This document shows positions 1 to 64,000 of a DNA stretch of 64,000 bases, piece after piece. The notes under the pieces were generated by a model that was not told the origin of the DNA, ran no database searches, and saw only the letters and a program-made list of their open reading frames with translations. The stretch spans positions 186,001 to 250,000 of the forward strand of contig JALCCG010000004.1 in NCBI GenBank assembly GCA_023212695.1, in the 5' to 3' direction. The position numbers and the translations under genes are program-made. Source of the stretch: Sporisorium sorghi (taxonomy: Eukaryota > Basidiomycota > Ustilaginomycetes > Ustilaginales > Ustilaginaceae). The number at the start of each line of letters is the position of its first letter. Position 1 is the first letter of the stretch.

Positions 1-622
1 CTGCCGTAGCACCAGTCAAGTGAACAACGGTCGATCCGGCAAAGTCCTGCATGCCCAGAGCCCCAAGCCATCCACCGCCCCATACCCAGTGAGCAACAAT
101 CGGGTAAATCACGATGGTGAACAGTAAGCCGAACACGATATAAACGCTCAGTTTTGCACGTTCAGCCATACCGCCGCAAGCGATAGCCAGGGATACGGCC
201 GCAAAGGATAAGTGGAACAAGAACATTATCGTGGTAGGCACATCATAAGCCGATAATGAATCGAATGAACCCGATGCATTGTCACCACTTAAGAAGAAAC
301 CTTCAAATCCGAAAAAACTGTTCCCGTTACCGAATGCTAGACCAAATCCTAGCGCCCAGAATGCTACGATCGAAATACCGAAAGTCAGGAATGTTTTACC
401 TGCAACGTGCCCCGCATTTTTCATACGAACCGATCCGGCCTCCAGCAGAGCGAATCCTGCTTGCATGAAGAATACGAGCAAAGCTGCCAAGAATACGAAC
501 ACGGAATTCAAACCAGCCGTTAATTCAACGTTTGTGGCTCCCCCATCAGCGGCGAACGCGCTCGCCGGGAATGCGAGTAGTGCGATTACTCCCGCCATTA
601 AACCTAGCCATCTTTTTTTCAT
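1..622 (-). CDS. amt: Ammonium transporter, 5' part (C-terminus beyond window)
   Basis: This encodes an Amt/MEP/Rh-family ammonium channel of the cytoplasmic membrane. The visible 207 residues begin with a signal-peptide-like hydrophobic stretch (about residues 1-25, ending near SAFAADG). Transmembrane helices follow with the family motifs FFMQAGFALLEAG, SVRMKNA, the glycine-rich FGFGLAFG-type segment and the WVWGGGWL segment near the window edge. The start is the ATG at 620-622, preceded on the minus strand by an AAAGGGGAG ribosome binding site. The promoter and two GlnR/TnrA boxes lie immediately upstream, so nitrogen control is expected. The gene runs off the left edge, so a downstream glnB/glnK partner cannot be judged. 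Confidence 0.95.
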   Translation of the reverse strand, partial: MKKRWLGLMAGVIALLAFPASAFAADGGATNVELTAGLNSVFVFLAALLVFFMQAGFALLEAGSVRMKNAGHVAGKTFLTFGISIVAFWALGFGLAFGNGNSFFGFEGFFLSGDNASGSFDSLSAYDVPTTIMFLFHLSFAAVSLAIACGGMAERAKLSVYIVFGLLFTIVIYPIVAHWVWGGGWLGALGMQDFAGSTVVHLTGATA

Positions 623-640
623 GTTTTACACTCCCCTTTG

Positions 641-657
641 TGTTAACTAATATAACA
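641..657 (-). promoter_or_regulatory. GlnR/TnrA box, promoter-proximal
   Basis: The palindrome TGTTAACTAATATAACA fits the TGTNA-N7-TNACA consensus of the nitrogen regulators GlnR and TnrA exactly. It lies between the predicted transcription start (near 672) and the amt ribosome binding site, the position expected for repression or roadblock. Confidence 0.8.
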
Positions 658-678
658 TCTCCTTGAATTCATATTGTC

Positions 679-707
679 ATTATAGGGGGACGCTTGAAAA
701 TTCGCAA
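679..707 (-). promoter_or_regulatory. SigA-type promoter of amt
   Basis: Read on the minus strand, -35 is TTGCGA (702-707) and -10 is TATAAT (679-684) with a 17-bp spacer. Transcription would start near 672 and give a leader of about 50 nt that contains the proximal GlnR/TnrA box. Confidence 0.75.
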
Positions 708-745
708 CGGTTTTTTTCAAAAAAAAGTCCAAAATACATCTTTAA

Positions 746-762
746 TGTAATGTAATATAACA
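746..762 (-). promoter_or_regulatory. GlnR/TnrA box, distal
   Basis: TGTAATGTAATATAACA is a second exact match to TGTNA-N7-TNACA. Its centre is about 82 bp upstream of the predicted amt transcription start, the side of the promoter where activator binding occurs. Confidence 0.75.
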
Positions 763-951
763 TTAAGCGCATACAGTGCAAATGACCTTACATCATATAT
801 AGTTAAAAAAAGGCTTAACTGCAAGGTTTTTTCGTCACAACTATGACGTTTGACTGTATGGTTCCTGATCATGTATCATATTTCTATTAAAATGAAAATA
901 TAAATGCATTCATTAATGTCCAATTCAATGAAGGCTTGTGAGGTGATGATT

Positions 952-1398
952 ATGGGGATCATGAGCGGAAACCTTTTCCGGATAGGCGAACTGGCCAAGG
1001 CTGCCGGAATCAGCGAAAGAACCATTGACTACTATACTAAGCTGGGTTTGATCTCCCCTGAAAAACGGACGTTAAAAAACTACCGGTTGTACAGTTCTGA
1101 AACCTTAAGCACTCTCGAACGTATTAATCAGTTAAAGCAAGAGAAATATACTCTCGATGAGATTAAGGAAAGACTGGATCGGTGGAAGTCAGTTGCCGAT
1201 GATTCCGAAATGACGGAAAAGCTGACCAAGCTCGAAATACAGATGAAACAGCTGGAACGGGATGTTAAGGAACTCAATCCACTCCTGAGCGAACTAAAGC
1301 CCAGTCAAGCCAAGGAGGTACTTGCTAATATTCTTCCCAAAGGAGCTGCTTGTATCGAGTCACTTCAAATTTTGCTGAATCAGTTCACTTCGATGTAA
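952..1398 (+). CDS. MerR-family transcriptional regulator
   Basis: A 148-residue DNA-binding protein. The N-terminal winged HTH has the MerR signature (FRIGELAKAAGISERTIDYY at about residues 8-27, then the NYR-LYS wing). A coiled-coil dimerisation helix covers about residues 75-115. No conserved effector cysteine cluster is visible apart from one Cys near the C-terminus, so the ligand is unknown. The ATG at 952 is chosen over the earlier in-frame ATG at 904 because GAGGTG lies 6 nt upstream of it and the fold begins just after. The nearby zinc peptidase gene follows on the same strand after 42 bp, so co-transcription is possible. Confidence 0.85.
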   Translation: MGIMSGNLFRIGELAKAAGISERTIDYYTKLGLISPEKRTLKNYRLYSSETLSTLERINQLKQEKYTLDEIKERLDRWKSVADDSEMTEKLTKLEIQMKQLERDVKELNPLLSELKPSQAKEVLANILPKGAACIESLQILLNQFTSM

Positions 1399-1440
1399 CA
1401 ATGCCGCGCCAAATTACAACTTAGTATGGGGGTATGATAA

Positions 1441-2121
1441 ATGTATTCTGACTGGATGTTTATTCTCATTATAATCGCGTTTATTTTCTCACTATGGGCT
1501 CAATTCCGTGTTAAAGGCACATTTAATAAGTGGACCAAGGTTGAGAACAGCACAGGCATGACCGGCTACGATGCAGCCCGGCGTATGCTGGATGCCAACG
1601 GTCTTCACGATGTTCCCATTGAACCGGTGCCAGGCGCGCTGTCTGACCACTACGATCCGACCAAGCGCGTTGTCCGTCTGTCAGAGCCTGTGTATTACGA
1701 GCGTTCCATCTCAGCTGTCTCTGTTGCTTGTCATGAGGTCGGCCATGCCATCCAGCATGCCGAGCATTATCCGATGCTCGTTGCCCGTCACAAGATGTTC
1801 CCGGTCGTTAACATTGCATCCGGTATCGCGCCGTTTCTCTTGATTGCCGGTTTCCTGTTCCAGGCCATGAACCTTGTCGGTCTCGGCATCATCTTCTTCT
1901 CTTGTGCCGTTGCCTTCCAGCTTGTCACCCTGCCGGTCGAGTTTAACGCGAGCAACCGTGCTCGCCAGCTCATGGTACAGGAAGGTTACATTGCCAATGA
2001 CGAAGAACGTGGAGTTGCTAAGGTATTGAACGCTGCTGCATTGACTTATGTCGCTGCTGCATTGATCTCCTTGCTAGAGCTGATTCGTTATATTATGATC
2101 TTTACAAGCAACCGCGACTAA
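1441..2121 (+). CDS. Membrane zinc metallopeptidase, YugP/Zn_peptidase_2 family
   Basis: 226 residues, close to the usual family length. It starts with a transmembrane helix (residues 5-20) and has a zinc-binding HEVGH motif in CHEVGHAIQHAE (about residues 97-108). Two hydrophobic segments follow (about 125-165), with a last one near the C-terminus. The family (B. subtilis YugP) is a predicted neutral zinc peptidase of the membrane whose substrate is not established. A GGGGG-type ribosome binding site precedes the ATG. A strong terminator follows, so the transcript from the MerR gene probably ends here. Confidence 0.9.
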   Translation: MYSDWMFILIIIAFIFSLWAQFRVKGTFNKWTKVENSTGMTGYDAARRMLDANGLHDVPIEPVPGALSDHYDPTKRVVRLSEPVYYERSISAVSVACHEVGHAIQHAEHYPMLVARHKMFPVVNIASGIAPFLLIAGFLFQAMNLVGLGIIFFSCAVAFQLVTLPVEFNASNRARQLMVQEGYIANDEERGVAKVLNAAALTYVAAALISLLELIRYIMIFTSNRD

Positions 2122-2146
2122 CATTACATCGGTATAAGAACAAACA

Positions 2147-2197
2147 AAGAGGGCTTTCCTCTCACCATTGATCGGTGGAGAGGAAAGCCCTCTTTTT
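2147..2197. terminator. Bidirectional Rho-independent terminator
   Basis: A stem of about 20 bp (AAGAGGGCTTTCCTCTC paired with its complement) is flanked by an A-run on the left and a T-run on the right. It serves the converging zinc peptidase gene (+) and LysR gene (-). Confidence 0.9.
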
Positions 2198-2237
2198 ATA
2201 TTTGATGATGTTTTTCTCGTAATTTAATGAAGCCAAC

Positions 2238-3173
2238 CTAGGGAGCTGAAGCGGTGTCCGCTTTCCCTTCCTTTTTTGGTGACGGGTCAATACCAAAGTA
2301 TTGAAGCAAGAACGCGCGGAAAGCCTGAGCAACCGGCGGGAGCTTCTCATCGGCACGGTGAATCAGACCGATCGAACGCGTTACCTTCGGCTCGGAAATC
2401 CGAACGCGAGCCGGTTGGAGGGGGTTCGTCTGGAAGAGCGCCATTTCAGGAAGAAGACTGACCCCCATGCCGGCAGCAACCAGTCCGCGAATCGTATCCG
2501 TCTCCTCGCCTTCAAAGGCAATCTTCGGCGTAAATCCAGCTTCCAGGCATGCATGCCACACAATCGGACGCAGGGAATATCCTTTGCTGAACAGCACAAA
2601 GCGCTCCTCTTTCAATTGTTCCAGCTTAATGGACTGCTCTCCGGCAAGCGGGTGATTCGGCGGCAGGATCGCAAACAGCTCCTCTGTCAGCACGATATCC
2701 CCATCCACTTGATCATGTCGATCCGGAAAAGGGGATACAAAGGCCAAATCCACCTCGGCCCCGACCACGTCCCGGATCAATGTCGGGAACATCCCCTGTT
2801 TGAAGCGGAACTTCACGTTCGGGTACTTCTTGCGGAACTCAGCCACAATGGACGGAATCAGATGAATGCCCAGGCTGTGAGGGAAACCGATGCGAATCTC
2901 TCCCTGCTCCGGATCCAGAAATTCATGTATCTCGACGACCGCGCGGTCCAAATCCTTCATGATGCTCTCCACCCGTTTGCAAAAAAGCTGACCTACCGGA
3001 GTTAACTGCAGATTCCGGCCTTTTTGCATGAACAAATTAACACCAAGCTCTTCTTCCAGCTGATGAATTTGACGGCTGACGGCTGACTGAGCCACATGAA
3101 GCTCTTCTGCCGCTTGGGTAACGTGTTCCTTTTGCGCAACCTTTACAAGGTATTGCAACTGTCGTAATTCCAC
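2238..3173 (-). CDS. LysR-family regulator, GltC-like
   Basis: 311 residues. The N-terminal winged HTH reads ELRQLQYLVKVAQKEHVTQA with the AQSAVSRQIHQLEEELG recognition region. A periplasmic-binding-like effector domain starts near residue 90 (GEIRIGFPHSLGIHLIP). The sequence resembles B. subtilis GltC, the activator of glutamate synthase, but no gltAB is adjacent, so the target is only inferred. The start is taken as GTG at 3171-3173 because the family begins with (M/V)ELRQL. The earlier in-frame ATG would add 19 unrelated residues. The rhomboid gene upstream is on the same strand, 91 bp away. Confidence 0.85.
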   Translation of the reverse strand: MELRQLQYLVKVAQKEHVTQAAEELHVAQSAVSRQIHQLEEELGVNLFMQKGRNLQLTPVGQLFCKRVESIMKDLDRAVVEIHEFLDPEQGEIRIGFPHSLGIHLIPSIVAEFRKKYPNVKFRFKQGMFPTLIRDVVGAEVDLAFVSPFPDRHDQVDGDIVLTEELFAILPPNHPLAGEQSIKLEQLKEERFVLFSKGYSLRPIVWHACLEAGFTPKIAFEGEETDTIRGLVAAGMGVSLLPEMALFQTNPLQPARVRISEPKVTRSIGLIHRADEKLPPVAQAFRAFLLQYFGIDPSPKKEGKADTASAP

Positions 3174-3264
3174 GCCTTTTATCGCTCCATTCTTATTCCC
3201 TAGAAGACTTGAAGACTTTATCCAAATCATCCAATTCTATTATAACAGACCCTCTAAGGTCCGA

Positions 3265-3879
3265 TTATGTCCGACGTTTAAATAATCGAATCATGAGGCC
3301 GTAGAGGAAAAATCCGCCTACCAATCCGCCGACATGGGCTACAAGACTGACCCCAGGGGTGAACGAGAACAGAATCCCCAGAATAAGCAGGGTATACAGC
3401 GTCTTGCGGGACGACTCATCAATGACATGCCGCTGGAACAGGGCGATGTACAGATAAGCGCCATAAGCTCCGTAGATGGCTCCTGATGCGCCTACAAGGA
3501 ATGTGTAGTGTTCCATGCGCTCATAATAAGCCAATCCGATTACATTACCGAGAACACCGCTGAGCAGATACAGAATAGCAAACTTCCAGCTCCCCATGAT
3601 TCTCTCCAGTGGAGGAACAAATACCAGCAGTGCAAAGCTGTTGAACAATAGATGATCAAAGCCGTTATGCAAGAACATCGCCGTGACATATCTCCATGCC
3701 TGATCTACGAATTCCGGCAAATCCGACAAAGCGCCGTATTTCAGCAGCGTAACCGGATTTCTGGATCCTCCGTCAAACGCTGTAATCACAAACATTACAA
3801 GGTTGATCACAAGCAGCAGCGATGTCACAGGATAATAACGCAAATAACTCTTCCAGTTTTCATAACGTACGAAAATCAT
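3265..3879 (-). CDS. Rhomboid-family intramembrane serine protease
   Basis: 204 residues with about six transmembrane helices. The catalytic serine is in GASGAIYG (about residues 130-137) and the catalytic histidine is in the last helix segment AHVGGLVGG (about 180-188). The FLHNGFDHLLFNS segment (about 70-82) matches the conserved H-x-x-x-N region of helix 2. Rhomboids cleave transmembrane segments of substrate proteins inside the membrane; the substrate is unknown. The ATG is preceded by AGGAGG. Confidence 0.92.
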   Translation of the reverse strand: MIFVRYENWKSYLRYYPVTSLLLVINLVMFVITAFDGGSRNPVTLLKYGALSDLPEFVDQAWRYVTAMFLHNGFDHLLFNSFALLVFVPPLERIMGSWKFAILYLLSGVLGNVIGLAYYERMEHYTFLVGASGAIYGAYGAYLYIALFQRHVIDESSRKTLYTLLILGILFSFTPGVSLVAHVGGLVGGFFLYGLMIRLFKRRT

Positions 3880-3919
3880 AGCATCCTCCTCATCCTAACC
3901 AGGCCAAGGGCGCCCTTAG

Positions 3920-3949
3920 TGGACATTCCCTTTTTAAAAAGATTATAAT
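3920..3949 (+). promoter_or_regulatory. Promoter of thiol peroxidase gene
   Basis: TGGACA (3920-3925), 18-bp spacer and TATAAT (3944-3949), 51 bp before the tpx start. An AAGGAGGAG ribosome binding site follows. Confidence 0.6.
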
Positions 3950-3999
3950 GTACCATGAACCTGATCACCAAACTTTGATATCCAAGGAGGAGATTTTTC

Positions 4000-4518
4000 A
4001 TGGCTCAAGAACGTTCAGGAGCTGCCACTTTTAAAGGCAATCCTATTACACTCATCGGACCAGAGCTCAAGGCTGGTGACAACGCTCCAGATTTTACAGT
4101 GAGCAAAAACCTGCTGGAAGACGCATCTCTTAAAGATTTTGCAGGTAAAATCAAGCTGATCAGTGTAGTCCCTTCCCTCGACACCGGGGTATGCGACGCG
4201 CAGACACGCCGTTTCAATGAAGAAGCCGCTGGACTGGGCGATGACGTTGTTGTTCTCACCGTCAGTGCCGACCTTCCGTTTGCCCAAGCCCGTTGGTGCG
4301 GAGCAGCAGGTGTTGACCGTGTCGTCACGCTGTCCGATTATAAATCTCGCTCTTTTGGCGAAGCATATGGCGTGCTCATTAAGGAATTCCAACTCGACAT
4401 GCGTTCGATCTTCGTAGTGGATGCCAACGATAAAATCGCCTATGTAGAATACCTTGGCGAAATGACAGAGCACCCGAATTACGAGGCTGCCGTAGAAGCG
4501 GTTAAATCTCTTAGATAA
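4000..4518 (+). CDS. tpx: Thiol peroxidase (atypical 2-Cys peroxiredoxin)
   Basis: 172 residues, full length for Tpx. It reduces hydroperoxides using thioredoxin. The peroxidatic Cys lies in [16 protein letters not shown] (about residues 54-69, with the conserved T-x-x-C) and the resolving Cys in ARWCGA (about residue 95). This spacing is the Tpx hallmark that separates it from AhpC and Bcp. It is flanked by its own promoter and terminator, so it is probably monocistronic. Confidence 0.96.
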
Positions 4519-4551
4519 CACCGCCAAAGGCTACATACACTGTACACTTTT

Positions 4552-4583
4552 AAAAAGCGGGAGAGCAGCTCTCCCGCTTTTTT
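4552..4583 (+). terminator. Terminator of tpx
   Basis: GCGGGAGAGC and its complement form the stem, followed by a T-run. The A-run on the left also lets it work for the converging gene on the minus strand. Confidence 0.9.
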
Positions 4584-4592
4584 CTTATTCTA

Positions 4593-4985
4593 CTAAGCAT
4601 CCACTTTATACTTGCTCAGTTTTTTGTCAAGTACGGCGTACAGGTTCAGGATGACCCGGTAATTCGCCCCCAGATCCCCTAGGGAACCGCGAGACGCCGA
4701 ATACATATCAACTGCACTGCGAACCGGACTGATGCCGAGCACGGATACGGTAATGTCCAGTGTACGTCCGAATGAGGTTCTTTTCTCGAGTGTGATTTCT
4801 CCAACGGACTTAACCTCATGCAGAACTTTGTAGCCCGGAATTTTTTTCAGTGTCGAGGAAACCTCTTCAAAACACTTTTCTTTTGAAAGATTGTAATAAC
4901 GCGTCTTCAGCTTGGGATCTTTAGCACGGTCGCTTGTGCCGTCATAGCTGCGCACGATACCAATTAGAACTCGTTTTAATGACAA
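4593..4985 (-). CDS. Conserved hypothetical protein, DUF1499-like
   Basis: 130 residues, soluble, no signal peptide. The pattern YYNLSKEKCFEEVSSTLKK, then SVGEI-x-x-EKRT, then SASRGSLGDLGANYRVI resembles DUF1499 proteins, which end with an R-x-S-x-x-GDLG-x-N-R element. No function is known. The start codon is TTG (4983-4985), set by an AAGGAGG 8 nt upstream on the minus strand; there is no ATG near it. The family call is by eye and moderate. Confidence 0.65.
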   Translation of the reverse strand: MSLKRVLIGIVRSYDGTSDRAKDPKLKTRYYNLSKEKCFEEVSSTLKKIPGYKVLHEVKSVGEITLEKRTSFGRTLDITVSVLGISPVRSAVDMYSASRGSLGDLGANYRVILNLYAVLDKKLSKYKVDA

Positions 4986-5071
4986 AGACCGTTCCTCCTT
5001 TATAAATGACCGTTCCTTTCCATACTCTAGTTTAACATTGTTTATGCTTTCAGCAAACCTTTATATACAGC

Positions 5072-5117
5072 AAAAAGGCACCTCTTTCACTTCGAATTCG
5101 AAATAGAAGAGATGCCT
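5072..5117 (-). terminator. Terminator of the 6S RNA transcription unit
   Basis: On the minus strand AGGCATCTCTTC pairs with GAAAGAGGTGCCT around a loop containing TTCGAATTCGAA, followed by TTTTT. Confidence 0.85.
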
Positions 5118-5129
5118 ATTCATTGGTTT

Positions 5130-5321
5130 AACGAAACCCGCCTATGCCGTCCGGTAAACATTGTCTTCGAACCTGCATTAGCAGGTGGGTGACCGCAGAA
5201 TCGCTTATGAATTCCCCTTGTCATATAGACAGGGCATTCCAGCCACGATTACGTATTGATCTCCCTAGACATCGTCATTGGTTCAAAACAACGGGAAACC
5301 GAAACGAACATCGCAGGATGT
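5130..5321 (-). ncRNA. ssrS: 6S RNA
   Basis: This RNA of about 190 nt mimics an open promoter and binds the housekeeping RNA polymerase holoenzyme. The 5' part CCTGCGATGTTCG and then TTTGAACCAATGA align with the E. coli 6S segments GAGATGTTCG and CTGAGCCGAT. The 3' part CACCTGCTAATGCAGGTTCG and CCGGACGGCATAGGCGG aligns with its hairpin and closing strand. The closing stem checks by hand: CCTGC pairs with GCGGG and ATGTT with GGCAT. It has its own promoter (TTTACT-17-TATAAT) and a terminator just downstream. Exact ends are estimates. Confidence 0.85.
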
Positions 5322-5327
5322 AGTCTT

Positions 5328-5356
5328 ATTATAGGAGGTTTTGCCGGAAAAGTAAA
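5328..5356 (-). promoter_or_regulatory. Promoter of the 6S RNA gene
   Basis: Minus strand: -35 TTTACT (5351-5356), 17-bp spacer, -10 TATAAT (5328-5333), start near 5321. It sits only a few bases after the stop of the DUF624 gene. Confidence 0.8.
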
Positions 5357-5367
5357 CCTCTCGTTAT

Positions 5368-6168
5368 TTAAGGCTTCGACCCGTTCTCTTCCTTTTTGAC
5401 GGAATCCATGCTTTCCAGAAGCGCCTGTTCCGTTTCCGACTCCTCCTCGGCCTTCTTCATCTTCTCCTGCTGTTCCTGCATCTTCGTAAAGGTCGCATAG
5501 AAGTTGAAGAATGCAAACAATGCCATCAGGCAGAACAGGAAGAACACGAAGAGCACCGGCATCTGTGTACCGATATACACCAAGACAGCGCTTCCGATCA
5601 ACGTCGAAAATACACGAAACGGACGAATCAAGGTCAACAGCACTGCGTTTTTCAGCAATTGCAGGGTCTTCATCTCATAATGAACCGTCATGGAAAAGAA
5701 ATTGAACAAGGAGACAAACAACACAATAAGCAGCACCAGCATGACAATGCCGACAAGCTGGAAGCCATCGAGCTGCGTCATATAAACCGTGTAATCCACA
5801 TACATAATCACGAACAGCAGCGTATAAAATATGCCGCCGATCATGCTCTGTTTGTAGTTTTCCTTATAACCCCTGAAGAATGTTTTGAATACGGATACAT
5901 CCGAATTACCCATAACCCATTTGCGTACAACGTTGAATAAAGCTGCTGTAGCCGGGAACAACACAAACGGTGACAAGATTCCCAGCATCCAGTTCGACAA
6001 CAGCTGCTCATTATGCGCATCCGGTGTCTGAACGGCCATCAGGAATTTGGTTAGTACGATAAACAGGAAAGGCGATGTACAAATAACCCACAAGATGTTA
6101 GAAAAAGCAATACGGGTAATCCACTCGGTGAGCTTATATAAGCCACCCATGGCTCCTTTCATTTCCAA
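5368..6168 (-). CDS. DUF624 (YesL-like) membrane protein
   Basis: 266 residues with about five or six transmembrane helices and a long charged C-terminal tail rich in Glu and Lys (about residues 225-266). The N-terminus MKGAMGGLYKLTEWITRIAF matches DUF624/YesL proteins. These often sit beside carbohydrate ABC transporters, but this copy does not. The start is TTG at 6166-6168: AGGAGG lies 8 nt upstream and the family sequence begins right there. The ATG two codons later is the alternative. Function unknown. Confidence 0.8.
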   Translation of the reverse strand: MEMKGAMGGLYKLTEWITRIAFSNILWVICTSPFLFIVLTKFLMAVQTPDAHNEQLLSNWMLGILSPFVLFPATAALFNVVRKWVMGNSDVSVFKTFFRGYKENYKQSMIGGIFYTLLFVIMYVDYTVYMTQLDGFQLVGIVMLVLLIVLFVSLFNFFSMTVHYEMKTLQLLKNAVLLTLIRPFRVFSTLIGSAVLVYIGTQMPVLFVFFLFCLMALFAFFNFYATFTKMQEQQEKMKKAEEESETEQALLESMDSVKKEENGSKP

Positions 6169-6355
6169 ATCCGTTTCCTCCTCACTCAAATCATGCATGT
6201 ATCTATTAATATACCTTATTTTGCACATGCATTGCCAGAGCCTAATTTGAAGAGTGCTAGGTGTATATCCAATCCAATGCCGCTGTTTCTCCATAGGATA
6301 TCACGTAATCCATTTAACAAGATTCAATTTTTAAAATTAAGAGGAGGGATTATGT

Positions 6356-6460
6356 ATGTCTTGTGAAGGTGTAGGCGGTTACGGCTACGGAAATAATGTT
6401 GGTATTGTCCTGGTTCTGTTCATTCTGCTTGTAATTATTCTGAGCACATTCTATATCTAA
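6356..6460 (+). CDS. YjcZ-family sporulation miniprotein
   Basis: This 34-residue protein has a Gly/Tyr-rich head (CEGVGGYGYGNN) followed by one hydrophobic helix (GIVLVLFILLVIILSTFYI). This is the layout of the YjcZ/YjcM-type small sporulation proteins common in Bacillus and Paenibacillus. GAGGAGG lies 8-10 nt upstream of the ATG at 6356; the ATG at 6352 is out of frame and leads nowhere. It probably acts at the forespore or spore membrane, though the family has no proven biochemical role. A terminator follows. Confidence 0.8.
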   Translation: MSCEGVGGYGYGNNVGIVLVLFILLVIILSTFYI

Positions 6461-6505
6461 TGTCTCCCGAATCAGATCCGCTGTTATGCGTAAAACTGCG
6501 CGGTT

Positions 6506-6545
6506 AAAAAGAAGGTACACCCTTGGTGGTGTACCTTCTTTTACC
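6506..6545. terminator. Bidirectional terminator after the YjcZ gene
   Basis: AAGAAGGTACACC pairs with GGTGTACCTTCTT around a short loop, with T-rich flanks in both directions. Confidence 0.85.
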
Positions 6546-6548
6546 ATG

Positions 6549-6600
6549 AAAAAAAGACGAAGCACAGCTCCACCTTAGACGGGGAGCTGCTTCGTCTTGA
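6549..6600 (-). terminator. Terminator of cshA
   Basis: On the minus strand AAGACGAAGCAGCTCC pairs with GGAGCTGTGCTTCGTCTT, followed by a T-run. Confidence 0.85.
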
Positions 6601-6641
6601 ATTCAGTTATTTCGGTCAAAAGAATTAACCGTCAGAACCCA

Positions 6642-8276
6642 TTATTCGTCTCCGCTCCGGTTAGGACGACGCTCGCCGCCTCCGCTGTAAGAGCGCGGCT
6701 TACGGTCACCGCTGTTGTTACGGTCACGGTTGTAACCACCACCGTCGCGATTGCCGCCATAGCTGCTGCCGCCATCACGGTTATATCCGCCTTTGGAGTA
6801 GCCGCCACGGTTACCACTGCTGCCGCTGCCACTACTGCCGCTGCCACCTTCACGTCGATATCCGCCGCCACCGCTGTTGTTGCGGCCACCATAGCCACCG
6901 CTTGGTTTGCGGCCACTGCGGATATCCGGCTTCCGGCGCTTCGCACGAATCGGATCTTCTGGTGTCAGATGAATATCAGATGCTTCCTTCTTGTCGCCAG
7001 TCAGGATTTTCATCGCTGCTGCCAGCAATTGTACGGAGTCATACTGCTCCAGCAGTTGAATAGCCAGACCTTTGTATTCCGTCAATTCGCCTTGCTCGAT
7101 GATCTCAAGCACACGCTCCGCGATGATGCGCTGTTTGCCTTCAATCGCTTCAGCAATCGTTGGCAAAGGCTTACGAGGGATACGATGACGTGTAACGCGC
7201 TCGATGAAATAGAGGTGATCCATCTCACGAGGAGTCACGAAAGACCATGCCGTACCTTCTTTACCCGCACGGCCTGTACGACCGATACGGTGTACATAGC
7301 TCTCCGGATCTTGAGGCAAGTCAAAGTTCACAACGTGGGTAACGCCCGATACGTCGAGACCACGTGCTGCCACATCTGTTGCCACCAGGACATCGATGCT
7401 TCCATCGCGGAATTTACGCATAACGGTATCACGTTGATGCTGGGACAGGTCGCCATGAAGGCCGTCTGCGGAATATCCGCGTTTTTGCAGAGCTTCTGCC
7501 AGCTCGTCTACGCGGCGCTTGGTACGTCCGAATACAATCGCAAGCTCAGGAGACTCCATATCCAGAAGTCGGCTCAACGCTTCGAATTTTTGACGCTCAG
7601 GAACTTCGATATATGCTTGATCAATCAGAGGTGCACTTACGTGCTTAGGAATAACGGATACATGCTCAGGATCTTTCAGGAACTGGGATGCGAGCTTCTG
7701 AATGTTAGCCGGCATAGTTGCGGAGAACAGCAAGGTTTGACGTTCTTCAGGAACAAGCTTAAGGATCGACTGAATGTCTTCCATGAAGCCCATGTCCAGC
7801 ATTTCATCCGCTTCATCCAGTACAACGGTTTGTACATCGTCAAGTCGGATTGTTTTTCTGTTGATGTGGTCAAGTAATCGACCTGGTGTACCGATAATAA
7901 TTTGAGGCTTCTTTTTCAAAGCGCGGATCTGGCGCCCGATATCTTGTCCGCCGTAAATAGCCAAGGAACGAATTCCTTTGAAGCGGGACAACTTGCCAAT
8001 TTCTTCTGCAACCTGAATGGCAAGCTCACGGGTAGGCGTCATGATGAGAGAGACGATACGCTCTTCTTCCTTAGCGATTTTGTGAATAAGAGGTAGGCCG
8101 AATGCTGCTGTCTTACCTGTACCAGTTTGTGCTTGTCCAATCATATCTCTTCCGGTAAGAGCAATCGGAATCGATTGGGATTGAATCGGTGTGGCTTCCT
8201 CAAAGCCAAGCTCAGTAATTGCTTGCAGCACGCGCGGCTCCAAGCCAAAATCTGCGAAATTTTTCAATAGGTTCAT
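6642..8276 (-). CDS. cshA: DEAD-box ATP-dependent RNA helicase, CshA-like
   Basis: 544 residues. The core (about 1-365) shows the Q motif ([14 protein letters not shown]), motif I AQTGTGKT, motif II DEAD, motif III SAT and motif [15 protein letters not shown]. The extension [14 protein letters not shown] and the C-terminal dimerisation-type segment match B. subtilis CshA, which unwinds RNA in ribosome assembly and in the RNA degradosome. The last ~80 residues are a low-complexity Gly/Arg/Ser/Tyr tail with YGG and RGGY repeats, likely RNA-binding. The start is taken as ATG 8274-8276, where homology begins; AAGGAG is very close to it, so the in-frame ATG at 8295-8297 is possible. Confidence 0.93.
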
Positions 8277-8483
8277 ACTCCTTCTATCTGTGGACATCCA
8301 CTTTCTTATCTGTATTCTTAAGTAGTGGTAACGTTTATAGGCTTTCCCGGCCAGCAGGATTTTCTGCACGAGGTGAACCGGTATATTTCTCTTATCACCA
8401 GTGTATGGACTGGTTAATGTATAATCATCCTGATAAGCTTGCAAAGTTATCAATGTAACGGACTACTCAAGAATATCCAATAC

Positions 8484-8489
8484 ATTATA
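8484..8489 (-). promoter_or_regulatory. Extended -10 promoter of cshA
   Basis: TGATATAAT on the minus strand is a TG-N-TATAAT extended -10 element; no clear -35 is seen. Transcription from about 8477 would give a leader of roughly 200 nt before cshA, as is common for cold-induced helicase genes. Confidence 0.5.
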
Positions 8490-8553
8490 TCACAAAACAA
8501 TTCTGGAATACCAGCAAGCTTAAAGAAGTCATAATAACCGGGAGGTGATTCCT

Positions 8554-9375
8554 ATGTTGAAGCGTCTATGGACCTATTTCTCAATTGTATTCGGCGGCAT
8601 TATTATTGCGAGCGGATTCAACCTGTTCCTGATTCCCCATCATTTACTAAGCGGGGGTGTTTCCGGTCTCGCCTTAATTATCGGCTATTTTACGCCGCTT
8701 AATATCAGTATCATGTATTTTGTGCTCAATATTCCCATTCTCCTTACGGGTTGGTTCAAGCTGGGAAAACGATTCGTCGGGCTCAGTATACTGTCAGTTG
8801 TTGTCACAACCCTGTTCCTCGAGATCATCCCGGTTAAGGTGGTTGCCACCGAAATGCTGCTGTCCTCCGTATTCGGTGGAGTGCTTGTCGGCTTCGGTAC
8901 CGGCCTTTCCTTTCGGGTTGGCGGATCGACAGGTGGCTTTGATATCATCGGCTCCCTTGTGACCAAATATCGGGACTTTCCTGTTGGCAGCGTGCTTGTC
9001 ACTTTGAACGCTATCGTCATCATGGCAGTTGCTTATCTCGAAAACGACTGGAATCTGGCACTCGCCTCCATGGCATCCATCTATGTTGCCGGAAAAATGG
9101 TGGATATGCTCCATGTCAGCCATATCAAGGTTACCGTGTTCATTGTGACAAACCAGACGGAAGCCCTGCTCGAGAAGCTGCTCAAACGCCCCCGCGGTAT
9201 TACCAAGATCAAAACCCAGGGAGCCTTCAGTCATAAAGAGAAGGATATGCTTATGACCGTCACCACACGATATGAGCTCGCCGAGCTGAAGCAAATTATT
9301 ACAGAAACGGACCCGCATGCTTTTGTTAATATCGTGGAAACCACGGCCGTAATAGGACAATTCCGCAAAAACTAA
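8554..9375 (+). CDS. YitT-family membrane protein (DUF161 plus DUF2179)
   Basis: 273 residues. Five or six transmembrane helices (about residues 10-165) contain the family motif GFGTGLSFRVGGSTGGFDIIG (about 110-130) and SGGVSGLALI. A cytoplasmic DUF2179 domain follows (about 190-270) with RPRGITKIKTQGAFSHKEKD. These proteins are predicted permeases of unknown substrate. The start is ATG 8554: GGAGG lies 8 nt upstream, whereas the GTG at 8545 overlaps that site. A short inverted repeat (TTTGCCG/CGGCAAA, near 9379-9404) follows the stop. Confidence 0.88.
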   Translation: MLKRLWTYFSIVFGGIIIASGFNLFLIPHHLLSGGVSGLALIIGYFTPLNISIMYFVLNIPILLTGWFKLGKRFVGLSILSVVVTTLFLEIIPVKVVATEMLLSSVFGGVLVGFGTGLSFRVGGSTGGFDIIGSLVTKYRDFPVGSVLVTLNAIVIMAVAYLENDWNLALASMASIYVAGKMVDMLHVSHIKVTVFIVTNQTEALLEKLLKRPRGITKIKTQGAFSHKEKDMLMTVTTRYELAELKQIITETDPHAFVNIVETTAVIGQFRKN

Positions 9376-9408
9376 ATATTTGCCGCGTGTGAGGGTACGG
9401 CAAATTTG

Positions 9409-9417
9409 TGGTATAAT
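9409..9417 (+). promoter_or_regulatory. Extended -10 promoter
   Basis: TGGTATAAT fits TG-N-TATAAT and lies about 130 bp before the small gene at 9549. The -35 region is poor. Confidence 0.45.
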
Positions 9418-9548
9418 ATTTGTGCGCGGTTCCTACAATAATTCATGAGATCTGTTTCCCGGGCATCTCTCCTGGCCCAATTTTAATTGTTTTTCCGTTT
9501 TACTGAAGACGTCCTACCTAACCAACTTGGAAGGAAAGGGTGATTTTT

Positions 9549-9743
9549 ATGGAAATGGAAACGGTAAAATTGTCACAAATCGTCATGAAGTGGTTCCCGG
9601 AAATGATACCGTTCTTTAGACAGAACGAACTGAACTCCATGATCGTTTTGCGGGACGGGCTGAGTATTCTGGAGCAGGAGGACGCTCTTGAAATCATTCA
9701 GTTCAGCATTTGCGAGCATCAGAACCAAACTCCGCTGCATTAA
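9549..9743 (+). CDS. Small hypothetical protein
   Basis: 64 residues, acidic and soluble, with no recognised domain. The sequence alternates hydrophobic and charged residues and looks helical (VKLSQIVMKWFPEMIPFFRQNELNS). GGAAAGGG precedes the ATG at 9549 by about 8 nt; the in-frame GTG at 9540 overlaps that site. It has its own promoter-like element and a terminator, which supports it being a real gene. I do not recognise the family. Confidence 0.65.
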   Translation: MEMETVKLSQIVMKWFPEMIPFFRQNELNSMIVLRDGLSILEQEDALEIIQFSICEHQNQTPLH

Positions 9744-9773
9744 TTTTAAGCAATACGTGAAAATTGCACGACG

Positions 9774-9825
9774 AATGCCGTTCTTCTCCGGGGATATATC
9801 GACCGGTGAATAACGGCATTTTTTA
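9774..9825 (+). terminator. Terminator
   Basis: AATGCCGTT and AACGGCATT form the outer stem around an imperfect inner stem, followed by TTTTTT. Confidence 0.85.
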
Positions 9826-10062
9826 TCCGCAACTCTCGCGTCGTTACTATAACGGTTACTCCCCCATGTTCACATGTTGTTCACGGTCTTCTACAGCAAA
9901 AGTCCCTTTTATCGTTTAAAACGCCCTTCAACCGTTTAATGTAGACAAGGTATGCTTACCGCCGCTTCTAAGTTTATTGTCGATTGTAACAAACCTGTTC
10001 TTTTTGAAGGCATACGTTCCTTTATAATCATGATGTGAATGTACACAAGGGAGAGAGTAATT

Positions 10063-11247
10063 ATGAATATCATCTTGGCTTTATTCATCTTGGCGTCAGC
10101 GGGCTTCGGCGGTTCCAGTCCACAGGACAGCACGCTTACCGCCAAACTTCAGGCATCATTAAATACCGCCATGATTCAAGGCATGCATCAAAACAATCAA
10201 ACTCAAGGCCAGAGCGGCCTCAAGCCAAACACCACCGAGATCGACCCGCAGGTTGATGCGCCTAAAGTCAAAGGCATTTATGTAACAGCTTATAGCGCAG
10301 GCGGCTCCAGAATGAATCAGCTTGTCGATCTGATGGACAAGACCGAACTCAATGCCATGGTCATCGACATCAAGGATGATGAGGGATACATAACGTACAA
10401 GACCGATAATCCGAAACTGAAGGAGCTCGGTAAATCCCAGCCTTTTATCAAAGACATCAACCAATTGATGAAGCGTCTGGAGAAACACGATATTTATCCT
10501 ATTGCCCGGGTCGTTGTGTTCAAGGATACCATTCTCGCCAAGAAAAACCCGGAGCTCTCCTTCCGTAAAGGAGATGGCAGCGTATGGACCAATGGCGGCG
10601 GCGACAGCTTCGTCAACCCGTACAGCAAAGAGGTCTGGGATTACAACATCGAAATTGCCAAAGAAGCAGCAAAACTCGGATTCAAGGAAATCCAGTTTGA
10701 TTATGTTCGTTTTCCAGAGGGCTTCGAGAAACGCGCCGATTCCCTCAAATATACCAAGACGGATCAATCCCGCGTGGACGTGGTATCCGACTTCGTGCAG
10801 TATACCCGTGAACAACTGGCACCACTTGGCATCCGCGTATCCGTAGATATTTTCGGATATGCAGCTTCGGTCCCGGCCGCAGAAGGCATTGGCCAGGACT
10901 TTGTCAAGATTTCCAAAAACGTGGATATCATCAGTCCGATGGTGTACCCGAGCCATTACACGGCAGGCTGGTTCGGCTCCCCCGTTCCGGATAAAGCTCC
11001 TTACCAAACCATTAAAGGCTCCATGGAGGATACCCACAAAAAGCTTGACGAGTTGGGAGAAAAGAAACCGATCATCAGACCTTGGATTCAGGACTTTACG
11101 GCCAGCTGGCTCGGAAGCGGAAATTATGCCAAGTACGGTAAAAAAGAAATTGAGGAGCAGATTCGTGCCCTCAAGGATACGAATGTCGATGAATATTTGC
11201 TCTGGAATGCTTCCAACCGGTACACCGAAGGTGTTACACATAAATAA
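10063..11247 (+). CDS. Putative glycoside hydrolase, DUF4015 family
   Basis: 394 residues. A short hydrophobic N-terminus (residues 1-17) looks like a secretion signal or membrane anchor, followed by a Gln/Asn-rich linker. From about residue 68 a TIM-barrel-like DUF4015 domain reads VKGIYVTAYSAGG, then NAMVIDIKDDEGYI, then FKEIQFDYVRFPEG (predicted catalytic Asp region) and WIQDFTASW. Family members are predicted secreted or envelope carbohydrate hydrolases; the substrate is unproven. The ATG at 10063 has GGGAGAG about 9 nt upstream; an in-frame ATG at 10039 lacks a site. A hairpin follows the stop. Confidence 0.87.
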   Translation: MNIILALFILASAGFGGSSPQDSTLTAKLQASLNTAMIQGMHQNNQTQGQSGLKPNTTEIDPQVDAPKVKGIYVTAYSAGGSRMNQLVDLMDKTELNAMVIDIKDDEGYITYKTDNPKLKELGKSQPFIKDINQLMKRLEKHDIYPIARVVVFKDTILAKKNPELSFRKGDGSVWTNGGGDSFVNPYSKEVWDYNIEIAKEAAKLGFKEIQFDYVRFPEGFEKRADSLKYTKTDQSRVDVVSDFVQYTREQLAPLGIRVSVDIFGYAASVPAAEGIGQDFVKISKNVDIISPMVYPSHYTAGWFGSPVPDKAPYQTIKGSMEDTHKKLDELGEKKPIIRPWIQDFTASWLGSGNYAKYGKKEIEEQIRALKDTNVDEYLLWNASNRYTEGVTHK

Positions 11248-11269
11248 ATTCATCGATCATCAGAACAAC

Positions 11270-11297
11270 GGGTCAGCCATCCAACGGCTGGCCCTTT
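11270..11297 (+). terminator. Terminator of the DUF4015 gene
   Basis: GGGTCAGCC pairs with GGCTGGCCC (one G-U pair), followed by only TTTG, so termination may be incomplete. Confidence 0.6.
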
Positions 11298-11326
11298 GAT
11301 CATTATCGTATCTTTGAAGGCGGCAT

Positions 11327-11448
11327 TCCCCTTGACAGCAGGTGCTATGATGGTTGTTGGGACCTGACAAGGTCCCTGAGAACTCTTGTTGATACTTCCC
11401 GTTCAACCGCTGGTTGAGTTCTTTCTCACCGCTCAATGAACAGGTTAT
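11327..11448 (+). other. Structured leader region upstream of the MATE gene
   Basis: The 280 bp between the DUF4015 and MATE genes hold competing inverted repeats. CCTTG-CAGGT (near 11331-11343) can pair with ACCTG-CAAGG (11362-11372), but the same strand also forms GGGACC/GGTCCC (11360-11376). Downstream, GAACT/AGTTC encloses CAACC/GGTTG (about 11380-11423), followed by the T-rich TTCTTTCTC. This looks like an attenuator or a regulatory RNA, but I could not match it to a known riboswitch class, including the guanidine motifs seen before MATE genes. It could also be read from the minus strand. Confidence 0.35.
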
Positions 11449-11528
11449 TGTACACATTATAGGATCCACCTAGAATTATGAGAGCAATATCATAAAATCA
11501 CCTTGAAAAAAGAAGGGCAAAATCACAC

Positions 11529-12908
11529 ATGCAGCCGACAACAACAACCTGGGAAAAACTGAAGCAATTCGCGATCATTCTGATTCCCATCCTGGTTACA
11601 CAACTTTCTTTATCTGCCATTACTTTTTTTGACACCAATATGTCAGGAAAGTTCAGTTCAGTCGATTTGGCAGGCGTAGCGATAGCTACAAGCATCTGGA
11701 TTCCAGTTCAGACCGGCCTTAGCGGTATCTTAATGGGGATTACCCCCATCGTTTCACAGCTCGTTGGCGGACGCCAGGAAAACAAGGTCGCTTACCAGGT
11801 CAATCAGGCACTCTGGCTGTCCATTTTACTCGCCATTGTCGTACTCGCTATCGGGTATGCCGCAGTACCCGGCATACTCGGTGCGATGAGCCTGGAGCCT
11901 GAGGTGCGGCGTATCGCCTCGCAATTCCTCGCCGCCATATCGTTAGGCATCATCCCGCTGTTCGCTTATACGGTGCTCCGCAGCTTTATCGATGCGCTGG
12001 GGCAAACCAGGATTTCCATGGTGATCACGCTGATCTCCCTTCCCGTGAATGTGGGCTTGAATGCCCTGCTCATTTATGGCTTGTGGGGCTTCCCAAGAAT
12101 GGGAGGTGTAGGTGCTGGTCTTGCTTCTGCTATTACGTATTGGACGGTCTTGGTGATCGCGATCATTACGATTCACAGACAACACCCGTTCTCTTCGTTT
12201 GCTGTCTTCAGGCAGCTGCAGGGAGTTTCCTTGAGCGCTTGGAAAGGTTTGCTAAAGATTGGCGTCCCCATCGGCTTCTCCATCTTTCTCGAGACCGCCG
12301 TGTTTGCAGCCGTAACACTGCTTATGAGCAACTTTGATACGGCGACCATTGCCGCCCATCAAGCAGCCTTGAATTTTGCCACGACACTGTATATGCTGCC
12401 GTTAAGCATATGTATGAGCCTGACCATTCTTGTTGGTTATGAAGCCGGCTCGGGACGAATGAAGGACGCCTGGAAGTACGCGAAGCTCGGGATAAGTACA
12501 GCCGTTGTCCTCTCGCTGATTACGGCTGTCATTCTGTTTGTGGCCGGTCACCAGGTTGCCGGACTGTACTCTAATGAACCTGCCGTTGTAGCGTTGATCC
12601 AGCACTTTCTGCTGTTCGCGATTTTCTTCCAGATCTCGGATGCCATCGCCACACCGACCCAAGGCGCGCTGCGGGGTTACAAAGACGTCAACGTGGCCTT
12701 CATGCTCGCTTTCCTGTCATTTTGGGTAATCGGCTTGCCTGTCGGATATGTGCTCGCCAATTACACCGATTGGCAGGCCTTCGGTTATTGGATCGGTTTA
12801 ATAACGGGACTTGCCGTCGGTGCAGTCCTGATGCTCCTCCGCCTGGTCAAGGTGCAGGGAAAGTTTGCACGCCAGGCAGCCTCTTCGACCGTATCCGCAC
12901 CATCATAA
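11529..12908 (+). CDS. MATE-family multidrug efflux transporter
   Basis: 459 residues with twelve predicted transmembrane helices in two homologous halves. The N-half motif LAGVAIATSIWIPVQTGLSGILMG and the C-half ATIAAHQAALNF are typical of the multidrug and toxin extrusion family, which exports cationic compounds in exchange for Na+ or H+. AGAAGGG precedes the ATG by about 10 nt. The preceding intergenic region is structured. A strong terminator follows, so the gene is probably a single unit. Confidence 0.92.
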   Translation: MQPTTTTWEKLKQFAIILIPILVTQLSLSAITFFDTNMSGKFSSVDLAGVAIATSIWIPVQTGLSGILMGITPIVSQLVGGRQENKVAYQVNQALWLSILLAIVVLAIGYAAVPGILGAMSLEPEVRRIASQFLAAISLGIIPLFAYTVLRSFIDALGQTRISMVITLISLPVNVGLNALLIYGLWGFPRMGGVGAGLASAITYWTVLVIAIITIHRQHPFSSFAVFRQLQGVSLSAWKGLLKIGVPIGFSIFLETAVFAAVTLLMSNFDTATIAAHQAALNFATTLYMLPLSICMSLTILVGYEAGSGRMKDAWKYAKLGISTAVVLSLITAVILFVAGHQVAGLYSNEPAVVALIQHFLLFAIFFQISDAIATPTQGALRGYKDVNVAFMLAFLSFWVIGLPVGYVLANYTDWQAFGYWIGLITGLAVGAVLMLLRLVKVQGKFARQAASSTVSAPS

Positions 12909-12960
12909 AAAAACCGTCTCCATGCAGAAATCATTCTGCCATTGGAGACGGTTTTTTTTA
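12907..12960. terminator. Bidirectional terminator
   Basis: AAAAACCGTCTCCATG pairs with its near complement around a CAGAAATCATTCTG arm, with a T-run on the plus strand and an A-run giving a T-run on the minus strand. It serves the MATE gene (+) and pfkA (-). Confidence 0.9.
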
Positions 12961-12990
12961 GGGGTTGCTCCGTTATACGCCGGACCCTGC

Positions 12991-13962
12991 TTATTGAGAC
13001 AAACGCAGTGCCAAATCGTACAAGTCGCGGTCAAATTCCTTCTTTGTGTTAACGACCTTGTCAATATCCGTGAGAACCAGTTCACCCTTGATAATGCCGC
13101 ATCCTTTATCGGACTCCCCATTAATCAGACTGCGAACCGCAAAATCGCCAAGGCGGCTTGCGAGGTTGCGGTCAAACGGTGTTGGAGCTCCCCCGCGCTG
13201 GATATGACCGAGCACCGTTACACGCGCATCGATTGATGCGTGGCACTCTTTAAGGTCGCATACGATATCCTCGCCGCGTCCAACACCCTCAGCTACGATG
13301 ATAATACTGTGGCGTTTGCCTTTTGCAAAATTCTCACGCAAACGGGAAGCCACTTCATCCAGGTTGTACTCCACTTCCGGCACCAGAATCGTCTCTGCAC
13401 CCGAAGCAAGGCCGGCATGAAGAGCAATGTCGCCGCAGTGGCGCCCCATAACCTCTACAACAGACGAACGGGCATGAGAGGACATGGTGTCGCGCAATTT
13501 ATTTACAGCGTCCACAACGACGCTTACAGCCGTATCAAAGCCGATGGTGTAATCGGTGAAGGAAATATCGTTATCAATGGTTCCTGGAAGACCCATCGTT
13601 TTGATCCCAAGCTTGCTGAGCTTGTTCGCCCCATGGTAAGAACCGTCTCCTCCGATAACGACCAGACCGTCAATGCCGTGCTGATTCAGAATGTCGGCAC
13701 CCTTCTGCTGCCCTTCGGGTGTCTTAAACTCTTCACAGCGCGCTGAGCGCAGGATGGTACCGCCACGCTGAATAATGTCTCCCACACTGCGCAGGTCCAT
13801 TTGTGTAATGTCGTTTTCCAGCAGCCCCTGGTATCCGCGCTGAATCCCGTATACCTCCAGACCATAATACAGACCGCTTCGTACAACCGCTCGCAGCGCC
13901 GCGTTCATCCCTTGGGAATCGCCACCACTTGTAAGAACTGCAATCTTTTTAACCTCTGCCAT
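12991..13962 (-). CDS. pfkA: 6-phosphofructokinase (ATP-dependent)
   Basis: 323 residues, the normal bacterial PfkA length (about 320). It phosphorylates fructose 6-phosphate in glycolysis. Seen are the ATP loop TSGGDSQGMNAALRAV (about residues 8-23), IGGDGSYHGA, the catalytic PGTIDNDI (about 122-129), MGRHCGD and the substrate-site HIQRGG. The ATP-loop SQG replaces the commoner A/S-P-G. The start is ATG 13960-13962 with AGGAGG upstream. It lies 22 bp downstream of ytpB on the same strand, so the two are probably one operon, rather than the usual accD-accA-pfkA-pyk arrangement. Confidence 0.94.
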   Translation of the reverse strand: MAEVKKIAVLTSGGDSQGMNAALRAVVRSGLYYGLEVYGIQRGYQGLLENDITQMDLRSVGDIIQRGGTILRSARCEEFKTPEGQQKGADILNQHGIDGLVVIGGDGSYHGANKLSKLGIKTMGLPGTIDNDISFTDYTIGFDTAVSVVVDAVNKLRDTMSSHARSSVVEVMGRHCGDIALHAGLASGAETILVPEVEYNLDEVASRLRENFAKGKRHSIIIVAEGVGRGEDIVCDLKECHASIDARVTVLGHIQRGGAPTPFDRNLASRLGDFAVRSLINGESDKGCGIIKGELVLTDIDKVVNTKKEFDRDLYDLALRLSQ

Positions 13963-13984
13963 GTTTCTTATTCCTCCTTCAATG

Positions 13985-15067
13985 TCACTCATGCTTATGC
14001 TTGCGAATCCATCGGCTGTTGACGTAGAAAAAGATCCGGGTCATCGGACTCTTCTTCATCAAACGTTTGGATACGTTGCGAACCAAGTGCTGCTCGCTGA
14101 CTTTTGGATCGGATAAATATAACGCCAGTAACCCCTCAATGATCATACGATGAAAAGGGGTCGAGGGAATTGTTCTGACATCCTTCCGGGCCCACTCCAC
14201 AATGGCAGCTATACGGTTCAGCATCGTATCGGCATCTTCGTAATAATTACAAAAATTCAGATCGCCACCCAGCCTGTCTTCGTCTTGATCAATAAGATAA
14301 TCCAGCATAATGTGGAGACTGCATACATTCGGAAAATAAGACGCATGAATGGAGGAAGCATCCTCGTCATCCAAAAACGGATCAGTTGCAGCCAAGAATA
14401 GCATGAACACGCCCAAGGTCGATCCCGTTGCAGCCGCGAACTCATTCCACCGCAGATGCGGTGAACGGTGGGCATGCCGGGACCACCACTCCAATAATGC
14501 CGTTTCTCTCTTATCCGGATGGATGTGCTTATACACCTGAAGATCGGTGTACAGCCCAGCCAAATCCCTTATGTAGGGCTTTGCCGCTTCATATCCTGAT
14601 AATTCGCCGATGCAATTCCGGCATTTCTGCACAAGACGAAGAAGATACCCTCCGTCCTCCCTCTCGGTCCGAAGAGCGTAATAATCAACAGGTTCCGTAT
14701 CAGGTGTAACGGCATCCAGCATCGACTGATGGAGCTGTCTGAAGTCCGCTGGGTCCAGCGAAGTACTGCGGTCACATAAATTATCGAGATAATCGCTAAT
14801 TGTTTGGTAAGCTACAATCAATGGAATGAGAATATGCCTCTCCGGCAGATTGGCTGCGGCATAAACTGCACCGCCCTGGCAGTGAAATTTTTTGGTATCT
14901 AAACTGGCCAGTGCCTGCTTTCGTAGCTCCTCATCCGGAATTTGCTCAGCCTCCCGGCGCCACTTCTCCAACTCGATCCGCACTTCCGGAAGTATAAATT
15001 TGTACACCCGGCTCATCAGCCCAACCGGACTGCGCGGAACTTTACGGCTTAGCTCTTGATTATTCAA
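13985..15067 (-). CDS. ytpB: Tetraprenyl-beta-curcumene synthase family protein (YtpB, DUF2600)
   Basis: 360 residues, as for B. subtilis YtpB (a large-terpene synthase making C35 tetraprenyl-beta-curcumene). A DYLDN motif (in TISDYLDNLCDR, about residues 106-117) and a second acidic site DYLIDQDEDRLGGDLNF (about 270-286) would hold the Mg-diphosphate. No signal peptide is present. The start is assigned to TTG 15065-15067, preceded by GGAGG at 9 nt; the ATG 18 bp upstream overlaps that site. The gene has a good promoter and runs into pfkA. Confidence 0.85.
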   Translation of the reverse strand: MNNQELSRKVPRSPVGLMSRVYKFILPEVRIELEKWRREAEQIPDEELRKQALASLDTKKFHCQGGAVYAAANLPERHILIPLIVAYQTISDYLDNLCDRSTSLDPADFRQLHQSMLDAVTPDTEPVDYYALRTEREDGGYLLRLVQKCRNCIGELSGYEAAKPYIRDLAGLYTDLQVYKHIHPDKRETALLEWWSRHAHRSPHLRWNEFAAATGSTLGVFMLFLAATDPFLDDEDASSIHASYFPNVCSLHIMLDYLIDQDEDRLGGDLNFCNYYEDADTMLNRIAAIVEWARKDVRTIPSTPFHRMIIEGLLALYLSDPKVSEQHLVRNVSKRLMKKSPMTRIFFYVNSRWIRKHKHE

Positions 15068-15118
15068 TGAACTCTGCCTCCACATGGTTGTCTTTTTATA
15101 CCTATCCAAATCAAACCT

Positions 15119-15147
15119 ATTATAATATGATCGTTCATTTTGCACAA
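15119..15147 (-). promoter_or_regulatory. Promoter of the ytpB-pfkA unit
   Basis: Minus strand: TTGTGC (15142-15147), 17-bp spacer, TATAAT (15119-15124), about 50 bp before the ytpB start. Confidence 0.7.
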
Positions 15148-15308
15148 ATAACACATATCATTGACGCCTGTATGTCGTTTATTGTCAGGTTTAGTCCAAC
15201 TATCTCCATTTCGTGGTATGTTATATACTAATCGGAGCTAAATAACAGACCACTTACCTCGTGAATGCCGCTGTACAAGCGGGTTCATTAGAGATCGGAG
15301 ATCCCATC

Positions 15309-16499
15309 ATGCAACTTCCCGCTTCGTCCAGACCGGATCAGAACTGGCTGCGCGCCTTTATGTTTACGATATTTGGTACAACAGCCCTTGTCATATCTTA
15401 TTTTCCGTTATATTACAAAGAGATCGGCTTCAGCAGCGCGCAAATCGGTTATTTGTATGCGGTCGGTCCGCTTATATCCATGTTCTCCAATATGATATGG
15501 AGCTACACAAGCGACAAGTACCGGACCATCAAGCGCATCATGAACATTCTGATTATCGGACAGCTTGTGACGATGCTCGTCTTGTGGCAGGTTTCCAGTT
15601 TTGGCGTTGTGCTGATCACGATCAGCCTGTTTTATTTTTTCTACTATCCGGTTTATCCCTTGGCGGATACCATGGCCATCCAAACGGCTCAGCGATACGG
15701 CCGCAGCTTTACGGTCATCAGGGTATTCGGCTCTCTCGGGTATGCCTTCTTCGCGCTGGCGATTGGCTATGCTGTCGGAGCTGCCGGCGCTTCAGCGACA
15801 CTGGCTATCGGCATCGGGATCGGTGTGTTTACGCTGCTCTGTTCCTTTCTTCTCCGCGACGGAGTTGCAACCAAATCCGAGCCGGTGGAGCTGTCCGCCC
15901 TCCTCAAAATTCTGCGCTCCAAAGAGATATTGTGGTTCTTCGGCTGCTCGTTCTGCCTTGCCATCGCACACCGCATGAATGAAGCATTTCTTACCCTCAC
16001 CTTATCCGGATTGGGTGCCGGCGAGGGTCTCATCGGCTGGTCCTTAATGATTTCGGCTGCAAGTGAAATCCCCATTTTCTTTCTGCTCAGCAAATATGGT
16101 GACAAGATGAAGGAGCTGCCGCTCCTTGGCTTTGCAAGCTTGATGTTTGCACTCCGATTTCTGCTCATGTCGCTGGCATCCGACCCGCTGTCCGTACTTG
16201 CAGTTCAGTCGCTTCACAGCATTACCTTTGGCGTGTTCTATGTAACCGCCGTCCGTTATATTACAAGGATCATTCCCTGGCAGTACCGGGCGACAGGCAT
16301 GGCGCTCTTCATCATCTTCTGGTCGAGCGCCTCGGGACTTCTCAGCGGAGCCTTCGGCGGATTGCTGTTTGAAGCTGCGGGAAGACCGGCCTTTTACCTG
16401 CTTGCCGCCTTTCTAGCCTTCGTGGCCTTTGTCGGGTTTCTCTACCGGCACCTTTTTGCCAAACCGGAGGATATGAATATCAGTGGAATAAGCGCATAA
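15309..16499 (+). CDS. MFS transporter, LacY/nucleoside-permease-like (MFS_1_like)
   Basis: 396 residues with twelve predicted transmembrane helices. The first half has the MFS signature around SDKYRTIKRIM in loop 2-3 and YGRSFTVIRVFGSLGYA (about residues 137-153), as seen in the MFS_1_like group near LacY and NupG. The substrate cannot be deduced. ATG 15309 is chosen because GGAG lies 8 nt upstream; the in-frame ATG at 15261 has no site. It is divergent from ytpB, with about 240 bp of shared intergenic DNA that holds the ytpB promoter and nothing else I can name. Confidence 0.85.
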   Translation: MQLPASSRPDQNWLRAFMFTIFGTTALVISYFPLYYKEIGFSSAQIGYLYAVGPLISMFSNMIWSYTSDKYRTIKRIMNILIIGQLVTMLVLWQVSSFGVVLITISLFYFFYYPVYPLADTMAIQTAQRYGRSFTVIRVFGSLGYAFFALAIGYAVGAAGASATLAIGIGIGVFTLLCSFLLRDGVATKSEPVELSALLKILRSKEILWFFGCSFCLAIAHRMNEAFLTLTLSGLGAGEGLIGWSLMISAASEIPIFFLLSKYGDKMKELPLLGFASLMFALRFLLMSLASDPLSVLAVQSLHSITFGVFYVTAVRYITRIIPWQYRATGMALFIIFWSSASGLLSGAFGGLLFEAAGRPAFYLLAAFLAFVAFVGFLYRHLFAKPEDMNISGISA

Positions 16500-16539
16500 T
16501 GCAGCGCAGATTCATTTGCGCCTTAACCTCAAAAAGAGC

Positions 16540-16586
16540 AAGTCCGGACCCCATGGCGATTGGCAATCCGGGCTTCCCCTTTTTTT
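16540..16586 (+). terminator. Terminator of the MFS gene
   Basis: AAGTCCGGA pairs with TCCGGGCTT, separated from a run of seven T by CCCC. Confidence 0.6.
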
Positions 16587-16614
16587 CACAAGTATGGGCT
16601 TGTCCCATTACAAT

Positions 16615-16650
16615 ACAAAAAAGCACAGTTCTCGGGGGAGAACTGCACTT
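16615..16650 (-). terminator. Terminator of the cold-shock gene
   Basis: Minus strand: GTGCAGTTCTC and GAGAACTGTGC form a stem with a CCCC loop, followed by TTTTTT. Confidence 0.9.
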
Positions 16651-16693
16651 CATGCCTTGGTAATTCTATAAGATCTCCGTATCAGGAGTTAGC

Positions 16694-16891
16694 TTACAGT
16701 TTTGTTACGTTGGCTGCTTGAGGACCACGGTTACCTTCAGTAATGTCGAATTCAACCGCTTGACCTTCTTCCAAACTCTTGAAGCCTTCTTCTTGAATTG
16801 CGGAGAAGTGTACGAATACATCCTCGCCACCTTCAACGGAAATGAAGCCGTAACCTTTTTCTGCATTGAACCATTTAACTGTACCTTTCAA
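16694..16891 (-). CDS. csp: Cold-shock protein (CspA/CspB family)
   Basis: 65 residues, a single cold-shock domain that binds single-stranded RNA and DNA. RNP1 is KGYGFI (about residues 12-17) and RNP2 is VFVHF (25-29). The C-terminus [13 protein letters not shown] is typical. The start is TTG at 16889-16891, set by AGGAGG exactly 8 nt upstream; no ATG is available there. It has its own promoter, a 5' untranslated region of about 40 nt with a small hairpin, and its own terminator. Confidence 0.95.
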
Positions 16892-16936
16892 ATGAACAAC
16901 CTCCTAAAAATACCGCCATCTATGGCGAATATCCAT

Positions 16937-16965
16937 ATTATATCCCATGTTTTATGACAATGCAA
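16937..16965 (-). promoter_or_regulatory. Promoter of csp, with a hairpin in the leader
   Basis: Minus strand: TTGCAT (16960-16965), 17-bp spacer, TATAAT (16937-16942). Between the start site (~16930) and the ribosome binding site, CGCCAT and ATGGCG (16914-16927) can form a 6-bp hairpin with a 2-base loop, which could expose or shield translation. Confidence 0.7.
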
Positions 16966-17087
16966 TCCGTCAAATCACCCTGCAATGCTTTTTTGGGCCG
17001 CTATTTTAATGTAAAGATTATTTGCTTTTAAGACCGCGAGTGCGTTATCATTTACCCAAAAGCCTAAGTAGCAAACGGAGACTGAAT

Positions 17088-17321
17088 ATGATCAAAAAAC
17101 ATGAAATATACAAAAAAGACAAATGGAACATGATGACGGTTGAAGTACAGGGCCGATACATCGTTCTCCGAGAAATTTCTGACCAATGGGGTGAGGAGAC
17201 ACATACGTTTATGAGCCGGCCAGCTTTGATGCACTGGGCTCAAAACCGCTTCCCCAAGGATGATTTTGAAGGCCGGGAAGATGAATGGCGACAAATGATG
17301 GCTGCCTTTAAGCAGGTGTAA
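17088..17321 (+). CDS. Hypothetical protein
   Basis: 77 residues, soluble and mixed charge. It reads as a compact alpha/beta protein: YKKDKWNMMTVEVQGRYIVL, then EETHTFMSRPALMHWAQNRF, then DEWRQMMAAFKQV. I do not recognise a family. The ATG at 17088 has GGAG 7 nt upstream; the earlier in-frame ATG (17022) has no site. Its stop is one base from the ATG of the next small gene, so the two are translationally coupled. Confidence 0.7.
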   Translation: MIKKHEIYKKDKWNMMTVEVQGRYIVLREISDQWGEETHTFMSRPALMHWAQNRFPKDDFEGREDEWRQMMAAFKQV

Positions 17322-17322
17322 C

Positions 17323-17505
17323 ATGGATTATACGAATATTGTCATCTTCATTATTCTTGCCTTCAGTTTGGGTGCCATTATGATCATGAACCGGGATCGG
17401 ATTCCAACAAAACTGAGAAGAGGGATGGCCGTGACTGCGGTCGCCTTCATCCTGTTTGCCTTTTACCTTATTGTATACAGTTTCTTTAATCTGGGTTCCT
17501 CGTAA
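17323..17505 (+). CDS. Small membrane protein, two transmembrane helices
   Basis: 60 residues with helices at about 4-22 and 34-56, joined by a basic loop (NRDRIPTKLRRG). No family is recognised. It starts one base after the stop of the 77-residue gene and is probably coupled to it. The basic loop between helices suggests both ends face outward. Confidence 0.7.
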   Translation: MDYTNIVIFIILAFSLGAIMIMNRDRIPTKLRRGMAVTAVAFILFAFYLIVYSFFNLGSS

Positions 17506-17707
17506 ATTTTATTAGGATGAAAGTAGCGGGTACGCGGCATACTATCGCTCGGATAGCTTAATCCGAGGAGGTTATGCCATGAGAGGCGCCAAGGTGATGT
17601 GCATTACACTTGCTATCAGCCTGATCGCTGTTTCTACTGCCCGCTCCCAAGCCTTATCTGAAGGAACCCGGACTCCCAATAATACACATCATTCAAGGAG
17701 GATCTCT

Positions 17708-19498
17708 ATGGAACAATTGTTGAAACGCGCGGATGTCCCTAAAGAGCATCAATGGAAACTCGAGGATATGTTCGCCGACCAGAAAGCATGGGATGCAAGC
17801 TTTGCGGAATTGAAGAATCTTCTTAAACGCACAGACGAGTATCAAGGCAAATTAAACAACGCGGCATCCATCAAAGAATGCTTCGAGCTCGAAGACGAAA
17901 TTTCTTATCATGCCGAGCGTCTATACGTGTATGCTCACATGCATCATGATGAAGATACAGCAAACCCTACATATCAATCGCTATCCGCCAAAGCCAAAAA
18001 ACTGAATGTCGAAGCTGGAGAAGCACTCTCCTTCATCACGCCTGAAATACTGTCCCTGTCTGAAGCGGAGCTGGACAAATTGATCGAGGACCCTGCCCTC
18101 AAGGAATTCAAGTTCACGCTGACGGAGATGAAACGGGAGAAAGCACATGTTCTCTCCAAGACGGAAGAAGCGCTGCTGGCTCAAGTCGGCAACCTCTCCT
18201 CTGCACCGCAAACGATTTTTGGCATGCTCAACAATGCGGACATGAAATTCCCGAAAATCAAGAACGAAGAAGGCAAGGAAGTTGAACTCACACACGGCAA
18301 CTATATTCAATTCCTGGAAAGCCCGAATCGCGAAGTGCGCGAGCGTGCTTTCAAAGCGGTTTACGACACCTATGGCAAGCAGAAAAACACCCTTGCTGCT
18401 ACGCTGAATGCCAACGTAAACAAAAATATTTTCTATTCCCGTGTCCGCAAATACCCTTCTGTACTGGAAATGGCCCTGTATGGCGATAACATCCAGAAGG
18501 AAGTTTACACAAACCTGATCGACACCATTCATGAGAGTCTGCCGCTCCTGCACCGCTACATGGAGCTCCGTAAGAAGCTGATGGGCGTGGATGAGCTTCA
18601 CATGTACGATTTGTTCGCTCCCCTCGTGGAAGAGTACAAATGGGACATCACTTACGAAGAAGCAAAACAAATGACCAAGGAAGGCCTTGCGCCGCTTGGC
18701 GAGGATTACCTGAGCAGCCTGCAAGCAGGTTATGACAACGGCTGGATCGATGTATACGAGAACGAGAACAAACGAACCGGCGCATACAGCTGGGGTGCAT
18801 ACGGTACCCATCCTTACGTATTATTGAATCATAAAGACAACCTGAACAGCATGTTTACCCTGGCTCATGAGATGGGGCATGCCCTTCACTCCTACTATTC
18901 AGACAACGCCCTGAAATATCGGGATGCACAGTACACCATTTTCCTGGCTGAAGTGGCATCAACCACCAACGAAGCCCTGCTGATGGATTACCTGCTGAAA
19001 AACGCCAAGGATCCCAAACAAAAAATGTACCTGCTGACTTACTATGCCGATCAGTTCCGTACAACGGTCTTCCGTCAAACGATGTTTGCCGAGTTCGAGA
19101 AAATCGTTCATGAGCGCGCTGAGAGCGGCGAATCCCTGACACCTCAGGATCTTTCCGACATCTACTATGAATTGAACGTGAAATATCACGGCAAAGGGAT
19201 GCAAGTGGATAAAGAAATCGGAATGGAATGGGCACGGATTCCTCATTTCTACAACAGCTTCTATGTGTACAAATACGCAACCGGCTTCTCGGCTGCAACC
19301 AGCTTCTCGAAGCAGATTCTGGAGGAAGGCCAGCCTGCGGTGGACCGCTATCTCGGATTCCTGAAGAGCGGCGGCAGCGACTACTCCATTAACATCCTCA
19401 AGAAGGCTGGCGTGGATATGTCGTCTCCGGAGCCTATCCGCGAGGCCATGAGTGTGTTCGAAGACATCATCAGCCAAATGGAGCAGTTGACAAAATAA
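17708..19498 (+). CDS. pepF: Oligoendopeptidase F (M3B zinc peptidase)
   Basis: 596 residues, the normal PepF length (about 600). It hydrolyses short peptides in the cytoplasm. The zinc motif HEMGH is in LAHEMGHALHSYYS (about residues 385-398), with the third ligand in FLAEVASTTNE. The start ATG 17708 has AAGGAGG 6 nt upstream and is where family homology begins. The frame stays open upstream to an ATG at 17579 that has its own AGGAGG and would add 43 residues starting with a hydrophobic, signal-like stretch. A terminator follows. Confidence 0.94.
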   Translation: MEQLLKRADVPKEHQWKLEDMFADQKAWDASFAELKNLLKRTDEYQGKLNNAASIKECFELEDEISYHAERLYVYAHMHHDEDTANPTYQSLSAKAKKLNVEAGEALSFITPEILSLSEAELDKLIEDPALKEFKFTLTEMKREKAHVLSKTEEALLAQVGNLSSAPQTIFGMLNNADMKFPKIKNEEGKEVELTHGNYIQFLESPNREVRERAFKAVYDTYGKQKNTLAATLNANVNKNIFYSRVRKYPSVLEMALYGDNIQKEVYTNLIDTIHESLPLLHRYMELRKKLMGVDELHMYDLFAPLVEEYKWDITYEEAKQMTKEGLAPLGEDYLSSLQAGYDNGWIDVYENENKRTGAYSWGAYGTHPYVLLNHKDNLNSMFTLAHEMGHALHSYYSDNALKYRDAQYTIFLAEVASTTNEALLMDYLLKNAKDPKQKMYLLTYYADQFRTTVFRQTMFAEFEKIVHERAESGESLTPQDLSDIYYELNVKYHGKGMQVDKEIGMEWARIPHFYNSFYVYKYATGFSAATSFSKQILEEGQPAVDRYLGFLKSGGSDYSINILKKAGVDMSSPEPIREAMSVFEDIISQMEQLTK

Positions 19499-19542
19499 TC
19501 AATGCTTGAGCGAGATGCATCATTCTCAATTGACCAGTGGAA

Positions 19543-19579
19543 TAAAATCCCTTGCCCTTTACAGGCAAGGGATTTTATA
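19543..19579 (+). terminator. Terminator after pepF
   Basis: AAAATCCCTTGCC pairs with GGCAAGGGATTTT around a 7-base loop. It sits between pepF and the next gene, whose ribosome binding site follows closely. Confidence 0.85.
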
Positions 19580-19604
19580 CTGTTTGAGGAAGGAGGTGTT
19601 CCCT

Positions 19605-19934
19605 ATGAAAATTCAATGGTCACTAATCGCAGCTTTATTGTTTGCCCTTATTACAGCCGTATTTGCCGTGATCAATGTCAATCCCGTTGCAGTAAACCTG
19701 TTGTTCGGTACTGTCAACGTACCGCTGATTCTGCTCATTATCGGATGCTCTCTGATCGGGGGACTGATTGTCGGTACATTCGGCATTTACCGTCAATATC
19801 AAATGCAGAAGGAAATCCGTTCGTTAGCGGAACAACTTATACATATCCGTGAAGTAACGGGATACACTCCTGAAATGCAAGCTGCGGACGAGGAAATGAA
19901 AAAAGATCCGAAGGACACCCCTGCTGAACCCTGA
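19605..19934 (+). CDS. LapA-family (DUF1049) membrane protein
   Basis: 109 residues. Two transmembrane helices (about 5-25 and 43-63) contain the family signature FAVINVNPVAVNLLFGTVNVPL and LIGGLIVG. A cytoplasmic coiled-coil and acidic tail follow (KEIRSLAEQLIHIRE). The family (lipopolysaccharide assembly protein A domain in Gram-negatives) is widespread in Firmicutes with unknown role. AAGGAGG precedes the ATG at 19605 and discards an upstream in-frame ATG. Confidence 0.85.
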   Translation: MKIQWSLIAALLFALITAVFAVINVNPVAVNLLFGTVNVPLILLIIGCSLIGGLIVGTFGIYRQYQMQKEIRSLAEQLIHIREVTGYTPEMQAADEEMKKDPKDTPAEP

Positions 19935-19989
19935 TGTCCCCGGATGATGAATCAATATGAATGAAAGAAACAAGGAGGCCTGACATCTA

Positions 19990-21027
19990 ATGTCTGCTAT
20001 ACAACCGAATGAAACATACGTATTGGACCTGCTTAAGGCATTGCTCGATACACCGAGTCCTACCGGCTATACCCACACCATTATGAAGCGGATTGAACAG
20101 GAAGCGGCTTCCCTTGATGTTCCTCTTACATGGAACGAAAAAGGCGGCGCCATCCTGTCCATCGCTGGACAAGACAGCAGCCGTACGATCGGGCTGAGCG
20201 CTCACGTCGACACCCTTGGCGCGATGGTTCGTGCCGTGAAATCGGAAGGTACGCTCCGGCTTACCTCCGTTGGCGGATACATGATGAACAGCATTGAGAA
20301 TGAATACTGCATCATCCATACACACAGCGGCAAGACATATACCGGAACCATCCTCTCCACCCATCCTTCGGTTCACGTATACAGTGACGCCCGTGATTTA
20401 AAGCGCCAGGAAGCCAATATGGAGGTTCGGATCGACGAATTAGTTGAATCAGCCGATGATGTAAAAAAATTCGGCATCGGCGTTGGAGACTTCGTCTCCT
20501 TTGATGCCCGTGCGGTCATTACTCCCAGCGGTTACATCAAATCACGTCATCTGGATGACAAAGCCAGCGTCGCTGCACTCTTCGGCTTGCTCGAAAGCAT
20601 GAAGCGCGATAACTGGAAGCCCAAATATAATGTAAAACTCCTTATCTCCAACTACGAAGAGGTTGGACACGGCGCAGCCTACATTCCTGCCGACATCAAT
20701 GAAATGATTGCGGTGGATATGGGCTGTATCGGCGATGATTTAAGCTGCAAGGAAACCGACGTGTCCATCTGTGCCAAGGACTCGTCCGGCCCTTATGACT
20801 ACGACATGACCAGTCGTTTGATTGAACTGGCCGAGAGCGAAGGCATTGCATATGCCGTTGATATTTATCCTCATTACGGCTCCGATGCTTCGGCGGCGCT
20901 CTCCGCAGGCAGCAACATCAAAGCTGCGTTGATCGGTCCCGGCGTCCATGCATCCCACGCGATGGAAAGAACGCACAAACAGGCGGTTCTTAACACCGTC
21001 AAACTGCTGGCAGCCTACGTGAAATAA
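19990..21027 (+). CDS. M42-family metallopeptidase (aminopeptidase/cellulase-like)
   Basis: 345 residues, cytosolic. The two-metal site is visible: His in LSAHVDTLG (about residue 73), the bridging Asp in HLDDKAS (about 185), the catalytic and ligand Glu pair in NYEEVGHG (about 219), Asp in AVDMGC, and His in the GVHASHAMERTH segment near the C-terminus. M42 enzymes are usually large tetrahedral aminopeptidases; the family also contains endoglucanase-named members. AAGGAGG lies upstream of the ATG. It follows the LapA-like gene by 55 bp on the same strand. Confidence 0.92.
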   Translation: MSAIQPNETYVLDLLKALLDTPSPTGYTHTIMKRIEQEAASLDVPLTWNEKGGAILSIAGQDSSRTIGLSAHVDTLGAMVRAVKSEGTLRLTSVGGYMMNSIENEYCIIHTHSGKTYTGTILSTHPSVHVYSDARDLKRQEANMEVRIDELVESADDVKKFGIGVGDFVSFDARAVITPSGYIKSRHLDDKASVAALFGLLESMKRDNWKPKYNVKLLISNYEEVGHGAAYIPADINEMIAVDMGCIGDDLSCKETDVSICAKDSSGPYDYDMTSRLIELAESEGIAYAVDIYPHYGSDASAALSAGSNIKAALIGPGVHASHAMERTHKQAVLNTVKLLAAYVK

Positions 21028-21040
21028 ACCGCTCTATAGG

Positions 21041-21087
21041 TAAGGGGCGTCCCCAAGGCACAAGGCCTGGGGACGCCCCTTATTTTC
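21041..21087 (+). terminator. Terminator between the M42 and ABC-F genes
   Basis: AAGGGGCGTCCCCA pairs with TGGGGACGCCCCTT, then TATTTTCT. The two genes converge here. Confidence 0.85.
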
Positions 21088-21108
21088 TCTTTGAACCTGC
21101 CTGATGCA

Positions 21109-23064
21109 TCAGGATTTCTTGCTCTGCTCAATTTTCTCGGCAAGCTCGTTCAGATAGGTCCAGCGCTCCATCAGATGCTCCAGCTCACGCTCCGTTTCCT
21201 CCTGAGCCCGCATCAGCTCCTGAAGCCTGGCTGCGTCGCTGCCGGCGGTTTCCATCTCCGATTGAACGGATACAAGCTTGTTCTCGGCAGCTTCGATCAG
21301 ACCATCAATCTGCTCAAATTCCCGCTGCTCTTTATAACTGAATTTCAGACGTTCGCGCGGTGTATCTTTACTTGAACTGCTGCCCGGCACCGTGTTGCTT
21401 CCCGATGCTGATTTAGCGCCACTGCCACCGGCTGCATCCGTCTTGCTTCCGGCAGCCTCGCTGCCATGACGCTGCATCCACTCTGCGTACTCGCTGTAAG
21501 AGCCAACATGGACACGAATCTGCCCCATGCCCTCAAACGCCATGACTTTATCCATGGTTCGATCCAGGAAAAACCGGTCATGGGATACCACGATGACAAC
21601 ACCCGGAAACTCATCCAGATACTGCTCCAGAACGGACAATGTCGGTATGTCCAGATCATTTGTCGGTTCATCCAGCAGCAGCACGTTCGGCGCACTCATC
21701 AGCACTCGCAGCAGGTACAACCGGCGCTTCTCGCCTCCGGACAATTTCGCTATCGGCGTCCACTGCAGCGCAGGCGGGAACAGGAAGCGTTCCAGCATCT
21801 GGGCCGCGGTAATGGCAGAGCCGTCCGCCGTACGAACAACCTCTGCCTCATCCTTGATATACTCGATCACGCGCTGACTGCCATCCATCTCCTGATGCTC
21901 TTGGGTGAAATAACCCAGTTTAACCGTTGGCCCAAGCACGACTTCGCCGGCATCCGGTTGAAGCCTTCCGGCAATGAGATTCAGCAGCGTGGATTTACCG
22001 CTCCCGTTCGGACCCACGATACCGATCCGATCCTCGGGCACGGCGATGTAAGATAGATCCTCAATCAATATGTTGTCGCCGACCGTCTTACGGAGACCTT
22101 CAATCTCTAGAATTTTGCGGCCGAGACGGGTGGAAGCAACCGAGACGTCCAGATCACCGGAGCCCTGTATGATCTCCTGATCCTTCAGTTTCTCGAAACG
22201 GTCGATTCTCGCCTTCTGCTTGGTCGTACGGGCCTTTGCTCCTCTGCGAATCCAGGCAAGCTCGTTCCGCAGCAGATTCTGGCGCTTTTGTTCGGATGCG
22301 GCTTCCCGCTCCTCGCGCTCTGCCTTCAGCTCCAGGAAACGGCTGTAATTCGCCTCATATCGGAACAGCCGCCCATGATCCAACTCCAGCATGACATTGG
22401 CCACCCGGTCCAGAAAATACCGATCATGCGTAATCATAAGCAGGGCGCCCCGGCGCTTCTGCAAGTACTGCTCAAGCCAGGCTACAGATTCGTTGTCGAT
22501 ATGGTTGGTCGGCTCGTCCAATATGAGTAAATCCGACGGTTGGATCAAGGCAGCGGCTAAAGCCACCCGCTTGCGCTGTCCACCCGAGAGTGTCCCCATT
22601 CTCGCCTCATAATGGCGTATTCCAAGCTTGGACAGAATGGTCTTTGCATCACTCTCCAGCTGCCATGCCTGCAGCGAATCCAGCGTCTGATTGAGCTTCA
22701 GCAATTTCTGCTGCAGCTCTTCATGGCCCGGATGGAGCTCCAGCAGCTCCATTGTTTCGGTATATTCCCGGACGGCCTTCATCTCGGGGAGATCCCCTTC
22801 AAACACCTGCTGCAGAACGGTTTTATCCGGATCAAACTCGGGATTCTGAGCAAGATAGCGCACCCGGATGCGATTGCCCATCGATATTTTACCGGAGTCA
22901 GGCGGCTCAAGTCCTGCGACAACGCGCAGAAACGTAGATTTTCCTGTACCGTTTACGCCGATGATGCCAATCTTGTCCTGATCCTCCATGCCGAAGGATG
23001 CATCTTGAAACAGTATTTTATCTCCATAACTTTTGTTTACCTGCTCTACGGTCAAGATATTCAT
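21109..23064 (-). CDS. ABC-F family ATPase, YfmR/Uup-like
   Basis: 651 residues, soluble. Two ATP-binding cassettes: Walker A GVNGTGKST (about 35-43) and GPNGSGKST (about 350-358), signatures LSGGQRKR and LSGGEKRR, and Walker B LLILDEPTNHID and LLLDEPTNDLD. The interdomain linker (AWIRRGAKARTTKQKARIDR) and a C-terminal coiled coil (about 570-645) match the Uup/YfmR group, which act on the ribosomal E-site rather than in transport. A Ser/Gly-rich stretch separates cassette 2 from the coiled coil. The DUF92 gene lies upstream on the same strand, so they may be co-transcribed. Confidence 0.93.
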   Translation of the reverse strand: MNILTVEQVNKSYGDKILFQDASFGMEDQDKIGIIGVNGTGKSTFLRVVAGLEPPDSGKISMGNRIRVRYLAQNPEFDPDKTVLQQVFEGDLPEMKAVREYTETMELLELHPGHEELQQKLLKLNQTLDSLQAWQLESDAKTILSKLGIRHYEARMGTLSGGQRKRVALAAALIQPSDLLILDEPTNHIDNESVAWLEQYLQKRRGALLMITHDRYFLDRVANVMLELDHGRLFRYEANYSRFLELKAEREEREAASEQKRQNLLRNELAWIRRGAKARTTKQKARIDRFEKLKDQEIIQGSGDLDVSVASTRLGRKILEIEGLRKTVGDNILIEDLSYIAVPEDRIGIVGPNGSGKSTLLNLIAGRLQPDAGEVVLGPTVKLGYFTQEHQEMDGSQRVIEYIKDEAEVVRTADGSAITAAQMLERFLFPPALQWTPIAKLSGGEKRRLYLLRVLMSAPNVLLLDEPTNDLDIPTLSVLEQYLDEFPGVVIVVSHDRFFLDRTMDKVMAFEGMGQIRVHVGSYSEYAEWMQRHGSEAAGSKTDAAGGSGAKSASGSNTVPGSSSSKDTPRERLKFSYKEQREFEQIDGLIEAAENKLVSVQSEMETAGSDAARLQELMRAQEETERELEHLMERWTYLNELAEKIEQSKKS

Positions 23065-23095
23065 TGGTCTGATCCCTACTTACATCTATAGATTT

Positions 23096-23118
23096 CGTTA
23101 ATCGTTAATCGTTAATCG
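23096..23118. repeat. Short tandem repeat (CGTTAAT x3)
   Basis: Three perfect copies of the 7-mer CGTTAAT plus CG, in the 5' untranslated region of the ABC-F gene. Such arrays can vary in copy number; no function is evident. Confidence 0.8.
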
Positions 23119-23132
23119 ATGAATGAACTACA

Positions 23133-23939
23133 TTATAACGCAACCAGCACTGCAGTCCCATATGCTGCTGCCCCGCCAAGAAGTGAGCTGAGCAGATTGA
23201 CGGCATCATTGGACATCCACGAATACCCTCGCATGCGTTCGGTCTCCTGTCCGCAGTGCTGCGCCACCTCGACAGTTTTACCGCACGCCGAGCAGCGATA
23301 CATCACCTGTACAGCCGCCCCGAGATATGAGTCAGCAAATGCACCGACCAATCCCCCGGCAAGGGCCGCCAGAACATATGAGAGTAACTCCGCGCTCATA
23401 CCGCTCCATTCAGCCAGCAGCCATCCCCCGGCTCCGATCAGTATACTCCCTGCCGCTGCCGCTATGGAGCCCGCCCAAGATACGCCTCCCGATTCTCCAG
23501 CAGTCAGCACCTTTCCGTTAAGGACAGAACGCGGCGGCCGCCGGCTGAGGCTTCCTAACTCCGTCGCCCAGGTATCTGCCGTCACCGTAGCCATGACCCC
23601 TATAAACAGCAGCACCCACAACTCGGACGGAGCCCATGCGTTTAACAGACACAGCACCATGCCGATTCCGCCGTTGGCGAATACTTGTCCTGCATCCCTC
23701 CGGCCGGTCTTGGCATAAGATTTCTCCAGATCAGCCTTGCGTTTCTTTCCATATCGGGAGAGCAGCGTAGAAGTAATGAAAAAAAGAAGCAGGGTCCCGA
23801 ACCAAAACACGTTCCCTGCTCCATAATATATGGTGCCCATCAGAATAGCGGCGGCGGCTCCGGATTCCGATAGCGATCGTTTCCGGTAGGCCGCTCCCGC
23901 AACAATGATGGCGCCTGCGGCTCCAATCAGCCAATCCAT
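23133..23939 (-). CDS. DUF92-family membrane protein
   Basis: 268 residues with about six or seven transmembrane helices. The motifs GTIYYGAGNVFWFGTLLLFF, VFANGGIGMVLCL and the conserved ATVTADTWATELGSL (about residues 135-149) define the DUF92/TIGR00297 family of prenyltransferase-like integral membrane proteins (cyanobacterial and plant members include phytol-phosphate kinases). Substrate unknown here. The ATG at 23937-23939 sits 7 nt from GGGAGGG; a TTG two codons earlier overlaps that site. Confidence 0.87.
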   Translation of the reverse strand: MDWLIGAAGAIIVAGAAYRKRSLSESGAAAAILMGTIYYGAGNVFWFGTLLLFFITSTLLSRYGKKRKADLEKSYAKTGRRDAGQVFANGGIGMVLCLLNAWAPSELWVLLFIGVMATVTADTWATELGSLSRRPPRSVLNGKVLTAGESGGVSWAGSIAAAAGSILIGAGGWLLAEWSGMSAELLSYVLAALAGGLVGAFADSYLGAAVQVMYRCSACGKTVEVAQHCGQETERMRGYSWMSNDAVNLLSSLLGGAAAYGTAVLVAL

Positions 23940-23969
23940 CTGCAATCCCTCCCATGATAGCTTGCCAGA

Positions 23970-24593
23970 TTACCCGATTTCGCAGCGGCCCAGACGGATG
24001 TCTCCCCAGAATAACTCGAATACATCCCCCGATTCAGTTGGACCGACACCTGCCGGCGTTCCCGTGAAGATTAAATCCCCTTTGCCAAGACCATAAAATT
24101 CGCCAATATAATCAATAATGCGCTGAAGGGAGAAGATCATATCCTTCACGTTCCCCCGCTGCACCTCCTCGCCATTCTTCAATACGGTGAAATCCGCAGC
24201 CGCCAGCTTTGCGGTTCCCGGGAATGTTATGGATGGGGTAAGGGGAGCAGAGGATTTAAAGGCTTTCGCCGCGGTCCATGGATGCCCCTTCTCCTTAATC
24301 ACCGTCTGAACGTCACGCAGTGTGAAATCAATGCCAAGGGCCATTGTTTTTACAAGCTCATCAACCGTCATCCCTGGAGAGTAATCCTCCGCGAGCTGAA
24401 TGACAAGCTCCCCTTCAAAATGAAGACTGCCGCGATCCAGGGGCAGCTGCAGCACGCTTCCGTCCAGCGGAACGACCGCATGGGAAGGCTTGAGAAAGAT
24501 CATCGGTTCTTCCGGCACGGCATTGCCGAGCTCGGCGGCATGCAATTGATAATTACGACCAACGCAATATACGTTATTGACTAGGGCACACAT
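23970..24593 (-). CDS. Fumarylacetoacetate hydrolase (FAH) family protein
   Basis: 207 residues. The FAH fold shows FLKPSHAVV, the metal-binding HFEGELVIQL (about residues 57-66), ALGIDFTLRD and the C-terminal GDLIFTGTPAGVGP (about 173-186). Members hydrolyse or decarboxylate beta-diketo acids, e.g. acylpyruvate or oxaloacetate; this substrate is not known. GGAGG of its ribosome binding site lies inside the last codons of the upstream GDPD gene, so translation is coupled. Confidence 0.9.
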   Translation of the reverse strand: MCALVNNVYCVGRNYQLHAAELGNAVPEEPMIFLKPSHAVVPLDGSVLQLPLDRGSLHFEGELVIQLAEDYSPGMTVDELVKTMALGIDFTLRDVQTVIKEKGHPWTAAKAFKSSAPLTPSITFPGTAKLAAADFTVLKNGEEVQRGNVKDMIFSLQRIIDYIGEFYGLGKGDLIFTGTPAGVGPTESGDVFELFWGDIRLGRCEIG

Positions 24594-24596
24594 ACA

Positions 24597-25370
24597 TTAA
24601 AACCTCCATTTTCTTCGCCAGAATGGAACTTTTGGTGCAATTTTATGAATAAAAATCTGACCCCAAGTATCGGGCCGGTTCGTGCAGATCATGATGGCCG
24701 GATTCATTCTTGCCAGTGATCTCATACTTTTCGCATCATCCACCGTCCACGCCATGGGGGTGATGCCATTCTTCACCAAATCCGACGCAAAGGCTGCATC
24801 CAGATGAGAATAACCAATGGATAAAAAAGAGCATTTCATTTGCTTCAAGCGTGATAACAAATTACGGGGATGAGCATCGATAATAAGTCCTGTATTCACT
24901 TCGGGATCCAGTTCCTTCGCTTTAATCAAGGCTTTCGGCTCGAAGGAGGTGAGCACCACATCCGGGAGCATCCGGTGAGCATGGACCCGCTCCAGCACAG
25001 CCTCTTCCAGACCTGGATACATATCTCCGCTCGTCTTGAGCTCGATATTAAGTTTCAATCGTCCTTTGACAAGCTGCAAGACTTCATCCAGTGAAGGAAC
25101 CTGCTCCCCCCTGAATTGACGTCCCTTCCATTCTCCAGCGTCCATTCTCCGGATTTCCTGCCAAGTTAGATCCTTCACCTTGCCCCGGCCTGTTGTCGTA
25201 CGATCTACGCTGAAATCATGTATGACTACAGGGACTCCATCCTGAGTCAGCTGCACATCGATTTCCATCCAGTGCACAAAAGGCTCATCCATCGCCATCT
25301 GAATGGCTGCGCGCGTATTTTCAGGTGCGATACCGGAAAATCCCCGGTGAGCCACACATAAATTGTTCAT
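24597..25370 (-). CDS. Glycerophosphodiester phosphodiesterase (GDPD)
   Basis: 257 residues without signal peptide, so probably cytoplasmic. It cleaves glycerophosphodiesters to glycerol 3-phosphate plus an alcohol. Seen are AHRGFSGIAPENT (catalytic His, about residues 7-19), EIDVQLTQDGVPVVIHD (metal site and second His), LNIELKTSG and the C-terminal AWTVDD. The ATG is preceded by AGGAGG. Its stop lies 3 bp from the start of the FAH gene, so the pair form an operon. Confidence 0.93.
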   Translation of the reverse strand: MNNLCVAHRGFSGIAPENTRAAIQMAMDEPFVHWMEIDVQLTQDGVPVVIHDFSVDRTTTGRGKVKDLTWQEIRRMDAGEWKGRQFRGEQVPSLDEVLQLVKGRLKLNIELKTSGDMYPGLEEAVLERVHAHRMLPDVVLTSFEPKALIKAKELDPEVNTGLIIDAHPRNLLSRLKQMKCSFLSIGYSHLDAAFASDLVKNGITPMAWTVDDAKSMRSLARMNPAIMICTNRPDTWGQIFIHKIAPKVPFWRRKWRF

Positions 25371-25408
25371 GGTGGGACCTCCTTGGTGTAACTGTTAACG
25401 AATTAACA

Positions 25409-26725
25409 TTATTCCACTGTTTTACCTGTTATAACTTCACCATCCGGTGCTATTTTGACACCGCCGATGGATCGCTTCTGTACCTCCTGCAGCAAAGCTT
25501 GAGCTTCTTCGCCTTCCAGCGGAATGACCTGTCCGATCTCCGTTCGGTATGGCGTCAGCTTCAGGTCACAGTCTCCTTGACGGCTGCACGAGGCTTGGAA
25601 TACGGCAGTGCTCCACGTATCGGCATTCCCCGATTTGGTAAATATAAAATTGCCGGTGCTGTACGCGATCCATTTGCCTTTATACTGCTCCAAGCCCTGC
25701 AGCACATGCGGATGCCCTCCGATAATCAGATCCGCTCCACCGTCAATGAACGCACGCGACAGATTGATCTGGTATGAATTTGGCGTCTTGTGAAGCTCTT
25801 CTCCCCAATGGGCGATCACAACGACCAGATCGGCTTTGGAACGCGCGTCCTGAATCGCTTCAACCGCCTTCGGCAGAACGTGATCATAGGCACCCGCTAC
25901 GCCCGGCCTGTTCTCCAGGGCATACCAGGACGTCTCCGGGAGGACACGGCTGAATCCAAGCAGTGCAACCGTCATGCCCTGCAGCTCGAAATACTGTGCC
26001 GCAAAGGCTTCTTCTTCATTACGGCCTGCTCCAACATAGCGGATATCATGGTCCTTCAGATGTTTCAAGGTATCCAGAAGTCCTTCCTGACCTTGGTCGA
26101 GAATGTGATTGTTAGCCAGATTTACAGCTTCTATCCCTGCTTCTCGAAGGGAAGGCAGAACCTCAGGCGAGGACTTGAATACAAATTTCTTATTGGCCGC
26201 GCCAACTCCCCCGGTCGTGACCGGGGTCTCCAGATTGAGAACGGTCAAATCATCCTCCAGAAATGCGGTGCCCAAGTGCTTGTATGGATAGTCATACCCA
26301 TGTCTCTTCAGCGCATCCTCCACTTTGCCAGAGAATAAGGTATCCCCGGCAAAATGCATGATCACCCGTTGGTTGTCATTGGTGCCGGCTGGTTCATCGG
26401 CTCCACTGTCTGCAGGTTCGGATGTATCGGGATCCCATTGTTCATCGGGCTCATCCGTATTCGGGTGGGCCGAATCCGTTCCCTCGCCGCTGGACTGCTG
26501 CCCGGAACCCGGCTGATCCGGATCGTTCCCTTCCACGCCAAATTCCGGCATACCAGGCAGATGTGCCGTTTGTTGAACAGGATCTTCTCTAAATTTAAAA
26601 TGATAGACAAGCAAAGCAGCAATCATCAAAATCAGACATAGGTTGAGTATGATCCAAACCTGTCCGGTTCGCTGCTTACGGGCCTTCTTCTCGGCCTTGC
26701 TCTTCTCTGATCGTGACAGTTGCAT
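25409..26725 (-). CDS. CapA-family protein (poly-gamma-glutamate synthesis CapA-like)
   Basis: 438 residues. One N-terminal transmembrane helix (about 23-45), then a long Pro/Ser/Asp-rich extracellular spacer (about 55-120), then a metallophosphatase-like CapA domain: IMHFAGDTLF, VLNLETPVT, AVNLANNHILDQG, VVIAHWGEE, GGHPHVLQG and IAYSTGNF. CapA proteins act with CapB/CapC in gamma-polyglutamate export, but neither gene is adjacent, so a stand-alone surface hydrolase role is also possible. AGGAG precedes the ATG. Confidence 0.88.
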   Translation of the reverse strand: MQLSRSEKSKAEKKARKQRTGQVWIILNLCLILMIAALLVYHFKFREDPVQQTAHLPGMPEFGVEGNDPDQPGSGQQSSGEGTDSAHPNTDEPDEQWDPDTSEPADSGADEPAGTNDNQRVIMHFAGDTLFSGKVEDALKRHGYDYPYKHLGTAFLEDDLTVLNLETPVTTGGVGAANKKFVFKSSPEVLPSLREAGIEAVNLANNHILDQGQEGLLDTLKHLKDHDIRYVGAGRNEEEAFAAQYFELQGMTVALLGFSRVLPETSWYALENRPGVAGAYDHVLPKAVEAIQDARSKADLVVVIAHWGEELHKTPNSYQINLSRAFIDGGADLIIGGHPHVLQGLEQYKGKWIAYSTGNFIFTKSGNADTWSTAVFQASCSRQGDCDLKLTPYRTEIGQVIPLEGEEAQALLQEVQKRSIGGVKIAPDGEVITGKTVE

Positions 26726-26799
26726 AGGTCACTCCTTTATTCACTTATGAGATCGCGCAATAGCGCAATAAGTCGCTCCCCCCATTATACCAGCTTCCC

Positions 26800-26840
26800 G
26801 GCAAAGAATAGAACCCCCCGTCACCGGGGAGTTCTATATC
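26800..26840 (-). terminator. Terminator after hemH
   Basis: Minus strand: ATAGAAC-CCCCGG / CCGGGG-GTTCTAT stem followed by a T-rich stretch (TCTTT). Confidence 0.7.
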
Positions 26841-26874
26841 CATGTTTCATATTCAAATTTTGCGAATAACGGCT

Positions 26875-27816
26875 TTACAGTCCAATCAGTGTGATCACGG
26901 AATCACTGAGCGCTTCCATATAGAGCGGATCGCTGTTCAGCGAATCGATACGCTCAAGCCGCATATCCATTTCCTTGGCAATGCTTTTGGCTTCGATATC
27001 CAGATCATACAATACCTCAAGATGGTCTGATACGAATCCGACCGGTGCAACCAGCACATCCTCAACCTGCTCCTCTTTATTCAGAGTTTGCAGTGTGTCC
27101 AGAATATCCGGGCCAAGCCAAGGCTCGGCTGTCCGGCCCGCACTTTGCCAAGTAAACTGCCATTTCTTCACGCCAGCTCTTTCGGCTACGGCTTTAGAAG
27201 TCTCAAGCAGCTGCTCCTGATAAGGATCTCCTACGGACAAGATACGCTCAGGAAGACTGTGCGCGCTAAACAGCACTCTCACGCTGTCCCGATCAGCGCC
27301 TGCCTCTTCGAACTGATTCAGCTTGGCAGACACGCGGTCTGCAAAAGCCTCGATCAGTTTCGGGTGCATGTGATAACTCTCCACGAACGAAATCTGAAGT
27401 CCCAGCTCATCCGCTTTGGCTTGAGCACGCTTCACATAGGAACCCACACTCATCGTGGAATAATGGGGAGCAAGCACGATGCCGACAGCTTCCTTAATGC
27501 CGTCCTGCACCATTTGCTCAACACCGTCTTCAATGTAAGGGGCAGCGTGCTTCAATCCCTGATAGCATACAAATTCAAGGTCGGCACTGCGCGGATCTAC
27601 ATTTAATGTATCCTGCAGCGTCCGAACCTGACGATCTGTGTTCTCACGGAGCGGAAACACACCTCCAACAATCGCCTCATAGCGGTCGGTCAGCTCCTTA
27701 AGCTGCTCCTCCGTCGGCTTGTTTCCGCGACGGATATGGGTATAATAACTCTCGATTCCTTCCATGTTCTCAGGTGTGCCATAGGACATAACCAATACAC
27801 CAATCTTGTTCTTCAT
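26875..27816 (-). CDS. hemH: Ferrochelatase / coproporphyrin ferrochelatase
   Basis: 313 residues. It inserts iron in the last steps of heme synthesis; in Gram-positives the coproporphyrin-dependent pathway uses this enzyme as CpfC. The start MKNKIGVLVMSYGTPENMEGIE, the catalytic His in LAPHYSTMSVGSY (about residue 180) and the Glu region PVGFVSDHLEVLYDLD (about 258-273) are typical. It is preceded by GAGGTG and lies 35 bp after hemE. No hemY/cgoX gene follows, unlike B. subtilis hemEHY; a terminator ends the unit. Confidence 0.95.
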   Translation of the reverse strand: MKNKIGVLVMSYGTPENMEGIESYYTHIRRGNKPTEEQLKELTDRYEAIVGGVFPLRENTDRQVRTLQDTLNVDPRSADLEFVCYQGLKHAAPYIEDGVEQMVQDGIKEAVGIVLAPHYSTMSVGSYVKRAQAKADELGLQISFVESYHMHPKLIEAFADRVSAKLNQFEEAGADRDSVRVLFSAHSLPERILSVGDPYQEQLLETSKAVAERAGVKKWQFTWQSAGRTAEPWLGPDILDTLQTLNKEEQVEDVLVAPVGFVSDHLEVLYDLDIEAKSIAKEMDMRLERIDSLNSDPLYMEALSDSVITLIGL

Positions 27817-27851
27817 ACCATCTCACCTCTGACTAATAAAATATTCATCTT

Positions 27852-28910
27852 TTAAGAACGTTGTGCACCTGCCTGTAGTGCCTGTGCCGAATACTCATGG
27901 ATGTAGGATGTCAGCTCACGCAGCTTCTCCAGGGAAGCCTCCGGAAATAAACCGTGCCCTAGATTAAACACAAAGCCCGGCTCCTGAATCCCTTGATCGA
28001 TGATCTCCTTCGCATACTGCTGAATGACCGGCATCGGTCCGGTCAGCACGGTCGGGTCCAGGTTACCCTGAACAGCATATTTATGCTCTAAACGGCGGCG
28101 TCCTTCCGCAATGGACACTCTCCAATCCAGGCCGATCACATCAACGCTGAGATCCGTTAGCGTAGGCAGCAGCTCTCCTGAGCTTACGCCAGGAAAATAA
28201 ATTTTCGGAACGTGCAGATCCTGAAGCTCTGCAAAAATACGCTTGATGGTAGGAAGCACGAAGGTTTGGAAATCCTGCGGGGACAAGGCCCCCACCCAGC
28301 TGTCGAACAATTGAAACGCTTTCCCTCCGTTCGCTACGTGGGCGCGCAAATAAGCAATCACCATGTCTCCGAGTTTATCCATCAGGGAGAACCATACCTT
28401 CGGCTCGCTGTACATGAGCTCTTTCGTACGCAGATAGTTCTTGGATGGTCTTCCTTCGATCAGATAGCTGGCAATTGTAAACGGAGCACCGGCAAATGTA
28501 ATCAGCGGCACTTCAAGCTCCTTGTCCAAGATGCGGATTGTTTCCAGCACATGTCCAAGATCGCCTTCCACATCAATAGGGCGAAGCTTCTCTACGTCCG
28601 CTGCAGATCGGATCGGATTGTCGATCACAGGCCCGATATTTTTCACAATATCGAAGTCTACCCCGATCGATGCAACGGGATTCATAATATCGGAATATAA
28701 AATAGCTGCGTCCACACCGAGCTTCCGTACCGGCATCAAGGTTACTTCAGCCGCCAGCTCCGGTTGACTGCATATTTCCAGAAGGGAGTACTTTTCTTTG
28801 ATCTTTCGATACTCCGGGTCATAGCGTCCCGCTTGTCGCATGTACCACACAGGAACATGGCTTACTTCCTGCTTACGGCAAGCGCGGATAAATTGATCGT
28901 TATAGGTCAT
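27852..28910 (-). CDS. hemE: Uroporphyrinogen decarboxylase
   Basis: 352 residues, the standard length. It decarboxylates uroporphyrinogen III to coproporphyrinogen III. Signatures are PVWYMRQAGRYDPEYR (about residues 20-35), AAILYSDIMNP and GAPFTIASYLIEG, plus GLDWRVSIAEGRRR and NLGHGLFPEA near the C-terminus. The start ATG 28908-28910 has a GGGGG-type site; an ATG earlier in the frame would add sequence containing the -10 element and is rejected. First gene of a hemE-hemH operon. Confidence 0.96.
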   Translation of the reverse strand: MTYNDQFIRACRKQEVSHVPVWYMRQAGRYDPEYRKIKEKYSLLEICSQPELAAEVTLMPVRKLGVDAAILYSDIMNPVASIGVDFDIVKNIGPVIDNPIRSAADVEKLRPIDVEGDLGHVLETIRILDKELEVPLITFAGAPFTIASYLIEGRPSKNYLRTKELMYSEPKVWFSLMDKLGDMVIAYLRAHVANGGKAFQLFDSWVGALSPQDFQTFVLPTIKRIFAELQDLHVPKIYFPGVSSGELLPTLTDLSVDVIGLDWRVSIAEGRRRLEHKYAVQGNLDPTVLTGPMPVIQQYAKEIIDQGIQEPGFVFNLGHGLFPEASLEKLRELTSYIHEYSAQALQAGAQRS

Positions 28911-28950
28911 GATTACGGCCCCCATCAGTGTATAAAGTTTCCTATAGAAC

Positions 28951-28979
28951 ATTATGCCCTTTTTAAAAGTAAGTAACAA
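28951..28979 (-). promoter_or_regulatory. Promoter of hemE-hemH
   Basis: Minus strand: TTGTTA (28974-28979), 17-bp spacer, CATAAT (28951-28956), giving a leader of about 35 nt. Confidence 0.6.
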
Positions 28980-29146
28980 CCGTCTTACATGGACATCCTA
29001 TGAAAATCGCATGACAATCTTATGACATTGTTAGCTTTTGGCATTTTTCAAATATGTTATACTGGAAGAACGGCAATTTTAGGGTAAGACTCCATTCGTC
29101 CGGTTCATTCCGGGCTCGACAGCTTAGAAAGGAAGTGACGGGCACA

Positions 29147-30358
29147 TTGACCAATTGGAAAATCAATCTCATTGTGCTTTGGTTCGGACAGTTTTTGGTC
29201 AACTCCGGGATGACGATGATCACCCCGTTCCTGACATTGTATTTGGCGCAGGACCTGAATGTTGTAGGGGACCGGGAAATAGGACTATGGGCAGGATTGA
29301 TATTCGCAGCCAACTTCCTGACATCATTCATTTTTCAGCCGATCTGGGGAAAAGTCGCGGACAAGTACGGTCGTAAACTGATGCTGCTGCGTTCCGGATT
29401 CGGCATGGCGCTTGTCATTGCGTGTATGGGCTTTGCCACCCATCCGTGGCATTTGCTCGTTCTCCGTCTTCTGAACGGTACCATATCGGGATTTAACCCG
29501 GCGGCTATCTCCCTCGTATCGGGGACCACGCCAAAGAACCGGATGGGATTTGCCATGGGCATCATGCAGTCCGGACAAGTTGCCGGCACGATACTCGGTC
29601 CATTAATTGGCGGACTCATGGCCAGTTGGGTCGGGTTCCGGCCAATCTTCTATATTACGGGCGGACTGATATTTGCAGCTTCGCTGCTCGCTTTGTTCCT
29701 CGTCAAAGAGAATTTCAACCGTGAGCAGGCGGCCCGGGCACCTCAGACTTCGGTTATCGCCGGACTGAAGGAGCTGAGCCACATTCCGCAGCTGCCGTCC
29801 TTGTTCGCGGTCACGTTCCTGCTTCAATTCGCCATGATCAGTCCGATGGCGCTGCTTCCGCTGTATGTTCAGAAGCTGCATGGGTCGGCGGTTGATATCG
29901 CCATATGGGCCGGGTTCGTTGTAGCGGTGACAGGGCTCTCGAACATGATCGCCTCGCCGATTCTCGGCAAGCTCAGCGACAAGGTCGGGGCACACCGGAT
30001 CTTGACGTATGCCTTGATCGGAACGGGACTTACGCTGATCCCGCAGGCTTTTGTGCAGTCCGTATGGCAGCTCATCATCGTACGGTTTATGATGGGGGTC
30101 TTTATGGGCGGATTATTGCCGAGTGTCAACGCGCTGATTCGCTCCTATACCCCGGACGGCATGGAAAGCCGCTCCTTCGGCTTCAACACAAGCTCACTTG
30201 CGCTTGGCAACATGCTCGGAGCAGTGATCGGCGGGTTCTTGTCCGGATTCATCGGAATTGAGGGGCTGTTTATTACTTCAGGCTGCCTGCTGATCATCAA
30301 CATGATCTGGGTGAGGCGGAAGCTGTTCTCAGACAAACCCTCGCCCAAGTACCGTTAG
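29147..30358 (+). CDS. MFS multidrug efflux transporter
   Basis: 403 residues with twelve predicted transmembrane helices. The loop 2-3 motif GKVADKYGRKLMLLRSG (about residues 68-84) and the antiporter motif C region (GTILGPLIGG) mark a proton-driven exporter of the drug:H+ antiporter type. The start is TTG 29147 (MTNWKINLIVLWFGQF), with AAAGGAAG upstream. Earlier in-frame codons, including ATG 29054, overlap a -10-like TATACT and are unlikely. A terminator follows. Confidence 0.87.
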   Translation: MTNWKINLIVLWFGQFLVNSGMTMITPFLTLYLAQDLNVVGDREIGLWAGLIFAANFLTSFIFQPIWGKVADKYGRKLMLLRSGFGMALVIACMGFATHPWHLLVLRLLNGTISGFNPAAISLVSGTTPKNRMGFAMGIMQSGQVAGTILGPLIGGLMASWVGFRPIFYITGGLIFAASLLALFLVKENFNREQAARAPQTSVIAGLKELSHIPQLPSLFAVTFLLQFAMISPMALLPLYVQKLHGSAVDIAIWAGFVVAVTGLSNMIASPILGKLSDKVGAHRILTYALIGTGLTLIPQAFVQSVWQLIIVRFMMGVFMGGLLPSVNALIRSYTPDGMESRSFGFNTSSLALGNMLGAVIGGFLSGFIGIEGLFITSGCLLIINMIWVRRKLFSDKPSPKYR

Positions 30359-30403
30359 ATATACAATTCCTGATGGCACCGCTCCAATATCGCTCCAAAT
30401 TGC

Positions 30404-30450
30404 AAGGGGCTGTCCGTGGTCACAATCGACCCGAGGACAGCCCCTTTGTT
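30404..30450 (+). terminator. Terminator of the MFS gene
   Basis: AAGGGGCTGTCC pairs with GGACAGCCCCTT, followed by TTTGTT. Confidence 0.8.
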
Positions 30451-30455
30451 ATGAA

Positions 30456-30623
30456 TCAGATCAGATGGCAAGCAGCAAAATGACCTGTGGAAACCTCCCT
30501 GAAATCAGGGATCTGCTGTTTGCATATATCCACGGCATACGGACACATATAGGTGTGGATACTGTTAAAGAATTCATACACTGGCCCAAATCTGACTTCC
30601 AGTCGACAGTCCAATGGCTGCAC
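30456..30623 (-). pseudogene. Remnant of an oligopeptide ABC transporter ATPase (OppD/DppD type)
   Basis: On the minus strand 55 codons end with the C-terminal signature of OppD/OppF-type ATPases: MCPYAVDICKQQIPDFREV, then GHFAACHLI and a stop. The cysteine pattern CPYA-x-x-x-C...AC-H is the iron-sulfur/zinc-like tail of these proteins. Just upstream, VYEFFNSI resembles the HPYT-x-x-L-x-x-SI element that normally lies about 25 residues earlier, so an internal deletion is likely. Further upstream the frame has stops. No Walker motifs remain. It is a decayed fragment and probably not functional. Confidence 0.55.
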
Positions 30624-30675
30624 TCCTTCCCATGGTCATCTTATCGTTCAGTACACAACATCATGGTGTGTTTAA

Positions 30676-31308
30676 TCATTTAACGCGTGCAAGGATCAAC
30701 CCGTCATAGGCAGGCAGCAGCGTGCTAACCAGCCTCTCGTCGGTGGCAATGATTTCATTAAAACGGCGTACCGCCTGAACCGAAGGTCCGTTTTTCTCCG
30801 AATTCAACGTTCTTCCCCGCAAAAAGCAGTTATCCCCGGCGATCAGGGCACCCGGATTTGCAAGCTCCATCGCATATTCCAAGTACAGAGGATAATTCTC
30901 CTTATCCGCATCAATAAAGAAAAAATCAAATGTCCGCCCTTCCCGCTTCAGAGCCGCCAGGCTATCCGCAGCCGGACCGATCCGGTATTCCACCCGATCC
31001 TTGAAGCCGGCCTTCTCCAGATGAGTGCCCGCAAGCGCCGCGTACTCCTCCTTCAATTCCAGTGAAGTGAGTTTACCGTCAGCAGGAAGCCCGCGGCACA
31101 GACAGATTCCGCTGTATCCGCCAAGCGCACCGATCTCAAGAATATTCCGTGCGCCGGCTGTCTGTACGAGCAGGGTCAGCAGCCGGCCGTAAGCCGGTGC
31201 CACCGAAACCTCGGGCATGCCATGTTCGCGAATGGCCTCTATCACAAGCTGAAGCTCTTCATCTTCAGGATATAATTGGTTAACATAATCATCAGGGGTC
31301 GTAAGCAA
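30676..31308 (-). CDS. O-methyltransferase, CCoAOMT/YrrM-like
   Basis: 210 residues. A class I SAM-dependent fold: NILEIGALGGYSGICLCRGL (motif I, about residues 57-76), SLELKEEYAALA (acidic end of strand 2), FDFFFIDADKENYPLYLE (metal-dependent catechol-type motif, about 127-144) and LIAGDNCFLRG. It probably methylates a small hydroxylated molecule or tRNA uridine derivative, as in the TrmR-like group; the substrate is unproven. The start is TTG 31306-31308 with AGGAGG 8 nt upstream. Confidence 0.87.
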   Translation of the reverse strand: MLTTPDDYVNQLYPEDEELQLVIEAIREHGMPEVSVAPAYGRLLTLLVQTAGARNILEIGALGGYSGICLCRGLPADGKLTSLELKEEYAALAGTHLEKAGFKDRVEYRIGPAADSLAALKREGRTFDFFFIDADKENYPLYLEYAMELANPGALIAGDNCFLRGRTLNSEKNGPSVQAVRRFNEIIATDERLVSTLLPAYDGLILARVK

Positions 31309-31380
31309 TGAAGCTGCCTCCTTTTTCTTAGTAGCATACCTTATTTCCCGTTAAACCTAACGAGATCTATCATATGATAA

Positions 31381-31409
31381 TTGTCTTAGTCAATGCAATC
31401 GCCTATACT
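31381..31409 (+). promoter_or_regulatory. Promoter of the rRNA methyltransferase gene
   Basis: TTGTCT (31381-31386), 17-bp spacer, TATACT (31404-31409). A GGCGA/TCGCC hairpin (31430-31442) lies in the leader. Confidence 0.6.
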
Positions 31410-31470
31410 ATATAGATTGAACCGGCGGCGACTATCGCCGTACACATGTTAAATGGAGTTGACATCGTTA

Positions 31471-32619
31471 ATGCCTCGATTACAATTGATCGCGACAGCC
31501 CCGATGGGGCTTGAAGCCGTTGTTGCCCGCGAGCTGAAAGAGCTCGGGTACACGGACATGGAAGTAGAGAATGGTAGAGTTACCTTTACGGGTGACCTGA
31601 TTGATATTTGCCGCTGTAATCTGTGGCTCCGTACGTCAGATCGTATCCTCGTCAAAATGGGTGAGTTCAAGGCTTTCACCTTCGATGAGCTGTTTGAAGG
31701 AACGAAGGCCCTTCCATGGGAAGAATGGATTCCGGCGGATGGCGAGTTCCCTGTGGAAGGCCGATCCCATAAATCGCAGCTTAGCAGCGTTCCTGCTTGC
31801 CAAGGTATCGTGAAAAAAGCGATCGTGGAGAAGCTGAAGCTCTCGCATCGTACGGAATGGTTCCCCGAGGACGGTCCCCGTTATGTAGTTGAAGTGTCCT
31901 TGCTGAAGGATCGCGCCATACTGACGCTCGATACGACGGGACCTGCCCTTCATAAACGCGGTTACCGCAAGCTGGTAACGGAAGCTCCACTGAAGGAAAC
32001 TATGGCTTCCGCTCTGCTGCAGCTGAGCCGCTGGGGACCGCATCGCCCGCTGTATGACCCGTGCTGCGGTTCAGGCACCATTCTGATTGAAGCCGCTATG
32101 CTGGCCTGGAACATCGCTCCCGGCATGCGCCGCTCGTTCCCGTCCGAGCATTGGGATATCATCGGGAACGACCTCTGGGAAGATGCGCGCGAGGAAGCAT
32201 TTGACGCTGTGAAGGACGATATTCCGCTGCAGATTGCTGGGAGCGATATCGATCCGAAAGCCATCGAAGTCGCCAGGGCGTCTGCCAAGAGTGCCGGTCT
32301 CGCCAGAGAAATCGAGTTCAACGTTCTTCCTGCAGCCAAGGCCATTCCTGAAGGTGAATTCGGATGTATCATAACCAATCCGCCCTATGGGGAACGATTG
32401 AGCGAGAAAGAGGAGGTTGAACGTCTGATCCGCCAGCTCGGATCTGTGACGCACTCGCTTCCGACCTGGTCCTTCTTCGCACTGAGCCCGACCAAACAGT
32501 TCGAGCATTACTTCGGCCGCAAGGCAGACAAGCGCCGCAAGCTGTTCAATGGCCGGATTGAATGCCAGTACTATCAATATCTGGGTCCCCTGCCGCCGCG
32601 TAATAAACCGGCAGAATAA
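31471..32619 (+). CDS. Class I SAM-dependent RNA methyltransferase, RlmL/YpsC-like
   Basis: 382 residues. An N-terminal THUMP RNA-binding domain (about 1-155, with IATAPMGLEAVVARELKELGY and FEGT-x-ALPWEEW) is followed by a Rossmann methyltransferase domain: YDPCCGSGTILIEAAMLAWNIAPG (about 197-220), GSDIDPKAIEVA and the catalytic NPPYGERL (about 299-306). This layout matches B. subtilis YpsC and the RlmL N-half, which make m2G in 23S rRNA. ATG 31471 begins the homologous sequence; the in-frame ATG at 31453 lacks a site. Confidence 0.9.
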   Translation: MPRLQLIATAPMGLEAVVARELKELGYTDMEVENGRVTFTGDLIDICRCNLWLRTSDRILVKMGEFKAFTFDELFEGTKALPWEEWIPADGEFPVEGRSHKSQLSSVPACQGIVKKAIVEKLKLSHRTEWFPEDGPRYVVEVSLLKDRAILTLDTTGPALHKRGYRKLVTEAPLKETMASALLQLSRWGPHRPLYDPCCGSGTILIEAAMLAWNIAPGMRRSFPSEHWDIIGNDLWEDAREEAFDAVKDDIPLQIAGSDIDPKAIEVARASAKSAGLAREIEFNVLPAAKAIPEGEFGCIITNPPYGERLSEKEEVERLIRQLGSVTHSLPTWSFFALSPTKQFEHYFGRKADKRRKLFNGRIECQYYQYLGPLPPRNKPAE

Positions 32620-32640
32620 TATAATGATCCTACTGCCATC

Positions 32641-32663
32641 GCCGCCCACGGGCGGCTTTTTTT
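32641..32663 (+). terminator. Terminator
   Basis: GCCGCCC-AC-GGGCGGC stem followed by TTTTTTT. Confidence 0.92.
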
Positions 32664-32738
32664 GCGAGGGCTCCGTTTGAATTCATGCCGGCCCAAACTA
32701 TAATCTAAAGAATAATGCTGGTGAAGGAGGATATGCCA

Positions 32739-34724
32739 TTGCTCTCATCCCATTCATGGATTGATATCCGAAGACGGGCCTCCAAAGGGCTCCATTACCG
32801 ATATACCGGATATTTATTATTCCTTGTCCTTATGATGTACAAGCTCATCCTGCTGGATCATCATCTCCATATTTCCAATATGAAGCTCGATCAAGCAGAC
32901 TATATCATAGCCGTGGGCTCGCTTCTGCTGATCTCCTTCTGGACCTTTTGGCTTCCGCCAAGAGGCAGGCTTGTATCGCTAACTTTACTGAATCTGCTGT
33001 GGACAGGCATCCTGTACGCCGATTTGATCTACTACCGTTACTTCGATGATTTCATCACGGTACCGGTGCTCCTGCAGGCCGGGCAAGTCGGCTCCCTCGG
33101 AGACAGCATCCGTTCTCTTATTCACGGGTATGACCTGTTCTTTTTCCTGGATTGGCTGATCATCGTTCCGTTTACGGCAGTCATGGTATTCCGCAAACGG
33201 AGATCGATCACGAATGGTTACCTGTTCCCTGGTGAACAACGCCAGCAGCGTCACAAGCGGATCAATCGCCGTTTGGTAACAGGTACGTTCGTTCTCATCC
33301 TTGGTCTTGTCATGACTTTTGTTCCTATCAAAAGAGCTTCGGATACATGGGCGGTAGGCTTGTTTGAGGGCAATTGGTGGAATATCACGCTTTATAACGT
33401 GACAGGGCTGATCGGCTTCCACGGATATGATATTTACCGATATGGCCGGGATCACCTGATTGGCCAGCCCAAGCTGGCTGAGGAGGAGGTCAATCAGGTC
33501 AAGGCCTGGTTTGATGCCAAACGTATGAAGCCATCCGGTTCTGACGCTTGGTTTGGCAAGTATAAAAACAGTAATGTTATTACGATTCAGACGGAAGCCT
33601 TCATGAATTTTGTCGTTGGCCAGTCCATCGAGGGTCAGGAAATCACGCCGAACTTCAACCGATTGATGAAAGAGAGCATGTATTTCAGCAATTTTTATCA
33701 TCAAACCGGGCAGGGAAGAACGTCCGATGCGGACTTTGTCACACACAGTTCCCTGCTGCCGCTGCCCACGGGTTCCGTGTTTACGCGGTATGCCGATCGT
33801 GAATACGATACCCTTCCGGAGATTCTGAAGGAACAGAGCTATGCCGCAAATGTTTTCCACGCCTATGACAGCAGCTTCTGGAACCGGACGACGATGTATC
33901 GGGAAATGAAGTATGATCGGTTTTACAGCAAAAAAGATTTTGATATGACCGATGTGCTGGGATGGTCACTCAGTGACAAAGCGTTTTTGGAGCAATCGCT
34001 GAATGAGATGGACAGCATCAAGCAGCCCTTCTACTCCTTCCTGATCACGTTAACGAGCCATCATCCGTATTATGTGCCGAAGGATGCCCGCAAGCTGGAT
34101 ACAGGTGCTTTTGAAGGCACGATGTTCGGGGATTATTTACAGTCGATCCATTATGTTGACGAAGCTTTCGGCCAGTTCGTGGACCAGATGAAAGAGCAAG
34201 GATTATGGGATAACACCATGCTGATCATCTACGGCGACCACGACAATTCGATCAAGGACAAAGCGGACTACGAGAAGTTCCTCGGACGGGAGCTGAACGC
34301 TCTCGACATGGAACAAATCATGAACCAGGTTCCCCTGCTGATCCGCTTGCCGGACGGCGAAAATGCGGGAGTATATTCAGATGCCGCCGGCATGATGAAC
34401 GTGACGCCGAGCATCCTGCATCTGCTGGGTGTGCCTAGCGAGCCGTATTACTGGATCGGAAGTCATTTGTTTGATGAGGAGCCGCGTCTGATTCCGCTTC
34501 GCAGCGGCGCTTTTTCCGATGAAAAGGTGTTCTACCTGCCTTCCGAAACGGCCGGGCTTGAAGGTGGAACCTGTTATGATCTGGTGACGCGTCAGCCAAC
34601 CGACATCCAGGCATGTCGTGATGGATATGATGAGACGCAAAAGCAGCTTAAGATATCGGATCAAGTCATAACGTATGATTTGCTGAAGCAATTCAAAACA
34701 CAGGGCGGAGCAGAAACGAAGTAA
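32739..34724 (+). CDS. Lipoteichoic acid synthase family (LtaS-like) sulfatase-fold protein
   Basis: 661 residues. About five N-terminal transmembrane helices (to about residue 215) precede an extracellular sulfatase-fold domain. Metal and catalytic elements seen are TIQTEAFMNF (Glu ligand), GQGRTSDADF (nucleophilic Thr, about residue 335), HPYYVPK and IYGDHDNS (Asp/His ligands). Such enzymes polymerise glycerol phosphate from phosphatidylglycerol onto lipoteichoic acid. The start is TTG 32739, with AGGAGG 8 nt upstream; an earlier in-frame ATG overlaps that site. Paralogues LtaS, YqgS, YfnI and YvgJ cannot be told apart here. Confidence 0.9.
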   Translation: MLSSHSWIDIRRRASKGLHYRYTGYLLFLVLMMYKLILLDHHLHISNMKLDQADYIIAVGSLLLISFWTFWLPPRGRLVSLTLLNLLWTGILYADLIYYRYFDDFITVPVLLQAGQVGSLGDSIRSLIHGYDLFFFLDWLIIVPFTAVMVFRKRRSITNGYLFPGEQRQQRHKRINRRLVTGTFVLILGLVMTFVPIKRASDTWAVGLFEGNWWNITLYNVTGLIGFHGYDIYRYGRDHLIGQPKLAEEEVNQVKAWFDAKRMKPSGSDAWFGKYKNSNVITIQTEAFMNFVVGQSIEGQEITPNFNRLMKESMYFSNFYHQTGQGRTSDADFVTHSSLLPLPTGSVFTRYADREYDTLPEILKEQSYAANVFHAYDSSFWNRTTMYREMKYDRFYSKKDFDMTDVLGWSLSDKAFLEQSLNEMDSIKQPFYSFLITLTSHHPYYVPKDARKLDTGAFEGTMFGDYLQSIHYVDEAFGQFVDQMKEQGLWDNTMLIIYGDHDNSIKDKADYEKFLGRELNALDMEQIMNQVPLLIRLPDGENAGVYSDAAGMMNVTPSILHLLGVPSEPYYWIGSHLFDEEPRLIPLRSGAFSDEKVFYLPSETAGLEGGTCYDLVTRQPTDIQACRDGYDETQKQLKISDQVITYDLLKQFKTQGGAETK

Positions 34725-34772
34725 CAAGGCAGCCAGACCAGGCATCCTTACCTTTGTTCTCTTTGCAAAAAC

Positions 34773-34816
34773 GAGGGTTTCTCAAAAGATCTTAGATCTT
34801 GCGGGAAGCCCTTTTT
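34773..34816 (+). terminator. Terminator of the LTA synthase gene
   Basis: GGGTTTC pairs with GAAGCCC around an AAGATCTTAGATCTT arm, then TTTTT. Confidence 0.7.
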
Positions 34817-34929
34817 GCGTTTGAAGCCGCTCCATGTACGAATCGTTCCTGCTGGTTGATCGCAAGAAAGCCCGGAAGCCAGAACGATTTCGCTCGCCCA
34901 TATCTTTTATCAAGCGTCCACAATAAAAA

Positions 34930-34978
34930 ATAAACCATAACGGCGTGAGTAACATCCTGAGCACCGCTATGGTTTATT
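34930..34978 (-). terminator. Terminator of the PadR-HAAS-serine hydrolase operon
   Basis: Minus strand: AAACCATAGCGG and its near complement form the stem, followed by TTTATTTTTTATT. The rest of 34725-35074 (about 350 bp between converging genes) holds only this and the LTA synthase terminator. Confidence 0.75.
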
Positions 34979-35074
34979 TGAATTGTATTACTTTTGCCGG
35001 TATTTTTATTATGCTGCAGCAACTGATCACGCGCATAAAGTCATTTATTCTAGCTGCTCCATACAGCTCACAAT

Positions 35075-36535
35075 TCAAGCCCGATGGGATATTGACTTCT
35101 GACGTCTTCTCCAGCTGACAAGCGCTCCGTACAAGAGCAAGAGTCCCATAATTGCAACGCAGGCAACGATCCCCAGCGTCAAGTAGGCAATGTCGGGTGC
35201 AAAAAGACGGATGGAGTTCCACGGCGAACTTGACAAACTCGTAAACAGTGGAATGATACCACCTGAAATAACAAAGAGAATCAAGCTAAACGGAAGAGCA
35301 AGGTGTAGCTTAAAGCTACGTTTATTCGTTATGATAAGCATCCATACAACGATGATCATCAAGATGATCCATATTCCTGCTAACAGCCAAATCAATGGAT
35401 GGGTCCCCACGGAAAGCGGCTTCGGGTCTTGCCCATCAATTATGCTCCTCAGATCTTTTGATACCTGTATTAGTCTGGCTTCCTCAAGAATATGGTCCTT
35501 GTTGTTCAGAATGACGGCACCCATACCCCGATCCGGGATAAAAAAGATCTCCGCGCGAGCCTCAGGTGTTGATCCTGAATGCCATAACATGGCCTCCCCT
35601 TGGTCTGTCTCACTTATTCTCCAGCCTAATCCATAGGCACGATCAGTCCTATACTGGACCAGTGGTGACAGGAACAGCTCCTTGTATTCACGGCGGATCA
35701 AGCCTTCGTTCTCCTGAAGCAGAAACTGGAGATAACGCGCCATATCGTCAATGCTGGCTGTGATGTAACCATATGAAGCACCGCTGTTATCATACGGTAT
35801 ACTGCTTACTCTAGGATAACCAAACCAGGATTGAAACCCCTTCTCAAATCCGGTCTGGGCAGCCCGCTTCTCATCCGCCGCAGCCATGCTCATACCCAGC
35901 GGTCCAAACACATGCTTCTCCATGTAATCAGCATAGGATTGCCCGGACACTTCCTCCAGAATAGCACCCAGAATCATATAATTGGCATTACTGTATTGAT
36001 GCTCTTCCCCAGGCGCCTTGCTAAGCTTCTCCCTGGAGAGATTACGAACATTCTCTTTCAAGGTAGAAGCCTCCTTGGCAGCCACATCGGAATACTCCAA
36101 GCCCGTAAATGTACTGTAGCCGCTCGTTTGTGCCAGCAATTGTCTTATCGTTATCGATGATACCTCGGGAGAAGCTTCCTCCGTAAACCACGGAAGATAA
36201 TCTCCAACAGACCCATCCAGATCCACCTGACCGGACTCCAAAAGTTGAACAATCCCCAAAGCTGTCATGGATTTAGAAATTGATCCGAGTAAGAACGGGG
36301 TCTTGGAACTGACAGCGTTGCCCTCCCCTGTTACCCCATAGCTGTTCGTAAACACAATATCCTCATCCTGCACGACTGCAACAGAAAGACCAGGAATCTT
36401 GTATTCCTCCATCATCTCTTTCATATACAGATCAATCTTTCCAAATCGTGCATCTTCCGCTTCAACTGCATGATCGAATGTTGGAAACAGGAATACCAGT
36501 ACGGACAAGATCGTAAACATCCACTTCTTTCTCAT
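35075..36535 (-). CDS. Beta-lactamase-fold serine hydrolase (class C/PBP4*-like) with membrane tail
   Basis: 486 residues. A signal peptide (about 1-26) leads to a penicillin-recognising domain: SISKSMTALG (catalytic Ser-x-x-Lys, about residue 86), YSNANYMILG (Tyr-x-Asn, about 175) and WHSGSTPEARAE (the KTG-equivalent HSG). From about residue 375 three hydrophobic segments anchor the C-terminus. Such proteins are D-Ala esterases or peptidases; true beta-lactamase activity is not implied. Its ATG overlaps the stop of the HAAS gene (ATGA), last in a three-gene operon. Confidence 0.88.
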   Translation of the reverse strand: MRKKWMFTILSVLVFLFPTFDHAVEAEDARFGKIDLYMKEMMEEYKIPGLSVAVVQDEDIVFTNSYGVTGEGNAVSSKTPFLLGSISKSMTALGIVQLLESGQVDLDGSVGDYLPWFTEEASPEVSSITIRQLLAQTSGYSTFTGLEYSDVAAKEASTLKENVRNLSREKLSKAPGEEHQYSNANYMILGAILEEVSGQSYADYMEKHVFGPLGMSMAAADEKRAAQTGFEKGFQSWFGYPRVSSIPYDNSGASYGYITASIDDMARYLQFLLQENEGLIRREYKELFLSPLVQYRTDRAYGLGWRISETDQGEAMLWHSGSTPEARAEIFFIPDRGMGAVILNNKDHILEEARLIQVSKDLRSIIDGQDPKPLSVGTHPLIWLLAGIWIILMIIVVWMLIITNKRSFKLHLALPFSLILFVISGGIIPLFTSLSSSPWNSIRLFAPDIAYLTLGIVACVAIMGLLLLYGALVSWRRRQKSISHRA

Positions 36536-37086
36536 GTTACGCTCCCAGCTTCCGTTTCCGGGAAAGGACGTCGATGTTTTCTTTTGTCATAAACATAGGC
36601 CACCAGCGTAATAACAGAAGATATCAGAAGGCTGAATAATATCAGAAGCATATTCCACCACGTCTGATCAGATATCCGATATAGTAAATGGAAGCCCGTA
36701 ATCTCATACCCATTTACCCATGCCGTTGTTAATGAGAAGGAAAATGCCAACTGGCAAATGACGTATACCGCAGCAAAAATAAGCGGATACTTCAGAAATC
36801 CCCACAACCTTCCTGTGCTGGTTCGCTCTCCGGAGTCTTTCGGAGCAGGGGTGGATTGACTGAGGTCACTTACTCTTGAAAAGCCTTGTACCTCTGCATA
36901 GTCTCTGACATAAATAATGGGAGAGTCCAGATCTTGAAGTCCCATCTCTCCGTGCTCCCTGCATGCCTCCAAGTGTTCCTGAATTTGGGCTACCACTTCT
37001 TCCATCTGATGAGGCGAAATATCGTAGTTTTTCAATTCTTGACGGACTATGGTTATAAATTGTTCTTCTTCATAGGATAGTATCAT
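36532..37086 (-). CDS. HAAS/DUF1700-type membrane protein
   Basis: 184 residues. The N-terminal helical domain (YEEEQFITIVRQELKNYDIS, then EVVAQIQEHLEACREHGE) is the HAAS/DUF1700 type found next to PadR regulators. Two C-terminal transmembrane helices follow (about 115-135 and 150-172). It probably acts in signalling or membrane stress with its PadR partner. The ATG at 37084-37086 overlaps the PadR 3' end by 17 bp and its stop overlaps the serine hydrolase start, so all three are coupled. Confidence 0.8.
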   Translation of the reverse strand: MILSYEEEQFITIVRQELKNYDISPHQMEEVVAQIQEHLEACREHGEMGLQDLDSPIIYVRDYAEVQGFSRVSDLSQSTPAPKDSGERTSTGRLWGFLKYPLIFAAVYVICQLAFSFSLTTAWVNGYEITGFHLLYRISDQTWWNMLLILFSLLISSVITLVAYVYDKRKHRRPFPETEAGSVT

Positions 37087-37456
37087 GATCTCCCGCTCTC
37101 CCGCTCTCCCGTTCCTCGCCGTTTGCATATAGCTGCACATTCGCTGATAACAGTGACCGAATATCCTGTTGCAGCTCCTGCCATTCCTGAATCTTGTTGT
37201 CCAGAAATCCCCTTCCATTTGGCGTTATTTCATAATACACTCTGGCCTTACCACTATCACTAAGTTCTCTTGTATCCGTGACCCACCTCTGGTCTTTCAG
37301 CTTCGACAAGATCGGATAAATGCTGCCTACTCCCTTCAATTTCAGTTGATGTTTCTCAAGCTCCTTCATAATCTCGTAACCGTAACTCTTGCCATTGCTC
37401 AGAATGGCCAACACACACATCTCCAAATGTCCTTTAATTAGACTTGTTCTATCCAT
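37070..37456 (-). CDS. PadR-family transcriptional regulator
   Basis: 128 residues, a small winged-HTH repressor. The signature LEMCVLAILSNGKSYGYEIMKELEKH (about 11-36), GSIYPILSKLKDQRWV and YYEITPNGRGFL are all present. The C-terminal part forms a dimerisation helix. It heads an operon with the HAAS and serine hydrolase genes. A perfect inverted repeat overlaps its promoter, so autorepression with induction by an envelope or xenobiotic signal is likely. Confidence 0.92.
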   Translation of the reverse strand: MDRTSLIKGHLEMCVLAILSNGKSYGYEIMKELEKHQLKLKGVGSIYPILSKLKDQRWVTDTRELSDSGKARVYYEITPNGRGFLDNKIQEWQELQQDIRSLLSANVQLYANGEERESGRAGDHDTIL

Positions 37457-37462
37457 GACATG

Positions 37463-37491
37463 AATTTAACAGAAATATATATCGGAATCAA
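37463..37491 (-). promoter_or_regulatory. Promoter of the PadR operon
   Basis: Minus strand: TTGATT (37486-37491), 17-bp spacer, TAAATT (37463-37468), just before the PadR start. Confidence 0.6.
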
Positions 37492-37503
37492 GTATATATT
37501 TCT
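37471..37503. promoter_or_regulatory. Probable PadR operator (perfect inverted repeat)
   Basis: AGAAATATATA (37471-37481) and TATATATTTCT (37493-37503) are perfect 11-bp arms 11 bp apart. The promoter -35 lies between the arms and one arm is in the spacer, so binding would block RNA polymerase. A half-site-like TATATTT recurs at 37510-37516. Confidence 0.65.
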
Positions 37504-37539
37504 AAGATGTATATTTGATCTCAAAAAATAAACATTAAA

Positions 37540-37577
37540 AAACCCGTTCAAGAGCTTATAGGCTCTTAAACGGGCTG
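37540..37577 (-). terminator. Terminator of the 88-residue gene
   Basis: Minus strand: CCCGTTTAAGAGC pairs with GCTCTTGAACGGG, followed by TTTTTT. Confidence 0.9.
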
Positions 37578-37591
37578 CACAGGATTTATAA

Positions 37592-37858
37592 CTACTTTTT
37601 AGCTGAACGAAGCTTGGACAGACGCTCCTGCTCCTCACCTAACAACTCTTCCGCCAATTCAACGGCGTTCGGATTCCCTTGTTCGATCACCTGATCGACC
37701 GCGCGTTCTGTGTGAGACAACGAATTCTCCGCTTGCTGAATTAACTGGTCTGTCGGATGCGACAATGCCGAAGATACGGCACGGTGCAGCTTCTCCACGG
37801 AATCAAGCGCACTGTTGCTGGGACTGTTGGAATGAAGACTGGAATCGTGACTGTTCAT
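37592..37858 (-). CDS. Small hypothetical helical protein
   Basis: 88 residues, Ser/Glu-rich and predicted mostly helical (LDSVEKLHRAVSSALSH, TERAVDQVIEQGNPNAVELAEELLGEEQERL). Asn/Ser-rich at the start. No recognised domain and no membrane segment. AAGGGAG lies 8 nt before the ATG at 37858; an in-frame ATG at 37876 has no site. Own terminator. Confidence 0.7.
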   Translation of the reverse strand: MNSHDSSLHSNSPSNSALDSVEKLHRAVSSALSHPTDQLIQQAENSLSHTERAVDQVIEQGNPNAVELAEELLGEEQERLSKLRSAKK

Positions 37859-37982
37859 GACGGAAACTCCCTTCAATAGTTGTTGGTTCCTGTTGCCCTC
37901 TTAGCATGGATGGCTGAGTCAGGAACTATACCCGCAGGATGGGAATTTCCGTGAATACTTCAACTTGAATGCATATGGATCG

Positions 37983-38204
37983 TTATTTGACAAACGCTAA
38001 CGCCTTCGCCAGCACCTCATCCTCTGTTGGTGCGCTGACATAGCGGCCGTTAATATAAATAAACGCGCGTTTGCCGCATGGACCGCAATAGGATTTACAG
38101 CCGATCTTAATATCGGCATCCGGGACCAATTTCTGAATCTTCGGGATCATTGTTTTCAACCTTGTGTGTCTGCATTTCTCGCAGACGCGGATATCGTTAG
38201 CCAT
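37983..38204 (-). CDS. DUF1450 protein, YuzB-like
   Basis: 73 residues. Two cysteine pairs, C-x-x-C in VCEKCRH (near residue 8) and CKSYCGPCGK (about 36-45), match the DUF1450/YuzB family, which resembles small thioredoxin-like ferredoxins. A metal or iron-sulfur centre is possible but unproven. It lies close to the HesB-like gene upstream on the same strand (30 bp), consistent with iron-sulfur or redox work. Confidence 0.85.
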   Translation of the reverse strand: MANDIRVCEKCRHTRLKTMIPKIQKLVPDADIKIGCKSYCGPCGKRAFIYINGRYVSAPTEDEVLAKALAFVK

Positions 38205-38234
38205 GGAATATTACCTTCTTCATTCTGAAGTGAC

Positions 38235-38537
38235 CTAGTGGTCGCCGTGATTGCCTTGGGTCGGATTTGTAATCACAAAACCTTCCTCAGGGAAATAAAG
38301 ATAGTCGATTTTGACACCGTCCAGGAAGGGTTGTCCAGCCTCCAAGATGACGTCGATCTCTTTATCTGTGGAGACAACGACATCCGTTTCCTTAGGTGTA
38401 TCCATGTCGAGCCCGTAATGGGCATGATCTCCATGCGCGTGGGTAACCACGACGCGAAGTTTCTTGCCCGTGTTCTCTTCCTTGTCCAGCTCTCGCTTTA
38501 TAACCTTGGCCGCATTGCGGGTAATTTTACATTTCAC
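38235..38537 (-). CDS. HesB/IscA-like protein (YneR-type)
   Basis: 100 residues, the HesB core fold (ITRNAAKVIKRELDKEE, then LRVVVTHAHGDHAHYGLDM). The three cysteines used by A-type iron-sulfur scaffolds are absent; instead there is a His/Asp-rich HAHGDHAH segment (about 33-40) and a C-terminal GNHGDH. This suggests a divergent member not acting as a classic cluster carrier. The start is GTG 38535-38537, after GAGGAG. Confidence 0.75.
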   Translation of the reverse strand: MKCKITRNAAKVIKRELDKEENTGKKLRVVVTHAHGDHAHYGLDMDTPKETDVVVSTDKEIDVILEAGQPFLDGVKIDYLYFPEEGFVITNPTQGNHGDH

Positions 38538-38668
38538 GTATATTCATCTCCTCACGGATGGTTCATTCAATATGTTATTGTAGACCCCAGCCGACTTTTT
38601 CGCAAGGGCCCTGTCTATTCCGGAGCCTGAATTCCGCCTATCGGGCACGCTTGCAGGTACCTTGTTAT

Positions 38669-38914
38669 CTAGCTGGGCAGACTCGGGTATTTGCGCTCGA
38701 CACGGGATACAAACCAGTTCATCAGCAGCATCGTAAATCCGATATCATCAATCGGCAGCAGAGGCATCAAGTCCGGCAGCACCCAGTACAGCGCAACTGG
38801 AATCAGGAATAACAGCTTGTCCCCTAGCGCAACCTGGGAAGAGGTCAAGTAACCGAATATCCGCTGGAATACGTGCGACCAGCGCCGAAGCGACCATAAT
38901 CTTCTCCACTTCAT
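38669..38914 (-). CDS. YkvA/DUF1232-like membrane protein
   Basis: 81 residues with one or two hydrophobic segments. It has the DUF1232 core KLLFLIPVALYWVLPDLMPLLPIDDIGF (aromatic PDLxPxxPIDD pattern), found in short membrane proteins of unknown role. GGAGG precedes the ATG at 38912-38914. Confidence 0.8.
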   Translation of the reverse strand: MKWRRLWSLRRWSHVFQRIFGYLTSSQVALGDKLLFLIPVALYWVLPDLMPLLPIDDIGFTMLLMNWFVSRVERKYPSLPS

Positions 38915-39115
38915 GGTGTTTCCCTCCATTTCAACTGCATGTCTATATATCATTACCCAATTCACGAATCTCTAAGAAAACCTTAGCATCACGGTATTCG
39001 AGACCCTTACATTCGGTATAGGCGAAAAGAGACCACTGCCATGATCCATTATAGCAGCGGCCGTCTTTCTCTGTATATGCTATACGTTGCAGTGCCTTTT
39101 TCGTTTCAAAACAGC

Positions 39116-40318
39116 CTATCTCAAAGACATGAACGCAGCCAGGACGGATCCCACCTCTACACACAGATCTTCGAAATCTTCGAGCGGCAGCGGATTAATG
39201 CCATAACCAATCTCCACCGTGAAACCCGGCTTCCGAAAATGCTGAATAAACCAATCTTTGTAACCCGCATCACTGCCCTGCAGCTTAACCGGACGATAAC
39301 CGCTTGCCTGACCCAATGTTCTGGCCATACCCTCGCTTTCCGGCGGCTCGTAATCCCGATAATTCCAATAGATCTCTTTCCCCTGACTATGAAGCGAGAT
39401 CGCACGATCCGGTGAGATGTCCAGGGTATGCTGATACAACACGATGGCTTCCGCCTCGCATAACGGTGCGCTTCCCGCATAATCCTGCGGCGAAGGCCTG
39501 ACCTTCCCCCTACGCGCCAATTCCTCATCCCAGTGGGCAGGGAATTGGTCTCCCAGATCTACACCGTTAATATTGGCTTTCCAGCGGCGAAAATCCTCAC
39601 GCCCGCTATTCCATTCAAGGAGACGCTCGTAATATGGATGAGAAGGCGTAACCCCTTCTTGTACAAGCTCTACGCCGTCCGGATTCGCCATCGGCACAAT
39701 CCATAATGTATAGTTTCGGTACCACTCATCCGGCTCATAAGAATAGACCGATGAACCTTCCGTCAAGGCTTGTGCGTATTCCTCCAGAAACCGCATCAGG
39801 CAGGGGCTCGTCATCCATTCATTGGCATGCAAAGCGGCATTGATGTGAAGGTTTTTAGGGCCTCTACCGATTTTAGCTGCATAAATCGGTTTGCCCATAA
39901 CACTCCTGCCGATGATACTCCACTCGATTGCAGGATAATGCAGCTGCATCTCTTGTATATCCCGCTCCAAATCCCGCGGTCCATATTCGCCGGATAATCG
40001 TATCCAATGTTTATGCGTTGTTGCCGGAAGGACAATCGTTTTTCCCTGTGGCAGATGGTTCGCCGATAACCCGGGGTTCAGCTCTTCCAGAGCTTCCTTC
40101 CGAAAACGAAAGGTTCCGGCAATACTATCAAAGGTATCATGTTCCTGAATAACATACCGTCGACGCAATGAAGTAGGAAGATATAACATTTGTCCCTGCT
40201 GGAGGTACGGCTGCTGCGCCGCCCATGGATTCGCCGTAATCAGCTGTTCAAACGCCAGACTGTATCTGGCCGCCACGCGTCTAAGCGTATCGCCTTTCTG
40301 TACGACATATTGCTGCAT
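39116..40318 (-). CDS. LysM-M14 peptidase (gamma-D-glutamyl-diaminopimelate peptidase type)
   Basis: 400 residues. Two LysM cell-wall modules (about 3-50 and 53-98: YVVQKGDTLRRVAARY, YVIQEHDTFDSIAG) precede a zinc carboxypeptidase M14 domain: NAALHANEWM (His and Glu ligands, about 165), SLHSQGKEIYW (third ligand His) and GFTVEIGYG (catalytic Glu, about 375). It matches B. subtilis YqgT and the sphaericus endopeptidase I, which cut peptidoglycan stem peptides during sporulation or germination. No signal peptide is seen, as in those homologues. Confidence 0.9.
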   Translation of the reverse strand: MQQYVVQKGDTLRRVAARYSLAFEQLITANPWAAQQPYLQQGQMLYLPTSLRRRYVIQEHDTFDSIAGTFRFRKEALEELNPGLSANHLPQGKTIVLPATTHKHWIRLSGEYGPRDLERDIQEMQLHYPAIEWSIIGRSVMGKPIYAAKIGRGPKNLHINAALHANEWMTSPCLMRFLEEYAQALTEGSSVYSYEPDEWYRNYTLWIVPMANPDGVELVQEGVTPSHPYYERLLEWNSGREDFRRWKANINGVDLGDQFPAHWDEELARRGKVRPSPQDYAGSAPLCEAEAIVLYQHTLDISPDRAISLHSQGKEIYWNYRDYEPPESEGMARTLGQASGYRPVKLQGSDAGYKDWFIQHFRKPGFTVEIGYGINPLPLEDFEDLCVEVGSVLAAFMSLR

Positions 40319-40504
40319 AATGGATTCCTTTCCGCGGCAAGGCCGCTTCGATTAGCGTCCATTCCATGTATATGAGCAGCTGGTTGTCCAACATGTATGC
40401 TGTGAAATTGAATAAGCAGACCGCTAAGGTGATATCCCTTGTCCGGCCTGCTTATGTTGATGACCTTCATCGTTCCTGGTAAGCCCAAGGAAATGAACCA
40501 TGGA

Positions 40505-41311
40505 TTATAGCTTCGTAATTTGCCAAACAACCGGCGTCCGTTTGATATGATCCCCGAGCCATTCCGTAGCGATGCTCTGGAAAATCACCGGATCTCCTGT
40601 ACAGAAGAATTGATGCACCGGGCTTTCCTCACTGCTTGCGAGTTGGCCTTTATCGTACAGAATGGTACTGACTTCACGTGCTGTCTCATCGGCGGAGCTG
40701 ATCAGCTTGACAGCCGGACCCATGACGGTCTGAATGGTATTCCTGAGAAACGGATAATGTGTGCAGCCCAGGATAAGGCAATCTATGGACGTGTCCTTGA
40801 TGCCTCTCAGGGATTCTTGCACAACCTGCAAGGATTCCTTAGAGCGAAATAATCCATGTTCGACGAGCGGCACCAGCTTAGGGCAGGCTTGGCTCTGCAC
40901 CTCGACATAAGGTGACAGCTGTTTCAGAGCCGCTGTATACGCTCCACTGCCAATGGTACCCGTTGTGCCGATCACGCCGACATTACCGGTCTTGGTTGCA
41001 CTGATTGCGGCTCTGGCACCGGGGTGAATAACACCGATTACCGGAACAGACACTTTAGACGAAATATAATCGAGCGCCGCCGCCGTTGCTGTATTACAGG
41101 CGATAACAATCATTTTGGGATCATATTGAATTAAATAATCTACAATTTGCTCCGTAAATAATCGGACTTCTTCCGGCGTACGGGGTCCGTAGGGTGCGCG
41201 GGCTGTATCTCCGAAATAAATAATCTTCTCTCTCGGGAGCTGTCTCATCACTTCTTTAGCGACAGTCAGCCCGCCCACACCCGAGTCTAGTATTGCGATT
41301 GCTTGCTGCAC
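40505..41311 (-). CDS. murI: Glutamate racemase
   Basis: 268 residues. It makes D-glutamate for peptidoglycan. The catalytic Asp/Cys pair is visible: LDSGVGGLTV (Asp near residue 8), IACNTATAAAL (Cys near 72) and LGCTHYPFLR (Cys near 184), plus YFGDTARAPYG. The start is GTG 41309-41311, after AAGGAAG; no ATG is available. It is close to the M14 peptidase gene, another peptidoglycan gene, on the same strand. Confidence 0.96.
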   Translation of the reverse strand: MQQAIAILDSGVGGLTVAKEVMRQLPREKIIYFGDTARAPYGPRTPEEVRLFTEQIVDYLIQYDPKMIVIACNTATAAALDYISSKVSVPVIGVIHPGARAAISATKTGNVGVIGTTGTIGSGAYTAALKQLSPYVEVQSQACPKLVPLVEHGLFRSKESLQVVQESLRGIKDTSIDCLILGCTHYPFLRNTIQTVMGPAVKLISSADETAREVSTILYDKGQLASSEESPVHQFFCTGDPVIFQSIATEWLGDHIKRTPVVWQITKL

Positions 41312-41540
41312 GAACCCACCGCTTCCTTCTTATCATATTCATGGTTTACAGTGATACCATATGTCATTTCGGATCGAAATGTACCTTAAATCTTACCCCA
41401 ATTTACCTTTGTCTTCAATAAGGACGCCGCTGTAGAGCCCTCCTCTTACTTTGTTCATGCAATTGTAGGACTCTTGTGCTATTCGTCAAACGTGGGTAGT
41501 TTATACTATAATGAGTGCGCATAGTAAAGGAGAATATCAC

Positions 41541-42638
41541 GTGAATGACAACATACATCCATCTGAACTTATCAAGTCGGCGGAACAATTTATCGGGCTC
41601 TGTTATGCAGAACTAAACCGGACTCAGGAAGAAGCGGAATCCCGGCTCATGGACATCCGCTCACAGATCGAGCTCACAGGTACATATGAGCATACGTCAG
41701 AGGAGCTGACGCACGGAGCCAAAATGGCCTGGCGAAACAGCAACCGCTGCATCGGCAGATTATTCTGGGATCGGCTCAAAGTAACCGATGCCAGACACTT
41801 GAGCAAGACTTCTGACGTCTTTTCGGAGCTTATCCGGCATATCGAGAATGCCACCAATGGCGGAAAGATCGTACCGACCATTACGATTTTCAAACCATCC
41901 CGTCCAGGTGAACCCCCGCTCACGATCAAAAACCATCAATTAATACGATATGCGGGCTACGAAACGCCTGACGGTACAGTAGGTGACCCGGCTTCCATAT
42001 CCTTCACGAAGGAATGCATGGAGCTTGGGTGGCAAGGTGATTTGACCCATCATGATGTCCTGCCGCTCGTTGTTCAGCAAGGCAACGAACCGCCGGAATG
42101 GCTGTCGATTCCACACTCCTCTGTACTGGAGGTTTCCTTGGAGCATCCGGAACTGCCGGACCTTATCGACCAGGAGTTAAAATGGTACGGGGTGCCCATC
42201 ATATCGGATATGCTGCTGGAGATCGGCGGAATTATGTATACGGCCGCCCCGTTTAATGGCTGGTATATGGGAACCGAGATTGGAGCCCGCAACTTGGCAG
42301 ATAAGGAACGTTACAACAAACTTCCGCTTATTGCCGAGCTTATGGGGCAGGATACGTCCAGCGAATCCACCTTGTGGCGGGATCGCGCACTGGTTGAACT
42401 GAATTATGCCGTGCTCTATTCCTTCAAAAAAGCAGGCGTCAGCATCGTAGATCACCATACGGCGGCGACCCAGTTCGGCTTGTTTGAACGACGGGAAGAG
42501 CAGGCGAAGCGTGAGCTTACCGGGGATTGGAGCTGGTTGATCCCTCCAGTCTCACCAGCGACAACGCATATTTTTCATAAATCCTATAATAACGAAATCC
42601 GTTCGCCGTATTTTCATTACAGGAACAAGGGGCAGTAA
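41541..42638 (+). CDS. nos: Nitric oxide synthase oxygenase
   Basis: 365 residues, the usual bacterial NOS length. It oxidises L-arginine to nitric oxide and citrulline using an external reductase. The heme-ligating Cys is in [14 protein letters not shown] (about residue 61). The Arg-binding region is [19 protein letters not shown] ([15 protein letters not shown], about 235-249), and [21 protein letters not shown] gives the pterin side. There is no reductase domain, as expected for bacteria. The start is GTG 41541 with AAAGGAG 8 nt upstream; an ATG at 41511 overlaps that site. Own terminator. Confidence 0.96.
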
Positions 42639-42665
42639 TATCATCCCTCATCTCCAATTCACAGC

Positions 42666-42698
42666 AAAGCCGGGGTCTCAAATGAGACACCGGCTTTC
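42666..42698 (+). terminator. Terminator of nos
   Basis: AAGCCGG-GTCTC pairs with GAGAC-CCGGCTT around AAAT, followed by a weak T-run. Confidence 0.75.
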
Positions 42699-42762
42699 AT
42701 GTATTTTGGCATATTGCTTATCCTCATGAATGATGCGCTAGATACCGAATGCTAAACTCTTG

Positions 42763-43128
42763 TTAATCGTTGACCTTCACATCCGGAGTGTAGGACGCAA
42801 ACGGCTCTTCTTCAAAATCCTCGTCATCAAATGAAGAGACCTGCGCAACTTCTTCTTCAGCCAGCCAGCTCTCTTGCCGGTTACGCCATGACTGAATGTC
42901 GGAGATTACGTTCTCTGCCCGATCGGTCATGATCCCAATCAGATTAACGCCTTGCTCTCCTACCTTCTCCGCTACCTCCTGAACCTTGCTGCCGATACCC
43001 CGGGCGCCGTCAGCAATATCCCCTCGAAGCTCTTTGCCGGATTTCGGAGCCAGAAGAAGCGCTGTAACGGAACCTGCAACACTGCCGATCAATACTCCCC
43101 AGAGGAGTCCTTTGCCCTTCTCTTTCAT
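42763..43128 (-). CDS. YtxH-domain protein
   Basis: 121 residues. An N-terminal membrane helix (GLLWGVLIGSVAGSVTALLLAPKSGKELRGDI, about 7-38) is the YtxH/gas-vesicle-like domain, then a helical stalk and a strongly acidic C-terminus. B. subtilis YtxH belongs to a SigB-controlled stress cluster with YtxG. The adjacent DUF948 gene 15 bp upstream is the YtxG-like partner. Confidence 0.85.
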   Translation of the reverse strand: MKEKGKGLLWGVLIGSVAGSVTALLLAPKSGKELRGDIADGARGIGSKVQEVAEKVGEQGVNLIGIMTDRAENVISDIQSWRNRQESWLAEEEVAQVSSFDDEDFEEEPFASYTPDVKVND

Positions 43129-43143
43129 ATCCCATCTCTCCTT

Positions 43144-43596
43144 CTATTTGGCCTGCCCTTCGCCGGACTTGGAGGTGTACCTGCTCCATGAATGCCAGAG
43201 TGTCATCCCGGCATCCACCCATCGGAACATCTCCCCGATTTGACGTTCATTATCGAGGCGTGCACGTTCCAAATGCTCGATGGCGGTGATGGAGGCTTTT
43301 TTCCCTACGGCGTGAACGGTATCTGCCGTCTTGGCTACCGCCGATGCAGCATCAGTCATGGAAGCGGCAAAAGCCTCGCCAGCTGCCAGCTGACGCTGAA
43401 TCATCTCTAAAGAGACAGACGTTTGCCGGAGCACCTGCGAGGCCTCCTGTGCTAATTGAGTACTGTCTTCCTCAAGCCTGCTCAGCATGGCCTCGGTCCG
43501 GTTCAGCAGTTTCTTCATCGACAGCATCACGATGATCGCTGCTACCGCAATCAGAACGATGCCGAGGCCAGCCACCAGCGCACTCCACTCTGTCAT
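43144..43596 (-). CDS. DUF948 protein, YtxG-like
   Basis: 150 residues. One N-terminal transmembrane helix (about 7-27) followed by a long coiled coil (MKKLLNRTEAMLSRLEEDS through MIQRQLAAGE) typical of DUF948. It is probably a general-stress membrane protein acting with the YtxH gene just downstream. AGGAGG precedes the ATG. Confidence 0.85.
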   Translation of the reverse strand: MTEWSALVAGLGIVLIAVAAIIVMLSMKKLLNRTEAMLSRLEEDSTQLAQEASQVLRQTSVSLEMIQRQLAAGEAFAASMTDAASAVAKTADTVHAVGKKASITAIEHLERARLDNERQIGEMFRWVDAGMTLWHSWSRYTSKSGEGQAK

Positions 43597-43767
43597 AGGG
43601 AACTCCTCCTTTCGTCCGACCGGGCGAATGCCTAGTCGCTTGATGCATTATAAGCAGGATGGGCTTGTATTGACACAACATCACAAGTTTTTTTTATTTC
43701 CGGCAAGGAACAAAACCGGAATCGGCAGGGCTTCGGACAACGTGTGTTTATGGATGGATCCCCACAT

Positions 43768-43802
43768 AGAAACAGACCGCTCAAGGGATTCTTGGCGGTC
43801 TG
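43768..43802 (-). terminator. Terminator of the DUF86 gene
   Basis: Minus strand: CAGACCGC pairs with GCGGTCTG, then TTTCTAT. Confidence 0.65.
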
Positions 43803-43874
43803 CTGCGAATAGTTATAGAGTCGAGCCTATATTAACTAACATGGGAACTGCTTCTAAAGAGATACAGCAAGCAG

Positions 43875-44297
43875 TTAATACATTTCATTTTTCAGATAAT
43901 GGCGTACGTTCTCAGCAAACTGCTCCAGCACATCAGGCAGAGCGGCAGTTAAAGGATGAAGTGTATGCCTGTCCCATTCATAGTAGTCCTGAACGAGCGG
44001 TTTACGCAGTCTGACCAGCTCCAGCAGCACGGTATGAACCTCTTGAGGGAACACCTTTTCCTCATGGTTGATGTCCATAATATCCTCATAGCTGCTGGCA
44101 TCCCGCATAATAAACCCATCAATCAGATAACTTCCGACATCCGTAACGACCTCAATCGCCAGATGAAGCCCGCGCTCCTGTACCAAGCCAAGCACCAGGC
44201 CCCCATCCCATGATTGCGCCGCAGTCCGCAATCCTTCAGCTATTTCAGGGATCGCTTTCAGCCGCCGTTCAATTTGCTCTTGATTCACATAATACAC
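43875..44297 (-). CDS. DUF86 protein, YutE-like
   Basis: 140 residues, all helical. The sequence MYYVNQEQIERRL, then GLHLAIEVVTDVGSYLIDGFIMRDASSYEDIMDI matches B. subtilis YutE of the DUF86/HepT-like fold. The R-x4-H-x-Y ribonuclease motif of true HepT toxins is replaced (RKPLVQDYY, no His), and no MNT-type antitoxin is next to it, so a housekeeping or inactive member is more likely. Start GTG 44295-44297 after GGAGGAG. Confidence 0.8.
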   Translation of the reverse strand: MYYVNQEQIERRLKAIPEIAEGLRTAAQSWDGGLVLGLVQERGLHLAIEVVTDVGSYLIDGFIMRDASSYEDIMDINHEEKVFPQEVHTVLLELVRLRKPLVQDYYEWDRHTLHPLTAALPDVLEQFAENVRHYLKNEMY

Positions 44298-44342
44298 GGC
44301 AAATCTCCTCCAGCCTGTTGTTGTATGTCTATTGTAAACCGC

Positions 44343-44630
44343 CTACACTTCAAAATCGACGCTAAGCGTATGATCTTTCACCGTATTAATGTAACGGATG
44401 ACTTCCTGATGAACAGGATGAACGGCATAAGCCTGCAGATCTTCAAGGTTATCCACTTCAACTATCAAAGCCAAATCATAAGAGCGCTCGGAGCGAATAA
44501 CATCAGCCCCCGCTTCTATGGATCTGAGCATCGGGATCTTCCCATCCATGTCGCGCAGCACCTGAACCGTTTTCTCAATATTCTCAGCCGTCGGCTCCTT
44601 CAATTTAAAAAACACAATATGTTTAATCAT
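44343..44630 (-). CDS. Stress-responsive alpha/beta-barrel (Dabb) protein
   Basis: 95 residues. It begins MIKHIVFFKLKE, with RSYDLALIVEVDNLEDLQAYAVHPVHQEV (about 50-78) typical of dimeric Dabb proteins. Members may be olivetolic-acid-cyclase-like enzymes or stress proteins of unknown function. ATG 44628-44630 has GGAGG upstream. Confidence 0.88.
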   Translation of the reverse strand: MIKHIVFFKLKEPTAENIEKTVQVLRDMDGKIPMLRSIEAGADVIRSERSYDLALIVEVDNLEDLQAYAVHPVHQEVIRYINTVKDHTLSVDFEV

Positions 44631-44754
44631 CGCCCGTTCCTCCATCTCTCGCGTTTATGTAATTCTCCCGTATCTATCATAACCCGTTCGTCCAAAAAAA
44701 GAAATCGCTCTCACCTACATGCAGGCCGGTAAACCGTCCCGATACGGAGCCCGA

Positions 44755-44802
44755 GAAAACAAAACAGGAGCATCGTCCGGCTGCTGCCGGAACGCGCTCC
44801 TG
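44755..44802 (-). terminator. Terminator after the FAD dehydrogenase gene
   Basis: Minus strand: AGGAGCG arm and CCGGCAG-CAGC-CGG inner arm close on GCTCCT, followed by GTTTTGTTTTC. Confidence 0.7.
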
Positions 44803-44837
44803 ATAGAACTTCCTGTTCTTGATAATTGTCATTGATA

Positions 44838-46255
44838 TCATGAACTTAAACGGTTTAGCATGTTCTGGGCAATCCATATGCCCGCCGCCCCGGCTTGAGC
44901 AAGTCCCCTCGTAATTCCGGCTCCATCGCCACCACAGAATAGACCCTTGATCTCCGTCTCGAAGGACTCCGTCAGCTTCGGCCGAGCGGAGTAGAACTTC
45001 GCCTCTACCCCGTAGAACAGTGTGTGCTCGGATGCAATGCCCGGCGTGACTTTATCCAGCGCTTCAACCATCTCAATCAGGCTCTTCATCGTGTTGTAGG
45101 GCAGAACCAAGCCCAGATCTCCGGGGACTGCTTCCTGAAGAGTCGGCTCCAGAAAACCTTCGCGGATTCTGCCTTCGGTTGATCTTCGGCCGCGCAGCAC
45201 GTCTCCGTATTTCTGTACAATAACACCGCCGCTGGATAAATCATTAGCCCGCTTGCAGATTTCCCGCGCGTATTCGTTAGGCTTGTCAAACGGCTCCGTG
45301 AACTTATGGGATACCAGCAGCGCAAAGTTCGTATTGGCCGAGCCCAATGCCGGATCTTTATAGGAATGGCCGTTGGCTGCCATCACACCGCTGTGGTTCT
45401 CAACGACAACATGACCCGAAGGATTGCTGCAGAACGTTCTCACGCGGGTTCCAACCGAGGTATTAAAGATGAATTTGCCTTCATACAAGTGCTCATTAAT
45501 TTCTCTCATGACCACGTCGGAGGTTTCAACACGCACGCCCACATCCACTTGGTTGTTATGCATTTTCAATCTACGTTTTTTTAATATGCTGGTCAACCAG
45601 GCAGAGCCGTCTCGTCCCGGGGCAACCATAACCAAATTCGCCTCATGAACCTCTCCGCCCTTCATTGCAATGCCGGTAACGCGGTACGTTCCGTCTTCTT
45701 TGACGGTAACCAGATCCTCTACCTCTGCCCGGAAGGCCATATCAATCCTGGTCTTCAAATATTCGTAGATCGATTTCAGAATCTCCAAATTTTGTTCGGT
45801 TCCAAGATGTCTTACCTGAGCGCGAAGCAGCTTAAGTCCTGCCGCATATCCTCGCTGCTCAATATCCCGAATCGCATTTGTGGTTGGATCCGTAATCGCC
45901 GGTGTCGCTCCATGCTCCCGATTAATGTCTGCCGGCTTGCTCGATTACGGCTGGTTTTGGCGGAGCTGGGGCATACAGTGACGGCAAATTCAACATAACG
46001 ACAGAGTTTGGCGGCTGGATGACTGATTATTTGCCTGGCTCCAAGGTAATGGAGCTTATTCAATACGTGGATGCATATGGCTGGCGGACAGAGCTTGATT
46101 TTCTCCTCCAGAATCGGGCAGCTTCTCCGGTAAATATCATGCCCCTTGTCCACCAGCAGCACCTTGCTGCCCGGTGATTTCAATGTCAGTTCATAACACG
46201 CGAATATTCCCGCCGGTCCGGCGCCAACCACGATAACATCATATTTGCTCATCAT
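44838..46255 (-). pseudogene. FAD-dependent dehydrogenase (COG2509 type), disrupted by internal inversion
   Basis: The 5' part (46255-46091) encodes the dinucleotide-binding start SKYDVIVVGAGPAGIFACYE to EEKIKLCPP. The 3' part (from 45929 down to 44838) encodes DINREHGATPAITDPTTNAI through the C-terminal GDGAGITRGLAQAGAAGIW. The expected middle, CLPACSITAGFGGAGAYSDG and on to YVDA, is found only on the plus strand (45926-46075). The result on the minus strand is a truncated frame ending at 45812. About eight codons at the first junction also seem lost. The downstream part keeps an open frame of 316 codons, so decay is recent. The family is an oxidoreductase of unknown substrate. Confidence 0.9.
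45926..46090. other. Inverted segment with imperfect inverted repeats at its ends
   Basis: TGTCTGCCGGC (45926-45936) and GCTGGCGGACA (46080-46090) are inverted copies with 9 of 11 matches. The 143 bp between them read in the opposite direction from the rest of the gene. Flipping the segment at these repeats would join the first part in frame (KLCLPAC) but leave a frameshift at the far junction (after VDAYGWR), so the present state is not a clean two-way switch. Confidence 0.85.
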
Positions 46256-46301
46256 ATCCCCCTGTGTGTTTGACTGTACTCTTGCACACCGACTCCAGGC
46301 A

Positions 46302-46356
46302 CAAAAAAATCCTGCTTCGAATAGGTATGCTTGCGCATCCTACTCGTAGTCAGGAA
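46302..46356 (-). terminator. Riboswitch expression-platform terminator
   Basis: Minus strand: GAGTAGGATGC-GCAA-GCATACCTATTC forms the inner stem and TCCTG/CAGGA the outer one, followed by seven T. The 5' strand of the stem includes the aptamer's P1 and P3 3' strands, so aptamer folding and termination compete. Confidence 0.8.
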
Positions 46357-46408
46357 TTTAAGGTCCCTTGTAGAAACCCCTGAACCTTATTATCAGGGAT
46401 ATACGAAT
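46342..46408 (-). promoter_or_regulatory. Purine riboswitch aptamer, guanine type by sequence
   Basis: On the minus strand P1 is ATTCGTA/TACGAGT. P2 is CCCTGA/TCAGGG with loop containing ATAATAAGG. The J2/3 segment is GTTTCTAC, P3 carries the loop ACCTTAAA, and J3/1 is GACTACG. The loops can kiss through AAGG/CCTT. The J3/1 base that pairs with the ligand (position 74 in B. subtilis xpt numbering) is C, which specifies guanine or hypoxanthine rather than adenine. J1/2 is one or two bases shorter than in xpt. It controls the FAD dehydrogenase gene at 46255. Confidence 0.85.
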
Positions 46409-46438
46409 AAGCATCATCCAACTTCAACAACCACAGTT

Positions 46439-46467
46439 AATATAAACTCTAATTACGAATATGTCAA
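46439..46467 (-). promoter_or_regulatory. Promoter of the riboswitch-controlled gene
   Basis: Minus strand: TTGACA (46462-46467), 17-bp spacer, TATATT (46439-46444). Start near 46432, about 25 nt before the aptamer. Confidence 0.8.
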
Positions 46468-46657
46468 ACATAATAATATTTATCGTTCGTGTTTTAAGCA
46501 TAAACAAATAATAAATACTGATATAAAATAATATAATGACTAAAAGACGAACAATAACATCTGTAAACAAATTGTTAAACCAGGACTTTCAGACGATTAC
46601 ACTGCCCTTACAAATCACGTAACAACGAAATGGAAACAAATGTTTAACGATTGGCTA

Positions 46658-46687
46658 TTGAAAAGTGAGTGTCGAATATTGTAGTAT
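46658..46687 (+). promoter_or_regulatory. Possible promoter of the double-HTH gene
   Basis: TTGAAA (46658-46663), 18-bp spacer, TAGTAT (46682-46687). The rest of 46470-46657 is AT-rich DNA in which I see no gene. Confidence 0.45.
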
Positions 46688-46711
46688 TGTGTTAAAAAAA
46701 TCGGAGGAATT

Positions 46712-47314
46712 ATGCCTACACAACTGCAGCAAGAAAAACACTCCATAGAGGCGTGGTCCCTGATCAATCGTAAATATTTGGGGAAAGGTGTGCGAGTCAA
46801 GCGCTTTCGCCGGCCGACCCGCTGCCAAATTCGTAACCGCGTCCTGCTAGCCATACTTATGGCCAACGACATCAAGCTGTCACAATTGGCCGAAGAACTG
46901 GGAGTATCCTCCCGTAGTGTCAGTGCCTGGGTGTATGAGGGACGCGTTCCCGGAAAAAACAACCTGGAGAAAGCCTGCAGCTACTTGGGTTATCCCCGTC
47001 ATATCCTCTTCAGAGAAGAACTGCTGGAGAAATCACCATTGATCTGTCAGCCTGCACCTTCCCGCTTCATGAAACGCACCCTGACACGTTCTCCGGTCAG
47101 CAATCGGATTCTGACAGGCCTGTGCATGGTTCATGATTTGTCGGTAAGCGATGTCAGCCGCTGGATCGGCGTCCATCCCGGCACGTTCCGCAAATGGCTG
47201 CATCAAGGCACCGTACCATCCGCGGCATTTCAGGAAAAAGCGGAACAGTTCTTCCGTATCCCTAAATCTGTTCTGTTCGCAGATTGCGCATTGAAGCAAG
47301 ATTCTCCTAAATGA
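46712..47314 (+). CDS. Double helix-turn-helix DNA-binding protein
   Basis: 200 residues with an internal duplication of about 65 residues. Copy 1 (about 42-105) reads IRNRVLLAILMANDIKLSQL, then ELGVSSRSVSAWVYEGRVPG and YLGYPRHILF. Copy 2 (about 130-192) reads VSNRILTGLCMVHDLSVSDV, then WIGVHPGTFRKWLHQGTVPS and FFRIPKSVLF. Each copy looks like an XRE/phage-repressor HTH. It could bind two half-sites as a monomer. The basic N-terminus (KRFRRPTR) may add DNA contacts. GGAGG precedes the ATG. No family name is recognised; neighbours give no clue to its target. Confidence 0.75.
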   Translation: MPTQLQQEKHSIEAWSLINRKYLGKGVRVKRFRRPTRCQIRNRVLLAILMANDIKLSQLAEELGVSSRSVSAWVYEGRVPGKNNLEKACSYLGYPRHILFREELLEKSPLICQPAPSRFMKRTLTRSPVSNRILTGLCMVHDLSVSDVSRWIGVHPGTFRKWLHQGTVPSAAFQEKAEQFFRIPKSVLFADCALKQDSPK

Positions 47315-47360
47315 AGTTATCATGATTTTTAATAACCATACTTAAGATGACGAACCAAAC

Positions 47361-47405
47361 GCCCAGCAGGCCGGATTTGATCCAGCTTGGCTGGGCTTAT
47401 TTTTT
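47361..47405 (+). terminator. Terminator
   Basis: GCCCAGC and GCTGGGC form the outer stem, followed by TTATTTTTT. Confidence 0.85.
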
Positions 47406-47484
47406 GTTAAGGCATATTTGGAAGAGATCAGGGAATACAAGTAACATCGAGAATCGCGGCATCCAGAATGGAGGTGACTCACGC

Positions 47485-47676
47485 ATGAATTTGCGCCATA
47501 AGGAAATTGGCGGGGCATTGGGATTATTGGCCGGAACTACGATGGGCAGCGGCATCGGATTTCTGATAGGCTGGCACTCTTACGATCTGATAGTTCTGGT
47601 TGCCTTCTTCGGTTTATTCGGAATTACAGCCGGGCGGTGGGCTGGCTCCCGCATTGTATTCAAAGAGTTTCCGTAA
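47485..47676 (+). CDS. Small membrane protein, two helices
   Basis: 63 residues. Two Gly-rich hydrophobic helices (GGALGLLAGTTMGSGIGFLIGW and LIVLVAFFGLFGITAGRWAG) with GxxxG-type packing. Family not recognised. GGAGG lies about 10 nt before the ATG at 47485; the frame upstream is unrelated to it and contains the terminator stem. Confidence 0.7.
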   Translation: MNLRHKEIGGALGLLAGTTMGSGIGFLIGWHSYDLIVLVAFFGLFGITAGRWAGSRIVFKEFP

Positions 47677-47737
47677 ACGTAAAAATCAATTGCCAAGCTC
47701 CACATTCTAAACCCCCCTGCCCCAGATGCAGTGCAGC

Positions 47738-47785
47738 AAAAAAGCAGACCAGGAAACCATTCGCTTCCCCATCTGCTTTTTCTCA
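47738..47785. terminator. Bidirectional terminator
   Basis: AAAAAAGCAGA and TCTGCTTTTT, with T-runs in both directions, between the converging 63-residue gene and the lipoprotein gene. Confidence 0.8.
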
Positions 47786-47820
47786 TTTTGAGAAAACCCT
47801 CACCGGCGGTTTTTCACAAT

Positions 47821-48519
47821 TCAAAGCGATTTATCATCCATCGGCTCCCCTGCATAGCCCGTTGAATACTCATGAAAATAATCCTCGCCCAAGGTTGTAT
47901 CCGGTATATCCATTTCGCTCCAGGTCTTGCCTCCATCCTCTGTTATGGCCTGACCACTGAATCCACTTTCTGGTGATATAAAATGGAGAAAATCCCCATT
48001 CGGCGTGCTTCCAATCCGGTCCCATGTCTGCCCGCCATTGGTTGTGCGGTAGAGATCGTTATTCTCCATAACGGTCCAAGCCTGCTTGTCGTTCAGTGCA
48101 AAGATTTGACGTACGGTTCCCTTCAGCTGAGCTTGAACCTCCCATTCCGTACCACCGTTATCACTATATGCAATCCAGCCTTCTCCGCCTATCCATCCCG
48201 TTTTATGATTAACCAGCCTGACTGCCGTCACATCCGCTAAATCCACATCGGGCTGTAAGGCCGAAGCTTTCTGGTCATTCGTATGATTCTGTTCTGCATC
48301 GGCACTATGATCTCCGGCGTCATCAGCTTCACCCGCAGCATGATTCGAGTTGGCAGGAGATTCTCCCTCAGGGTTAGCTCTGTTCGGAGCATTCGGGGAT
48401 TGCTCCGGCACCGGAGCTTGGGCCCCATCCCCTCCATCCGATGGCTGGCAGCCTGCAACCAGGCCCACAACGATAAGCAGCAGTAAAATAAAGCCAAACC
48501 CGATTCGAGGTTTTATCAT
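47821..48519 (-). CDS. Lipoprotein with YCF48/BNR-type Asp-box repeats
   Basis: 232 residues. A lipoprotein signal peptide with lipobox VAGC (Cys near residue 24) is followed by a low-complexity Asn/Pro/Ala/Glu linker to about residue 90. Three Asp-box elements follow: SDNGGTEW, TTNGGQTW and TEDGGKTW, the turns of a beta-propeller. A full propeller needs more blades, so this is either a partial propeller or associates with another protein. It is probably anchored on the outer face of the membrane. Own terminator. Confidence 0.78.
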   Translation of the reverse strand: MIKPRIGFGFILLLLIVVGLVAGCQPSDGGDGAQAPVPEQSPNAPNRANPEGESPANSNHAAGEADDAGDHSADAEQNHTNDQKASALQPDVDLADVTAVRLVNHKTGWIGGEGWIAYSDNGGTEWEVQAQLKGTVRQIFALNDKQAWTVMENNDLYRTTNGGQTWDRIGSTPNGDFLHFISPESGFSGQAITEDGGKTWSEMDIPDTTLGEDYFHEYSTGYAGEPMDDKSL

Positions 48520-48664
48520 ATGATCACACCCCTTGCATTCAAAGTATTAATCGGCTACAACGGTTAACGGGTCCTCTATACTATATATCCAACTCCATCA
48601 ATTTCACCCAAATGAAGAACACACTCTCATCTTTAGTATAACGCGATTTCTCTCTGAATAGGAA

Positions 48665-48712
48665 CGAAAAAAGCTGCTCTTCAAGTAGAAATTCACTTGA
48701 AAAACAGCTTAA
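48665..48712 (-). terminator. Terminator of tRNA-Leu
   Basis: Minus strand: AAGCTG, CAAGT and ACTTG, CAGCTT form a stem, followed by TTTTTT, just after the tRNA 3' end. Confidence 0.85.
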
Positions 48713-48721
48713 GTTCTTGGA

Positions 48722-48752
<31 letters not shown>

Positions 48753-48805
48753 GTTAGCCCACACGGACCTGAACCGTGCGCGTCTGCCAATTCCGCCACG
48801 ACCGC
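48722..48805 (-). tRNA. tRNA-Leu, anticodon CAG
   Basis: 84 nt with the long variable arm of leucine tRNAs. Acceptor GCGGTCG pairs with CGACCGC. The anticodon stem-loop is CACGG-TTCAGGT-CCGTG, giving anticodon CAG (reads CUG). The T arm contains GGTTCGAGTCC. The discriminator is A and the CCA end is not encoded (the next bases are TCC). It stands alone with its own terminator. Confidence 0.96.
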
Positions 48806-49090
48806 GTATTATGTAAGCCGGTGTTGTGTTGATCACCGTAATTAAGAGTATATTACGCCAGAAGTTAAAAAGCAAGCATTATTTTTTAGGAAAATGTCGA
48901 AACCGGATATTCCGCATAATTTCAACATTTCAACCCGGCGCCAGATCGTCCATTGGTCAAGAATGATTCTGGAGAATACCCTCGTTTACTCATCCTCCAC
49001 AGGGTATGTTTATTCGAGAAACCCCTCATACTAAAGTAACCAAGCTCTGGAACCTGTAGTATATACTTTACGAAGTGCGAGGACATAACG

Positions 49091-49327
49091 ATGTATATGA
49101 AGAAATATGGAATCACCTTCCTGATGGGCTCACTCTGTCTTGCCTTCACCGTAATCACCGACATCCTGTTCGGTTTCCCATGGACTAACTTTATCATCAA
49201 TTGGAAATTCACGCTGTTCTCCATTGTAGAAAAATGGACTGTTATCCTGCTGCTGATCTTATTGTTCGTTCCGGATGTATATCAATTCTTCAAAAAGAAA
49301 AAGTCCCGACATGCAAGCCAATCCTAA
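49091..49327 (+). CDS. Small membrane protein, two helices
   Basis: 78 residues. Helices at about 8-27 and 45-66, with a basic C-terminus (FFKKKKSRHASQS). No family recognised. GAGG lies 8 nt before the ATG. The upstream 285 bp (48806-49090) contain the tRNA promoter region and nothing else I can name. Confidence 0.65.
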   Translation: MYMKKYGITFLMGSLCLAFTVITDILFGFPWTNFIINWKFTLFSIVEKWTVILLLILLFVPDVYQFFKKKKSRHASQS

Positions 49328-49365
49328 TCCTCTTATAATAGGATGTGGCTCACGAAGCGGGACTT
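49302..49365 (-). terminator. Terminator of the ger operon
   Basis: Minus strand: AAGTCCCG and CGGGACTT form the outer arms around CATCCTATTATAAGGATTAGG-type arms, followed by TTTTTCTTTTT. It overlaps the end of the 78-residue gene. Confidence 0.7.
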
Positions 49366-50492
49366 GAATTGGAATTAGGTTCGGATTTGGATCTGGATTT
49401 CATCCTCCGTACCAGGATGCGGATCATCCCCAGAATAACCAAGACAGCAGGAATGACAATCGTGAATACAGGGAGCACGGTATACAGATACTTGCTCCCT
49501 TTCATAAGATGTTCGCTATAGGAGCGCGACAGAACCATCGAATTCCCCAGTATGATTACAGCATAGGGATAGATTAGTTTTTTGTACGGAATCTTAAACA
49601 GCTCCGATGTGCACATCAGCGCCGCATAATAATACAATCTTATTTTGAAAAACACGCCAATGATTAATACCATCACCACGAGTATTTCTGTTCGCTCGAT
49701 AAACTCGGAAATATTGGCCTTGCCGACCATGGTAAGCAGCGGAAATACCGAACGCTCGGTAATATTCGTTCCCAGCACTGAAATGGTAATGGCTGAGGTC
49801 TGCGCCAGCATGACACCGCAAAATAATATCGCCAAATAACCGGCCTTAATCCCTGTTTTCTTCTGATTCAAGGCAGGCATTAAGACTGTAGCAACAATAA
49901 GCTCCGCGAATGGAAAGTGAATGTTTTTCTCCACTACGGATTTCATGATCGGCCCCGTGCCTTCTCCCATCACAGGCAGCAAACGCTGCAGGTCCACAAT
50001 CCCGGCAAACAGGATGACCAACAAGCTAAACCCTCCGATAATCAATACGACGGCTAAGAAGATCAGCGCAGTACGGGCGAGCACCTCAATCCCTTTGCCC
50101 AGCACATACGCAACCGTCATCACCATGATAAGATTTACGATAAGCAGGGGAGTCTCCTTCAGCGCTGCCGATGCCATCACCAGAAGTCCTCCGTCAACAA
50201 CATCTCTGGAAGCCGTATGCAAGTAGAACACACCGTACGACAATCCGACAAATCCCCCTAAATATTTCCCGAGCAATATTCGGTAATATACAGTCGGAAG
50301 TTTATCGGGAAACAAGGAGTAGAGAAAAGCGTTCATTGAGAAAAGCAGCAGACCCATGATCATGCCGATCAGCATCGCGATCCATGAATCCTTACCGGCT
50401 TGCAATCCAAGATTCACGACAAGCGTGGTTCCAAATTGAAACAGGACCAACAGTGAGAAGAATTGGAGCGGACTAATTCTCACCTTCTCCAT
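49350..50492 (-). CDS. Spore germination receptor permease subunit (GerB type)
   Basis: 380 residues with about ten transmembrane helices, a member of the APC-like spore permease family (GerAB type). It starts KVRISPLQFFSLLVLFQFGTTLVVN, with SKDVVDGGLLVMASAALKETP (family-conserved region at about 95-118). It senses amino acids or other nutrients in the spore inner membrane with its A and C partners. Last gene of the operon; AGGAGG precedes the ATG. Confidence 0.92.
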   Translation of the reverse strand: MEKVRISPLQFFSLLVLFQFGTTLVVNLGLQAGKDSWIAMLIGMIMGLLLFSMNAFLYSLFPDKLPTVYYRILLGKYLGGFVGLSYGVFYLHTASRDVVDGGLLVMASAALKETPLLIVNLIMVMTVAYVLGKGIEVLARTALIFLAVVLIIGGFSLLVILFAGIVDLQRLLPVMGEGTGPIMKSVVEKNIHFPFAELIVATVLMPALNQKKTGIKAGYLAILFCGVMLAQTSAITISVLGTNITERSVFPLLTMVGKANISEFIERTEILVVMVLIIGVFFKIRLYYYAALMCTSELFKIPYKKLIYPYAVIILGNSMVLSRSYSEHLMKGSKYLYTVLPVFTIVIPAVLVILGMIRILVRRMKSRSKSEPNSNSSPAS

Positions 50493-50509
50493 ACGGCTCC
50501 TCCTTTTCG

Positions 50510-51724
50510 TTACTCGATGTGGATGTCGTGTTTAAAGGAACGATCTCTCATCTGTGAATTTCGCACGACCGAGTTCACTTGGTATTCAACCTGAATTCGC
50601 GGATAAATCACATCCCAGCGGTCTTTCAATTCCCGCCAGACCGCCGGTTTGGTCCGTTCGATTACGTGACTGAATCCCAAAATGTCACTATCCAATTTTT
50701 TGCTTTTTTCTACTGCTTTTTTCAAAATTCGCACAACCTCTTTGTTGACAGCCTCTTCAAGAATCTTCATCGTATGAGGGTCCCTCAGATCAATACTGCT
50801 GTTCACTTCCCGGATCGAGAGGTTCGGCTCAACAAAAATTCGAATGATTGGCTGCAGCGGATCCTGAAGTTCGGCTTCAATTCGGGTCTTGGAGCGCATG
50901 ACATCGAAAGCGACTTCACCTTGTCCATTTTCAAGTTTGATATGCAATGGCGTTTTTTGCATTTTATCCCTGATCCACACGGTCCCGCGGCTCTCTTCCT
51001 TCGTCATCCAGCCCTTGAGTTTTCCGCCTTTGAAAACAGCCAGATTGGAGATGACGGCTAACCCGTCGCTCTTCGCACTCTCCAAATTCGATTTCTTAGC
51101 TGCCCCCTCTTTGCTCCCTTCGATAATGACACCATTGATAATCGGTCCACCTCCAGGCGTAAGCATCCCCCGGATAACATCATCCACTTCAACCCGAAAG
51201 TTCTCGCTTAACTGTCTGGAGGTCAGATCGATCTTCTGTGCCAATGCGAAGGCTGTAATCTTCCCGATAGGAGTCAATACAGCGACAACCTCCTCGGCCC
51301 GCTGCCCCTTCCCGGCAACCAGAATTTCAGCTGTCAACCTGATATCGGAATCCCGATCCAGATAATCAAACAAATCGACGATGCCGTTCCTCGCGACATC
51401 ATCGGATATGACAATTAAGCCCGTATGCGCCAGCGATATAATTCGCGGTACTTTTCGGGATGTATTGCGCATCGCTTCAATAACGGTTTTACCGGATGCT
51501 TGGTAGACTGATGTCGGTGTGGCCCCTCTTCCTGCTTTTCCGGAGATCTCATCGGCAACCACTGTTTGAAAAGAGATCAAGTACTGACTCTTGCTCTCCA
51601 TCCAATCGATACCGATCCCGGATACGATCGCCCGCCGGTTTAACTCCACCGCATCCCAGCAGCCGGTCATCATGGCAAGGCAGCAGCCAAGCACAAGGAA
51701 GGCAAACCATCTGTGTTTCAACAT
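50510..51724 (-). CDS. Spore germination receptor lipoprotein (GerC type)
   Basis: 404 residues. Signal peptide with lipobox MTGC (Cys near residue 22), then WDAVELNRRAIVSGIGIDW typical of Ger(x)C. The C-terminal domain (about 260-395, with LEEAVNKEVVRILKKAVEKSKKLDSDILGF) is the conserved Ger(x)C part. It is anchored to the outer leaflet of the spore inner membrane. It lies 16 bp after the A gene and 17 bp before the B gene. Confidence 0.92.
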   Translation of the reverse strand: MLKHRWFAFLVLGCCLAMMTGCWDAVELNRRAIVSGIGIDWMESKSQYLISFQTVVADEISGKAGRGATPTSVYQASGKTVIEAMRNTSRKVPRIISLAHTGLIVISDDVARNGIVDLFDYLDRDSDIRLTAEILVAGKGQRAEEVVAVLTPIGKITAFALAQKIDLTSRQLSENFRVEVDDVIRGMLTPGGGPIINGVIIEGSKEGAAKKSNLESAKSDGLAVISNLAVFKGGKLKGWMTKEESRGTVWIRDKMQKTPLHIKLENGQGEVAFDVMRSKTRIEAELQDPLQPIIRIFVEPNLSIREVNSSIDLRDPHTMKILEEAVNKEVVRILKKAVEKSKKLDSDILGFSHVIERTKPAVWRELKDRWDVIYPRIQVEYQVNSVVRNSQMRDRSFKHDIHIE

Positions 51725-51739
51725 ATCTCATGATCGCTC

Positions 51740-53431
51740 CTAACCTGAGTTACGATTCCCCTCGGCACTGGGAGCGACGGCATGCTGATTGCTGCCCCCG
51801 CCCCCTCTCTCGCTGCCGTTGTTCTGTTCTGCAGTGCCCGAACCGGCCCCGATGCCTTGCTGTGTCGATGAACGGTTTCCCTGCTTGCCAGATCCGGAAG
51901 CCGAAGCGGTGAGAGTAGCAGACTGAAGCGTTTTAAAGGGCATCCGCAGGACGGCATCCTTCTGGCTCTTGTACCGAAACGGGCTTATGGGCGCCAGGTA
52001 AGGTTCACCGAAGGAACGGAGACTGTTCATATGCGCAACAAGCACGATTAATCCCAAGGTGAGCCCATAAAAGCCAAACATGCCTGAGAGCACCATAAAA
52101 CCAAACCGGATCAATCGGCCTGCAATGGACAAGTTGTACGCCGGTATCGCAAAGCTTGCGATACCGGTCAGGGCGACAACGATGACCATCGCAGGCGTAA
52201 TCAGTCCAGCCTCTACCACTGCCTGTCCCAGGATCAAAGCACCCACAACCGAAACGGTTTGCCCGATGGCTCTCGGCATCCTCACGCCGGCTTCCCGCAG
52301 TATTTCAAAAACAATCTCCATGAGCATTGCTTCAACAAAAGCAGGGAAAGGCACACCTTCCCGCTGAGCTACCAAACTAATCAGCAATAAGGTTGGTACC
52401 ATCTCATAGTGAAACGTAGTGAGTGCAATGTACACCGACGGGCCCAAGATCAAAATAATGAAGCAAAGATAGCGGACAATCCGCATCACAATGGCAATAT
52501 CAAATCGCTGTGCATAGTCTTCCGGCGACTGAAAGAAATGAACGAATACCGTTGGGAGCACCAGGACAAATGGCGTTCCGTCAACCAAAACGATAATGCG
52601 TCCCTCCAGCAATTTTCCAGCTGCGTCATCGGGACGCTCCGTATTATAGATCGTCGGAAACGGCGTCACCGTTTTGTCCTGAATAAATTCTTCAATGTAT
52701 GCGGACTCCAGAATCCCTTCAATTTTGATTCCGTGTATCCGTTCTTTGATTTCTTTCACAATCTCAGGATCTGCCTTCCCCTTAACGTACATAATCGCCA
52801 CATGCGTATGGGTTACCGAACCGATCTTCATCGTCTCCAGCCACAGATCAGGAGATTTCATCCGCCGCCGGATCAAGGATATATTCGTGGCAATGGACTC
52901 TACAAAGCTGTCTTTCGGGCCCCGGACAACAAGCTGTGAAGTCGGCTCCGTCACAGACCGCCACTCGCCACCCTGCGTACCAGCTACGATGGCTTTTTCC
53001 GACCCTTCGATCAGGATGGCGGTATCGCCAGACAGTATGGCAAGCATAATATCATTCCACTCGGTCATGGTCCTGGATTCACCCATCGCCAGCCCATCCT
53101 CCATGATCCGCTTCAGCATGGCTTCAGGGTCTTCTTTATTCAATAGGTCAGGATTTACATGCAGCAGGGATTCCATCACAAAATGGTTGACCATTTGGGG
53201 ATCGCTAAGCCCGTTCAGATAAACGATGGCGCAATTATCCTCAGGCTGACCGCCCAGTTTCAAACGGCGGATAACGATATCCGGGCTGTCTCCGGATTCA
53301 GTTCGTATACGAGCCAGTTGTTTTTCCATATTGCCCGAAATTACGGATGGCCTCGTCTTCGAGGATAGCTCCAGTTCCTCTGAATCCTTCTTTGGAGCTT
53401 TACGGCGGTTACGAGATCGGTAGCCTATCAT
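51740..53431 (-). CDS. Spore germination receptor subunit A (GerA type)
   Basis: 563 residues. A large N-terminal soluble domain (VIRRLKLGGQPEDNCAIVYLNGL, VRGPKDSFVESIATNISLIRRR, TVTPFPTIYNTERPD) precedes five transmembrane helices (about 290-480, including GRIIVLVDGTPFVLVLPTVF). The C-terminal 60 residues are low-complexity Ser/Gly/Asn. It is the GerA/SpoVAF family subunit. ATG 53429-53431 has GATGAGG upstream; a TTG seven codons earlier lacks spacing. First gene of an A-C-B operon. Confidence 0.93.
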   Translation of the reverse strand: MIGYRSRNRRKAPKKDSEELELSSKTRPSVISGNMEKQLARIRTESGDSPDIVIRRLKLGGQPEDNCAIVYLNGLSDPQMVNHFVMESLLHVNPDLLNKEDPEAMLKRIMEDGLAMGESRTMTEWNDIMLAILSGDTAILIEGSEKAIVAGTQGGEWRSVTEPTSQLVVRGPKDSFVESIATNISLIRRRMKSPDLWLETMKIGSVTHTHVAIMYVKGKADPEIVKEIKERIHGIKIEGILESAYIEEFIQDKTVTPFPTIYNTERPDDAAGKLLEGRIIVLVDGTPFVLVLPTVFVHFFQSPEDYAQRFDIAIVMRIVRYLCFIILILGPSVYIALTTFHYEMVPTLLLISLVAQREGVPFPAFVEAMLMEIVFEILREAGVRMPRAIGQTVSVVGALILGQAVVEAGLITPAMVIVVALTGIASFAIPAYNLSIAGRLIRFGFMVLSGMFGFYGLTLGLIVLVAHMNSLRSFGEPYLAPISPFRYKSQKDAVLRMPFKTLQSATLTASASGSGKQGNRSSTQQGIGAGSGTAEQNNGSERGGGGSNQHAVAPSAEGNRNSG

Positions 53432-53575
53432 GTTGGTATCCTCATCCTTCAAAACTCAAGTTATCTCCATTATTTGCTTTACATTCCTATTTCATGCGGA
53501 GGGCAAAGAGGAATTCAGATACGGAGCGAAGAATTGTCTATGCATGAAGACTATATTCACAGGGAGGATACTATT

Positions 53576-54259
53576 TTGAAGCGTTACGGGTTGCCATTGG
53601 TCATCCTGATCATGAGCGTCATTTACATTTTCTTGATTCCATCTGAGCCATTAGCGGTCAAACTGCTGTTCAAGCTGATTCCGATGTGGCTCATCATACT
53701 CTTTGCTTATTGGCAATTTCCGCCATATAAATCAAAGGTTCATTATCTTCTGGTGATAGGGTTGTTCTTCTGTATGATTGGTGATGGAACACTGATCTGG
53801 TTCGTGGTCGGTCTCACCGCCTTTCTGATTGGACATCTGTTCTATGCGGCCGGCTTCCTCACACAATGGCGCTACTCGCTCCTCCGTTTCCTCAGCATCG
53901 TTCCAATCGCAATCTACTCGTTATTCATGGGCAGCGAATTGGTGTCTTCGATTAAGGCCAATGGAGATCACGGCTTGATTATTCCGGTTATCGCTTATAT
54001 CACGGTCATTTCACTTATGCTCTGGTCGGCCATCATGACCGGGAACCGGTGGGCGATGCTCGGGAGCCTGCTGTTTGTCATCTCGGATTCGATCCTGTCC
54101 TGGAACATGTTTGTTTCAGATATTCGCTACTCCGGCGTGTGGATCATGACAACCTATTACGCCGCCCAATTTCTCATTGCACGCAGCATTGCAGCCTTCG
54201 ATAGTCCTCACATGCAATCCGCAAGCAGCGCAGCCCTTAACACATCGGTTTTTAAATAG
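53576..54259 (+). CDS. Lysoplasmalogenase-family (YhhN) membrane protein
   Basis: 227 residues with about eight transmembrane helices. The motifs IGDGTLIW (about 75-82), FLIGHLFYAAGF (about 89-100) and FVISDSILSWNMF (about 180-192) match the YhhN/TMEM86 family, which hydrolyse the vinyl ether of lysoplasmalogens or act as related lipid enzymes. The start is TTG 53576, with GGGAGG exactly 8 nt upstream; the in-frame ATG at 53540 has a weaker site. Confidence 0.82.
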   Translation: MKRYGLPLVILIMSVIYIFLIPSEPLAVKLLFKLIPMWLIILFAYWQFPPYKSKVHYLLVIGLFFCMIGDGTLIWFVVGLTAFLIGHLFYAAGFLTQWRYSLLRFLSIVPIAIYSLFMGSELVSSIKANGDHGLIIPVIAYITVISLMLWSAIMTGNRWAMLGSLLFVISDSILSWNMFVSDIRYSGVWIMTTYYAAQFLIARSIAAFDSPHMQSASSAALNTSVFK

Positions 54260-54270
54260 AACACAAAACA

Positions 54271-54310
54271 AGCTGAGCCCGGGTCCATCTTGCACCCGGG
54301 CTCAGCCCTG
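54271..54310 (+). terminator. Terminator
   Basis: GCTGAGCCCGGGT and ACCCGGGCTCAGC form a 13-bp stem; the T-run after it is poor. Confidence 0.65.
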
Positions 54311-54362
54311 TTATCATTCATTACTTTATTCTATTAAGGACCTAACTGGTACCGGCCCCTCT

Positions 54363-55076
54363 TTAATCCCGCCAATTCATGCGTACCTGCTTAATTCCCT
54401 CAACCTGCCACAGCTGCTCGAACAATCCGTTAATTCCCTTGCTGTTAAACGAATAGACCCGGAATTCCATCGTCACCTTGGTTGAATCATCTTCCAATGT
54501 ATCGTTGTTGACGATCATGCCTTCAACGGTCATGTTCGCCCTTTGCAGCAAATCGGTAATGGTGCTGACATGAACCGGACGGTCCCCGGTCTCAATCATG
54601 ATTTTTAGGCTGCCGGATTTCTTAATAAAGAGAAACCTCGATTCCAGTTTATTCAGCACCAGCGTGCTGACCAGAACAATCGCCGTTGTTATGATCGCTG
54701 GCCAATAAAACCCGGAACCAACACTTAAACCAATAGCCGCCGCTACCCATAAGGTTGCCGCCGTGGTGAGACCTGAAATGATATGATTCGAACGCCGCAG
54801 GATAGCCCCGGCTCCAAGAAAACCGATACCGCTTACAACTTGTGCGGCCAGCCGGGCAGGATCAAACCTCGCATTGGGATGATTGATCAGGGCTGAATCA
54901 AACCCGTAAATGGAAGTCAGCATAATCAGCGTTGATCCGACGGCCACCAAGAGATGCGTTTTTAGACCGGCCTGCTTGTTTCTGCGTTCGCGCTCCCAAC
55001 CGATTAAACCGCCAAGCAGCGCAGCAAATAACAGCCGCATCAGCATGGTCCCTGTATCCAGTTGAAACACATCCAT
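54363..55076 (-). CDS. MgtC/SapB-family membrane protein
   Basis: 237 residues. Four or five N-terminal transmembrane helices carry the MgtC core LLGGLIGWERERRNKQAGLKTH and AQVVSGIGFLGAGAIL (about 85-100). A C-terminal ACT-like regulatory domain follows (about 150-235). It is related to proteins linked with magnesium and phosphate homeostasis. GGAG precedes the ATG. Confidence 0.92.
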   Translation of the reverse strand: MDVFQLDTGTMLMRLLFAALLGGLIGWERERRNKQAGLKTHLLVAVGSTLIMLTSIYGFDSALINHPNARFDPARLAAQVVSGIGFLGAGAILRRSNHIISGLTTAATLWVAAAIGLSVGSGFYWPAIITTAIVLVSTLVLNKLESRFLFIKKSGSLKIMIETGDRPVHVSTITDLLQRANMTVEGMIVNNDTLEDDSTKVTMEFRVYSFNSKGINGLFEQLWQVEGIKQVRMNWRD

Positions 55077-55118
55077 TCCTAATCTCCACCCATCCTTGTC
55101 ATTTAAGGCGGCTCTTCG

Positions 55119-55724
55119 TTATGCCATATGTTCATCCTGCCAGCGCCATAACTCTTTGCTGGAGGTGGATATGCCGATTACACCGCTCTTCAGAGCTGTA
55201 TCAAAATCCTCCAAATCGATCATGAGTCCCCCCGCGATGACAGGCACGTCCACCTCGGCACGAATACGGCCCATAATACGCTGACATACCATGCCCGGCA
55301 GAACTTCGATTGCGTCCGGATTGGAGGCCTTAATCATCTTGATTCCGTTATCCAGTGAGACGGAGTCAAATACAAACAGACGCTGAACTGTCAACAAGCC
55401 CAATTTTTTTGCTTCCACGATCGCTGTGTTTTTTGTTGTAACGATTCCGTCAATACCTGCCTTCTCGGCTAAATACCTGACTCCCGTCTTGTCTTTGCCG
55501 ATTCCTTCAATGAGATCAAAATGAACAAATGAGAGCTTGCCAGCCTCAGAAATCTGCTCGACAATCGATTCAATCATAAAGATATCGGTCTTGAGAATAA
55601 AAACGATATTCGATTCGGTTGCCAGCACGGCGGGCAGTTCTTCGGCATGCATTAATGATGTGATAATGGGCCTTCGCTTCAAACAATACGAAATTCGTTG
55701 TGCACCTTCTACACTGGTTCTCAT
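55119..55724 (-). CDS. glpP: Glycerol uptake operon antiterminator
   Basis: 201 residues, the usual GlpP length. It is an RNA-binding TIM-barrel protein that, with glycerol 3-phosphate, prevents termination in leaders of glp genes. Seen are KRRPIITSLMHAEELP, FVHFDLIEGIGKD and VLPGMVCQRIMGRIRAEVDVPVIAGGLI-type (AGGLMIDLEDF). ATG 55722-55724 follows GAGGTG. It is 66 bp downstream of a HAD phosphatase gene on the same strand, and a leader resembling that of glpD precedes the pair. Confidence 0.92.
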   Translation of the reverse strand: MRTSVEGAQRISYCLKRRPIITSLMHAEELPAVLATESNIVFILKTDIFMIESIVEQISEAGKLSFVHFDLIEGIGKDKTGVRYLAEKAGIDGIVTTKNTAIVEAKKLGLLTVQRLFVFDSVSLDNGIKMIKASNPDAIEVLPGMVCQRIMGRIRAEVDVPVIAGGLMIDLEDFDTALKSGVIGISTSSKELWRWQDEHMA

Positions 55725-55790
55725 GTCTTCACCTCGTTGCCGCAGCAGCATCTCCAATTCTCCCGTTGCCCCGGCATATTTTTATATCCA

Positions 55791-56603
55791 TCATGACTTT
55801 GCTTCATCTGCCTGCTCCAAGGCATGACCTGCGAGATAAATATCGTGGACCGAATTCAGGACGTAGGTAGGCGTAACGCTGCTGCCGATCAGGTCATCCC
55901 TGCCCGACACGCCAGTCAGCACCAATGCCGTACTCATTCCCGCCTCGTTTCCCATCCGAATATCCGTCTCAAGCCGATCCCCTGACATCAGGCATGCTTC
56001 CGCTTTCACTCCCAAAATATCAAGTGCCGTCAATGCCGTCAAGACGGAGGGCTTGCCCATGACAGTCGTAATTCGGATGCCCGCTGTACCTTCGATGGCA
56101 CCAATCATGCCGCCACAATCGGGAATATCCCCGCCGGGCATGGGACATGTTCGATCCGGATGGGTTGCAATAACATCGGCGCCGTGTTTAATTGCCTGAT
56201 ATGCGAAATCCAGATGCCGATAGTGAAACTCCCGATCCCACGAAACGACCACAACGTCGGTTTCCTCCGGCGTAGATGCGAATGAAATTCCGTTATCCAG
56301 CAGTTCATTCTTCAATATGTCCTCACCGATCACGTAGACCTGTGCACCCGGATGATGCTTCTGAAGATAATGGATCGTAACGAGTGCAGGGTTCAATATA
56401 TGCTTCAGTTCTACCTCAATGCCAAGCTTCGCTAATTTCTTCAGATAATTTTCTCTGGAATCAATCGTTTTGTTAGTTAAAAACAACAGCTTCTTATCCA
56501 GCCCCTGCAAATAGTGAATGGTCTCAACAGCCCCATCAATCGCCTCGGCCCCCAGATAGATCGTACCATCCAAATCAAAAATATAACCTGAAAAATGATC
56601 CAT
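55791..56603 (-). CDS. HAD-IIA phosphatase (NagD/AraL-like)
   Basis: 270 residues. HAD motif I FDLDGTIYLG (about 9-18), motif II LFLTNKT, the class IIA cap (about 80-180), motif III lysine in VMGKPS (about 190) and motif IV MSGDRLETDI (about 215-224). The family includes phosphatases acting on sugar phosphates, nucleotides and glycerol 3-phosphate. Its place before glpP behind a GlpP-type leader suggests glycerol 3-phosphate phosphatase, an inference only. ATG 56601-56603 follows GAGGAG. Confidence 0.88.
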   Translation of the reverse strand: MDHFSGYIFDLDGTIYLGAEAIDGAVETIHYLQGLDKKLLFLTNKTIDSRENYLKKLAKLGIEVELKHILNPALVTIHYLQKHHPGAQVYVIGEDILKNELLDNGISFASTPEETDVVVVSWDREFHYRHLDFAYQAIKHGADVIATHPDRTCPMPGGDIPDCGGMIGAIEGTAGIRITTVMGKPSVLTALTALDILGVKAEACLMSGDRLETDIRMGNEAGMSTALVLTGVSGRDDLIGSSVTPTYVLNSVHDIYLAGHALEQADEAKS

Positions 56604-56767
56604 TGTCGTTCTCCTCTGCATGTTCAATCTGTAACTTCCGCCTGCAAACGTAAATGGGACATGTTCTGGTCAGATCAGTTCTGTTATGCAATCACAGCCC
56701 CCATCCGTATGTATACATATGACAGCACCATTCCCTTTAGTCCTTGGACAAGCGATCGTACGGATAT

Positions 56768-56859
56768 AAAAAAAAAGAGAAACACTTCGCATTAAAAACG
56801 CTTTCATCCATGACAAATGAAAGGTTCGTTATGCAAAGGGCTTCTCATCATCTCTGCCC
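56768..56859 (-). promoter_or_regulatory. GlpP-type leader with terminator, upstream of the HAD phosphatase-glpP genes
   Basis: On the minus strand the 27-nt conserved block at 56833-56859 (GGGCAGAGAT, then GATGAGAA and CCCTTTGC) is followed by CTTTCAT/ATGAAAG and TTTGCAT/ATGCGAA arms, closed by GAGAA/TTCTC and nine T (56768-56776). The block is nearly identical to that in the glpD leader. The same structure would also stop transcripts of glpD, whose end lies just upstream. Confidence 0.65.
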
Positions 56860-56881
56860 AGCTCTATAACTTCATATGGTT

Positions 56882-56910
56882 ATACTACATCCAGCTTTTA
56901 CATTTGACAA
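56882..56910 (-). promoter_or_regulatory. Promoter of the HAD phosphatase-glpP operon
   Basis: Minus strand: TTGTCA (56905-56910), 17-bp spacer, TAGTAT (56882-56887), start near 56875. It lies between the glpD stop and the leader, so this operon has its own start. Confidence 0.6.
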
Positions 56911-56928
56911 GATGATAATAATTCAGAA

Positions 56929-58692
56929 TTATCGAATCACGGCTGAGATGGTGGGAGAATCCTCCTCTTTCTCTTGGGTGTCCACCATTTCTACATGTTC
57001 CCTACCCAAAGGATACGGAAACAGCTCCGTCCTGTCGCCTGCAGGAGCCCCCCATGCCAACTGCAATTGATCCTGCAGCAGCTCCAGTTGTCTGTCAACT
57101 TCCTCTTGACTCCATTCTAAATAATCCTTCATTATCTCGATTACAGGAGCGATTAACCTCTCGGCCCTTGGCCGGTCAAACAGTACCCAGCCCGTTCTTC
57201 TTAGCAGAAAATCAACAGCGGTTATTGTCATCTCATGTTCTATGGAGTACTGGATTTCTGCTCGCAGCACTCTAATTTCCATCGATTCCGACGCCTGCGA
57301 AGCAGCATGAATCCGATGAAGCAGCTCTTTTGTATTAGAGCCGTATCGGGTCATCAAGCCCAGCATGAGCTCCGACGGGATGCCAAGCGATTTCCCCTGC
57401 TTAACCAGCATTTCTCGCAATTCCTCATAAGTAAGACCATTCAGCTCTCCGCCGCTTATCGGTACCCGGTCTGTTGTACAAGGAGGATAGATGGTGCCAT
57501 CTGCCTCTTGAAGCTGTCTGGCAGCCAGGTTCACAACCTTCTCGGCCATTTTCCGAAATCCGGTCAGCTTTCCGCCTGCAATGGTAATCAATCCAGAATC
57601 GGATACAACCATTTCGTCCTTTCCGGATATCTCCGAGGGCCCCTTCCCTTCCTCGCGCACGAGAGGACGAAGTCCAGACCAGCCCGCTTCGATATCGCTT
57701 ATCTTCAAATGGACATCCGGGAAAGCATGACGAACCGCATCAAGGAGATACCGCCGATCTTCAGCGGTAACGCCCGGCGTCTCCGTTGCACCTTCGTATA
57801 CGGTATCGGTTGTTCCGATGTAGGTCTTGCCCTCCCTGGGAATAACGAATATCATTCGGCCACCGGGCACATCAAAATAAGCAGCTTGTCGTATCGGGAG
57901 CTTCGCATGATCCACCACCAGGTGAACGCCCTTGGTGAATAATAATGACCTGCCTTTCAGCGAATTGTCCTTCTGCCTGACCTGATCTGCCCATAGACCG
58001 GTTGCATTCACGATTTTTTTGGCGAATACCTCATAGGTTTCCCCGCTCCATTGATCCTCCACGTGAGCACCTACCACTCTTCCCCCGCGATAAATAAATG
58101 CGCATACTTTAGCGTAATTCGCGATCAGCGCTCCCCTGGCCCGTGCAGACTTCATCACTTCAACCGTTAGCCGTGCATCATCGGTGCGATATTCGTAATA
58201 ATAACCGCAGCCTCGTAACCCCTCCTTACGAAGGAGCGGCTCCAGCGCTAGGGTTCCCTCGCGTCGGAACATGGTCACCCGCTCACTGCCCTTGACCCCC
58301 GCCAGCCATTCATGCAGATACAATCCGATGGCTCTGGCCAAATAACCGTAGGTGCCTTTCTTATAAATAGGCATTAGCATCGGAATCGGCTCCACAAGAT
58401 GCGGAGCGCTCCGGTGAAGCAGCGCCCGCTCGTAGCCTGCTTCACGTACCAAGCCAAGCTCTCCCTGCCGCAAATACCGGAGACCGGCATGGATCAGCTT
58501 CGTCGATCTGCTGCTTGTTCCCGAAGCCAAATCGCCCATCTCGACCAAACCGACGGCCATCCCCCTGCAGCTGGCGTCCCAAGCAATTCCCGCACCCGTG
58601 ATACCGCCGCCAATCACCAGCACATCCAGCTTGCTAGCCGACATGTCCTGCAAATATTGGGTCCGCATCCTAGCGGATAAGCTTGTGCCCAC
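56929..58692 (-). CDS. glpD: Aerobic glycerol-3-phosphate dehydrogenase
   Basis: 587 residues, slightly longer than B. subtilis GlpD. A membrane-associated flavoprotein that oxidises glycerol 3-phosphate to dihydroxyacetone phosphate and passes electrons to menaquinone. FAD site VLVIGGGITGAGIAWDASCRG (about 25-45), then GTSSRSTKLIHAGLRYL, IPREGKTYIGTTDTVYEG and GLRPLVREEGKGPSEISGKD. The start is GTG 58690-58692 after GGGAGGGG. Its leader carries a GlpP-type terminator. Confidence 0.95.
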   Translation of the reverse strand: MGTSLSARMRTQYLQDMSASKLDVLVIGGGITGAGIAWDASCRGMAVGLVEMGDLASGTSSRSTKLIHAGLRYLRQGELGLVREAGYERALLHRSAPHLVEPIPMLMPIYKKGTYGYLARAIGLYLHEWLAGVKGSERVTMFRREGTLALEPLLRKEGLRGCGYYYEYRTDDARLTVEVMKSARARGALIANYAKVCAFIYRGGRVVGAHVEDQWSGETYEVFAKKIVNATGLWADQVRQKDNSLKGRSLLFTKGVHLVVDHAKLPIRQAAYFDVPGGRMIFVIPREGKTYIGTTDTVYEGATETPGVTAEDRRYLLDAVRHAFPDVHLKISDIEAGWSGLRPLVREEGKGPSEISGKDEMVVSDSGLITIAGGKLTGFRKMAEKVVNLAARQLQEADGTIYPPCTTDRVPISGGELNGLTYEELREMLVKQGKSLGIPSELMLGLMTRYGSNTKELLHRIHAASQASESMEIRVLRAEIQYSIEHEMTITAVDFLLRRTGWVLFDRPRAERLIAPVIEIMKDYLEWSQEEVDRQLELLQDQLQLAWGAPAGDRTELFPYPLGREHVEMVDTQEKEEDSPTISAVIR

Positions 58693-58736
58693 CTGACATT
58701 CCCCTCCCTGAATCTATTAAGAAAAACGTATAAATC

Positions 58737-58816
58737 TAAAAAAGAACCGCATCTGCTGAATGCATACTGAAATACAGTACGCATTGAAGCAAAAGGGTTC
58801 TCCATGATCTCTGCCC
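58737..58816 (-). promoter_or_regulatory. GlpP-responsive leader and terminator of glpD
   Basis: Minus strand: the conserved block at 58789-58816 (GGGCAGAGAT, then CATGGAGAA and CCCTTTTGC), followed by AATGCGTACTG/CAGTATGCATT as inner stem and AGAACC/GGTTCT as outer stem, then TTTTTT. B. subtilis glpD has an equivalent leader terminator that GlpP with glycerol 3-phosphate overcomes. Confidence 0.8.
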
Positions 58817-58841
58817 GTTTATGCAATAAATATGATTATTC

Positions 58842-58870
58842 ATTATATGTTGCTTTTATGCTTATGTCTA
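58842..58870 (-). promoter_or_regulatory. Promoter of glpD
   Basis: Minus strand: TAGACA (58865-58870), 17-bp spacer, TATAAT (58842-58847). The leader is about 140 nt and contains the GlpP terminator. Confidence 0.7.
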
Positions 58871-58906
58871 CATAGAACCTGTTATTAGAACTTTGCAGGT
58901 CTAATG

Positions 58907-59764
58907 TCATTTTTTTCGTAAAGCCGATGGAGCCATTCGCTTATATTTCTTGAAGGTCCGGCTGAAATAATAAATATCGTTGAATCCGGTAGCAGCCGCA
59001 ATTTCCGATACCGTAAGCGGACTTTCGCGGAGCAGGTAATCCGCCCGGTTAAGCCTGGTTTCATTCACGTACTCCGTCACGGTCCGGCCGCTGATCTCCT
59101 TGAACAATCGGCTGAAATGAAATCGGCTGAGACCGGCCATGCCGGATAACAGCTCCACGGACAGATCGTCCCGGTAATGCTCTTCAATGTATTTGAATAT
59201 CGGCGCAAACCGCTCCACATTTTTCATTCGCTCCACGTATTCGTCCTGTGTGAGAACCGTGGCGACATAACCTCGCAGCAGCAGCGTAAGCAGCCGGTAC
59301 AGCTCCGATTTGATGGCCAGCTCATAGCCGAATTCCTGCCGTTCCAGCTCCTTGATAATGGATAGCATGGGTGCCAGCGCATCATCCCCGTTGATTCGGT
59401 TCTCGAAGATCAGACGGTTCTGGGTGATCGGTGTGATGAATTTCATCTCGGGCGCATCCAGGGAATGGCTCTGCAGCAGCGAGAAATCAGCGATTAACGC
59501 ATAATAAAACAAATGTTCCGACTGGCTGAGCCCGTAATGCAGTTCATTCCGGTTAATGACGATCATATCGCCTTCCTTGGCGGTGAAGGTGGACGATCCG
59601 CATTCCAGCGTCGCTTCCCCCGAAACAAAATACAGAATTTCAAGATGCTCATGCCAATGATGGTTAAATAAAACCTGTCCCCGGCCATCAAACTCGCAAC
59701 GATGAACCTTGATTGGAAACTGAGGATCCGGCATCGTCATCGGTTCTCGCAGTGTTTTGTCCAA
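58907..59764 (-). CDS. AraC-family transcriptional regulator
   Basis: 285 residues. An N-terminal cupin sensor domain (HHWHEHLEILYFVSGEATLECG, then EGDMIVINRNELHYG, about 25-75) precedes two C-terminal HTH motifs (about 180-280: LSVELLSGMAGLSRFHFSRLFKEISG and VSEIAAATGFNDIYYFSRTFKKYKRMAP). The start is TTG 59762-59764 with AAGGAG 9 nt upstream; other in-frame starts are less well placed. It is divergent from the dehydrogenase-isomerase operon and probably activates it in response to a sugar. Confidence 0.88.
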   Translation of the reverse strand: MDKTLREPMTMPDPQFPIKVHRCEFDGRGQVLFNHHWHEHLEILYFVSGEATLECGSSTFTAKEGDMIVINRNELHYGLSQSEHLFYYALIADFSLLQSHSLDAPEMKFITPITQNRLIFENRINGDDALAPMLSIIKELERQEFGYELAIKSELYRLLTLLLRGYVATVLTQDEYVERMKNVERFAPIFKYIEEHYRDDLSVELLSGMAGLSRFHFSRLFKEISGRTVTEYVNETRLNRADYLLRESPLTVSEIAAATGFNDIYYFSRTFKKYKRMAPSALRKK

Positions 59765-59890
59765 TGCTCTGATCTCCTTCCCGTAAGACAGCACAATTGT
59801 ACAAACAAACAGCACGGTTTATCATGGTGTCTTCCTCTAAAAGGATTATAATACGAAAGTGTAATGCAGTAAATTCAGAGGAGTGAAATC
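59765..59890. promoter_or_regulatory. Divergent regulatory region between the AraC gene and the sugar operon
   Basis: 126 bp. TATAAT at 59847-59852 on the plus strand is a likely -10 for the dehydrogenase operon with no good -35 (ATGGTG), as expected for an activator-dependent promoter. Operator half-sites for the AraC protein are expected here but not identified. Confidence 0.5.
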
Positions 59891-60949
59891 ATGAAATCTA
59901 TTAATGTTGGCGTCATTGGCACTGGATCGATCTCTGCTATGCATTTGCAATCCTATCAAAAACATGCGAACGCGAATTTGCTCGCCGTGTGTGATTTAAA
60001 TGAAGAAAGAGCACAGCGTGCAGCTGAAAAATACGGCGCTACCAAAGTCTATACAGACTATAACGAACTTCTGGCTGATCCCGATATCGATGCGGTCAGC
60101 ATCTGTACCTGGAACAATACCCATGCCGAAATCAGCATCGCGGCACTGAATGCCGGCAAACACGTTCTGGTTGAGAAACCTCTCTGCCGTACGGTTGAGG
60201 AAGCGCTTCAAGTACAGGAAGCCGTGAAATCCTCGGGCAAGCTGCTTCAGGTCGGATTCGTAAGACGTTACGACCCTAACGCCCAGATGCTGCGTGAGTT
60301 TGCAGACAAGGGGGAATTCGGGGATATTTACTTCGCGAAGGCGTCCTCCATCCGTCGTCTCGGTAATCCGGGCGGCTGGTTCTCCGACATCGAACGTTCC
60401 GGCGGCGGCCCCCTCATCGATATCGGCGTGCATGTCATTGACCTGTGCTGGTATATGATGGGACGTCCAAAGCCAGTTGCCGTCAGCGCAAATACATACC
60501 GGAAGCTGGGCAACCGCTCCAATGTTCGCAACCTGTCCTTCTACAAGGCAGCTGATTACGACGCGGAGAAGAATACGGTTGAAGATATGGCAAATGCGAT
60601 GATCCGTTTTGAAAACGGTGCCTCTTTGCTGGTGGACGTGAGCTTCACCCTGCACTCCAAGGAAAACCTGCAATCCGTTAAGTTGTATGGAGACAAGGGC
60701 GGATTCGAGATTGATCCTGAGGTTTCCATCGTAACCGAGAAACACGATACCATCATCAATATCCAGCCGCAAACAGACAACAAAGGATTCGACTTCGATG
60801 CCGCTTTCCAAAGCGAAGTCAATCACTTCATTTCCTGTATCGAGAACGGCACGACACCGCTCAGCCCGGTTGAAGACGGCGTTGAGATCATGAAGATTCT
60901 GTGCGGTATCTATGAATCCGCTGAGAAAGGAGCTGAAGTTCTGCTATGA
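59891..60949 (+). CDS. Gfo/Idh/MocA-family oxidoreductase
   Basis: 352 residues. An N-terminal NAD(P) Rossmann fold (INVGVIGTGSISAMHLQSYQKH, about 3-24) and the substrate-side EKPLCRT (catalytic Lys, about residue 97) and GGGPLIDIGVHVIDLCWYMMG (about 174-194, His). Members oxidise inositols, glucose or derived sugars. GAGGAGTG precedes the ATG. Its stop overlaps the next ATG (ATGA), so it is coupled to the isomerase gene. Confidence 0.93.
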   Translation: MKSINVGVIGTGSISAMHLQSYQKHANANLLAVCDLNEERAQRAAEKYGATKVYTDYNELLADPDIDAVSICTWNNTHAEISIAALNAGKHVLVEKPLCRTVEEALQVQEAVKSSGKLLQVGFVRRYDPNAQMLREFADKGEFGDIYFAKASSIRRLGNPGGWFSDIERSGGGPLIDIGVHVIDLCWYMMGRPKPVAVSANTYRKLGNRSNVRNLSFYKAADYDAEKNTVEDMANAMIRFENGASLLVDVSFTLHSKENLQSVKLYGDKGGFEIDPEVSIVTEKHDTIINIQPQTDNKGFDFDAAFQSEVNHFISCIENGTTPLSPVEDGVEIMKILCGIYESAEKGAEVLL

Positions 60950-61803
60950 AACTTGGAGTGAGCTCATACAGCCTGTATCAGGCCATGAACAAAGGCGAGA
61001 TGACCATTACCGATGTCATCGACTACGTTGCAGAGATCGGCGGAGAGCATATCGAGATCGTTCCGCTCGGCTTTAACCTGAAGGAAACGCCGGAGCTGAT
61101 CGATACCATCAAATCCCATGCTGCATCCAAAGGGCTTGAGATTTCCAATTATGCCATCGGCGCCAATTTTGCGGAATTGGATGACGCTGCCTATGAAGCG
61201 GAAATTGAAAGAGTTAAAGGCGAAGTGGACATAGCGGCGGCCCTTGGCGTTAAGCTGATGCGCCATGACGTTGCTTCTTCCAAGGACTTGTCCATTACTC
61301 ATTTTCTGGAGGAACTCCCGCGTCTGGCCAATGCTTGCCGTATCATTGCCGATTACGCGGCAGAACGCGGCATCACCACCAGCGTGGAGAACCACGGATA
61401 TTTCATACAGCAGAGCGACCGTGTAAAAACACTTGTCCAAACCGTAAATCATCCAAACTTCAAAACAACCCTGGATATCGGGAATTTCCTCTGTGCGGAT
61501 GAGGTATCCACCGTGGCTGTAGCCAACAATATCGGCTTGGCCTCGATGGTTCACTTCAAGGACTTCTATTATCGCCCGGCCAAGCGTGTACCTGGATCCG
61601 GCTGGTTCAACACCTCGAGCGGCAATTGGCTCCGGGGCGCGATTGTCGGCCAAGGCGATATCGATATGCCGGAAGTCGTTCGCATCGTGAAGGAATCCGG
61701 TTATGACGGCTACATCTCGATCGAATTCGAAGGATTGGAAGATTGCCGTACGGGAGCCAAATTTGGATTGGAATATGTCCGCAAAGCATGGAATGAAGTT
61801 TAA
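60946..61803 (+). CDS. Sugar phosphate isomerase/epimerase (AP endonuclease 2 TIM barrel)
   Basis: 285 residues. Xylose-isomerase-like TIM barrel: LGVSSYSLYQAM, EHIEIVPLGFN, TTSVENHGYFIQQSDRV (metal Glu, about 146), LDIGNFL, MVHFKDFYYR and YISIEFEGLEDC. Acts on a sugar or inositol derivative in IolE/IolI-like manner; substrate unknown. It overlaps the dehydrogenase gene by 4 bp. Confidence 0.9.
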   Translation: MKLGVSSYSLYQAMNKGEMTITDVIDYVAEIGGEHIEIVPLGFNLKETPELIDTIKSHAASKGLEISNYAIGANFAELDDAAYEAEIERVKGEVDIAAALGVKLMRHDVASSKDLSITHFLEELPRLANACRIIADYAAERGITTSVENHGYFIQQSDRVKTLVQTVNHPNFKTTLDIGNFLCADEVSTVAVANNIGLASMVHFKDFYYRPAKRVPGSGWFNTSSGNWLRGAIVGQGDIDMPEVVRIVKESGYDGYISIEFEGLEDCRTGAKFGLEYVRKAWNEV

Positions 61804-61841
61804 TTCAGACGCACGATGGATGATATAAGGAGGATATAACG

Positions 61842-62738
61842 ATGTCGAAGCCTATCATGCCTAACAAAATTGGCGTTATTGTGGACAGCTTTCGTGTTGG
61901 CGTAAGAGAAGGTCTTATCAAGGCTCGGGATGTTGGTGCCGATGGTGTTCAGATTTATGCCGTTCATGGCGAAATGGACCCAGCCAACCTGTCTGCTTCC
62001 GCTCGCAAAGAATTGAAGGATTATATCGAATCACTCGGACTTGAAATCTCCGCACTCGTGGGTGACCTTGGCGGACACGGCTTCCAGGACCCTGCTGAAA
62101 ATGCGGCCAAGATCGAAAAATCCAAACGGATCATGGAGCTTGGTTTGGAGCTTGGAACGAATATTATCACTACCCATATCGGTATCGTTCCGCAGGACCA
62201 CAACGGCCGCGTATACGAAACGATGCACAATGCCTGCGTGGAGCTCAGCACCTTCGCAAACTCCATGAACGCATTCTTTGCCATCGAGACGGGCCCCGAG
62301 CCTTCCGCCCACTTGAAGGCATTCCTCGACGGTTTGGGTTCCAACGGCGTATCGGTTAACTTCGACCCGGCAAATATGGTCATGGTTACAGGGGATGATC
62401 CGGTACAGGGCGTGTACAACCTGAAGGATTATATCGTCCATACGCATGCGAAGGACGGAATCAAGCTTGCCGACTATATCGATCCTCGCGATGTATACGG
62501 CGATTTCGGATACGAGGCGCCGCCGCTGGACCATGACTTAATCGCCGATATGGCAGAATCCGGCGAGAAGTTCCGTGAGGTTCCGCTCGGCGAAGGCGGC
62601 GTGAACTGGTCGGCATATCTGCAAGCCCTCAAAGACATTGGCTACACCGGATATCTAACGATCGAACGCGAAGTGAAAGCAAATCCGGAGGCTGACATCA
62701 AACTCGCCGTAGATTTCCTGAAGACGTTCAGAGCCTAA
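61842..62738 (+). CDS. Sugar phosphate isomerase/epimerase (second TIM barrel)
   Basis: 298 residues. The same fold: NKIGVIVDSFRVGVREGL, AVHGEMDPANLSASARKEL, ITTHIGIVP, FAIETGPEPSAHLKAFLDGL (metal Glu, about 147), VNFDPANMVMVTGDDP, VHTHAKDGIK and YLTIEREV. It differs in sequence from the preceding isomerase, so the operon carries two enzymes of one fold, as in pathways that epimerise then isomerise. AAGGAGG precedes the ATG. Confidence 0.9.
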   Translation: MSKPIMPNKIGVIVDSFRVGVREGLIKARDVGADGVQIYAVHGEMDPANLSASARKELKDYIESLGLEISALVGDLGGHGFQDPAENAAKIEKSKRIMELGLELGTNIITTHIGIVPQDHNGRVYETMHNACVELSTFANSMNAFFAIETGPEPSAHLKAFLDGLGSNGVSVNFDPANMVMVTGDDPVQGVYNLKDYIVHTHAKDGIKLADYIDPRDVYGDFGYEAPPLDHDLIADMAESGEKFREVPLGEGGVNWSAYLQALKDIGYTGYLTIEREVKANPEADIKLAVDFLKTFRA

Positions 62739-62815
62739 CCGATTCATTACCATACAGAGTCTCGCTGCAACGGGTCTGGACCTAATAAGAGCCTCACGCA
62801 GCGGGCTCCATATGC

Positions 62816-62862
62816 AAAAGCAGGCAGATCAAGGATATTTCCCGATCTGCCTGCTTTTTTTT
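62816..62862. terminator. Bidirectional terminator
   Basis: AAAAGCAGGCAGATC and GATCTGCCTGCTTTT form a 15-bp stem, with T-runs in both directions, between the converging sugar operon and the second dehydrogenase. Confidence 0.92.
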
Positions 62863-62887
62863 ATTCATGCCATGTTGATGAACTTAG

Positions 62888-63919
62888 TTAAGATACGGTC
62901 TGCTTCCCAGGCAATGTCTCCAAGGAGCCGTTCGCATTCGCGGAACGAATCTCGGCCTCGATAATTTCCAGTGATCCGGCAGCGCTTTCCGGTGTGCATA
63001 CCGTTACGGGTGTCCCTTGTGCAACATGCTCAAGGAAATACTGGAGTTCGCGATAATAACCGGAATCACCGGACAGCTCAGCCGTAAAGCCCGGAGCATC
63101 TTCAGGATAAACCTTCAATTCATTATTCTGGAACACAAGCGTAGCCTGCTCCAGATTCACCCGGTATCCCATATGGAACCCGTGTTCACCGCTCAGTGTC
63201 CAGTCCGCATGGGCGTTAATCACCTTACCATCCGGATAGCTGTAATGAGTGGACACGATATCGTACAGGCTGCCTTCAATGATGGTTTTGGCGAATGTGG
63301 ATACCCGTTCCGGCTTGCCCATCAGCCAGTGGATCATATCCACGTCATGGACATGCATGTCGGTGATGCAGCCTCCGCTTTTGTCCCCTTCCAGGAACCA
63401 GCCCTTCGGCGGTTCGGAGCCGCGGAAGAACTCCCCTGCTACGATGCTTCCGTATCGTCCGTCCTCCACGCAGGCTTTTAAATATTCATAAGCAGGCCAG
63501 AAACGCAGGCATTGTCCGATCATCAACGTTTTGCCTGTACGCTCTGCTGTTTTCACCATGCGCCAGGCTTCTTCTGCACTGCCTGCCATCGGCTTCTCAC
63601 ACATGACGTGAATGCCCTTCTCCAGCAGCATGCAGGTCATATCCGCATGTAAATAAGTCGGCAGACATACGTCCACGATATCAAGCTCTTCATTCTCCAG
63701 CATGCTGTCTACATGATCGTAGAGATGATAGGGCTCCAGATCATATACATCACGCTCAGTGGCCATATTGCCATTGGCTTTGCTGTCTTTCAGCTCATCG
63801 ATACGCAGATCGCAGATGGCAACCAGCTTAATGTCGGCACCTTCTTCCATGAGACGGACATAATTGTCGAAATGCATGCGTCCCATGAAACCAAAACCCA
63901 ATATTCCGATTTTCAGCAT
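62888..63919 (-). CDS. Gfo/Idh/MocA-family oxidoreductase (second)
   Basis: 343 residues. Rossmann start KIGILGFGFMGRMHFDNY (about 3-20), CEKPMAGS (catalytic Lys, about residue 102) and DKSGGCITDMHVHDVDMIHWLMG (about 178-200). It may oxidise a related sugar and complement the dehydrogenase of the opposite operon. GGAGGG precedes the ATG at 63917-63919; it is likely downstream of another minus-strand gene that ends about 24 bp before it. Confidence 0.92.
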   Translation of the reverse strand: MLKIGILGFGFMGRMHFDNYVRLMEEGADIKLVAICDLRIDELKDSKANGNMATERDVYDLEPYHLYDHVDSMLENEELDIVDVCLPTYLHADMTCMLLEKGIHVMCEKPMAGSAEEAWRMVKTAERTGKTLMIGQCLRFWPAYEYLKACVEDGRYGSIVAGEFFRGSEPPKGWFLEGDKSGGCITDMHVHDVDMIHWLMGKPERVSTFAKTIIEGSLYDIVSTHYSYPDGKVINAHADWTLSGEHGFHMGYRVNLEQATLVFQNNELKVYPEDAPGFTAELSGDSGYYRELQYFLEHVAQGTPVTVCTPESAAGSLEIIEAEIRSANANGSLETLPGKQTVS

Positions 63920-63943
63920 CCTATATTCCCTCCGTATCCCTTA

Positions 63944-64000
63944 TTATGATTGGCCTTGGCGCTGGCGCGCGTCAGGCTGGCGCAATGACGGTGTACGTCC
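63944..64000 (-). CDS. Possible C-terminus of an upstream gene (partial)
   Basis: Entering from the right edge on the minus strand, an open frame of 18 codons (GRTPSLRQPDARQRQGQS) ends with two TAA stops 24 bp before the dehydrogenase start. Spacing fits an operon, but the segment is too short to identify. Confidence 0.25.
   Translation of the reverse strand, partial: GRTPSLRQPDARQRQGQS

What the first reader, a model, noticed from the sequence alone, without database searches (positions are those of the whole stretch)
44838..46255. Small intragenic inversion splits a FAD dehydrogenase gene
Both ends of one conserved protein are encoded on the minus strand (46255-46091 and 45929-44838), but its conserved middle, including GFGGAGAYSDGKF, is encoded on the plus strand at 45926-46075. 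The borders are an imperfect inverted repeat (TGTCTGCCGGC and GCTGGCGGACA, 9 of 11). The ends remain intact, so the event is recent. Flipping at these repeats restores only the first junction; the second stays frameshifted and some codons look lost. It could be an inversion by template switching, a decayed invertible element, or an assembly artefact. Gene finders would report two unrelated short genes and miss this.
Basis: partly seen in the sequence, partly recalled or inferred. Interest (0 to 1): 0.8.

Follow-up and report, generated by a model that had tools for sequence, protein, structure and literature searches.

The report
Small flipped segment breaks bacterial gene
In a stretch of Paenibacillus DNA, about 150 letters in the middle of a flavin-enzyme gene are turned around and about 20 neighbouring letters are lost, which breaks the gene; this looks like a one-off accident of copying or repair (or of sequencing), not a genetic switch.

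Summary
Against Paenibacillus glucanolyticus NBRC 15330 the 64-kb window is colinear at 99.0-99.6% identity, with one inverted block: 150 bp (window 45925-46074) align on the opposite strand. In 80 of 80 relatives kept, the gene is one full-length frame in the ordinary order. Compared with the reference, 150 bp are inverted, 20 bp are missing at one border, one base is gained there, and 3 bp (CAT) are shared at the other border, a net loss of 22 bp; turning the segment back would not restore the frame. An invertible element is not supported. Best reading: a one-time, homology-poor microinversion, by double template switching or by end joining. An assembly or amplification chimera is not excluded: the window lies in a 23-Mb assembly with eukaryote-like actins, so the contig is probably a contaminant, and no reads are held. 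Side result: a purine riboswitch precedes this gene in the window and in 22 of 22 relatives scanned.

The parts
46076..46255 (-). 5' part of the FAD dehydrogenase gene, residues 1-60 of 479
   Evidence: 100% identical to residues 1-60 of the reference protein; Rossmann FAD-binding start
46075..46075 (.). left junction: one base without counterpart in the reference; reference 96630-96649 (20 nt) is missing here
45925..46074 (+). inverted block, residues 68-117 on the plus strand
   Evidence: 149 of 150 bases identical to reference 96650-96799 in opposite orientation; residues 68-117 at 100%
45925..45927 (.). right junction: 3-bp overlap (CAT) fitting both the inverted block and the right flank
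   Evidence: overlap of the blast blocks, exact extension
44838..45927 (-). 3' part of the gene, residues 118-479 and stop; C-terminal domain FAD-depend_C
   Evidence: 98.9% identical to residues 118-479; PF21688
45812..46255 (-). 147-aa ORF now open across the left junction: the native start followed by an unrelated tail read from the inverted block
   Evidence: none of 80 listed homologues shares the tail as far as coverage and the eight sequences read show
46327..46426 (-). purine riboswitch aptamer, 71 nt upstream of the gene's start
   Evidence: Rfam RF00167, 69.7 bits against a cut-off of 37; distance

Best explanation
A one-time, irreversible, homology-poor microinversion in a strain of Paenibacillus glucanolyticus or a very near relative. 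About 150 bp inside an uncharacterised FAD-dependent dehydrogenase gene were copied or rejoined in reverse, with loss of 20 bp at one border, gain of one base there and a 3-bp microhomology at the other border. The gene no longer has its conserved PACS...GFGGAGAYSDGKF region on the coding strand and is a pseudogene. Shown: order of blocks, breakpoints, losses, unrearranged state in relatives. Inferred: the mechanism. I favour two successive polymerase template switches (MMBIR-like) over religation of a fragment between two breaks, roughly 3 to 2, and cannot separate them. The confidence is for a real one-off microinversion of either kind.
For: Colinear reference with one inverted block. 80 of 80 relatives have the ordinary order. 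No second copy of the middle or of the gene in the own assembly. Short junction homology on one side, deletion and one-base gain on the other. The rest of the 64 kb looks accurate: 13 indels, 53 of 57 mechanically chosen reference ORFs of at least 100 aa intact. Recent: 13 synonymous and 4 non-synonymous codon differences in the alignable parts.
Against: No reads and no second isolate with the same junctions (searches found none). Template switching as described for microinversions goes with flanking inverted repeats (PMC8755829); none abuts the breakpoints here. End joining needs Ku: the reference has it, but in the window's assembly the search found only two Ku matches, in frames of 795 and 861 aa, none of the bacterial size. 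Contamination context favours artefacts.
Confidence: 0.7

Rival explanations
1. Assembly or amplification artefact: a chimeric molecule or local misassembly put a reversed 150-bp piece into the consensus, and the living strain has an intact gene.
For: The window sits in a 23.2-Mb, 469-contig assembly with eukaryote-like actin, so the bacterial contigs are probably contaminants, possibly of low depth. Part of the reference is not seen in it at high identity: of reference 50001-70000 only the first 8.8 kb matched at 99%, and no bacterial-size Ku was found. MDA chimeras are mostly inversions with intervening deletions, 406 of 475, often with short junction homology (PMC1855051).
Against: Two junctions must close in place; a single chimera gives one. 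The rest of the 64 kb shows no other inverted block and few frame-breaking differences; nor does the 8.8-kb stretch of another contig.
Confidence: 0.25
2. Double-strand breaks on both sides of the segment and end joining in reverse (Ku-type or alternative end joining), with trimming of one end. This is a sub-reading of the best explanation, not a rival to its reality.
For: Trimming, one-base gain and 3-bp homology suit end joining; the reference genome has a Ku gene.
Against: Needs two breaks about 170 bp apart and retention of the fragment. No bacterial-size Ku found in the window's assembly, which may be incomplete.
Confidence: 0.27
3. Site-specific invertible element (intragenic inverton), active or decayed.
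For: 9-of-11 inverted 11-mers at the ends in the window (finding). Intragenic inversions are a described class (Chanin et al. 2024, seen only as a reference entry).
Against: The 11-mers are direct repeats in the reference; net loss of 22 bp; one orientation in 80 of 80 relatives; no recombinase domain in the eight neighbouring ORFs scanned, one of which has helix-turn-helix hits including a weak HTH_Tnp_1.
Confidence: 0.03

Closest known systems
Microinversions attributed to template switching or microhomology-mediated break-induced replication (human-chimpanzee set, PMC8755829; abstract and part 1 of the Discussion read)
   Same: Short segment replaced by its own reverse complement, copied precisely
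   Different: Those 59 are 17-33 nt and all flanked by inverted repeats abutting the ends; this one is 150 bp, bacterial, has a 20-nt loss and no abutting inverted repeat
Intragenic invertons (Chanin et al. 2024; reference entry only)
   Same: DNA inverted inside a bacterial gene, altering the encoded protein
   Different: No inverted repeats in the unrearranged gene, bases lost, no second orientation seen
MDA chimeras (PMC1855051; abstract and passages read)
   Same: Inverted joining, intervening deletion, short junction homology
   Different: A chimera is one junction in one molecule; here two junctions close the segment in place inside a 64-kb colinear contig

Membership tests
Site-specific invertible element (inverton) | Inverted repeats at both ends, present in either orientation | tested here: not met
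   Both 11-mers are on one strand in the reference; longest exact inverted arms within 45 bp of both breakpoints are 6 bp and do not abut them
Site-specific invertible element (inverton) | Conservative exchange, no bases lost | tested here: not met
   20 nt lost, 1 gained, 3-bp overlap
Site-specific invertible element (inverton) | Both orientations occur | tested here: inconclusive
   One orientation in 80 of 80 relatives; no reads of the source strain
Site-specific invertible element (inverton) | Recombinase encoded in the genome or nearby | tested here: inconclusive
   None in eight neighbouring ORFs; the rest of the genome was not searched for one
Inverted-repeat-guided template-switch microinversion | Inverted repeats abutting the ends in the unrearranged sequence | tested here: not met
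   best inverted 11-mer between reference ends 7 of 11
Homology-poor microinversion (MMBIR-like or end joining) | 0-few bp homology, small gains or losses at the junctions | tested here: met
Homology-poor microinversion (MMBIR-like or end joining) | Present in the living strain | not testable with these tools
   no reads held

The most novel reading that the evidence does not exclude
A natural bacterial intragenic microinversion that needs no inverted repeats, made by double microhomology-mediated template switching. Searches that look for inverted repeats and ordinary gene finders would both miss such events, so they could be an uncounted source of gene loss between strains.
Probability: 0.4. 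Interest if true: 0.35.

Novelty: new member of a known kind. Interest (0 to 1): 0.22.

Why it matters
If real, it is a clean recent example of a small complex rearrangement in a bacterium, readable to the base because a relative at about 99% identity has the unrearranged gene. It also carries a caution: inverted repeats at the ends of a flipped segment can be made by the flip itself, so the unrearranged relative must be checked before an invertible element is called.

Tried and rejected
Invertible element at the 9-of-11 repeat: rejected, the repeats are direct in the reference.

Second copy of the gene or a donor for the middle in the same assembly: none found.

Another carrier of the rearrangement: one search listed 80 proteins for the 147-aa ORF; 79 cover at most 52% of it (the inverted tail starts near 41%). 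I read eight: P0002, P0003, P0035 and P0010, P0028, P0039, P0063, P0066; none has the tail. P0035 (84% covered, 43% identity) keeps the ordinary order up to PACS and then differs. The other 72 were judged by coverage alone. (200 genomes asked, 100 searched, 75 matched, row list cut): no listed row crosses a junction by more than a few bases. I did not tally strands for all; in G001, G002, G033, G046 and G066 the middle is on the strand opposite to the flanks, the ordinary order.

Other inversions in the assembly: not scored; one search showed one 8.8-kb match without break and no near-identical match for the rest of the query.

Ribosomal RNA search to name the host organism failed. RpoB search failed.

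A regular expression for the riboswitch found 6 of 80 but missed aptamers that Rfam finds in the same loci; too strict, not used.

Papers: searches for bacterial microinversions and template switching, read as listings only, listed no bacterial case of this size in the titles shown; this is no proof of absence. 'Short-patch double illegitimate recombination' (recalled) gave 0 papers.

Full report
What is there. On the minus strand, window 46255-46076 encodes residues 1-60 and 45927-44838 residues 118-479 of a 479-residue FAD-dependent dehydrogenase; residues 68-117 are read on the plus strand. The protein has a Rossmann-type start and Pfam PF21688, FAD-depend_C. No NCBIfam model reaches its cut-off on the pieces. 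It is an uncharacterised flavoprotein.

The reference. The nearest relative found is P. glucanolyticus NBRC 15330 (C-terminal part 99% identical). I fetched 310 kb of its contig and compared it with the window. Window 1-45927 and 46076-64000 match one colinear reference stretch (142705-96800 and 96629-78728) at 99.6 and 99.0%. Between them, 45925-46074 matches 96650-96799 on the opposite strand, 149 of 150 identical. One further match is at a tRNA gene. P. lautus (L003) and two further relatives looked at (L004, L005) show the same three-block relation at lower identity. Of 251 stretches encoding a relative, 80 were kept; in 80 of 80 tblastn of the intact protein gives one full-length frame on one strand without stops. 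So the window has the derived state.

Anatomy of the event. Reference 96630-96649 (20 nt) is missing; window base 46075 has no counterpart; the inverted block and the right flank share three bases (45925-45927). Between the flanks 170 bp became 148, a net loss of 22. Intact copies exist in relatives.

The inverted repeat is a by-product. The two 11-mers of the finding stand at 96615 and 96651 in the reference, on the same strand, 36 bp apart, one on each side of the left breakpoint. Inversion carried the second to the far end, where it now looks inverted. Had recombination used inverted repeats, they would be inverted in the reference too. The longest exact inverted arms within 45 bp of both reference breakpoints are 6 bp and do not abut them.

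Age. In the alignable codons 13 differ synonymously and 4 non-synonymously. This is a pattern of purifying selection, so most differences probably predate the inversion. Both end pieces are still open.

Mechanism. A deletion and one-base gain at one border and a 3-bp overlap at the other fit two template switches of a replication or repair polymerase, or end joining of a fragment between two breaks. The reference genome carries Ku, so end joining is available to the species; but in the window's assembly the two Ku matches lie in frames of 795 and 861 aa, not of the bacterial size. A substitution at 45919, close to the right junction, would suit error-prone switching, but its kilobase holds 14 substitutions, so it may be ordinary. 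I favour template switching modestly. A published set of 59 microinversions of 17-33 nt had flanking inverted repeats in all cases (PMC8755829, abstract and part 1 of the Discussion read), which this one lacks.

Artefact. The window lies in a 23.2-Mb assembly of 469 contigs with an actin match of 374 aa covering 393 of 410 profile positions (bacterial controls also ring weakly or strongly with this family, so the eukaryote reading rests on size and score) and one full-length bacterial DnaA on another contig. The Paenibacillus contigs are probably a contaminant; the host was not identified. Only the first 8.8 kb of reference 50001-70000 matched at 99%. MDA chimeras have an inversion-with-deletion signature (PMC1855051, abstract and passages read). 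Against an artefact: the rest of the 64 kb has no other inverted block, 275 substitutions and 13 indels, and 53 of 57 reference ORFs intact; besides this gene the broken ones sit at an 8-bp tandem duplication, an 11-bp loss near an ORF start and a 32-bp insertion.

Side result. A purine riboswitch aptamer lies 71 nt upstream of the gene in the window (distance). It also lies on the gene's strand before the gene in 9 of 9 and 13 of 13 relatives scanned (22 of the 80 loci were given), 45-175 nt before the start in 21 and 689 nt before it in one, L064. The base of the last junction that I take as position 74 is C in the window and in all 22, the guanine-type base; the alignment of this position is mine, and that C74 contacts guanine is in a passage of PMC9295807. 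That paper has no occurrence of 'FAD' (passages only). This points to a purine-linked role for an uncharacterised flavoenzyme.

Verdict. A real feature of the sequence, recent, of a known kind; not a switch; its biological reality is likely but needs reads.

Noticed in passing
46327-46426 minus; also 22 related loci: A purine (guanine-type) riboswitch precedes an uncharacterised FAD-dependent dehydrogenase in the window and in 22 of 22 relatives scanned, Paenibacillus, Brevibacillus and one record named Anoxybacillus; a lead to the enzyme's role in purine metabolism.
   Followed up: partly
whole window (G000:C417:186001-250000): Paenibacillus DNA inside a 23-Mb assembly with eukaryote-like actin genes: probably a bacterial contaminant.
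   Followed up: partly
4001-16000: No substitution against the reference in 12 kb, against about 7 per kb over much of the rest: recent recombination or common descent of this tract.
   Followed up: no
around 37089: An 8-bp tandem duplication breaks the frame of a 214-residue reference ORF.
   Followed up: no
P0002 and P0003: Truncated relatives on contigs of 240 and 713 kb that lose the frame near the same two places (after PACSIT, after IQYV). The search favours short proteins, so this may mean nothing.
   Followed up: no
41511-42638 plus: Bacterial nitric oxide synthase, oxygenase domain (PF02898).
   Followed up: no
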